A stretch of DNA of 36,262 bases from a virus, in the IMG/VR virus record IMGVR_UViG_3300017786_001935, positions 1-36,262 of that record; one strand, given 5' to 3'. Positions 1 through 36,262 of this stretch are shown here, piece after piece. The notes beneath the pieces were generated by a model. That model saw only the letters and a program-made list of their open reading frames with translations, searched no databases and was not told where the DNA came from. Made by a program: the position numbers and the translations under genes. Each line of letters begins with the position of its first letter. The stretch's first letter is position 1.

Positions 1-33
1 TACTGCTGATAATTTTTTAAATAATGGAAGCCT

Positions 34-462
34 ATGACAACATATAATATTTTTTACAATTCTAATAAAGAAATAGTTTGGTCTACAACAGGTCAGATTA
101 ATGATGGCATAAAAACAGCTCAATCAGATTTAGGTTTATCACATGTTGCCTTGGATTTAGCAGATGATAACCAACCTGATTCAAATTATTATGTTAATTC
201 TGACGCTACTGCTTTAGTTCAAAAAACAGCTTGGAACTTCACATTCTCTACAACTACACCTGCTGTAGATGAGGTAATAAATGTTACAGGCTTACCAACT
301 GGTACAAAAGTTTACATGGACGGGACTCTACAAGGAACTATGACTGATACGACTTTGACATTAACAGTCCAAGAGCCAAGCACATATATTATTAAATTTG
401 AGAAATTATATTATCAAAAACATAATGGAACTCAAATAATTGTTAAGAGGTATGGAGAATGA
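34..462 (+). CDS. Hypothetical fibre-associated protein, 142 aa
   Basis: No family is recognised with certainty. The protein is acidic and Ser/Thr/Asn-rich, with no signal peptide and no membrane segment. Residues 80-125 look like a small beta-sandwich: the stretch GLPTGTKVYMDG (86-97) is the kind of turn and strand seen in PEGA/Ig-like domains. A purine-rich GGAAG at 26-30 lies close to the ATG. The stop codon overlaps the next start (ATGA). If the molecule is circular, this gene directly follows the fibre region at the right end of the window. An accessory virion or fibre protein is therefore the best inference, but it is context only. Confidence 0.7.
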   Translation: MTTYNIFYNSNKEIVWSTTGQINDGIKTAQSDLGLSHVALDLADDNQPDSNYYVNSDATALVQKTAWNFTFSTTTPAVDEVINVTGLPTGTKVYMDGTLQGTMTDTTLTLTVQEPSTYIIKFEKLYYQKHNGTQIIVKRYGE

Positions 463-638
463 ATATAAACTTACATAAAGAACAATCAACAGCAGACAAC
501 AGAAAACAATATTACAGCAAATTTAAAGACCAATTAGACAAGCTGTGGCACGATATAGATTCAGATAAGTTCGGAGCTGCTGCCAAGACTGGTGGATTTT
601 ATCTAGCAAGAAAGGCAGTAAAAGATAAATATACTTAA
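459..638 (+). CDS. Small conserved-looking phage protein, 59 aa
   Basis: The ATG overlaps the previous stop codon (ATGA), and the purine-rich AGAGG/GGAG stretch before it serves as ribosome binding site. The product starts MNINLHKEQS and is hydrophilic, with a central KLWHDIDSDKFG (28-39) and an end rich in Ala and Lys (ARKAVKDKY). From memory, small proteins with this LWHDID...VKDKY layout are common next to fibre genes of marine phages, with no assigned function. It is too short for many gene callers. Translational coupling to the upstream gene and the AAGGAG that begins right after its stop for the next gene both support it as real. Confidence 0.7.
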   Translation: MNINLHKEQSTADNRKQYYSKFKDQLDKLWHDIDSDKFGAAAKTGGFYLARKAVKDKYT

Positions 639-649
639 AGGAGTAAATT

Positions 650-1039
650 ATGAATGATAATATGGGAAGTGGTCGTTTTGGTGGCGACATGGATAGAAAC
701 GAAGTTGAAATGGACCTTAATAAGTTTATGGCTATGATTCAAGAAATAAGTGAACTTAAAGGTGAAATAAGAGACCTTAAAGATGTAACAAATGTTAATC
801 CACATCAAAGATGGATACATTTAGCCCAAGCTGTAGATTCATGGCGAATATTCCCTCGTATGTTTTTAACTGTTTATATAGTTTTGTTGTACAAATGCAC
901 TATTTGGTTTATGGACCTACCAACTCCTACCTTTGAACAATCAGGTTTAATATCAATTGTTGTTGGTGCAGGTGCAGCATGGTTCGGTTTATATGCAGGT
1001 ACAAGTGGAGCGTCTAAGTCATTTAAAGGCGAAGATTAG
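650..1039 (+). CDS. Membrane protein, holin-like, 129 aa
   Basis: The N-terminal half is charged and probably coiled-coil (residues 18-48, DLNKFMAMIQEISELKGEIR). Two hydrophobic segments follow at about 70-89 (MFLTVYIVLLYKCTIWF) and 98-117 (SGLISIVVGAGAAWFGLY). A Trp-rich, Gly/Ala-rich second segment after a soluble coiled coil recurs in small phage membrane proteins found in tail and lysis regions. AAGGAG lies 8 bases before the ATG. It is the first of three consecutive small membrane proteins upstream of the secreted module. Holin or lysis-regulator function is inferred from topology and position; no diagnostic holin motif was seen. Confidence 0.65.
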   Translation: MNDNMGSGRFGGDMDRNEVEMDLNKFMAMIQEISELKGEIRDLKDVTNVNPHQRWIHLAQAVDSWRIFPRMFLTVYIVLLYKCTIWFMDLPTPTFEQSGLISIVVGAGAAWFGLYAGTSGASKSFKGED

Positions 1040-1332
1040 TGGAAGCCTTTGACCTTATAGAGAAGGTCGGTTTGCCAATAGCAAGTGGTTTAATCATGGG
1101 ATACTTTATTTTTCTTATCATGCAACAAATGATGAATGGTCTTGTAAACAAAATTAAGACTGTAGAAAACATATCTAAAATGTTAATAACTAGAGCGTCA
1201 ATAATTAACAATGAAATCATAAGACTAGATGTATTAGTTTCAAGCGCTATAGATATAGCACCTGATTTAGATAGAATAGCAAGAGCTGAAAACTTTGTTG
1301 AAGATGGGAAAATAGACGCAAGAAGGGACTAG
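1039..1332 (+). CDS. Small single-span membrane protein with coiled coil (paralogue 1), 97 aa
   Basis: Uses a GTG start that overlaps the upstream TAG by one base (TAGTG). Residues 12-33 form one membrane span (LPIASGLIMGYFIFLIMQQM), followed by a predicted amphipathic coiled coil (35-75) and a charged tail. The next gene has the same layout and an alignable N terminus (EKVGLPIASGL.MGYF against EKFGFTTIMVVGLGYF), so the two look like a tandem duplication. Proteins of this size and shape are frequent in marine phage lysis regions. Holin, antiholin or spanin-like roles are all possible, and none is shown by the sequence. Confidence 0.65.
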   Translation: MEAFDLIEKVGLPIASGLIMGYFIFLIMQQMMNGLVNKIKTVENISKMLITRASIINNEIIRLDVLVSSAIDIAPDLDRIARAENFVEDGKIDARRD

Positions 1333-1607
1333 TGGATATTGTTCTGCTAGTAGAGAAGTTTGGATTTACTACAATCATGGTAGTAGGTCTTGGTTATTTT
1401 GTTTACTATGTTTGGCAAACAATTACCAAAGTAATAGAACCTGCATTGGGACAAATGCAAAAAACAATTATAAGGTTGACTGACCAACTTCGCCTGTTAG
1501 ACCAAGATATGATAAGATTAAAACAGAAGGTAAGTACGGCTATAGAAGTACAGGAGAAAAATGGCAAAAAGAGGACGACCAAGCCTAAAGGAAATATCAA
1601 GGCGTAA
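1332..1607 (+). CDS. Small single-span membrane protein with coiled coil (paralogue 2), 91 aa
   Basis: Again a GTG start overlapping the previous stop codon by one base. There is one N-terminal membrane span (about 12-34), then a helix with heptad-like hydrophobic spacing (40-75) and a very basic tail (GKKRTTKPKGNIKA). It is a diverged tandem paralogue of the preceding gene. The last 47 bases overlap the start of the CsgF-like gene in another frame. The pair could form a heteromeric holin/antiholin-like system, but that is inference from duplication and topology only. Confidence 0.65.
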   Translation: MDIVLLVEKFGFTTIMVVGLGYFVYYVWQTITKVIEPALGQMQKTIIRLTDQLRLLDQDMIRLKQKVSTAIEVQEKNGKKRTTKPKGNIKA

Positions 1608-2085
1608 GAACGAAAAAGAAAAGGACATGATAATAAGATTTGTCTTAGTCATTGGTGCTGTAATTTTTCTTGGTGTGTTTGTTCAAAATTTATATGCTGA
1701 CGAAATAGTACACAAGTTTAAAAATCCTTCGTTTAGTGGTGTAGGTACATCTTCTCATTATTTGACTATTGAAAATCAAGAGTTTAATCGTAAGGAAGCA
1801 ATAAAAGCAGAAATCAAAGCATTGAAAGAAGCTGCTGAAAGAGAAGAAGAAAATACAACACTAGCTAGATTTATAAGAAACCTAGAATCTCGTATATATG
1901 CTCAGTTGAGCAGACAGCTAGTAGATAATCTATTTGGCGAGAACCCAAGTGATAGTGGTACATTTACACTTTTAGGTAATACGATTACATATACTTCTGA
2001 TGGAGAATATATAACACTAACTATTACTGATGAAAACGGAAATATTACTCAAATTACGATTCCTATTGGCGATTTCACTTTCTAG
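1561..2085 (+). CDS. csgF: CsgF-like curli assembly factor, 174 aa
   Basis: The mature region matches the CsgF pattern. HKFKNPSFSG (51-60) corresponds to the FQFRNPNFGG start of E. coli CsgF. A helical central region ends RNLESRIYAQLSRQL. The beta C-terminal part (YITLTITDENGNITQITIP) corresponds to CsgF's LNVTDRKTGQTSTIQV. In bacteria CsgF sits at the cell surface in the mouth of the CsgG pore and couples export to fibre nucleation. An AGGAG 5 bases before the ATG at 1561 supports this start. It gives an unusually long basic n-region (MAKRGRPSLKEISRRKNEKEKD) before the hydrophobic signal (23-46, cleavage likely after LYA). A start at ATG 1627 would give an ordinary signal peptide but has poorer ribosome-binding spacing. 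The insert around residues 74-105 is longer than in E. coli CsgF. Confidence 0.82.
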   Translation: MAKRGRPSLKEISRRKNEKEKDMIIRFVLVIGAVIFLGVFVQNLYADEIVHKFKNPSFSGVGTSSHYLTIENQEFNRKEAIKAEIKALKEAAEREEENTTLARFIRNLESRIYAQLSRQLVDNLFGENPSDSGTFTLLGNTITYTSDGEYITLTITDENGNITQITIPIGDFTF

Positions 2086-2905
2086 TTGCAGCCTTTTAGA
2101 AATTGATGACGCTACAAGCCCTTATAGGTTTGCAGCTAATAATGATGAAGAAGTACAGATACTTGACTTACAATCACAAGAACTCTTAAACGCACCACCC
2201 CCTTCTATAAGACCAGTTGTTGCTGTATATCCAACTGCATTTACTGACCAAACTGGACAAAGAAAGAGCAATAGTAGTTTTGCTTTGTTTTCTACTGCCA
2301 TTACCCAAGCACCTTACACTCTGTTAATACGAGCTTTAAAACATGCTTCTAATGGTGATTTTTTTATTGTCGCAGAAAGAGTTGGTTTAGATAATCTAAC
2401 AAAAGAAAGACAATTAATTCGTTCAACAAGAAATGAAAATGGTGAAAGTAATGCAGTTAGACCTTTACTCTTTGCAGGAATCTTGCTAGAGGGTGCTGTT
2501 GTGAGTTATGATAGTAACTTGTTGACTGGTGGTATTGGAGCAAGATACTTAGGAATAGGAACTTCTACTCAATACAGACAAGACAGCGTTTCGGTTAGTT
2601 TGCGTCTTGTATCTGTAGCGACAGGAGAAATCTTAATTGAAGTAAGTAGCAGCAAGACTTTATGGTCAACTGGACAGTCACAAGATGTGTTTAAATTCAT
2701 AGAAATGGGTACTGAACTTGTTGAGCTAGAAGCAGGGACTTCTACCAACGAAAGTGCAACTCTTGCTCTTAGCAAAGCGATAGAGGGAGCAGTACTTGAA
2801 TTAATTACTATCGGATACGATAGGGGATTTTGGAACTATGAAGAAACACTTAAAATTAACGAGCCTGATTGTGATGCTGAGTGCGTTGCAAACATTCGCG
2901 GCTGA
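2030..2905 (+). CDS. csgG: CsgG-like curli secretion channel lipoprotein, 291 aa
   Basis: CsgG forms the nonameric outer-membrane pore of the type VIII (curli) secretion system. Recognisable family segments are VAVYPTAFTDQTGQ (64-77), the FSTAITQAPYTLL helix, FIVAERVGLDNLTKERQLIR, GGIGARYLGIGTSTQY and RLVSVATGEILIEVSSSKT, followed by IEGAVLELITIGYDRGFW. These align in order with E. coli CsgG over nearly the full length, so the channel looks intact. The N terminus has a short hydrophobic core and a lipobox LSSC with Cys20. The first 18 codons overlap the csgF-like gene in another frame, and no downstream start would keep the signal peptide. The acidic C-terminal tail (EPDCDAECVANIRG) is short and Cys-containing. 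Confidence 0.92.
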   Translation: MKTEILLKLRFLLAISLSSCSLLEIDDATSPYRFAANNDEEVQILDLQSQELLNAPPPSIRPVVAVYPTAFTDQTGQRKSNSSFALFSTAITQAPYTLLIRALKHASNGDFFIVAERVGLDNLTKERQLIRSTRNENGESNAVRPLLFAGILLEGAVVSYDSNLLTGGIGARYLGIGTSTQYRQDSVSVSLRLVSVATGEILIEVSSSKTLWSTGQSQDVFKFIEMGTELVELEAGTSTNESATLALSKAIEGAVLELITIGYDRGFWNYEETLKINEPDCDAECVANIRG

Positions 2906-3557
2906 TAACGAAATTTATGTCCAACAAAGTGGAGTCAATGCCAATATAGACTTGGAGCAATTAGGTTCAGGAAATATTATTGGTGGTCTATTATCTGAAG
3001 CAGGTAGTGTAACGGCCCTAGATTTAGACGGACTTAATCTTACGCTAGATATAAACCAAATAGGTAACACTAATTTATTCAAAGGCGATATATGGGGAGA
3101 CACCCTTACAGGATTCTTTGAATTTGATGGTGACTCAAATACATTTAAACTGCAAGGAGACCCAACTAATACTTATGGTATAGACAGCTCTAACTATAAT
3201 GTTGATGTTACAGGTAGCACCAATACTTTTGACTTAGAACATGGCACGAGCGCATTAGCAGGAACTTTAGACCTAGATTGGATTGTCTCAGGTAGTGGAA
3301 ACGACTTTGACTTTGCAATTAATTATGATGGTGCTACAAGTTATGTAGATATTGATGGAGACGATAATAATGTCAATTTCACAGGTAGTGGTTATGCAGG
3401 TGGATATTTCTATTTAGACCAAACTGGTGATGGTAGAACATTCAATATACAACAACTGAGTACACAAGATAATGACTGGCTTAAAATATTGTCAACTGGC
3501 GATAATGGTACTGTTTGCGTTATCCAAAACGACCAAGGTTCAAGCACAGGTTGCTGA
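2838..3557 (+). CDS. Secreted curlin-repeat protein, 239 aa
   Basis: Clear Sec signal peptide (1-21, MKKHLKLTSLIVMLSALQTFA) ahead of a mature protein made of imperfect repeats of about 20-25 residues. Examples are IDLEQLGSGNIIGG, LDINQIGNTNLFKG, FEFDGDSNTFKLQGD, VDVTGSTNTFDLEHG, VDIDGDDNNVNFTGSG and LDQTGDGRTFNIQQ. The alternating hydrophobic residues with Q..G..N positions resemble the strand-loop-strand repeats of CsgA/CsgB curlins, although many repeats replace Gln with Asp. As the likely export substrate of the CsgG/CsgF pair, it may form a surface fibre or cap. Its signal peptide is encoded entirely within the 3' end of the csgG-like gene in another frame. Two Cys residues near the C terminus (227, 239) could form a disulfide. 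Confidence 0.75.
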   Translation: MKKHLKLTSLIVMLSALQTFAADNEIYVQQSGVNANIDLEQLGSGNIIGGLLSEAGSVTALDLDGLNLTLDINQIGNTNLFKGDIWGDTLTGFFEFDGDSNTFKLQGDPTNTYGIDSSNYNVDVTGSTNTFDLEHGTSALAGTLDLDWIVSGSGNDFDFAINYDGATSYVDIDGDDNNVNFTGSGYAGGYFYLDQTGDGRTFNIQQLSTQDNDWLKILSTGDNGTVCVIQNDQGSSTGC

Positions 3558-4587
3558 TATTGGGGATATTTCTGAACTAACTGGCTCAGCTTCAGTTGTC
3601 AGGGAAGAACCAATAAATGCCAAATTAAATTTTGGTATTCAATCTAACGATGAAGCCATTACCAAGAATGGTAGAATGGCTATTAAATTTTTAGATGATT
3701 CTATAGTAAAGCTCACAGAAAATAGTCAATTATTAATAGATGAATATATCTATGACCCCAATCCATCAAAAGCAAAAATGTCTCTTACCTTTGCCGTAGG
3801 CACGACAAGATTTATTACTGGCTCTCTTAATAAAATAAACAAACAAAATATTTCTCTAAAAACACCAACTGCCAATATTGCAATTCGTGGAACTGATTTT
3901 ACTGCAACTGTAGATGAACTTGGTCGCTCTTTAATTATTCTTTTACCAGACCCCTTTGGTCTTTCAAGTGGAGAAATAGAAGTGACTACTGCTATGGGTA
4001 GCGTCTTGTTAAATAAACCTTTTGAAGCTACGACTGTTGATGTCTTTGAAAACACGCCTAGCAAACCAGTTATACTTGATTTGTCTTTAGACATAATTGA
4101 TAACATGTTGATAGTGACTCCACCTAAAGAAGAAGCTCAATTACAAGAAGCAGTTTACACGAGCCAAAATGACATTCTAGACTTCAATGATTTAGACATT
4201 GATTATTTAGCTGAAGATTTTTTAGACAATGAAGCAGACCTTGCTTTTTCTGAATTAGATATAAATTATCTTGATGTAAACTTTCTTGAAGATTTACTTG
4301 ATGTCATTGACGCTTTAGAAGTTGCAGAAACACAAGACGCTTTAAAAGCAGACGGAACTTCATTGAATATAACTGGTACAAATTTTGGACAAGATACAGA
4401 AACGCAAATAACGACATTCCTAACTGGTCAAGTATTGACCTTGCAAAGAAATGTGGCAAATAATGCAAGAGTTGATATAGATACATCAGGTTCATATACA
4501 GTTATCTTTATTCAAGACGGAGTTTCTAAAACAATAACTATAAATGGGGGTGGTTCAAATGTCATTAAAATCACTCAAAGCGATTAA
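3472..4587 (+). CDS. Secreted FecR-domain protein with beta-rich tail, 371 aa
   Basis: Signal peptide at 1-25 (cleavage after VQA). A FecR/LysM-neighbour type domain spans about 31-190, with the family hallmarks KNGRMAIKFLDDSIVKLTENS, the VGTTRF strand and TPTANIAIRGTDF. FecR domains are periplasmic sensing or scaffold modules. From memory they often neighbour CHASE2-cyclase genes in bacteria, as here. Residues 233-285 are a very acidic, imperfectly repeated segment (LDIDYLAEDFLD / LDINYLDVNFLEDLL). The last about 65 residues (QITTFLTGQ ... ITINGGGSNVIKITQSD) are Gln/Asn/Gly-rich beta sequence resembling a curlin repeat. The first 28 codons overlap the curlin-like gene out of frame. It probably acts in the periplasm or at the surface with the curli components. 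Confidence 0.8.
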   Translation: MTGLKYCQLAIMVLFALSKTTKVQAQVADIGDISELTGSASVVREEPINAKLNFGIQSNDEAITKNGRMAIKFLDDSIVKLTENSQLLIDEYIYDPNPSKAKMSLTFAVGTTRFITGSLNKINKQNISLKTPTANIAIRGTDFTATVDELGRSLIILLPDPFGLSSGEIEVTTAMGSVLLNKPFEATTVDVFENTPSKPVILDLSLDIIDNMLIVTPPKEEAQLQEAVYTSQNDILDFNDLDIDYLAEDFLDNEADLAFSELDINYLDVNFLEDLLDVIDALEVAETQDALKADGTSLNITGTNFGQDTETQITTFLTGQVLTLQRNVANNARVDIDTSGSYTVIFIQDGVSKTITINGGGSNVIKITQSD

Positions 4588-4648
4588 GTTTAAAAAATAT
4601 AGATTGGTTGAACAATACAAAGGTACTCTTATAGATGTATATGTGTAA
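4559..4648 (+). CDS. Possible 29-aa basic peptide between FecR and cyclase genes
   Basis: The ATG lies inside the 3' end of the FecR gene, 8 bases after GGGGG. The peptide is basic (MSLKSLKAIKFKKYRLVEQY...) and its TAA overlaps the ATG of the cyclase (TAATG), the classic coupled arrangement used elsewhere in this operon. The peptide could be real, or the frame could serve only to carry ribosomes to the cyclase start, which otherwise lacks a good Shine-Dalgarno sequence. No family is recognised. Confidence 0.4.
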   Translation: MSLKSLKAIKFKKYRLVEQYKGTLIDVYV

Positions 4649-6417
4649 TGAATAAAATACTATCACTAATACTTATAGTACTCAGCATACCTTTATTCAT
4701 AGGAGTTATACCTTTAGAAGTTTTAAAAATGCGTACCTTTGACGCTTTCATAGAAACACCTGAACAATCTAATAACTTTGTAATTCTAAATATAACTGAA
4801 GAAGATGTAGAACAAGAAGGTGGTTATCCATTACCAAGACAAAGATTAGCTGAAATAACAGATGAGATTATGGCAAAGGGAGCTATAGGTATTGCCTTTG
4901 TTATTGCATTTCCACAAGCAGATAGAATGGGTGGTGATGAATCTTTTGCTTTAGCTTTAAGTAAATATCCAACTGTAATAGCCATGTTCCCTGATAAGAG
5001 TGGTACATATCCCAAGACAACAGGTACAGTTATAAAAGGAGAAGAAAAAGGTGGTATATTAGTTGAAGGTGTAAAAGAAAATCTAACTATATTATCTAAT
5101 AATAGTCTGCAGGGTTTAGCTTTTGCGCCTACTGAAGCAGACCAACTTGTACGCAGGATTCCTCTTTTAATTCAAACGCCTGATGGTTGGTCAGCTTCTC
5201 TTGGTACTCAAATTTATAAATCAATATTTGGAGTCAAGACATACATTATCACTACAAATGATAATGGTATCCAAGAAATAGCTATACGAGGAATACCACC
5301 AGTAAAAACTGATTCTCTTGGTAGAAAGTGGATTTCATGGGTTCAAACCCAACAAACTGATTTACAAGAAATGAATGTCGCAGGTCGTTTCGTTTTAGTA
5401 GGTGTGACTGCAAGTGGTGTAATGCCACAAATTGCAACGCCAGTAGGTCTCCTAGAGCCACATAAAATACAAGCAGCTTTAGCAGAGTCTATTTTAATTC
5501 AAGACAGTCCATATATACCTGACTACGCAATAGCTTTAGAGATAGCCATATTTATAGGCACAGGGCTTATCCTAGTTGCGCTCCTTAACTTTTTTGGTAT
5601 ATGGGGTACTTTGATGTCCTTTGGGGTTCTTTTTGCTGCCACAGCAATCTATGGAGTTTGGACAATTAGAAGTGGTTTATTAATAGATGTGTCTTGGACA
5701 CTCATGTCCCAATTTATTATTGCGTCATGTGGATTCTTTTTAAAATATAGAACTCAATATTTATTAAGACAAGAAATAAAAAAACAATTTGAACATTATA
5801 TAGACCCAAGACAAGTAAAAAGACTACAAGATAATCCAAGTCTTTTAAAACTAGGTGGTGAAAAAAAATATGCCACATTCTTATTCACAGATGTTCGTGG
5901 ATTTACTGCTTTATCAGAATCATTAGAGCCTGAACAAGTAGCATACATAATGAATGAAGCCTTGACTGCTCAACAAGAAGCCGTGCAGAAACATGGTGGA
6001 ATGGTTGATAAATATATAGGGGACGCAATGATGGCTATATTCAATGCGCCTTTAGATTTAGCCAATCATCAACATGCAGCTATGATGTGCGCTCTTGATA
6101 TACAAAAAAATATGGAAGAATTAAATGAAAAGTTTAGGTCCATGAAACTAGCTCCAGTTGCTATTGGCATAGGTATCAATACAGGTTTTGCAGTAATTGG
6201 CAATATGGGTAGCTCCAGTAGATTTGACTACACGGCTATAGGTGATGCCGTAAATGTTGCTGCAAGGCTAGAAAGTGGTACTAAAGCAGCAGGTGTTGAC
6301 CTCCTTATTGGTCAAGAAACTCAAAATGGGTTATCATACGAACTAAAGCCACATGGCGAAATTGAAGCCAAAGGCAAAAGTCAAAAATTAATGGTTTACA
6401 CATGGGAACAAAATTAG
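4648..6417 (+). CDS. CHASE2-domain class III adenylate/guanylate cyclase, 589 aa
   Basis: N-terminal membrane anchor (4-24), then an extracytoplasmic CHASE2 sensor (about 28-290), three membrane spans (about 298-318, 321-340, 348-366) and a cytoplasmic class III cyclase domain (about 405-589). Catalytic signatures are complete: metal-binding Asp415 in FTDVRGFT and Asp459 in DKYIGDAMMAIF; base-selecting Lys455 and Asp527 (RFDYTAIGD), which favour ATP and so cAMP; and transition-state Asn536 and Arg540 in NVAARLE. Length and order match bacterial CHASE2 cyclases, so this looks functional rather than a remnant. The neighbouring FecR protein would share the periplasm with the CHASE2 domain. The 3' end overlaps the i-spanin gene by 16 bases. 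The natural ligand cannot be told from sequence. Confidence 0.93.
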   Translation: MNKILSLILIVLSIPLFIGVIPLEVLKMRTFDAFIETPEQSNNFVILNITEEDVEQEGGYPLPRQRLAEITDEIMAKGAIGIAFVIAFPQADRMGGDESFALALSKYPTVIAMFPDKSGTYPKTTGTVIKGEEKGGILVEGVKENLTILSNNSLQGLAFAPTEADQLVRRIPLLIQTPDGWSASLGTQIYKSIFGVKTYIITTNDNGIQEIAIRGIPPVKTDSLGRKWISWVQTQQTDLQEMNVAGRFVLVGVTASGVMPQIATPVGLLEPHKIQAALAESILIQDSPYIPDYAIALEIAIFIGTGLILVALLNFFGIWGTLMSFGVLFAATAIYGVWTIRSGLLIDVSWTLMSQFIIASCGFFLKYRTQYLLRQEIKKQFEHYIDPRQVKRLQDNPSLLKLGGEKKYATFLFTDVRGFTALSESLEPEQVAYIMNEALTAQQEAVQKHGGMVDKYIGDAMMAIFNAPLDLANHQHAAMMCALDIQKNMEELNEKFRSMKLAPVAIGIGINTGFAVIGNMGSSSRFDYTAIGDAVNVAARLESGTKAAGVDLLIGQETQNGLSYELKPHGEIEAKGKSQKLMVYTWEQN

Positions 6418-6806
6418 CAGTCGTATTAGGTGGTTTACTATTGATAACCTTTTCAGGTTCAGCATGGTACATTGACAGACTACTTGACCAAATATCTGTT
6501 TTAAAAGGCAATCAAATAGCCTTAGAAAATTCCATAGCCTTACAAAATGATTCTATTCAGGCTCTTACAGATAAAGCAGCTAACTTACAAAATCAAAATA
6601 ATAAATTATCCTCGCAGAATCAAGAAAGCATGAGAGAGGTAAACAAATTAAGAAACACTTTTGCTTCGCATGACCTTGACGCTCTTGCTCTAGCCAAACC
6701 TGCAATGATTGAAACAAGAGTAAACAAAGCAGTTAAAAGACTTAAAGAAGAACTTGAACAAATAACAGACCCTACTCAATTTGATGAAAAAGATACTGAC
6801 AGTTAG
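6402..6806 (+). CDS. Inner-membrane spanin (i-spanin, Rz-like), 134 aa
   Basis: One N-terminal transmembrane anchor (4-23), then a long periplasmic coiled coil (about 25-88, rich in Gln/Asn/Leu). It ends in a conserved-looking segment SHDLDALALAKPAMIETRVN (89-108) followed by a charged helix. From memory, HDL...KP..IE...N is typical of i-spanin-like proteins of T4-type cyanophages and relatives. Spanins fuse the inner and outer membranes at the last step of lysis. The next gene encodes a lipoprotein of the right size and position to be its outer-membrane partner. It starts inside the cyclase gene, which ties the signalling module to lysis transcription. Confidence 0.7.
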   Translation: MGTKLAVVLGGLLLITFSGSAWYIDRLLDQISVLKGNQIALENSIALQNDSIQALTDKAANLQNQNNKLSSQNQESMREVNKLRNTFASHDLDALALAKPAMIETRVNKAVKRLKEELEQITDPTQFDEKDTDS

Positions 6807-7161
6807 TGCGTTAATTTTAATGACGACTGGTTGCTCAATGATACCAAGTCAAACTAAGCCTGTGGAAGTTCGTACCATTTCAGAGCCTATTCCTATGTAC
6901 CACCCCCCCTTACCAATAGAGGTACAACTGGTTGATGTTGATTGGACAGTCTTAACGCCTGACCTTATGACTCAATATCTCATTGACTTGGAAAATGGCT
7001 CTGCCCCTAAAACTGCCTACTACTCATTGACAACTAAAGAGTACGAAAATTTATCTATGAATATGGCAGAACTCAAAAGATACTTAAAAGACAGTCTGCA
7101 TATCATTGAATTTTATAGAGAATATGATAATGATGAAAAAGAAGATAAGGTGCCAAACTAA
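6784..7161 (+). CDS. Outer-membrane spanin lipoprotein (o-spanin, Rz1-like), 125 aa
   Basis: ATG at 6784 is chosen over the in-frame TTG immediately before it (6781). The signal peptide ends in the lipobox MTTGC, making Cys17 the acylated residue. The mature part begins with a Pro-rich linker (PIPMYHPPLPIEV) and continues as a soluble domain with LTTKEYENLSMNMAELKRY and IIEFYREY. From memory, these features occur in o-spanins of marine myoviruses and pelagiphages. Position directly after the i-spanin, with a 23-base overlap, supports a two-component spanin pair. This product is larger than lambda Rz1. Confidence 0.7.
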   Translation: MKKILTVSALILMTTGCSMIPSQTKPVEVRTISEPIPMYHPPLPIEVQLVDVDWTVLTPDLMTQYLIDLENGSAPKTAYYSLTTKEYENLSMNMAELKRYLKDSLHIIEFYREYDNDEKEDKVPN

Positions 7162-7210
7162 CTGACAAGTGGTATAGTTGAAGCTCCAAACTTAAATAAA
7201 GGAGAATATT

Positions 7211-7375
7211 ATGTTCGGAATGATAGGAGAATGGTTAGGTATTATTACTGGTGTTATTGCTTTGGCAAGTATCATTTGTAGTTTGACTCCTACACCAAAA
7301 GATGACGCCATGATTGGTAAGTTATATAAACTTATAGAAATGTTGGCTTTAAATATAGGCAAGGCTAAGCAATAG
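7211..7375 (+). CDS. Small single-span membrane protein, possible holin, 54 aa
   Basis: AAAGGAG lies 8 bases before the ATG. The peptide has one hydrophobic segment (about 5-25, IGEWLGIITGVIALASIICS), then TPTPKDDAMIGKLYKLIEML and a short Lys-rich end. Small proteins with a TPTPKDD..IGKLYKLIE segment after one membrane span are, from memory, common in marine phage lysis regions and are usually annotated hypothetical or holin-like. It sits between the spanins and the lysozyme, the place where a pinholin or class III holin would be expected. Only topology and context support the lysis role. Confidence 0.65.
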   Translation: MFGMIGEWLGIITGVIALASIICSLTPTPKDDAMIGKLYKLIEMLALNIGKAKQ

Positions 7376-7377
7376 TC

Positions 7378-7773
7378 ATGTCTGATAGCATTACGCCATT
7401 CGTATACAATGCTTCATTGGATAGGGTAGTAGATGGAGACACCATAGATGTAGTGCTAGATTTAGGCTTTTCTGTAAAGCTACACAAACAAAGAGTACGA
7501 TTAGCAGGTATAGATACACCTGAATCACGAACAAGAAACTTAGAAGAAAAAGCACTAGGACTCAAAGCCAAAGACAGACTTATAGAACTATGTGTAGGTT
7601 CTTTTAAAATACAATCATTAGGTAAAGGCAAATATGGCAGAATACTTGGTATCCCTTATACGGAAGATGGTAAGAGTATTTGTCAAATTCTTATTGACGA
7701 AAAACATGCCGTTGAATACTGGGGTGGAAAAAAAACAGGTAAGATACTTGAAGATGGAACATGGGGAGAATGA
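7378..7773 (+). CDS. Thermonuclease-family (SNase-like) nuclease, 131 aa
   Basis: Staphylococcal-nuclease fold with the catalytic set in place: Asp21 in DGDT (19-22), Arg41 and Asp46-Thr47-x-Glu49 in RVRLAGIDTPES, and Arg88 in KYGRILG. The family cleaves DNA and RNA in a Ca2+-dependent way. There is no signal peptide, so it should act in the cytoplasm, for example in host DNA or RNA degradation, or be released at lysis. It begins three bases after the small membrane gene and ends one base before the lysozyme ATG, so it is part of the lysis operon. The C terminus (ILEDGTWGE) is near the end of the fold, so it looks full length for the compact phage form. Confidence 0.88.
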   Translation: MSDSITPFVYNASLDRVVDGDTIDVVLDLGFSVKLHKQRVRLAGIDTPESRTRNLEEKALGLKAKDRLIELCVGSFKIQSLGKGKYGRILGIPYTEDGKSICQILIDEKHAVEYWGGKKTGKILEDGTWGE

Positions 7774-7774
7774 C

Positions 7775-8221
7775 ATGAGAATATCAGAAGAAGGTAAAGG
7801 ACTAATAAAAAAATTTGAAGGCTGCAAACTAGAAGCATATCTTTGTAGTGCCAATGTTTGGACATGTGGTTGGGGAGCAACTAGAGATGTCAATGAAAAA
7901 ACAACTTGGACACAAGAACAAGCAGACGAAAGATTTGACCATGACATCGTAGAGTTTGAAGATTACATCAATGATTATGTAACTGCACCATTACACCAAA
8001 ATCAATTTGACGCATTGGTTGCATGGGTTTATAACTTAGGTCCAAACAATTTAAAAAGTAGCACCATGCTTAGAGTATTAAACTCAGGTGAATATGAAGA
8101 AGTTCCACATCAAATGAAAAGATGGAACAAAGCAGGTGGTAAAGTCTTAGAAGGTCTTACACGGAGAAGACTAGCTGAGTCCATGCTCTTTGAGGGCAAT
8201 GGAAATTGGCACACTATATAA
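7775..8221 (+). CDS. GH24 endolysin (lysozyme), 148 aa
   Basis: Muramidase that cleaves the peptidoglycan glycan strand. The GH24 catalytic signature E-x8-C-x5-T is present: Glu15, Cys24 and Thr30, followed by GWG (32-34). Downstream helices (QFDALVAWVYNLGPNN, RWNKAGGKVLEGLTRRR) match the conserved lysozyme fold. GGGGAGA six bases upstream fixes the ATG at 7775; longer readings that start inside the nuclease gene are unnecessary. There is no N-terminal signal anchor, so it needs a holin to cross the membrane, consistent with the neighbouring small membrane proteins. Confidence 0.93.
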   Translation: MRISEEGKGLIKKFEGCKLEAYLCSANVWTCGWGATRDVNEKTTWTQEQADERFDHDIVEFEDYINDYVTAPLHQNQFDALVAWVYNLGPNNLKSSTMLRVLNSGEYEEVPHQMKRWNKAGGKVLEGLTRRRLAESMLFEGNGNWHTI

Positions 8222-8222
8222 T

Positions 8223-8369
8223 ATGAGCATAATTATTAGGGAAGATGATGAATTACCTTTAATTATAAAATTATTAAAAAAAGCATTGCTTGAAGATAAA
8301 CTGACTGAATCAGAAATATCAATAGCACATGAGCTTTATGAGGATTTGAAAGAAGTCAAATGGCATTAA
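8223..8369 (+). CDS. Small hypothetical protein, 48 aa
   Basis: Begins one base after the lysozyme stop and overlaps the next gene by 10 bases, so it reads as part of the same operon. The product (MSIIIREDDELPLIIKLLKK...) is a short, amphipathic, probably all-helical acidic/basic protein. No family or motif is recognised. It lacks a strong Shine-Dalgarno sequence and probably depends on coupling to lysozyme translation. Confidence 0.55.
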   Translation: MSIIIREDDELPLIIKLLKKALLEDKLTESEISIAHELYEDLKEVKWH

Positions 8370-8587
8370 GTAAAACGCAAACCAAAAGATTAGGTGGTAT
8401 CTTATCCATTATGTTTGGTGATGAAATGCCAAGTGAAGTATTAACAGAACTTATAAAAGATGGTTTTGTCAAAATTCAAGAGGACAAAGCTATCCTTAGT
8501 GAAAAAGGATTAGACGAAAAAAATCGTCTATGCACACTTGCAGGTTTAAATATTATGTATCAATCTGAGAAGCCTACTGTAGCCTAG
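8360..8587 (+). CDS. Small hypothetical protein, possibly winged-helix-like, 75 aa
   Basis: The sequence alternates helices (KTQTKRLGGILSIMFG, SEVLTELIKDGFV) with a short hairpin-like stretch (KIQEDKAILSEKGLDE). The motif 'LIKDGFVKI..DKAILSEKG' is what winged-helix or MarR-type DNA-binding proteins often show in their wing. It could be a small DNA-binding protein, but no family is identified. AAGAAG serves as a weak ribosome binding site. It is the last gene of the left plus-strand block, and its 3' end overlaps the convergent minus-strand gene by 14 bases. Confidence 0.55.
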   Translation: MALSKTQTKRLGGILSIMFGDEMPSEVLTELIKDGFVKIQEDKAILSEKGLDEKNRLCTLAGLNIMYQSEKPTVA

Positions 8588-8792
8588 AGCCATACATTTT
8601 TGCTTGGTGTAGTTCGTAAGTAAGTTTATAACCCCAATACTTTCTAAACATATCTCTTGCTTCTTCTTCTAGTAGAACCTTTTCTCTATACATTTCTCTT
8701 TCTACTGAATTTGCATACCACCATCTATGAAAGTTGTTGTCATAAGTGTCTGTATCGCAATACTTAAATGATTCGTCTTTAACATGTCCCAT
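8574..8792 (-). CDS. Hypothetical protein, 72 aa
   Basis: An aromatic- and charge-rich small protein (MGHVKDESFKYCDTDTYDNN..., then WWYANS and a helix EREMYREKVLLEEEARDMF). No motif is recognised. It is the last gene of the leftward block, and its start lies inside the preceding 43-aa gene (14-base overlap). Its end overlaps the convergent plus-strand gene. Confidence 0.55.
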   Translation of the reverse strand: MGHVKDESFKYCDTDTYDNNFHRWWYANSVEREMYREKVLLEEEARDMFRKYWGYKLTYELHQAKMYGSRLQ

Positions 8793-8910
8793 TATTTTTC
8801 TCCCCTTTTTGACTAGCTTCGTACATTAAACAAAATAGCATATCTTGTTTTTCTTTGACAAGCTTCTGTAACAATTCTAATTCTTGTTCTGTTTCTTTAA
8901 TTTTTTCCAT
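8779..8910 (-). CDS. Small coiled-coil-like protein, 43 aa
   Basis: A very good Shine-Dalgarno (GGGGGAAG) lies 2 bases before the ATG and inside the region just after the upstream gene. The product begins MEKIKETEQELELLQKLVKE, a Glu/Lys/Leu-rich helix with heptad-like spacing, and ends KGEKNNGTC. The stop lies within the start of the following gene, consistent with coupled translation. Function is unknown; the size suits a small early regulator or inhibitor. Confidence 0.6.
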   Translation of the reverse strand: MEKIKETEQELELLQKLVKEKQDMLFCLMYEASQKGEKNNGTC

Positions 8911-8921
8911 AACTTCCCCCA

Positions 8922-9305
8922 TCAATCATTTTTTACAATCCATAATGCCATTGGTGTATCCATATAATCTGCAGCTTTAAAATCTATTATTGGCATCACA
9001 TCTGTCATTTTTACTTTGCAACTATCAAATTCAGAGCCTTCGCTCCCAATTAACATACATTTGCCTGTAAATACATGCTCCCCTATTTGGACATATCGCT
9101 TTTCATTATCTTTAAGCCTTCCATTTTCATCACATAAAACATGAGTACTTGGATAGCTAAAAAGCCTTACGGATTCTATTAAGTCGTCTGTAGTTAAGTC
9201 TATTGTTTTTTTAAGAAGGTCAAAGTCATTATCCAACTTGATTCTAGTGACTTCTTTTTTGAAAGGGTCAACGATTATTACCCAAATTTTATTTGTTGTT
9301 TCCAT
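8922..9305 (-). CDS. Hypothetical early protein, 127 aa
   Basis: Mixed alpha/beta protein without signal or membrane segment. The layout WVIIVDPFKKEVTRIKL - VLCDENGRLKDNEKRY - GKCMLIGSEGSEFDSCKV - MPIIDF resembles small phage proteins with a DPF...DENG.L...G.ALV.GS pattern that I remember as widespread but uncharacterised (DUF3846-like). The ATG overlaps the end of the XRE gene by 17 bases, with AGGA 8 bases upstream. It is cotranscribed with the XRE regulator, so it may be part of the same regulatory unit. Confidence 0.6.
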   Translation of the reverse strand: METTNKIWVIIVDPFKKEVTRIKLDNDFDLLKKTIDLTTDDLIESVRLFSYPSTHVLCDENGRLKDNEKRYVQIGEHVFTGKCMLIGSEGSEFDSCKVKMTDVMPIIDFKAADYMDTPMALWIVKND

Positions 9306-9495
9306 TTATGTGGTCCTTAAAATAGGACTCTAATAACAAAGAGATTCTAGGGTTAATATTTGCGTGTCCATTTTCAAACCTCGCAATCATTGACCTATTT
9401 GGCTTACCATTAACTTCATATCCAAGATACTTAGCAACATCAGTTTGAGAAACTTGATGTTCTGCTCTTTTCTTTTTTAATTCTGTTCCGTCCAT
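9289..9495 (-). CDS. XRE-family helix-turn-helix regulator, 68 aa
   Basis: The ATG at 9495 is chosen because a GAGAG ribosome site precedes it and the sequence beyond it lacks the family fold; the longer open frame upstream contains the promoter. The helix-turn-helix lies at about 3-55: ELKKKRAEHQVSQTDVAKYL, then a five-residue insertion (YEVNGKPN), then RSMIARFENGHANINPR. The product is a single DNA-binding domain, Cro-sized, with no separate oligomerisation or RecA-cleavage domain. Its own promoter overlaps one copy of the 18-bp TAGTT-N8-AACTA dyad. That makes autoregulation likely and makes it one of two candidate binders of all dyad copies. Confidence 0.85.
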   Translation of the reverse strand: MDGTELKKKRAEHQVSQTDVAKYLGYEVNGKPNRSMIARFENGHANINPRISLLLESYFKDHINGNNK

Positions 9496-9519
9496 GATAA
9501 TCTCTCGTATTGAGCCTTT

Positions 9520-9550
9520 ATTATAGTTAGTATAGTTTTTTTTGCAACTA
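9520..9550 (-). promoter_or_regulatory. Promoter and dyad operator (site A) of the XRE gene
   Basis: Reading leftward: -35 TTGCAA (9542-9547), a 16-base spacer that includes an A-tract, and -10 TATAAT (9520-9525), about 25 bases before the XRE ATG. The dyad TAGTT-N8-AACTA (9533-9550) covers the -35 box, so a bound protein would block RNA polymerase. Confidence 0.75.
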
Positions 9551-9562
9551 ATATTGATAGTC

Positions 9563-9739
9563 TTACTCCTGCTCAAAGCCATCAAACCAAACACCTGCTT
9601 CACGAGTATCATCTCGTTGGCAATGCTCTTGGGCTTCTGCTCTCGTTAATCCACTTTTAATAATTCTGTGGTGGTCTGTATGGTTATTATCAAAACAGAA
9701 CCTTATTATCTTATAGTTGGCACATTCACATTCACTCAT
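9563..9739 (-). CDS. Small Cys/His-rich phage protein, 58 aa
   Basis: GGAG lies 8 bases before the ATG, and the start overlaps the upstream stop codon (ATGA). The product reads MSECECANYKIIRFCFDNNH with TDHHRIIKSGLTRAEAQEHC and an end WFDGFEQE. From memory this RFxFDxxHxDHxRxIKxGLTxxEAQxHC...WFDG pattern is a widespread small phage protein of unknown function. The Cys/His content would allow metal binding, but that is not shown. The gene ends just upstream of the XRE promoter. Confidence 0.75.
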   Translation of the reverse strand: MSECECANYKIIRFCFDNNHTDHHRIIKSGLTRAEAQEHCQRDDTREAGVWFDGFEQE

Positions 9740-9936
9740 TTGTATCTCTCCATAGGTATAAGTCTTTTAGTGGCAACCTTAACCATAATATTTAGTTCTT
9801 CATCAAAGAACCATGATTTTGTATTTGATTCTCTAGTAAATTTGTTGCCTACAACTTCTAAAGTATCTTCTACCTGTCCTGCATAAGTACCAAATATTGT
9901 GGAGTTTCTAAGTTTACAGAATTGTCCGTGTTCCAT
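9736..9936 (-). CDS. Hypothetical small protein, 66 aa
   Basis: Middle gene of a three-gene leftward operon. The ATG overlaps the upstream stop (TAATG) and its own stop overlaps the next start. The sequence (FCKLRNSTIFGTYAGQVEDT ... SWFFDEELNIMVKVATKRL) suggests a small beta-rich protein. No family is recognised. Confidence 0.6.
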   Translation of the reverse strand: MEHGQFCKLRNSTIFGTYAGQVEDTLEVVGNKFTRESNTKSWFFDEELNIMVKVATKRLIPMERYK

Positions 9937-10130
9937 TACTTAGACCTCAATACTTCGCCATCTTTAACGGCTGCTAAAAAACCTGCTTCGTCTCTAAGCA
10001 AAGTAATACCACCTACAGTTTCTACAGAGTTTGTAAAACTTGGCTTATAAAAAGGTTTGTTGTTTTCTTTACAGTACAGCTTATAGATTCTTGCTGCGTT
10101 GCCTATAGTACTTAGTTCGTTCGTTGTCAT
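9936..10130 (-). CDS. Hypothetical small protein, 64 aa
   Basis: First gene behind the site B promoter, with AAGGAG 7 bases before the ATG. It has an N-terminal helix (NELSTIGNAARIYKLYCKE) and a beta-like C-terminal half (VGGITLLRDEAGFLAAVKDG). No family is recognised. Placement directly behind a strong operator-controlled promoter suggests an early-expressed host-takeover or regulatory role, by position only. Confidence 0.6.
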   Translation of the reverse strand: MTTNELSTIGNAARIYKLYCKENNKPFYKPSFTNSVETVGGITLLRDEAGFLAAVKDGEVLRSK

Positions 10131-10136
10131 AAATTT

Positions 10137-10207
10137 TCTCCTTTATATTTATCAATTTATACATCTATTATGACACATATAGTTATTATTGCAACTACTA
10201 TATTAAA
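10137..10207 (-). repeat. Promoter-operator-leader cassette, copy 1 (site B)
   Basis: Leftward promoter: -35 TTGCAA (10189-10194), 16-base spacer, -10 CATAAT (10167-10172). The exact dyad TAGTT-N8-AACTA occupies 10180-10197 and covers the -35. The whole stretch, including the untranslated leader with TTGATAAATATAA and the GGAG ribosome site, is nearly identical to 19452-19523. The two copies drive unrelated genes, so promoter and leader were duplicated or exchanged as a unit. Confidence 0.8.
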
Positions 10208-10214
10208 TTAATAT

Positions 10215-10559
10215 CTAAAAGGGTAAATCGTCATCTTGGTCAAAGTAAAACTTTGCGCCTTCAAACTGTGCCTTTGCATATTGCTGACCTATGTCTGCAG
10301 GTAAACCATAATGCTCAAATAAATTCTTTTCTGTACCATGCTTCGTGTGTAGCTCCATGTGATGTTTTTGACATAATGGTATGCAGTTCTCGTCTCCTGC
10401 CTTTAGGGACATTCCTCGTTTGCCTGAATAGGGTTTTAACAAGTGGTGCGCTTCTGTACAACCATTGCAAGTACTAGGTCCATTCTTTTGCCCAATAAGA
10501 CATGCCAACCTTTTGATAAAGCCAACATGTCTTTTATCCCTATATTGTTTATTAGCCAT
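10215..10559 (-). CDS. HNH-type nuclease with SSB-like acidic C-terminal tip, 114 aa
   Basis: Zinc/HNH layout: CNGC (31-34), HH (38-39), ENC...C (57-63), HH (66-67) and His71, as in small phage recombination nucleases (DUF968/HNH type). The end of the protein is DDDLPF, nearly the DDDIPF tip by which bacterial SSB recruits repair enzymes; in this operon such tips recur. The start overlaps the upstream stop by one base (TAATG). A role in recombination or replication-intermediate processing follows from the ERF and SSB-like neighbours. The HNH call is reasonable but distant. Confidence 0.7.
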   Translation of the reverse strand: MANKQYRDKRHVGFIKRLACLIGQKNGPSTCNGCTEAHHLLKPYSGKRGMSLKAGDENCIPLCQKHHMELHTKHGTEKNLFEHYGLPADIGQQYAKAQFEGAKFYFDQDDDLPF

Positions 10560-11002
10560 TAAAACTTAATGTCTGAATCCACAATATTTTCTTTAGGAAA
10601 TGGTGCTTCATTGGAATCATCATTGACTTCATCTATTTCTGTAAAGCCAAGACTTGAATAAGGGACACCACTTTCAGACTCTTTAGCCCATATTCCTAGT
10701 TTCCATTTCTTCATAGCCAATTCACCATTAGCGTCTTTTTGACCCCATAAAGGCGATTTAACTCTACCACCCATATCAGGACTTTTTGCGTTCAACTTAT
10801 CCTCAGGTTTATTAATATGTAATAGACCCATTGATACATACATTTCGTGTTGAACTTTACCTTCGTTATTTTGTTTTTCAATAACCATGCCATAGAACTT
10901 TGTGTCTTCTAATTGAAAGCTGCCCTTACGAACAACTTTTGCCTTATCTTCAAGCCACATAGACCCATAACCATTATTGTCAAACTTATTGTCATTATCC
11001 AT
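10559..11002 (-). CDS. Putative ssDNA-binding protein (OB/DUF736-like), 147 aa
   Basis: Beta-rich core: YGSMWLEDKAKVVRKGSFQL ... FYGMVIEKQ ... KKWKLGIWAKES ... YSSLGFTEI. It resembles phage proteins with DUF736-like or OB-type strands that act as ssDNA-binding proteins. A disordered acidic C terminus ends IVDSDIKF, an SSB-like acidic-aromatic tip. It lies between the winged-helix/ERF/exonuclease genes and the HNH nuclease, where many phages carry SSB. No canonical SSB signature was seen, so the function is inferred from fold pattern, tail and neighbours. Confidence 0.55.
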   Translation of the reverse strand: MDNDNKFDNNGYGSMWLEDKAKVVRKGSFQLEDTKFYGMVIEKQNNEGKVQHEMYVSMGLLHINKPEDKLNAKSPDMGGRVKSPLWGQKDANGELAMKKWKLGIWAKESESGVPYSSLGFTEIDEVNDDSNEAPFPKENIVDSDIKF

Positions 11003-11270
11003 TTGATTTCTCCTTATTGATAATTAGTTTATATTTCCAACCTTTGCTGCTGTCAATCCTCTTTTTCTCTACAACTTCACCTGTTCTTGGCAAGTTGTAT
11101 TTGCTTCTGCAATAATCTTTCCTAAGATTCCTGATAGCAGCGCTTATAGTTGGCTCTCCATAGAAAGTACCAGTCTTTTCTTTTATTACATTTCGTAAGT
11201 CCCAAAAAGTCCAGTACCTCCCATCTCTCATACATAAAAAGACACAATCGTCTAAAGTCAATTTAGGCAT
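10995..11270 (-). CDS. Small winged-helix-like DNA-binding protein, 91 aa
   Basis: Helices LDDCVFLCMRDGRYWTFWDL and GEPTISAAIRNLRKD, followed by a basic hairpin VVEKKRIDSSKGWKYKLI, form a plausible winged helix with recognition helix 38-50. It overlaps the SSB-like gene by 8 bases and starts at the ERF stop. In phage recombination operons such small winged-helix proteins are common but rarely characterised. It could be a transcription factor or a recombination accessory protein. Confidence 0.6.
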   Translation of the reverse strand: MPKLTLDDCVFLCMRDGRYWTFWDLRNVIKEKTGTFYGEPTISAAIRNLRKDYCRSKYNLPRTGEVVEKKRIDSSKGWKYKLIINKEKSNG

Positions 11271-11710
11271 TAGAATTTTGAGTCAGTCCTTGGTGTCGCT
11301 CTTGTATTAGATTTAGGCGCTTCTGTAACGGCTGCTGTTGCCAAGTTAGCGTCATCATCATCTGCACCTAAACCACATGCAGTCATAAGACTGTATCTTC
11401 TTGCATAGGTCAGCGAAGACCCAAAAGCATGAGGATTCAATTTAATTGCAGGTACATATACAGGACCACATTTTAATTCTCCACCATGTCCATATAATAT
11501 GGTTTCTACGATACAACCTGTTTCGTTGTAGCTAGTATTTTGGTGAAACAAGATTCCATTCTTATTCAATGGTTTCTTAACAGCTTCAATAACGGCATTT
11601 AATGTCGCATATCCACTACTATATAAAGGATTAACTGCATTTTTAGATACAGCGTCCATTTCGCTCTGTGCCTTTATTAGGGCATTTATCAATTCATTAT
11701 TTAATTTCAT
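11270..11710 (-). CDS. ERF-family single-strand annealing protein, 146 aa
   Basis: ERF-type recombinase that anneals complementary single strands. Family features: N-terminal LINALIKAQSEMDAVSKNAV, the NPLYSSGYATLNAVIEAVKK block (27-46), GGELKCGPV, and the hallmark GSSLTYARRYSLMTACGLGADDDDAN (about 97-122). The Ala/Thr-rich tail is short and ends DSKF. The gene directly follows the PD-(D/E)XK nuclease, giving the exonuclease plus annealase pair of a lambda Red-like system. At 146 aa it is compact compared with P22 Erf (about 200 aa). Confidence 0.9.
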   Translation of the reverse strand: MKLNNELINALIKAQSEMDAVSKNAVNPLYSSGYATLNAVIEAVKKPLNKNGILFHQNTSYNETGCIVETILYGHGGELKCGPVYVPAIKLNPHAFGSSLTYARRYSLMTACGLGADDDDANLATAAVTEAPKSNTRATPRTDSKF

Positions 11711-11718
11711 GTTATCTC

Positions 11719-12507
11719 CTATTTAATATCAAATAATTTTTTAGCACCTTCAATTTCTGTTGGTGTCCAAAAGTCGTAGAAATTATCATTGCTTAGATTT
11801 GGTTCTAAACAACTCAAATAACATACCTCCTCAATATCATCACTAAGGGATAGAAGCCTACCCATCTTATTGACGATTCTCTCAATATCTCCAACATGCT
11901 TTTGCACATCATTAATATCAAAACTTATTAATTCTTGTATCTTTGTAGTGGAATAAACATAATCAACCACAGGTGGTTTATCTGTTGCTAGTGCGTAAAA
12001 AGACAATTGCAAACAATAGTCAGCACTTACATCTTTTGGTCTTACGCTTGTAGTTTTAAGGTCTCTAACACAATCATCATATAAGAGGTCAACAATACCT
12101 CTAATTACAACTGGACTATCTGCAAACTCATACTCTACCCATTCTTGCGCTGCAATAGGCACACCTAACTTTTTATATAGGGGTATCATTTCTGCTAAAA
12201 CATCATGGACTCTATTCTGCTTTTTATTGTGCATGTCCCAGTCGTAGCCGTAAGGTTTTTTTTCTTGTATTTTTTCAAATTCTTCCATAGCCTTTTCAAC
12301 ACATTGGTCAAAGGTGGAATCTACCATTACTGCATGTGTTATGCCTTGCTCTATAGCATTGCCATAAGTAAAAGCAGGTTTATAAAGTCTATCTCTATAA
12401 CCTGCAATATTGGTCAACCATCTAGCAGGACTTCTTCGGAATTTGTTGAGTTGCGTAGGGGATACATACTTAATATCATGTGCTTCAAAGGGATTATTAC
12501 TTTTCAA
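11719..12507 (-). CDS. PD-(D/E)XK exonuclease (RecB/Cas4-like), 262 aa
   Basis: Nuclease-superfamily motifs in order: GNAIEQGITHAV with Glu53 and His58 (motif I region), VVIRGIVDLL with Asp140, VRDLKTT with Asp149 and Lys151, and YCLQLSFYALAT with Gln167. Together with ERF it probably resects double-stranded ends to make single strands for annealing. The start is TTG, set by AAGGAG seven bases upstream; no ATG is nearby in frame. It is the first gene of the leftward recombination operon behind a TTGCAA-N16-TATAAT promoter. Confidence 0.85.
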   Translation of the reverse strand: MKSNNPFEAHDIKYVSPTQLNKFRRSPARWLTNIAGYRDRLYKPAFTYGNAIEQGITHAVMVDSTFDQCVEKAMEEFEKIQEKKPYGYDWDMHNKKQNRVHDVLAEMIPLYKKLGVPIAAQEWVEYEFADSPVVIRGIVDLLYDDCVRDLKTTSVRPKDVSADYCLQLSFYALATDKPPVVDYVYSTTKIQELISFDINDVQKHVGDIERIVNKMGRLLSLSDDIEEVCYLSCLEPNLSNDNFYDFWTPTEIEGAKKLFDIK

Positions 12508-12530
12508 TTTATGCTCCTTGTTTCAGTTTA

Positions 12531-12566
12531 TGTTTCCTATTATAACTATTTTAGACATGTTTGCAA
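12531..12566 (-). promoter_or_regulatory. Leftward promoter of the exonuclease-ERF operon
   Basis: -35 TTGCAA (12561-12566), 16-base spacer, perfect -10 TATAAT (12539-12544). The -35 lies inside dyad copy D. A second degenerate dyad-like stretch (TAGTTATAATAGG...) covers the -10 at 12531-12548. It is divergent from the replication promoter. Confidence 0.7.
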
Positions 12567-12602
12567 TAACAACTTTACAACAAAGAACTGACATTATATA
12601 TT
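12558..12602 (+). promoter_or_regulatory. Rightward replication promoter with operator copy D
   Basis: -35 TTTACA (12574-12579), 17-base spacer, -10 TATATT (12597-12602). The operator-like sequence TGTTTGCAATAACAACTT (12558-12575), a degenerate copy of the 18-bp dyad, abuts the -35 and also holds the divergent leftward -35. One bound protein could therefore control recombination and replication genes together. Transcription would start at about 12609-12610, almost at the ATG of the next gene. Confidence 0.6.
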
Positions 12603-12611
12603 GTCTTACTT

Positions 12612-13178
12612 ATGAGTATTCAAGGACTAACATGGTGTATAAAAAAAGAATGTGATACACCAACATCTAAATTGGTTCTATTTATTCTTTCTAATTACGC
12701 TGACGAAAATAATAGCTGCTACCCTAGTGAAAAACATCTCGCCAAAATTGTAGGTATTTCTGATAGACAAGTAAGACGCTGTTTAGCGAACCTTGTGGAT
12801 AAGGGGTACATAACTATAGAGGAGAGGAGGGGTACATCTAATAGATATTATCTAGGGGTGGACGCTGAAGTCCTAACACTTAGGACGCCCACTTCCACCA
12901 ATACTAAAGACAATACTAAAGATATATATACAAAAGCGTTTGAGATTTTTTGGAAAAGTTATCCACGAAAGATTGGAAAATATGCTGCTGCAAAATCCTT
13001 CAAGAAAGAATGTAAGAATATTGATAAAAATATATTAATTGAAAAAGCTAAGATGTTTGCAGACCAGTCGCAATCTACAGAAGAAACTTTTATACCTCAT
13101 GCTGCTACTTGGTTAAACCAAAGGCGATATGAAGATGTGAAAAAGCGAAAGAGGTCTTTAAACAATTTAGCAGGATAG
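12612..13178 (+). CDS. Replication initiator-like protein with HTH domain, 188 aa
   Basis: The N-terminal helix-turn-helix_36 type domain (1-85) has MSIQGLTWCIKKECDTPTSK, NYADENNSCYPSEKHLAKI and the recognition region SDRQVRRCLANLVDKGYI. A C-terminal domain (107-180, AFEIFWKSYPRKIGKYAAAK ... FIPHAATWLNQRRY) is typical of phage replication proteins that bind the origin and load helicase (lambda O/DnaT-like set). It is followed 10 bases later by the primase-helicase, its probable partner. No Shine-Dalgarno sequence precedes the ATG and the promoter puts the transcript start next to it, so the mRNA may be leaderless. Confidence 0.8.
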   Translation: MSIQGLTWCIKKECDTPTSKLVLFILSNYADENNSCYPSEKHLAKIVGISDRQVRRCLANLVDKGYITIEERRGTSNRYYLGVDAEVLTLRTPTSTNTKDNTKDIYTKAFEIFWKSYPRKIGKYAAAKSFKKECKNIDKNILIEKAKMFADQSQSTEETFIPHAATWLNQRRYEDVKKRKRSLNNLAG

Positions 13179-13188
13179 GAGAAATAAT

Positions 13189-14910
13189 ATGAGTATGATA
13201 GATATTCTGTATAGCGAAAACATAAAAGTAAAACATCACGAGCAAGGCAATCAAAAGATTAAATGTCCCCAATGCCAACCCCCACATGACCACAGAGATA
13301 ATCCATTAAGCGTAACAATTGAAAATGACCATGCTGTTTGGAACTGTCATCATTGTGGCTATAGTGGTACTACAATGCGAGGTAATTCTACAAACTTTGT
13401 GGCAAGACCTAAGAAGGTTTTTGTAGCACCTAAGCTACCAACAGACCCAAAGAGACCTAAGACATTATATGACTGGTTTAATGAAAGAGGGATAAGTAAG
13501 GAAACTGTAGACAAGAAATCTATATATGTAGACCAAGAAAAGTGGATTGCTTTGCCCTATAAAGACGAAACAAAAGCTACTGTAAATATTAAATTTAGAA
13601 CTAGAAGCAAACAGTTTAAGCAAACACCAAATGCCAAAAGAACTTTGTATAACTATGACTTGGCACATAAGCAAGAAGAAGTAATTTTTGTTGAAGGCGA
13701 GATTGATGTTTTGACCTTGATAGAGTGTGGTTTTGATAATGTTGTATCTTTACCTGATGGAGCGCCAAAGGAAGCAAAGTTTAATGAGAAGGACGCTAGG
13801 TTTACTGCTTTAGAGAATTGCCCATTACCAAATTTAAAAAAGGTAATTTTATTTACAGATAATGATGAAGCAGGAAAAGCACTACATGCAGAACTCTTAC
13901 ATAGATTTGGTAAAGACTTATGTTGGTATGTTGATTACCCTAAAGATTGTAAGGACGCAAACGAGATACTGAATAAGCATGGTCCACAGACACTTAAACA
14001 AGTGGTAAAAAGTGCGAGTCCATATCCAGTAGATGGTTTATATAGAGCAAACCAATATTATGGCGCTGTCATGGATTTATATGATGGCAACTATGCAAAG
14101 CCTATAAATATTGGCTACAAAGACCTTGATGAAATATATAATATTATGAAAGGTACATTCCATGTAGTAACAGGTATTCCTAATCATGGTAAGTCAAGTT
14201 TCCTTGACCAAGTATTGCTTAAAGTGGCTGCAGACCACAGATGGAAATATGCTGTATTTTCTCCTGAACATTCAACGCAAATGCACCTACGCAGACTTCT
14301 ACAAATGCACCTAGAGAAAAGTTTTGATATAGATTTCAATAATAGAATGACAAAAGAAGAACTGCAAAAAGGACTAGACTGGATTAACGAATATTTTTAT
14401 TTTATAGAAACGAAAGATACTGTACCTGACATTGATTATATTTTAGATGTAGCAAAATCTAGTGTGTTGAAATATGGAGTCAACGGAATTGTTATTGACC
14501 CCTATAATGAAGTATCAGCAAAACGAACTGGTAATGCTAGGGAAGATGAACATATAAGAGACTTTATATCTAAATGCAAGAGATTTGCTAGGGTGCATGA
14601 TTGCGTAGTTTGGATAGTAGCGCACCCTACTAAGCTACCAAAGAATAACGATGGCTCTTATGCAGCACCAACGGCTTACGACATTAGTGGTGCAAGTCAT
14701 TGGTCTAATCAAAGTGATGTGATTCTTACAGTACATAGGGACTTTGATGATAACTCTATTGAGGTTATTACTAGGAAGATACGAGAACAAGGTTTGTATG
14801 GTAAGATAGGAAGTGCTAAGTTTAATTACGATAACAGCAAGAAAATTTTTGTTGAAGCCAAAGAAACTGATTGGGACATTAATGAAGTACATCATTGGTC
14901 TGATAACTAG
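13189..14910 (+). CDS. T7 gp4-like DNA primase-helicase, 573 aa
   Basis: Zinc-binding primase domain with CPQC (26-29) and CHHC (53-56). TOPRIM domain with Glu170 (FVEGEID) and TDNDEAG (223-229). RecA-like hexameric helicase with Walker A GIPNHGKSS (329-337), Walker B IVID (434-437) and the sensor WIVAHPTK (476-482), followed by ISGASHWSNQSDVIL. It unwinds DNA 5'-3' and makes primers at the replication fork. AGGAG lies 8 bases before the ATG. Length and order match the full-length bifunctional form. No DNA polymerase gene is recognisable in the window, so the phage probably uses the host polymerase. Confidence 0.95.
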   Translation: MSMIDILYSENIKVKHHEQGNQKIKCPQCQPPHDHRDNPLSVTIENDHAVWNCHHCGYSGTTMRGNSTNFVARPKKVFVAPKLPTDPKRPKTLYDWFNERGISKETVDKKSIYVDQEKWIALPYKDETKATVNIKFRTRSKQFKQTPNAKRTLYNYDLAHKQEEVIFVEGEIDVLTLIECGFDNVVSLPDGAPKEAKFNEKDARFTALENCPLPNLKKVILFTDNDEAGKALHAELLHRFGKDLCWYVDYPKDCKDANEILNKHGPQTLKQVVKSASPYPVDGLYRANQYYGAVMDLYDGNYAKPINIGYKDLDEIYNIMKGTFHVVTGIPNHGKSSFLDQVLLKVAADHRWKYAVFSPEHSTQMHLRRLLQMHLEKSFDIDFNNRMTKEELQKGLDWINEYFYFIETKDTVPDIDYILDVAKSSVLKYGVNGIVIDPYNEVSAKRTGNAREDEHIRDFISKCKRFARVHDCVVWIVAHPTKLPKNNDGSYAAPTAYDISGASHWSNQSDVILTVHRDFDDNSIEVITRKIREQGLYGKIGSAKFNYDNSKKIFVEAKETDWDINEVHHWSDN

Positions 14911-14918
14911 GGAGTTAT

Positions 14919-15536
14919 ATGTCTAAAGAATTAAAAACAAATGAATACGATATTCAGCTTGTATCTATTTTTGATATAAAGCCATATAAGAACAATCCAC
15001 GACAAGTCAATCAAACTGCAATAAACCAAGTCAAAAAATCTATTCAACAAAATGGATTCACAAATGTAATTATCGTTGATAAGAACATGGAAATTATCGC
15101 AGGACATACAAGATTAGAAGCTGCAAAACAACTCAACATGATGGAGTTGCCAGTCTTTATTGCTAAAGACCTTGATGATGAACAAGCAAGGCGTCTCCGA
15201 CTTTTAGATAATAGACTTGTTGAACTTACTCCTTGGGATATAGAAAAACTTGTACAAGAAATTGAAGCCACAGAATTAGATGACGACATTGAAGCATTGT
15301 TTGAACCTTTAATGAATGAAGATTTAAGCGAATTTGACCTTAGCGATGATACTTATACACCTGAGGAACCAACTTATAATCAAGCAATAATCCAATATGT
15401 GATGATATTTGATAACGAAAGACAACAATCTCTTTGGTATTCTTTTTTAAGTTCAATGCAAGAAATGTATCCTGACGAAGAAACCCACGCTGCAAGGTTA
15501 GAAAAATTTATAGAATCTAAATCATGGGCAAAGTAG
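14919..15536 (+). CDS. ParB-like nuclease-domain protein, 205 aa
   Basis: The N-terminal ParB/Srx-fold domain (about 12-105) has the strand VSIFDIKPYKNNPRQV, the helix INQVKKSIQQNGF and the motif AGHTRLEAAK (61-70). Phage ParB-like proteins of this sort are linked to DNA modification or nicking rather than partition; here no ParA is present. The C-terminal half is acidic (EIEATELDDDIEALFE ...). The next gene overlaps by 13 bases and encodes a PP-loop enzyme, so the two are a functional pair. CTPase or nuclease activity cannot be told from the sequence. Confidence 0.85.
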   Translation: MSKELKTNEYDIQLVSIFDIKPYKNNPRQVNQTAINQVKKSIQQNGFTNVIIVDKNMEIIAGHTRLEAAKQLNMMELPVFIAKDLDDEQARRLRLLDNRLVELTPWDIEKLVQEIEATELDDDIEALFEPLMNEDLSEFDLSDDTYTPEEPTYNQAIIQYVMIFDNERQQSLWYSFLSSMQEMYPDEETHAARLEKFIESKSWAK

Positions 15537-16594
15537 CCAAAAAAATACGAGTTTATATAGATACAGATGTCTATGACGAAGCCATAGCTAGAATAAACCA
15601 TGTTTACGATACCTTTGACACAATAGTCGTGATGTTTAGTGGTGGCAAAGATAGCCTTGCTGCTTTACATCTTTGCAAAGAGGTAGCAAATGCTCGTGGT
15701 ATTAAAAAGGTTAATGTCGTGTTTAGAGACGAAGAATTAATACCTAATTCAGTAATAGACTTCGTTAATAAATATCGTGAAATGGATTGGGTAGAAATGC
15801 TTTACTTTGCAGTCCCTTTACATTCTCAAAAATATGTCTTGGGTAGAACTGAATCTTATGTGCAATGGGATAAAAAACGAAAACACATTAGACCTCTACC
15901 TGAACATGCTATTACTACAAAAGATGATGACCCAACGATATATACCCAAGATACAATGGATATGTTTACTGCAAGTTTTTACAAAGGAAAGATTGCCTTT
16001 GTCAACGGCATTAGAGCAAGTGAAAGTCTTATGAGATATGCAGCTTGTATGAATAAGATTAATGAAAACTATATTAATTCTGTGAAGGCAAATGTACCAA
16101 ATGTTAAATTTTGTAAGGTTGTCTTTGATTGGGAAGAAAATGATGTCTTTAAATATTTTATGGAAAAAGAAATAGAGTATTGCAAAATCTATGATTGGCA
16201 AATGTGGAACGGAGACCAATTTAGAGTTGCAACACCAATTCACCAAGAAGCAGCAAAAAGATTTAATAAATTAGCAACACTTGACCCTGTACTCTATGAA
16301 CAGACAATAGATATTTTTCCTGAAATGGTCATGCAAGGTTTGTATTACAAAGAGTTCAACAGACAAGGAATAAAAGATAAATACTCTAAGGATATGCAAT
16401 CAGTATTAGCCTATATCAAAGATTACATAACAGACGCCAAACAAAAACATGAAGCCTATAAGATGTTTAAAAAGACTGTCGTTGCAAATAGAAATGACCC
16501 TGCTGCCTATCCTATAGAACATATACTCAACTACTTTATGACTGGTGCTTACAAAAGAGACCTATTACCAATTAACACAACGGAGAAAAAATGA
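15524..16594 (+). CDS. PP-loop PAPS-reductase/IbrA-like (DUF3440-type) protein, 356 aa
   Basis: ATP pyrophosphatase signature SGGKDS (39-44) after TIVVMF, the mark of adenylating PP-loop enzymes (PAPS reductase, DndC, IbrA). The region FVNGIRASESLMRYAACMN and the Cys residues at about 180-210 fit the IbrA/DUF3440 layout. The C-terminal part, with EHILNYFMTGAYKRDLLP near the end, is also typical of IbrA. IbrA is normally paired with a ParB-like IbrB. Here ParB-like genes flank it on both sides. Involvement in a DNA or nucleotide modification chemistry is inference from family and context. Confidence 0.85.
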   Translation: MGKVAKKIRVYIDTDVYDEAIARINHVYDTFDTIVVMFSGGKDSLAALHLCKEVANARGIKKVNVVFRDEELIPNSVIDFVNKYREMDWVEMLYFAVPLHSQKYVLGRTESYVQWDKKRKHIRPLPEHAITTKDDDPTIYTQDTMDMFTASFYKGKIAFVNGIRASESLMRYAACMNKINENYINSVKANVPNVKFCKVVFDWEENDVFKYFMEKEIEYCKIYDWQMWNGDQFRVATPIHQEAAKRFNKLATLDPVLYEQTIDIFPEMVMQGLYYKEFNRQGIKDKYSKDMQSVLAYIKDYITDAKQKHEAYKMFKKTVVANRNDPAAYPIEHILNYFMTGAYKRDLLPINTTEKK

Positions 16595-17115
16595 TAGATG
16601 ACCCAATTAGTAATATTGAGTGGATTGATTGCGAAGATTTAGAAGCCAACGACTATAACCCAAATGTAGTTTTTACACCTGAATTAAAAGCCTTAGAAAA
16701 AAACATCATGGCTTATGGTTGGGTGCAGCCAGTAATATCAACGAAAGATGGAATTATCATAGACGGATTTCATAGAACTATGTTGAGCAGGGAAAGCAAA
16801 ACTTTAAGAGCTAAATATGATGGCAAAGTGCCTTGTGTTGTTTTTGATATACCAAGAGACCAAGCAATGATATTGACTGTTCGCATGAACAGAGCCAAAG
16901 GACAACATGTAGCCGTGCGAATGTCAGAAATGGTAAAAGAGTTAGTAGATGACCATAAATGGGCGCACCAAGATTTAGCAAAAGAATTAGGGGCGTCAAA
17001 AAAAGAAATTGACCTACTGTATCAAGACGGAGTTTTTAAATTTAGAAATATTAAGAACTATAAATACTCAAAAGCATGGTATCCACAATTAGCTGAGGAG
17101 CAAAATGGAACTTAA
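16591..17115 (+). CDS. IbrB-like ParB-domain protein, 174 aa
   Basis: A second ParB-fold domain (about 8-110): WIDCEDLEANDYNPNVV, LEKNIMAYGWVQPV and IIDGFHRTML with Gly59-Phe60-His61-Arg62. A helix-turn-helix follows at about 124-145 (AHQDLAKELGASKKEIDLL). The overlap of four bases with the PP-loop gene (ATGA) implies coupled synthesis. This matches the IbrB partner of IbrA better than the first ParB-like gene does, because of size and the GFHR motif. Its likely job is to target the PP-loop enzyme to DNA or to process the modified product. That is inference. Confidence 0.85.
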   Translation: MIDDPISNIEWIDCEDLEANDYNPNVVFTPELKALEKNIMAYGWVQPVISTKDGIIIDGFHRTMLSRESKTLRAKYDGKVPCVVFDIPRDQAMILTVRMNRAKGQHVAVRMSEMVKELVDDHKWAHQDLAKELGASKKEIDLLYQDGVFKFRNIKNYKYSKAWYPQLAEEQNGT

Positions 17116-17533
17116 AGACCCCATACTAAGTCCTGCACCCATAGAAGTCGTTAGGGGTGATTACAAGCTGCTTGAAGTAGACTTTCAAGATGTAAAACAG
17201 TTTAGTTCAAGAGCGTCTAAAGAAAGAGTCGCTATTAAACCAACAGGCAACACAATATGGTTTCATGTATTTATAAAAAATGAATTAATTGGTTGTTGTG
17301 GTCTATACACAGCACCCAAAAAATGTAGGATAAAGGGTGATTATTTTTTACCTGAATATAGAGGAAAAGGAGCAGGAGATTTCATAACAGAATGCAGACA
17401 TCTAATAGCAAAAGAATTAGATTATGACAAAATTGAAGTCCTTACTTTGCACCCTCACTATTACAAGAAAAAAGGATACACAATTTATAAAGAAAGAACG
17501 CAAGGCGTCTGGGTAGCAGACAAGGAGATTTAG
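17105..17533 (+). CDS. GNAT-fold acetyltransferase, 142 aa
   Basis: The acetyl-CoA binding signature RGKGAG (86-91), preceded by the strand IKGDYFLPEY and followed by helix DFITECRHLIAKE, is the GNAT motif A. The C-terminal YYKKKGYTIYKE (119-130) is the usual GNAT motif B end. The gene overlaps the IbrB-like gene by 11 bases with GAGGAG in front. GNAT proteins in such phage clusters include Mom-type DNA modifiers as well as ordinary small-molecule acyltransferases. The tight linkage to ParB and PP-loop genes makes a nucleic-acid substrate plausible but unproven. Confidence 0.85.
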   Translation: MELKDPILSPAPIEVVRGDYKLLEVDFQDVKQFSSRASKERVAIKPTGNTIWFHVFIKNELIGCCGLYTAPKKCRIKGDYFLPEYRGKGAGDFITECRHLIAKELDYDKIEVLTLHPHYYKKKGYTIYKERTQGVWVADKEI

Positions 17534-18010
17534 ATGAATCCATATAACGGCTATAGTGGTAGCCAAAGATTAAAAGCATTAGCTTGGATAAAAAAAGAAT
17601 GGGCAACTGGAACACGACCACCAAAACCCTGTAAGTGTGATGTTTGTGGTCAAACAGAAGGAAATTTAGCTTGGCATAGCGAAGACTACTCTGCTCCTTT
17701 TGGAGATAACATTGGCAGATTTGGATTATGTTATATATGCCACATGATGATTCATTGCAGATATAAAAATAAGGTTGCATGGTCAAACTACAAAAAATAT
17801 ATTGCAAATGGTTTAGCCTACAAGCCATATCACTTTAATGATTGGAATAGTTTTAGGAGAGACTTCCTAATAGACAAAGGTCTAACAAGAGAATATGAAC
17901 AGAATCCCAACGGAAATGTTGAGATTCTTAACCTTATTGAAAAAGGTGTCTATGCAGATGAAGGTAGCGAAGAATACAAAGCACTTATAGGAAGTCCATT
18001 AGCTTTGTAA
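17534..18010 (+). CDS. HNH-like zinc nuclease, 158 aa
   Basis: Zinc-HNH layout with CDVC (35-38), a His48 in the AWHSEDYSAP loop, then CYICH (66-70) and His74 (MMIH). The C-terminal helices (HFNDWNSFRRDFL) resemble the structural tail of phage HNH proteins. AGGAG precedes the ATG, which starts immediately after the GNAT stop codon. It may be a free-standing or homing-type endonuclease, or the nuclease arm of the neighbouring cassette. The 3' end overlaps the convergent minus-strand gene by 61 bases. Confidence 0.75.
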   Translation: MNPYNGYSGSQRLKALAWIKKEWATGTRPPKPCKCDVCGQTEGNLAWHSEDYSAPFGDNIGRFGLCYICHMMIHCRYKNKVAWSNYKKYIANGLAYKPYHFNDWNSFRRDFLIDKGLTREYEQNPNGNVEILNLIEKGVYADEGSEEYKALIGSPLAL

Positions 18011-18360
18011 CCATCTTTAATACAATTGAAATATCCATCACTAGGTAATCCATAACCCTCTCTATTCATTTTATAGAACATTACATCTTCAATTGTTCCG
18101 TCTTCTAATTTTACTGGAAAACATCTTTTGCCATATAAATATGGGTAGCCTTCAAAACCATCTAAAGACTTTTCACATGTATCAGTAATTCTCCATACAA
18201 CTCCATGGACTTCTTTGCCAAACACATTTTCTATATCAGCAACTCCACGAAAAACAAGTTTCCAGTCAGGTAAAGTTATTGGTCCAAGTAGTTTAGCTTT
18301 TGGACATCTATGCTTCATGCCCTCAATATTGGTGTTAGCACCATACGCAAAATATAACAT
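17950..18360 (-). CDS. Gamma-glutamyl-cyclotransferase-like protein, 136 aa
   Basis: GGCT/AIG2 fold: YFAYGANTN (3-11, substrate-binding YGxN loop), HRCPKAKLLGP, WKLVFRGVADIE, GVVWRIT and the catalytic acid Glu70 in LDGFEGYPYLY. Family enzymes cyclise a gamma-glutamyl group to 5-oxoproline, releasing the amine or peptide. It is cotranscribed with an amidoligase, so the two could make and break the same gamma-glutamyl or related amide bond. AAGGAG precedes the ATG. The C terminus ends within the convergent HNH gene. Confidence 0.88.
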   Translation of the reverse strand: MLYFAYGANTNIEGMKHRCPKAKLLGPITLPDWKLVFRGVADIENVFGKEVHGVVWRITDTCEKSLDGFEGYPYLYGKRCFPVKLEDGTIEDVMFYKMNREGYGLPSDGYFNCIKDGYKANGLPISALYSSLPSSA

Positions 18361-18596
18361 CAGTTTATCTCCTTAATAAAACCATATCGTATCAATTCAT
18401 CAACAAAATCATCATAGTCTGCATATAGCAATCTATAACCATAATGTTCCCATATTCGCTTAGCACATGCGTTGACCCATTCGTCTGTGTCTTTGCTATA
18501 TACTTTTGCAAAACTTCTTTTAAACAACTCATGCACTAAGTCAACTTTTGTCGTTGCAAAATACTGGTTGCCATTTGTATCTTTAAATCTAATCAT
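18360..18596 (-). CDS. Hypothetical protein, 78 aa
   Basis: Lies between the amidoligase and GGCT-like genes, with one-base overlaps on both sides, so all three are made from one message. The product has a short beta start (MIRFKDTNGNQYFATT) and a helical body (VDLVHELFKRSF; WVNACAKRIWEHYGYRL; DDFVDELIRYGFIKE). No family is recognised. It might be an acceptor or adaptor for the amidoligase, but nothing beyond position supports that. Confidence 0.6.
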   Translation of the reverse strand: MIRFKDTNGNQYFATTKVDLVHELFKRSFAKVYSKDTDEWVNACAKRIWEHYGYRLLYADYDDFVDELIRYGFIKEIN

Positions 18597-19447
18597 TAAA
18601 TTCTTCCTTGTGTTAATTGTTCTGCATGTCTATCAGCATTAATTTCTTTAAATCTTTTTACATAAAATTTCTTAGTCGCTCTATCAATACCTTTTTTCTT
18701 GTATAAGTTGTCTAAAAAAGTTTTAACTGTATAGGTCTGTGTCGTATCACCTTCTCTAATAGTTTCACCTCTACTATTAATAGCTACTTCAATAATTCCC
18801 ATTGTCAACCTAACCCAGTTGTCAACTTTCCAAGCACTCAATGTTCCACTATGCGCTCTGTTCTCAATAGTTCCTTGTCCCCAGTAATTTTGGAAATTCC
18901 ATTTACCTCGTCCACTAAAATATCTGTCGTTCAATAAACGCCTAATAGTCTTACCATTTAACTGCTTGTAGACTTCAACTAAATCTGTATCAAAACTAAA
19001 ACTATCTCTACAGTATCCATTGTTGCTACCTCGTCTGCTCTCAGGTAATAAGTAGTTAATAGCTTTTTCATACTTAGCCAAAAACTTCATACATCTTCTT
19101 AAAGGCAACTCTTGTTCTCCAGTAATATCAATATGCACATGCACACCAGTACTTCTATTTACCTTTCCATAAATATCACATACATCAAGTATGTCTCTCA
19201 TTTTCTGCATGTCGTTTTCACCTTTTAATATAGGTGTCACTAATTCCATTGCATGTCCGTAGCCACGCTCAGTTCTTATAGAAGTATCGTCTTTAAGTCT
19301 CCATCTATTAGTCTTGTTGCTGTAGTAAGTGCAAAGTATGTCTTGCCCTGTAGCTGCGTATATCTTCCTTGCTAAGTTCTCTTTGCTTATGCTGCAAATA
19401 AACTCAACCTCTATTCCGTATCTTCTTCCATTGTCTAAGTTTGTCAT
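18596..19447 (-). CDS. Amidoligase-family (COOH-NH2 ligase) enzyme, 283 aa
   Basis: Glutamine-synthetase-like amidoligase signatures: YGIEVEF (10-16, metal/ATP site), KDDTSIRTE (52-60), MELVTPIL (67-74), STGVHVHID (99-107) and the arginine-bearing TIENRAHSGTLSAW. The family joins a carboxylate to an amine at ATP expense, and in phages it is often found beside GGCT-like genes. The full length is typical of this phage type. It is the first gene of a leftward operon driven by promoter copy 2, with CGGAG before the ATG. Substrate candidates (glutamyl side chains, cell-wall peptide, a small amine) cannot be distinguished. Confidence 0.9.
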   Translation of the reverse strand: MTNLDNGRRYGIEVEFICSISKENLARKIYAATGQDILCTYYSNKTNRWRLKDDTSIRTERGYGHAMELVTPILKGENDMQKMRDILDVCDIYGKVNRSTGVHVHIDITGEQELPLRRCMKFLAKYEKAINYLLPESRRGSNNGYCRDSFSFDTDLVEVYKQLNGKTIRRLLNDRYFSGRGKWNFQNYWGQGTIENRAHSGTLSAWKVDNWVRLTMGIIEVAINSRGETIREGDTTQTYTVKTFLDNLYKKKGIDRATKKFYVKRFKEINADRHAEQLTQGRI

Positions 19448-19451
19448 TTTA

Positions 19452-19523
19452 TCTCCGTTATATTTATCAACTTATGCACACATTATGGAACATAATAGTT
19501 ATTATTGCAACTACTATATTAAA
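19452..19523 (-). repeat. Promoter-operator-leader cassette, copy 2 (site C)
   Basis: Leftward -35 TTGCAA (19505-19510), 17-base spacer, -10 CATAAT (19482-19487). The exact dyad TAGTT-N8-AACTA is at 19496-19513, with the same 18 bases as copy 1. The leader with TTGATAAATATAA and the GGAG site is shared with 10137-10207. It drives the amidoligase operon. Confidence 0.8.
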
Positions 19524-19550
19524 AAAAGATATATATTTATTTATGGATAA

Positions 19551-19582
19551 TGTTTGTAATAACAACTATCTTATGATAGAGT
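19551..19582 (+). promoter_or_regulatory. Rightward operator copy E and possible promoter
   Basis: TGTTTGTAATAACAACTA (19551-19568) matches operator copy D at 16 of 18 positions and keeps the right half AACTA. A weak promoter reading is TTGTAA (19554-19559), 17 bases, TAGAGT (19577-19582). A TTGACA at 19584 has no matching -10. The site stands between the divergent amidoligase operon and the small-gene operon starting at 19618. Confidence 0.5.
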
Positions 19583-19617
19583 ATTGACATGACTAAAAAT
19601 AACTACAAGGAGATAAC

Positions 19618-19869
19618 ATGAATAATTTAGTTGATAGCTTGGTACTTAGCTCTATGAAGACAAACTTTGTTAGGTTCATTGAGATATATGGATATGACGA
19701 AGCAGATAGAAAAATGGCGTCATTGTTTGGAGACGCTTATAAATGGAAGCAGCATGAACTTTGGCAATGGTTTGACCATGAATACGACAGGGTTCCTCTA
19801 AAATGTTTGGCACTTCCTGACTTGGATATTGGCGAAGCAATTGTCTGTATTAACAAGGGGTTAAAATAA
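19618..19869 (+). CDS. Hypothetical protein, 83 aa
   Basis: A strong AAGGAG lies 7 bases before the ATG. It is the first gene of a rightward run of small genes. The protein is helical (NLVDSLVLSSMKTNFVRFIE, ADRKMASLFGDAYKW) with a Trp-rich middle (HELWQWFDHEYDRVP) and ends DIGEAIVCINKG. No motif is recognised. Position behind operator copy E suggests early expression. Confidence 0.6.
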   Translation: MNNLVDSLVLSSMKTNFVRFIEIYGYDEADRKMASLFGDAYKWKQHELWQWFDHEYDRVPLKCLALPDLDIGEAIVCINKGLK

Positions 19870-20126
19870 TGAAAGAAGTATTAAGCAAAGAACAAGTACG
19901 ACTATTATTAAATCCAGTAATTACGATGACGAAGGAGACATCTTTTGTAGAAGATTACGAAGCAACAGATAGCGAAGCTATGGCAATAATAATTAGTAAA
20001 TACTTTGGTTGGGACGGACTAGCCATTGGAGAAACATTATCTAAATCTTTAGAAGACGCAAATTTTCATGACTTAGGTAGCAAGGTAGACGCATTGCTTG
20101 ACGAGGAGTTTACAAATGACTTGTAA
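19869..20126 (+). CDS. Hypothetical protein, 85 aa
   Basis: The ATG overlaps the preceding stop codon by one base (TAATG), and AGGGG lies upstream. The protein is acidic, with helices around EQVRLLLNPVITM and SEAMAIIISKYFGWDGLAI, and ends SKVDALLDEEFTNDL. No family is recognised. It overlaps the next gene by 11 bases, and its own last codons hold the ribosome binding site (GAGGAG) for that gene. Confidence 0.6.
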   Translation: MKEVLSKEQVRLLLNPVITMTKETSFVEDYEATDSEAMAIIISKYFGWDGLAIGETLSKSLEDANFHDLGSKVDALLDEEFTNDL

Positions 20127-20364
20127 GATGTGTGAGATAGTACAAAGAGAGGGCATATCCAACAAATGTCCTCAATGTATTAGAGATAAAATGTTAGAGA
20201 CTATGCCTTACTTAGCAGCAGTACTTGACGAACTGACACCTAAATACAATATACATTTAAACGAGAGTCTTTTTGACATTCTAAATAGAATGAGTGATGA
20301 AGATAGCGAGAAGTTAAAAATGGCGATGAAGTATCCTCTTGGTAAGTTGAGGATAGTACATTGA
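20116..20364 (+). CDS. Small zinc-ribbon-like protein, 82 aa
   Basis: The ATG at 20116 is preferred over an in-frame TTG at 20098 because GAGGAG lies 7 bases before it. Two CxxC knuckles (Cys3/Cys6 and Cys18/Cys21) form a likely zinc ribbon, followed by an acidic helical region (LETMPYLAAVLDELTPKY, DEDSEKLKMAMKYPL). Small zinc-ribbon proteins in phage early regions often bind RNA polymerase or DNA, but no specific match is recognised. Confidence 0.65.
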   Translation: MTCKMCEIVQREGISNKCPQCIRDKMLETMPYLAAVLDELTPKYNIHLNESLFDILNRMSDEDSEKLKMAMKYPLGKLRIVH

Positions 20365-21455
20365 ACAATATAACTCTACAAAGACTCCTACATGGTTATC
20401 AACTTATTAAAGTTTCTGACTTTAAGAATCCAGTTGACGGAATAACATTTAATGGAGATAACTACCAAGATAGTGAATTAAAGACTCCGTTTGCGAGGGA
20501 GTGGGCAGAAACCTTTACATTACCTAAACATGTATACGACAGGATAAAAGGTGAAAAAACCCACGATGGCACTCCTATTAGTGCAACGATACCACCGAAC
20601 CTAATGAAGCAAGGTATGCAGAAATTAAGTCAAGACATTACACAAAGCATGAAGTTTAGTATTGACTTGTCTAATGAAAATGATTGGCTAACAGAAAAAG
20701 AAATAGAAACAATACTTCCTGAGACACCATTATTTTCACCTTATCCACAAACTTACTTACAGGTCAAAATGCCTGACTTTACAATATGTATTTTATGCAA
20801 AGACCAAAATGTGCAGACGAAAGATACAGGGGAAGATTTATTAAAATTTCAAATGCAAATTATGGAGCATGAAAATAATAGATTTAGTTTAGACCTTAAT
20901 GAATATGACATAGTTTTTCATGGCATGGATAAGACAGCAATTGATGGTAGAACTGGAGATAAAGATTTAGGTGGTTATACCTATTTTATTACTCCTACAT
21001 GGTTTGCTGAAATTACAGATACTCGTGGACATGAGACTAGCTATGCTAAGAGAGAACAATTTAGTAATGAATCTCTTAATGCTTGGGTGCATACCCTACA
21101 GAGTACTTGGTGTACTTTTATGATTTATTTAAACTACCCACAAATAGCAGAACAAAAAAGAATAAAAGGTAGAAATAGTAAAAGTTGGTTTGATATACCT
21201 ATGAGAAAACACACACATTCTGAGTACAGAAATAAACCTGCTTTTGAGCATAAAGAACTCATTATAAAAATGTACGATGATACAAATGTAGCAGACGCTA
21301 ACTCTACAGGCAGGAGCGTAGGTACAGCGTTCCATAGTGTAAGAAAACATATAAGGACTTTAGCTAATGGCAAAAAAACATGGGTTAAGGCGCACTTTAG
21401 AGGAAGTAAAGAGCAAGGCGTAGTAAGTAAGGACTACACATTAAAGACTGGATAG
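20361..21455 (+). CDS. Conserved-looking phage protein of unknown function, 364 aa
   Basis: The start is a TTG that overlaps the previous stop (TTGA), with GAGG 8 bases upstream. It is a large mixed alpha/beta protein with no signal peptide or transmembrane span. The C-terminal segment (about 315-362: GRSVGTAFHSVRKHIRTLAN, KKTWVKAHFRG, GVVSKDYTLK) resembles a basic, probably nucleic-acid-binding tail that I remember at the ends of several phage and plasmid proteins (pattern HxRRxH...G...WV.p..rG....V.K.Y). Its function is unknown. It lies ahead of the RHH regulator gene and may be part of replication or host takeover. Confidence 0.7.
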   Translation: MNNITLQRLLHGYQLIKVSDFKNPVDGITFNGDNYQDSELKTPFAREWAETFTLPKHVYDRIKGEKTHDGTPISATIPPNLMKQGMQKLSQDITQSMKFSIDLSNENDWLTEKEIETILPETPLFSPYPQTYLQVKMPDFTICILCKDQNVQTKDTGEDLLKFQMQIMEHENNRFSLDLNEYDIVFHGMDKTAIDGRTGDKDLGGYTYFITPTWFAEITDTRGHETSYAKREQFSNESLNAWVHTLQSTWCTFMIYLNYPQIAEQKRIKGRNSKSWFDIPMRKHTHSEYRNKPAFEHKELIIKMYDDTNVADANSTGRSVGTAFHSVRKHIRTLANGKKTWVKAHFRGSKEQGVVSKDYTLKTG

Positions 21456-21470
21456 TTATAATAAAAACTA
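21435..21470 (+). promoter_or_regulatory. Promoter and dyad operator (site G) of the RHH gene
   Basis: -35 TACACA (21435-21440, weak), 16-base spacer, perfect -10 TATAAT (21457-21462). The exact dyad TAGTT-N8-AACTA (21453-21470) overlies the -10 and abuts the ribosome binding site AGGAG. A repressor bound here would block initiation of its own gene. Confidence 0.6.
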
Positions 21471-21482
21471 AGGAGAAGTATT

Positions 21483-21650
21483 ATGAAACTAAAATTTGAC
21501 GAAAAGAAACCCAACACGCAAACAGTTCAATTTAGAATAGACCCAAAGACTAACAAAAGACTTACTGCTTTGCGACAACATTATGGACAAACAAATGGCG
21601 TCTTAATAAAACAGATGATTGACCTATGTTATAACGACATAAAAAAATGA
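21483..21650 (+). CDS. Ribbon-helix-helix regulator (Arc/CopG-like), 55 aa
   Basis: The beta strand TVQFRIDPKTNKRLTALRQH (14-33), then a turn and helix GVLIKQMIDLCYND (39-52), is the ribbon-helix-helix pattern. Such proteins dimerise and insert the strand pair into the DNA major groove at short inverted repeats. AGGAG precedes the ATG by seven bases. The gene is fronted by an exact copy of the TAGTT-N8-AACTA dyad, so it is a good candidate for autoregulation and for binding the other copies. Its stop overlaps the next start (ATGA). Confidence 0.75.
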   Translation: MKLKFDEKKPNTQTVQFRIDPKTNKRLTALRQHYGQTNGVLIKQMIDLCYNDIKK

Positions 21651-22132
21651 ATATATTTGTAGTGGAAGAATGTCCTGAGTTAGCAGCAAATGCGCTACCT
21701 GATAAATTGATATGCAAGATGCCATTAGAGTCTGCACAAATGTTATCTACAGCACATAGGTATCTGAGTCCACATGACTATTGCGAGGATAAAGGATTAT
21801 ATAAAAAGGCATACTATAATCACCCCTGCACTAAATGGGCAAGAGCAACACATGAGAACTACAGATGGTTATTGATACATTGGATAACTCTATGTGAACA
21901 GTTTTATATTAGATATGGCAAACAACATAAATCATGGACTGACTTACAGGGTCTTATGATATTTCCTATGAACATTACAGAAGGTGAATTAACTCCGTTT
22001 CCACAAGCTATGCCTAACGAATACAAGAATCCAAATGACGCTGTAGCTGCATATAGAGATTATGTAATCCATGAAAAGCATTACGCAAAGTGGGACAAAG
22101 GTGTGGATAAGCCTGTATGGTGGTCTTGCTAG
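21647..22132 (+). CDS. Conserved-looking marine phage protein, 161 aa
   Basis: No enzyme family is certain. The recognisable layout is VVEECPELAANALPDKLICK, MPLESAQMLSTAHRYL, YNHPCTKWARATHENYRWLL, FPQAMPNEYK and the aromatic end KWDKGVDKPVWW. From memory this 'LPDKH/L..KMPLE..QML....NHPC..W' layout is common in cyanophages and other marine phages as an unassigned protein. There is no signal peptide. It overlaps the RHH gene by four bases, so both should be coexpressed. It ends just before the terminase operator. Confidence 0.7.
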   Translation: MNIFVVEECPELAANALPDKLICKMPLESAQMLSTAHRYLSPHDYCEDKGLYKKAYYNHPCTKWARATHENYRWLLIHWITLCEQFYIRYGKQHKSWTDLQGLMIFPMNITEGELTPFPQAMPNEYKNPNDAVAAYRDYVIHEKHYAKWDKGVDKPVWWSC

Positions 22133-22154
22133 TTTCATAAAAAACTACTATCAT
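22126..22154 (+). promoter_or_regulatory. Promoter and dyad operator (site F) of the terminase/late operon
   Basis: -35 TTGCTA (22126-22131), 17-base spacer, -10 TATCAT (22149-22154). The exact dyad TAGTT-N8-AACTA (22130-22147) fills the spacer. It places the packaging and structural genes under the same control element as the early operons. Confidence 0.6.
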
Positions 22155-22185
22155 TGGCTCATTACTTGGGAATAACTAAGAATTT

Positions 22186-22734
22186 ATGAGCAGAAAAGTA
22201 CAAAAACTTACTCCTACTTTAAAAGAAAAGTTAAGGAACTTATATGTGCAAGGCATAGACAACGAGCAGGGTGAGAGAGTTTTATATAGTCTTGAACAGT
22301 TAGCTAAACAATACAAGATTGGTAAAAGTACTCTCTATAGACATGCAAGTAATGATGGTTGGAAAGAATCACAAGAACAATATCAAAATGATTACCTAAG
22401 AAGCCTAGATGAAAAGAGACTAAAAGAGCGTGTTGCAGATAGCATTAAGATAGATGGGACGACCCTAAATATATCTAAGGCACTACTAGGACAAATAGGA
22501 CAATTCATAAGGGAGACACAGGCGCAAGGAAAAGTTACGCCTAACATGTTATCAACAATCGCAGAAGCGACATACAAGGTACAACGAGTAGCAAAGTTGG
22601 CTTTAGGTGAAGCAACTGACAATATGAATCTAAATGCCAATGTCAAAGACACAGACGCTTTCAAAGAAGCTATGGAACTCTTGGACGAGATTGCAGACGC
22701 CAAACGAACAGGCGACTTGGAATCTCTACACTAA
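22186..22734 (+). CDS. Terminase small subunit (putative), 182 aa
   Basis: Position directly before the large terminase and the N-terminal helix-turn-helix (about 28-60: YSLEQLAKQYKIGKSTLYRH, then ASNDGWKESQEQY) fit a TerS that binds the packaging site. A helical oligomerisation region follows (TTLNISKALLGQIGQFIR and the MLSTIAEATYKVQRVAKLAL helix). The acidic end (DLESLH) overlaps the TerL gene by about 100 bases. The ribosome binding site is weak (TAAGAA). The assignment rests on order and fold pattern; TerS sequences are poorly conserved. Confidence 0.75.
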   Translation: MSRKVQKLTPTLKEKLRNLYVQGIDNEQGERVLYSLEQLAKQYKIGKSTLYRHASNDGWKESQEQYQNDYLRSLDEKRLKERVADSIKIDGTTLNISKALLGQIGQFIRETQAQGKVTPNMLSTIAEATYKVQRVAKLALGEATDNMNLNANVKDTDAFKEAMELLDEIADAKRTGDLESLH

Positions 22735-23944
22735 GTGGCTTCGTACAGCTAGAGAAAAACAGTTAGCCCCTAAAGCAGACCATTTTATATGGCTTATCCT
22801 TGCAGGTCGTGGTTGGGGTAAGACTAGAACTGGTGCGCAGGACATAGCTCTATATGCTTTAAGAAATGCCAATACAATATGCGCAGTTGTTGCTCCTACC
22901 TTTGGTGATTTAAGGCGTGTTTGCTTTGGTGGCAATAGTGGTCTTTTGTCAATTATCCCTGATGATTGTATGGATTCTTCGTTTGGTACTGGGGGCTTCG
23001 CTTCTTCAATATGTGAAATCCGTTTAGCCAATGGCTCTAAAATAGTTGGTTATGCTGCTATCAATCCTGAAAGACTTCGTGGTCCACAGTTTCATAGAGC
23101 ATGGTGTGATGAATTAGCTGCTTGGCAATATCCTGAAGCCTTTGACCAATTAATGTTTGGTCTGCGTCTTGGTGATAAACCACAAGCTGTAATAACAACT
23201 ACACCTAAACCAATAAAGCTCATAAAAGAATTGGTAGAAAGAAAAGATGTCATTATTACTAAAGGGTCTACTTTTGAGAACAAACAGAATCTAGCTGCTA
23301 GTGCGTTGGCTATGATGGAAGAACGCTATCGTGGTACTGCTCTTGGTAGACAAGAACTATATGCAGAAATAGTAGATGAAGTAGAAGGCGCTCTATGGAA
23401 TACCAAAATGATAGAAGAACAAAGATTGCCTGACGATACAGAAAAGGATTTAAAGCAAATAATAATAAGTGTTGACCCTGCAGTTACAGCCAATGAAGAT
23501 AGTGATGAAACTGGTATTATCGTAGTGGGCAAAGATTGGAATAACCACTTCTATTTGTTAGAAGACCTAAGTGGGAGACATACTGCTGATAAATGGTGTA
23601 GAATAGCTATTAGGGCTTTCTATGAATGGGAAGCAGATAGAATAGTTGCAGAAGTCAATAATGGTGGTGATTTGGTAGAAAGGTTATTGCGAACGATTGA
23701 TACAAACATACCCTATAGAGCAGTAAGAGCTACTAGGGGTAAGATGACAAGGGCAGAGCCTATATCAGCATTGTATGAACAAAAGCGAGTTCACCATATC
23801 GGAGTATATGAAGAACTAGAAGCCCAAATGTGTACTTACACAGGTCTATCCCAACAACAAAGTCCTGATAGGTTGGACGCTTTGGTATGGGGTTTATTTG
23901 AATTATCTAAATCTCAGGGTAATGTAAACTGGAGAATTACATAA
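22634..23944 (+). CDS. terL: Terminase large subunit, 436 aa
   Basis: ATPase and nuclease that packages DNA. Walker A AGRGWGKT (57-64), Walker B with AWCDELAAW and Asp159/Glu160, coupling segment TTTPKP (188-193). RNaseH-like nuclease with Asp281 in ISVDPAVT, acidic Glu340 in VAEVNNGGD and Asp415 in PDRLDALVWG. Both activities look intact. The start at 22634 overlaps the small-subunit gene by 101 bases. Internal starts are possible (for example TTG near residue 20), so the N terminus is uncertain. The stop overlaps the portal start by one base. Confidence 0.95.
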   Translation: MPMSKTQTLSKKLWNSWTRLQTPNEQATWNLYTKWLRTAREKQLAPKADHFIWLILAGRGWGKTRTGAQDIALYALRNANTICAVVAPTFGDLRRVCFGGNSGLLSIIPDDCMDSSFGTGGFASSICEIRLANGSKIVGYAAINPERLRGPQFHRAWCDELAAWQYPEAFDQLMFGLRLGDKPQAVITTTPKPIKLIKELVERKDVIITKGSTFENKQNLAASALAMMEERYRGTALGRQELYAEIVDEVEGALWNTKMIEEQRLPDDTEKDLKQIIISVDPAVTANEDSDETGIIVVGKDWNNHFYLLEDLSGRHTADKWCRIAIRAFYEWEADRIVAEVNNGGDLVERLLRTIDTNIPYRAVRATRGKMTRAEPISALYEQKRVHHIGVYEELEAQMCTYTGLSQQQSPDRLDALVWGLFELSKSQGNVNWRIT

Positions 23945-25869
23945 TGGCTAAACAAACATTTTTTGAAAGAGTACTTGGGTTAAATAGTAATCAAGACACA
24001 AAACAAGTAACCAGTATGATGGGTTATTTTGGTGTTGGTACTGAGCAAGGTAAAGATTACAAATACCAAGACTTAGCTAAAGAAGGATATTTAAAAAATG
24101 CGATTGTTTACAGATGTGTAAATGAAATAGCAAAAGGCGCAAGTTCTGTACCCTTCTTAATTAAGAACGGAGACCAAATATTAGACAACCACCCAATCAT
24201 AGATTTATTACAAAGACCTAATCCTCTACAGTCTTATAGCGAGTTCTTTTCATCACTCTTTGGCTATGTTCTTTTAAGTGGTAATGCTTACATATTAAAA
24301 ACAGGAACAGAGAGAGGAGTACCAAGAGAATTACATCAACTACGACCTGATAGAATTAACATCAAGGGAAGTGGTAATCCAATACCTGACAAATATGAAT
24401 ACATAGTAAATGGACGAGTACAAAGCGTCTACGATATTGACCAAGATGATGGGTTTAGTGAAGTCAAACATATTAAGTTATGGAATCCACTAGATGACTA
24501 TTATGGACTATCGCCTATGAGTGCTGCTGCCGTAGAAGTAGACCAATTTAATATGGCAAGTAAACATAATGTCAATTTGCTAGGCAATGGTGCAAGACCA
24601 AGTGGTGCTGTCATATTTAAACCTAAAGACGAAGCAGGATTTGATGTCGCTTTAACTGAATCACAAAGACAACAATTGCTCGTAGACATAAACAATAGAT
24701 TTAGTGGTGCAGGTAATGCAGGTCGTCCTATGTTGCTTGAAGGAGATTTTGATTGGAAAGAAATGGGGCTTAGTCCAAAAGACATGGACTTCATTAATCT
24801 TAAAAATATGGCTGCTACAGATATAGCCTTATGTTTTGGAGTGCCTTCACAATTAGTTGGTGTGCCTGATAGTCAAACTTACTCAAATGTTGCTGAAGCA
24901 AGACTAGCTCTATATGAGGAAACTATTATCCCACATTTAAGAAAGATACAGTCTGACATGAATGAGTGGCTTGTACCTATGTTTGATGACAGGTTAATGC
25001 TTGAATTTGACATAGATAGTATTCCTGCATTGAGTGAAAGACGAAGAAAGATTTATGAAAATGTGACTTCAGCAGTCAATGTTGGAATCATGTCAAGAAA
25101 CGAAGCAAGAGCAGCAATAGGACTAGAGCCAAAAGACGGAGCAGATGACTTGCTTGTACCTGCAAACTTATTCCCATTGGGTGAAGAAGCTGTACCTGAT
25201 AAGAACCCACCTGTAGAAGAAGATGACTTAGAAGATTATCAAGATGAAGATGATGAAAAATATGATGACCTTTTGACTGCAGATGAAATTAAGGCTTTAG
25301 CAGATTTAGATTTAAAGCCAACAGCTTCTATGGCAACTGCTGCTGTAAGAGCGCTTAACTGGCGAAAAGAATATAACAGGGGAGGGACTTTGGTTGGATT
25401 AGCTAGAGCCAATCAACTGAAGAACAGAGAAAGACTAAGTCCACAAACTGTCAAAAGAATGTTCAGTTTCTTTAGCAGACATTCATCAAATGACAGGTTA
25501 TTTAACACTAAAGAAAAAGATGGTGGACCAACGGCTTGGAGAATAGCATGGGATTTGTGGGGTTCAAACGCAGGATACACATGGTCAAAAAGTAAAGTTG
25601 AGCAAATAAATAGAGAGCTTAGCAAACAATCTAAAGCTCTAGCAGGAACTTTAAAAGTTGGAGACATGGTTAGTTGGAATTCTAGTGGTGGAACTGCAAG
25701 AGGTAAAATTACAAAAATAGTTAGAGAAGGTAAATTGCCTGTACCAAAAACTGACTTTACTTTAAATGCAACTGAAGACAATCCTGCATGTTTAATTAGA
25801 GTGTATCAAGCAGGTGAACCATCTGATGTAATCGTAGGTCATAGATTCTCAACATTGCGTAAATTGTAA
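23944..25869 (+). CDS. HK97-type portal protein with two C-terminal extra domains, 641 aa
   Basis: The portal core (1-415) has KNAIVYRCVNEIAKGASSVP, HPIIDLLQRPNP, GNAYILK, LGNGARPSGAV and ATDIALCFGVP. It forms the DNA gate at one capsid vertex. At 641 aa it is much longer than the usual about 400. After an acidic linker (423-445), residues 458-560 carry a domain with LNWRKEYNRGGTLVGLARA and TAWRIAWDLWG. Residues 568-638 carry a TUDOR/SH3-like domain (VGDMVSWNSSGGTARGKI ... PACLIRVY ... GHRFSTL; DUF2945-like). From memory the last two domains also occur as separate phage or bacterial modules. Confidence 0.93.
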   Translation: MAKQTFFERVLGLNSNQDTKQVTSMMGYFGVGTEQGKDYKYQDLAKEGYLKNAIVYRCVNEIAKGASSVPFLIKNGDQILDNHPIIDLLQRPNPLQSYSEFFSSLFGYVLLSGNAYILKTGTERGVPRELHQLRPDRINIKGSGNPIPDKYEYIVNGRVQSVYDIDQDDGFSEVKHIKLWNPLDDYYGLSPMSAAAVEVDQFNMASKHNVNLLGNGARPSGAVIFKPKDEAGFDVALTESQRQQLLVDINNRFSGAGNAGRPMLLEGDFDWKEMGLSPKDMDFINLKNMAATDIALCFGVPSQLVGVPDSQTYSNVAEARLALYEETIIPHLRKIQSDMNEWLVPMFDDRLMLEFDIDSIPALSERRRKIYENVTSAVNVGIMSRNEARAAIGLEPKDGADDLLVPANLFPLGEEAVPDKNPPVEEDDLEDYQDEDDEKYDDLLTADEIKALADLDLKPTASMATAAVRALNWRKEYNRGGTLVGLARANQLKNRERLSPQTVKRMFSFFSRHSSNDRLFNTKEKDGGPTAWRIAWDLWGSNAGYTWSKSKVEQINRELSKQSKALAGTLKVGDMVSWNSSGGTARGKITKIVREGKLPVPKTDFTLNATEDNPACLIRVYQAGEPSDVIVGHRFSTLRKL

Positions 25870-25874
25870 AATAA

Positions 25875-25911
25875 GTGCTTTTTATGCCTATTTTAGTCAA
25901 AAACAAAGCAC
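25875..25911. repeat. Inverted repeat after the portal gene
   Basis: GTGCTTT (25875-25881) pairs with AAAGCAC (25905-25911) around a 23-base loop in the gap between portal and MuF genes. No U-tract follows on the plus strand. On the minus strand a short T-rich run follows. It may be a weak RNA hairpin or a protein site. Apart from this the 103-base gap holds only a doubtful 27-codon frame without a ribosome binding site. Confidence 0.35.
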
Positions 25912-25972
25912 CACAATCACGCAGGACGCATTTTCTACTACAAGGTAATACCTTACTAACCCCTTAAATTAC

Positions 25973-26785
25973 ATGCTAAGAGAACGCAAAGAATTTAACA
26001 CAATCCAAGTTGGTCGCATATCTTCAAGAGCAGAAGCCAAGAGACAAATGGTTTTACGCACAAGATTAGAAAGAGCCTTATTTACAAATCTACGCAAACT
26101 ATTAAAGAAATGGGTCAATGTTCAAATGTTCTTATTTCGTAGATACGGAATATACGAAGCCAACATAGCAGCGCAAAATCTCAATCAAGATTTATTACCT
26201 CTAATACAAGACCATTTTAAAAAAGTGTTCCTTGTCATTTATCAACATAATGAAAACAGACATTATTCTGAAAAAAGTGAAGCTATGGTCTTTGGAAGAA
26301 ACCAAGAAATAGACAGATTAGTTGCAATGTACTTTTCTAATAGAGTTTTGTTCTTTGAAGGAATGAGTGCTAACTTGGCAAACAAGATACAGCTAATAAT
26401 TGAAGATGGATTATATGGAGGTATGCCATTAGAAAATATTGCTAATTTAGTCAGTAAAGAGACAGCAGTAATAGCAAGGTCAAGAGCAGCAACAATAGCA
26501 AGGACAGAAACTCACGGAGCTGCAAGTTATGCCAATCATCAATATTACATACAAGCACAAAGAGACCTAGGTATGCAGTTGAATAAAAGATGGCTGTCTA
26601 CGCAAGATGAAAGAACAAGACCACATCATGCAGCAGCTAACGGACAGATAAGAGACATGAATGAAAAATTTGATATAGGTGGAGCTAGAATGGATTATGC
26701 AGGAGACCCAGCAGGTGGTGCAAAAAATGTCATTAATTGCAGGTGTAATGTTCTGTATAGCGATGAAAGAGACATAGTTACATAA
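25973..26785 (+). CDS. MuF-like head morphogenesis protein, 270 aa
   Basis: The C-terminal MuF domain (about 160-262) has ARTETHGAASYANHQ (176-190), DERTRPHHAAANGQ (212-225), DYAGDPAGGA and NCRCNVLY (255-262). The N-terminal half is helical and basic. MuF proteins are minor head proteins that accompany portal and scaffold and enter the prohead. No clear Shine-Dalgarno sequence precedes ATG 25973; an internal ATG near 26048 (QMVLRT) is an alternative, but the helical N terminus favours the long form. The order portal - MuF - protease - capsid is standard. Confidence 0.9.
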   Translation: MLRERKEFNTIQVGRISSRAEAKRQMVLRTRLERALFTNLRKLLKKWVNVQMFLFRRYGIYEANIAAQNLNQDLLPLIQDHFKKVFLVIYQHNENRHYSEKSEAMVFGRNQEIDRLVAMYFSNRVLFFEGMSANLANKIQLIIEDGLYGGMPLENIANLVSKETAVIARSRAATIARTETHGAASYANHQYYIQAQRDLGMQLNKRWLSTQDERTRPHHAAANGQIRDMNEKFDIGGARMDYAGDPAGGAKNVINCRCNVLYSDERDIVT

Positions 26786-26797
26786 TCCCCCTACATA

Positions 26798-26826
26798 TTG
26801 TGCAATTACTCATTGTGGGATACTAT
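26798..26826 (+). promoter_or_regulatory. Possible promoter ahead of the protease/capsid genes
   Basis: TTGTGC (26798-26803), 17-base spacer, TACTAT (26821-26826) in the 107-base gap after MuF. Fit to consensus is moderate and no dyad operator is present. An extra start here would boost capsid-protein output. Confidence 0.35.
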
Positions 26827-26892
26827 ATATGGATTATAGAGCATGTTTAATCTATGGTATGATGGAAACAGCATTTAATGGAGAATGACACA

Positions 26893-27786
26893 ATGGCAAA
26901 TTTAGACAATAGTGTCAGTTCAGTTGAACACGAAATAGCAGATGATATTGGTGCAAAAGCAGAAGTAAGGAAAGATGTTTTTACTACTGAAGAAGAAGCT
27001 ACTAAACGAGCAAAAGAAATAGGGTGTGAAGGAATACATAGCCACGATGAAAATGGGGAAAAAATTTTTATGCCTTGTGCAACACATGACGACTATATAG
27101 AAGCTACAGGTGAAGATGTCAAAGAAAGTTCTTTGCACCAAGAAGTAAAAGCCGAAATCAAAGCCTATGAAGATGATGACGAAGATAGTGATTACGGCAA
27201 GTTTGAAGGATACGGCTCAGTATTCGGTAATAAAGATTTAGGAAACGATGTTATCGCAGCAGGTGCATTTACTAAGTCTTTAGCTAAAAAGAAACCCAAA
27301 GATGTAAAACTTTTATATCAACATAAGTCTGATATGCCTATTGGTGTGTTTGACGAAATCAAAGAAGATGAACACGGCTTAGTAGTAAAAGGTCGTCTTG
27401 CCTTAAAGACACAGGCAGGAGCAGAAGCTTATGAACTACTAAAAATGGGAGCGCTAGATGGTCTATCAATAGGCTTTAGAGTAAACCCTGATGAAGTTTC
27501 TTACGATAGGCGCTCTAACAAGAGAACTATCAAAGAAGTAGAATTAATGGAAGTCTCACTTGTTACCTTCCCTATGAATCCTAAAGCTAAGGTTCGTAGT
27601 GTAAAAGGTGATGAGATTTCTGTTAGAGAGTGGGAGAATGGTCTGCGAGATGCTTTCCAATTATCTCGTTCAGAAGCGAAAGTGGCTGCAGCCGCAGTCC
27701 ACAAGTCCTTTGAGCAGCGAGATGCTGACCAAACGACTGAACTGGTAGATGCCATAAAGAACTTAACTTTAACCTTAAAATCTTAA
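26893..27786 (+). CDS. HK97-type prohead protease (S78) with N-terminal Cys/His domain, 297 aa
   Basis: The serine protease that matures the prohead. The catalytic core (about 100-240) shows FEGYGSVFGNKDLGNDVI, LLYQHKSDMPIG with His144, and ALDGLSIGFR with Ser192, then VELMEVSLVTFPMNPKAKV. A preceding region (about 28-72) has RAKEIGCEGIHSHDENGEK and MPCATHDDY, placing Cys45, His49, His51, Cys62 and His65 as possible metal ligands. This part is not in the minimal protease. ATG 26893 has GGAG at 9-base spacing and is preferred to an in-frame ATG at 26878. Confidence 0.92.
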   Translation: MANLDNSVSSVEHEIADDIGAKAEVRKDVFTTEEEATKRAKEIGCEGIHSHDENGEKIFMPCATHDDYIEATGEDVKESSLHQEVKAEIKAYEDDDEDSDYGKFEGYGSVFGNKDLGNDVIAAGAFTKSLAKKKPKDVKLLYQHKSDMPIGVFDEIKEDEHGLVVKGRLALKTQAGAEAYELLKMGALDGLSIGFRVNPDEVSYDRRSNKRTIKEVELMEVSLVTFPMNPKAKVRSVKGDEISVREWENGLRDAFQLSRSEAKVAAAAVHKSFEQRDADQTTELVDAIKNLTLTLKS

Positions 27787-27798
27787 TAGGAGATTATT

Positions 27799-29013
27799 AT
27801 GTCGGAAGATGTGAAAACTGCTATCAACGAAATGGGTAAAACTTTTGAAGAATTTAAAAAAGTAAATGACCTAAGACTTGAAAGCATAGAAAAAGGTGAG
27901 AGTACTGCTAATCTAGACGAGAAAATGGCTAAGATAGAATCTAAGTTAGATTCTCTTGAAGAAGTTAATCAACAATTAACTAAAGCAGAACAATCACAAA
28001 ATGACATCAAAGAGCAGGTTGCACAATTAGAGACAGTCTTAAAAAGACCAAACTCTGGTTTTGCTACTAAGCAAGTTGATGAATATATGGGCGCATTTGA
28101 CTTATATTGCAGAAAGGGCCTTGAAGCTCTTGGCGCAGATGAGAAGAAAGCATTAACTGTATCCAATGATAGTACAGGTGGTTATTTAGCACCTCCTGAG
28201 TATGTAAGGGAGCTTCTTAAAGAAGTAACTGAAATCTCACCTATCAGAAGTATTTCTAAAATTAGAAGTACTGGTAGTAGAAGTATCCAAGTTCCTAAAA
28301 GAACTGGTCAATTTGCTGCTCAATGGGTATCAGAATCAGGAACTAGAGCTGAGACAGAAGGCTATCAAGTTGGACTAGAAGAAATCCCTGCACACGAGCA
28401 TTACGCTATGGTGGATATTTCTGAACAGGACCTTGAAGATACTGTCTTTAACCTAGAAGCTGAAATGCAATCAGAATTTTCTGAGCAGTTTGCAAAAGCA
28501 GAAGGTGCAGCATTTGTATCAGGTAATGCAGTAGGTAAGCCTGAAGGATTTATGTCAGCAGCAGGTGTTGGTGAAGTGAATAGTGGTAGTGGAACTCTAA
28601 TAACAGCAGATTCACTAATCTCACTTGTTCATAATATTAAATCTGAATATGGCAGAAATGGTGTTTTTGTTTTTAACAGAAGCACATTAGCAGCAATTAG
28701 GAAGCTAAAAGATACAGCAGGTCAGTATGTATTCCAAGCAGGTATGAATCTTCAAGGTGGTGCTACTAGCACAATCTTAGGGTACAACTATGTGGAAGCA
28801 AGTGATATGCCTTCAGTAGCAGCCAATGCTTTTCCAGTCGCCTTTGGTGATTTCAAAAGAGCATACATGATTGTAGACAGAGTGGCTTTAGCAGTATTAA
28901 GAGACCCTTATACCCAAGCAACAACTGGTAATGTTAGATACATTGCTAGGCGTAGAGTTGGTGGTCAAGTGATACAAGCAGAAGCTATTAATAAACTAAA
29001 AATCTCAGTATAG
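27799..29013 (+). CDS. HK97-fold major capsid protein, 404 aa
   Basis: The N-terminal delta/scaffold region (about 1-110) is coiled-coil (EKMAKIESKLDSLEEVNQQL) and is presumably cut off by the S78 protease. The HK97-fold body starts at about 120 (SNDSTGGYLAPPEYVREL). It has the E-loop/P-domain signatures ISPIRSISKIRSTGSRSIQV, GYQVGLEEIPAHEHYAMVDI and GKPEGFMS, and ends VRYIARRRVGGQVIQAEAI. It forms the icosahedral shell. AGGAG precedes the ATG. Length and order are ordinary for the family. Confidence 0.95.
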   Translation: MSEDVKTAINEMGKTFEEFKKVNDLRLESIEKGESTANLDEKMAKIESKLDSLEEVNQQLTKAEQSQNDIKEQVAQLETVLKRPNSGFATKQVDEYMGAFDLYCRKGLEALGADEKKALTVSNDSTGGYLAPPEYVRELLKEVTEISPIRSISKIRSTGSRSIQVPKRTGQFAAQWVSESGTRAETEGYQVGLEEIPAHEHYAMVDISEQDLEDTVFNLEAEMQSEFSEQFAKAEGAAFVSGNAVGKPEGFMSAAGVGEVNSGSGTLITADSLISLVHNIKSEYGRNGVFVFNRSTLAAIRKLKDTAGQYVFQAGMNLQGGATSTILGYNYVEASDMPSVAANAFPVAFGDFKRAYMIVDRVALAVLRDPYTQATTGNVRYIARRRVGGQVIQAEAINKLKISV

Positions 29014-29056
29014 AGAAGGAGTAGATAATGAAGATTTAAGTAATAACATTAAACTT

Positions 29057-29449
29057 ATGCAATCTATAGCTCCTGCAGTTTTAGATGCTGACGCTAACGG
29101 CACAGGTGTTGATACACAAGGTTACGAGAATGTAGCTATTGTTGTTGATTCAGGTGTTGAAGTTATTACATTAAGTGGTACTAACAAGATTGAATTTGAA
29201 TTAGAGCATTCTGATGACAATTCTTCTTGGAGTGATGCTGAATCCTCTGATGTCAATGGCACTTTAGGTGCTTTAGGAAACTTCCTAACATTAGATGATA
29301 ATGCTGAGTCGCCACAAATCTCTGAGATTGAGTACTTAGGTACTAAGAGATATGTAAGAGTAGTCGCTAATTTTAGTGGTACTCATGGTACTGGAACTCC
29401 AGTAAGTGCAAGTGTAATTCTTGGTAAGCCAAGACACGCACCTGCATAA
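29057..29449 (+). CDS. Head-associated or decoration protein, 130 aa as read (5' end possibly frameshifted)
   Basis: A beta-rich protein (QSIAPAVLDADANGTGVDTQ, FELEHSDDNSSWSDAES, RYVRVVANFSGTHGTGTPVS) directly after the capsid gene. From memory proteins with this pattern are common there in marine phages as decoration or minor head proteins. The ATG at 29057 has no Shine-Dalgarno sequence. A well-placed ATG at 29028, after AGGAG, reads only three codons (MKI, stop). One extra base after it would open the frame as EDLSNNIKL and join the gene. The true N terminus is therefore probably about 10 residues longer than seen here. Confidence 0.75.
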   Translation: MQSIAPAVLDADANGTGVDTQGYENVAIVVDSGVEVITLSGTNKIEFELEHSDDNSSWSDAESSDVNGTLGALGNFLTLDDNAESPQISEIEYLGTKRYVRVVANFSGTHGTGTPVSASVILGKPRHAPA

Positions 29450-29468
29450 GCTAGGTTGTAGAAAATCT

Positions 29469-29495
29469 GTGGGGAGGGAAACTTCCCCACTTTAT
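29469..29495 (+). terminator. Rho-independent terminator after the head-protein gene
   Basis: GTGGGGA (29469-29475) pairs with TCCCCAC (29484-29490) around an 8-base loop, followed by TTTATT. A strong G+C stem in an A+T-rich genome with a short U-run. It would set the capsid/decoration mRNA level above the downstream genes. Confidence 0.7.
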
Positions 29496-29507
29496 TAAGG
29501 AACGATT

Positions 29508-29858
29508 ATGTCAAAGAAATTTAAAATATTAGTACCGAAACCATGTGCTATAGACGATATTGGAATGGATGTACAATTGATGAAAGCTGATGAAATTGTA
29601 TCAGCAGATTCAGATGTCATGGCTGCCAATATGGCTATGTTTGTGGAAAATGGTTGGGCTATGGAAGTCAAGGTTGATTCTGTTGAAGAAAAAATAGAAG
29701 TAGAAGCTGAGATTAAAAGAGCTAGAAACGACAAAGGTCAACTAATTGGTGATGACCCTGAGACTCCTGATGTAAATGAAGCATGGGAAGGTGGAGAAGC
29801 ACCAAAAGAGACTAAAAAATCAACAAAAAAGAAGAAAACTACTAAAAAAGCCAAGTAA
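29508..29858 (+). CDS. Head-associated protein with Lys-rich tail, 116 aa
   Basis: Compact N-terminal part (FKILVPKPCAIDDIGMDVQL, FVENGWAMEVKVD) and a disordered, acidic then Lys-rich C terminus (RNDKGQLIGDDPETPDVNEA, WEGGEAPKETKKSTKKKKTT). From memory small proteins with IL.P.P.......GW..EVK and DDPxTPDVNEAWxGG are found after capsid genes in marine phages, without assigned function. The poly-Lys end could contact DNA or capsid. AAGGA lies seven to eight bases before the ATG. Confidence 0.75.
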   Translation: MSKKFKILVPKPCAIDDIGMDVQLMKADEIVSADSDVMAANMAMFVENGWAMEVKVDSVEEKIEVEAEIKRARNDKGQLIGDDPETPDVNEAWEGGEAPKETKKSTKKKKTTKKAK

Positions 29859-29868
29859 GTAGTTTTTT
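29835..29868 (+). terminator. Possible weak terminator hairpin
   Basis: AAAACTACT (29835-29843) pairs with AGTAGTTTT (29858-29866), followed by TTG. The stem is A+T-rich and starts within the preceding coding region, so attenuation would be weak at best. Confidence 0.3.
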
Positions 29869-29882
29869 GTTATACTTTTATA

Positions 29883-29910
29883 CAGCAGAAGCTGAGATGG
29901 TAGATACCAT
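29883..29910. repeat. Two small palindromes ahead of the BppU-like gene
   Basis: CAGC-AGAA-GCTG (29883-29894) and ATGGTA-GA-TACCAT (29897-29910) lie side by side in the 73-base gap before 29932. They may be a binding site or RNA structure; nothing else in the gap is clear. Confidence 0.3.
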
Positions 29911-29931
29911 ATATATTATTAGGAATTATTT

Positions 29932-30278
29932 ATGGCAGCAGGGTATCATCATTTTATCATTGAGCAAGGTGCAACATTTAAGCACTCTCTTACGCTCAAA
30001 GATTCAAGTGGCTCAGTCATAAATCTAGGTGGCTATTCAGCCGAAATGGATTTGCGTAAAAATCAAGATGACGCAAACGAAGTAATCACACTAACTGTTG
30101 CCAATAGTCGTATAGCGATGGGTGGAGCAGCAGGAACAATCACAATAGAAATATCAGCAGCAGATACGACCAATCTACAAGTTGGCGATGGTGTCTATGA
30201 TATAGACCTTACTGATGCAAGTGGTAAGGTAGATAGAGTATTGGACGGAACATACTCAATAAGGGGTAATGTAAGCAG

Positions 30279-30282
<4 letters not shown>
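29932..30282 (+). CDS. BppU/tail-fibre-N-terminus-like protein, 116 aa
   Basis: The sequence [20 protein letters not shown] - [14 protein letters not shown] - [20 protein letters not shown] - [20 protein letters not shown] follows the BppU-like baseplate or fibre-adaptor pattern found before fibre genes in many phages. It probably links the fibre to the virion. AGGA precedes the ATG. The stop overlaps the fibre start (ATGA), so the two are made together. Confidence 0.8.
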
Positions 30283-35605
<5,323 letters not shown>

Positions 35606-35606
<1 letters not shown>

Positions 35607-36259
35607 TGGCTTACACCTGTATAACTGCTACTTCTGAACAAATGGAAACATGGATTTCTGATGGTATTATTCAAAGACTTTATGATGATTCAAAATCATA
35701 CATAGATGCAGGTTCACACCCTTTTGACCCTAATATGACAGATGATGAAAAAAGAGATTATTTCATAGCTAGATTTAGGAGTGTTTACAGTCCTGATTCA
35801 TGGTCACCTGATAGTCATACTAATTTTAATCAAGCAATGTTTGATGATGATAAATTAATTGCCATTTACAATGGTCATTATGATTCTACAGATACTTCTG
35901 CAAATTTATCTATAACTCTTTTTAGTCCTAATAAAAGTGGTTCTAAGTCATATCTATACGCATTAGACTATACGACAGTTAGAAAAAATACTGAGAAGGC
36001 TTTAGGTGCGAACAAGGCTCATGTTTGGGTACAATGTGGTAATGGACCTGCTTTTAGAATGATGGCACAAAAGTCTTATGAAAATATTGGGGTACTCTAT
36101 GAAGATGTTGTACATGAAGATATAGAGCAACATTATTACTATGAAAGACCTGCATATACAAGTATTCCTACTCCTGATGGGATTAGTGAAGAAGTACCTG
36201 CTGAAGTAGTAATGGACTTTAAAATGACACTAACAAGGTTTACACTGGTATTCAAATGA
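35606..36259 (+). CDS. Hypothetical virion- or fibre-linked protein, 217 aa
   Basis: The ATG overlaps the fibre stop (TAATG), so it is cotranslated. The protein is acidic and aromatic, with no signal or membrane segment. The order of elements (MTDDEKRDYFIARF, DDDKLIAIYNGHY, LSITLFSPNKSG, KAHVWVQCGNGPAFRMMAQK, SYENIGVLYEDV) is only loosely like a GNAT fold without a clear acetyl-CoA loop, so no enzyme call is made. It may be a fibre chaperone or accessory protein. It ends three bases before the window end. Confidence 0.7.
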
Positions 36260-36262
36260 CAA

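Follow-up and report, generated by a model that had tools for sequence, protein, structure and literature searches.

An 18-bp dyad, TAGTT-N8-AACTA, recurs at gene-cluster starts in an IMG/VR phage record (IMGVR_UViG_3300017786_001935) and probably serves as an operator at which a repressor encoded by the phage, most likely its 68-aa XRE protein, would block early promoters. The whole 36,262-nucleotide stretch analysed is referred to here as the window. The dyad is kept, with the core GTTGCAATAATAAC, at matching promoters of related uncultured phages, across dozens of contigs. In the window, as in relatives G001, G026 and G004, these symmetric putative operators overlap predicted phage promoters, including that of the XRE gene itself. 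Control of phage genes by repressors and operators is already known, as are repressors with dispersed sites; the regulon proposed here is new. It offers a testable map of the early promoters and their likely controller for phages known here from metagenomic contigs alone, and its operator may help to recognise more phages of this group and to mark promoter starts. The sites and the genes concerned are listed below.

9533..9550, minus strand: predicted operator dyad covering the XRE promoter's -35, TAGTTGCAAAAAAAACTA on the gene strand, with TATAAT 16 bp past TTGCAA
9289..9495, minus strand: 68-aa XRE protein (HTH_3), the proposed repressor acting at the dyad, with recognition region GKPNRSMIARFE
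10180..10197, minus strand: predicted operator dyad immediately behind the HNH gene, covering the -35 of the promoter for the early leftward operon
9936-10130, minus strand: e64 gene of the early leftward operon, whose promoter carries the 10180 dyad
12531..12548, minus strand: degenerate putative operator at the promoter of the PDDEXK/ERF recombination operon, score 15.7, paired site in G026
12558..12575, plus strand: degenerate putative operator at the repO/primase promoter, orthologous sites at 19392 in G001 and 20054 in G026
19496..19513, minus strand: predicted operator dyad covering the -35 in the promoter of the amidoligase operon, TTGCAA-N17-CATAAT
19551..19568, plus strand: degenerate putative operator lying 55 bp from 19496 and assigned to the divergent rightward operon (g19618 to g20361)
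21453..21470, plus strand: exact dyad containing TATAAT, immediately before the RHH gene
22130..22147, plus strand: exact dyad within the terminase promoter spacer, likely to be a chance match and using the stop codon TAG
18596..19447, minus strand: Amidoligase_2 gene (profile match), first in the putatively controlled operon
17950-18360, minus strand: GGCT-like ORF in the amidoligase operon, named from sequence

A pattern scan of the window located all five exact copies reported by the first-pass annotation, at 9533-9550, 10180-10197, 19496-19513, 21453-21470 and 22130-22147. Markov simulations of the window predict only 0.05-0.2 such copies per 36 kb, which bears out the earlier judgement that chance is an unlikely source, and a reversed control pattern gave 0 matches. 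The annotation had also named the frequency of the dyad inside coding sequence as a check: all exact copies are non-coding except for those at 21453 and 22130, each of which overlaps the preceding gene through its TAG stop codon. Among all dyads with 5-bp half-sites and gaps of 0-20, the sole commoner one is GGTCC-N13 (7 copies), which probably belongs to a collagen-like repeat gene. The gene in question, at 30279-35606, encodes a collagen-like protein of 1775 aa (Gly-X-Y), likely to be a tail fibre, and is the probable source of these repeats.

With up to two mismatches allowed, the window holds 43 matches against 40 expected, so that mismatch counts cannot separate degenerate copies from chance, and this type of scan was dropped as uninformative. 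A matrix of promoter sites scores the copies at 12531, 12558 and 19551 at 15.7, 16.3 and 19.6, respectively; since all three were in its training set, their independent support is synteny in relatives, and the first two are weak.

The best copies, read toward the controlled gene, have the form TAG-TTGCAA-TAATAAC-TA, in which the TTGCAA of the left half is the predicted -35. On this TTG strand, -10 hexamers peak at offsets 7-8 past the dyad (24% and 19% of 59 oriented sites), reach 12% at one other offset and stay at 0-7% elsewhere; the enrichment was computed over 56 non-redundant sites. Offsets 7-8 correspond to a spacer of 16-17 bp, and the other strand shows no such peak. The overlap with -35 elements proposed by the first-pass annotation is supported. 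Part of the conservation of the dyad may be that of the -35 hexamer itself. Its second half, however, is conserved although it lies in the spacer, where sigma70 requires no particular sequence, and this points to a bound protein.

Related viral loci were collected by protein scan (27 for primase/helicase, 10 for amidoligase, 55 for XRE and 7 for RHH), and close as well as distant relatives proved to carry dyads at matching promoters, in agreement with the conservation expected of a regulon. The dyad lies upstream of the XRE gene in G001, G026 and G004, with the same place and geometry as in the window in the first two. It stands behind the HNH gene in nine records (G001, G026, G046, G042, G039, G041, G038, G052 and G040), heading the early leftward operon in the first two, and between PDDEXK and repO in the close relatives G001, G026, G005 and G006, the two sites of this pair being 27 bp apart both in the window and in G026. 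In the G004 locus L048, an extra small Cro-like HTH ORF lies between PDDEXK and repO (between 14,931 and 15,476), and the dyad is absent there. The amidoligase promoter carries the dyad in G028, G004, G031, G046, G042, G039, G041, G038, G052, G017 and G040; in G028, G004 and G031 it sits between amidoligase and the divergent rightward operon, and the two sites of the pair are separated by 55 bp in the window and by 56 bp in G028. Amidoligase_2 and its GGCT-like neighbour (17950-19447 in the window) stay together in many relatives, often beside a dyad.

In the distant records that were mapped, dyads accompany the amidoligase operon and the divergent g19618-type operon as well as lying behind HNH, and some of these records hold a further dyad-bearing cassette between the portal and capsid genes. 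Tandem head-to-tail dyads also occur in distant relatives, and of 11 close pairs 10 have a pitch of exactly 18 bp; in the tandem that heads the XRE operon, the second dyad extends to the -10 region. Most of the distant XRE genes show no dyad in the 130 bp upstream, because they lie inside an operon, and in the distant relatives mapped the dyad is found at the head of the XRE operon instead of directly before the gene. In three distant loci (L154, L158 and L159), XRE directly follows a g20361 homologue, the position held by RHH in the window.

Outside this group, a near-identity DNA search returned no near-identical named phage, no sequence relative of the XRE protein was found among 50,697 phage records, and all matches of the primase to named phages were below 60% identity. 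A genome scan with the primase gave only distant relatives, many of them in Alphaproteobacteria, and for this reason no host is assigned. A search of the literature on uncultivated marine phages found nothing relevant on such a motif.

The first-pass annotation had joined six operons into one regulon. The XRE, early, recombination/replication and amidoligase promoters hold their place in it, the RHH operon does so weakly, and the terminase operon drops out. Across 15 terS promoters compared, close relatives keep TTGATA-N17-TATGAT without the dyad, and AACTA occupies the spacer of just two promoters, that of the window and that of G031, where the first half differs. The copy at 22130-22147 was rejected as a regulon member since its second half is not conserved across relatives; judged from the sequences, it is probably a chance match. 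The 21453 copy is a good sequence match with no orthologue in relatives, and membership of the RHH operon is plausible.

The position of that copy, 12 bp ahead of the start codon of RHH, and of dyads just behind RHH in G001, G002 and G003 would fit the 55-aa RHH protein as the regulator that binds the dyad. Relatives of RHH, however, occur in just the seven viral loci mentioned above; dyads are present without an RHH match in G004, in L032 and in 40 kb of the 41-kb record G046, and G019 has RHH without an XRE match or a dyad. With so many dyad-bearing phages without it, RHH was rejected as the main regulator, and we consider this explanation unlikely.

The 68-aa XRE protein is the leading candidate for the regulator. 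It matches PF01381 (HTH_3) with 26.9 bits (curated cut-off 23), and its predicted structure (pLDDT 91) has a lambda-repressor-like, all-helical fold. Structural matches include P22 c2 (Z 7.5-7.6, 54 residues, rmsd 1.8), Aca10 (Z 8.6, rmsd 1.2 over 54 residues) and the controller proteins C.Kpn2I, C.AhdI and C.BclI. To test the link to XRE, a matrix was built from the window plus its two nearest relatives and applied to 34 non-redundant XRE loci kept out of the training. Scores of 8 and above proved too lax a threshold, with about 0.6 matches per kb of background, and gave way to 10 and to a strict core pattern. Held-out loci with the PNRSMIAR helix gave 21 matrix matches in 28.7 kb of upstream sequence, in 15 of 21 loci, whereas 100 permuted palindromic matrices gave a mean of 3.4 and a maximum of 10 on the same loci, and the nine held-out loci with other helices gave a single match in 12.2 kb. 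Over whole records, core dyads per 36 kb numbered 3.04 with PNRSMIAR, 1.44 with PNRSMISRF, 0.41 with another helix and 0.19 where no XRE was found; the core pattern for these counts was defined once the sites had already been seen, and helix class is confounded with phylogenetic distance, so that the link to XRE is an association. The strict core dyad is absent from 10 of 30 PNRSMIAR records, some of which are fragments. The proposal that XRE is the regulator is thus supported through association, dyad density following the XRE helix.

In the proposed mechanism, an XRE dimer would bind two GTTGC/GCAAC-like half-sites and cover the -35 hexamer TTGCAA, and in relatives with tandem sites the -10 region too, so that sigma70 RNA polymerase would be shut out by steric repression. 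XRE would in this way repress its own promoter, a negative feedback by autoregulation, and would also repress the early leftward, recombination/replication, amidoligase and divergent rightward promoters, placing the amidoligase cassette under shared early-promoter control. The predicted outcome is a Cro-like shut-off of early genes rather than lysogeny. No tyrosine integrase (PF00589) was detected in 23 records and no serine integrase (PF00239) in 22, which makes such a shut-off more likely than a lysogeny switch, although these records may be fragments and cannot settle the choice. More speculatively, and with rather low probability, this would be a widespread integrase-less lineage in which the dispersed operators of one stand-alone HTH repressor link replication, recombination and the amidoligase cassette, and may give superinfection immunity or plasmid-like persistence without integration.

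XRE might bind the dyad and yet activate some promoters instead of repressing them. Single-domain XRE controller (C) proteins, whose fold is that of the matched C.Kpn2I, C.AhdI and C.BclI, include activators, and the tandem sites recall their paired-operator layout; the dyad, however, overlaps the -35 and the spacer, downstream of the usual activator position, and activation appears very unlikely. A host regulator hijacked by the phage is a highly improbable alternative: the lack of an assigned host leaves room for a host factor, but dyad density tracks the phage XRE and its recognition helix, and 35 bacterial-genome loci with related primases, from hosts that may be unrelated to that of this phage, gave one match above the cut-off. 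The least probable reading is that the element is a strong phage -35 with no operator role, as TTGCAA is the -35 at many sites and is retained in G030/G032 with a weaker second half, whereas the AACTA/AACCC half is conserved outside any sigma70 element and tandem dyads recur at exactly 18 bp.

Repression by XRE would place these phages beside several known systems. Lambda-type CI/Cro and P22 c2 operators are dyads of 17-18 bp; as here, they overlap -35/-10 elements, occur in tandem (in relatives of the window) and are bound by small HTH proteins of the same fold. In contrast, the sites described here belong to several promoters that lie about 10 kb from one another. Further differences are that no integrase was detected and that XRE is without a CI-like C-terminal domain. 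Restriction-modification C proteins share the single domain and the fold, but no restriction-modification pair was recognised in the window, and the sites lie at several operons. In mycobacteriophages L5/D29, one repressor acts on related sites found genome-wide and mainly between genes (PMC5712189), a dispersed, mainly intergenic arrangement resembling that of the candidate described here. The 24 L5 sites are asymmetric and 13 bp long, with stoperators acting between promoter and gene (PMC5712189), whereas the dyads of the window are symmetric, few and overlap the -35. Aca proteins are likewise stand-alone HTH repressors of phage operons (PMC9410906, PMC9410881; Aca10, PMC9410881; Aca2, PMC8434428), and XRE resembles them in its small size and in its fold match to Aca10. 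Known Aca proteins control acr-aca operons, whereas several core promoters are concerned here and no acr gene was recognised; the small early ORFs beside XRE (9736-10130) had no PHROG match.

Elsewhere in the window, positions 2838-6417 hold curlin-like repeat, FecR-like and CHASE2/nucleotidyl cyclase-like ORFs, named from sequence. The FecR-like and cyclase-like ORFs are kept in several relatives, and such a signalling cassette looks unusual for a phage.
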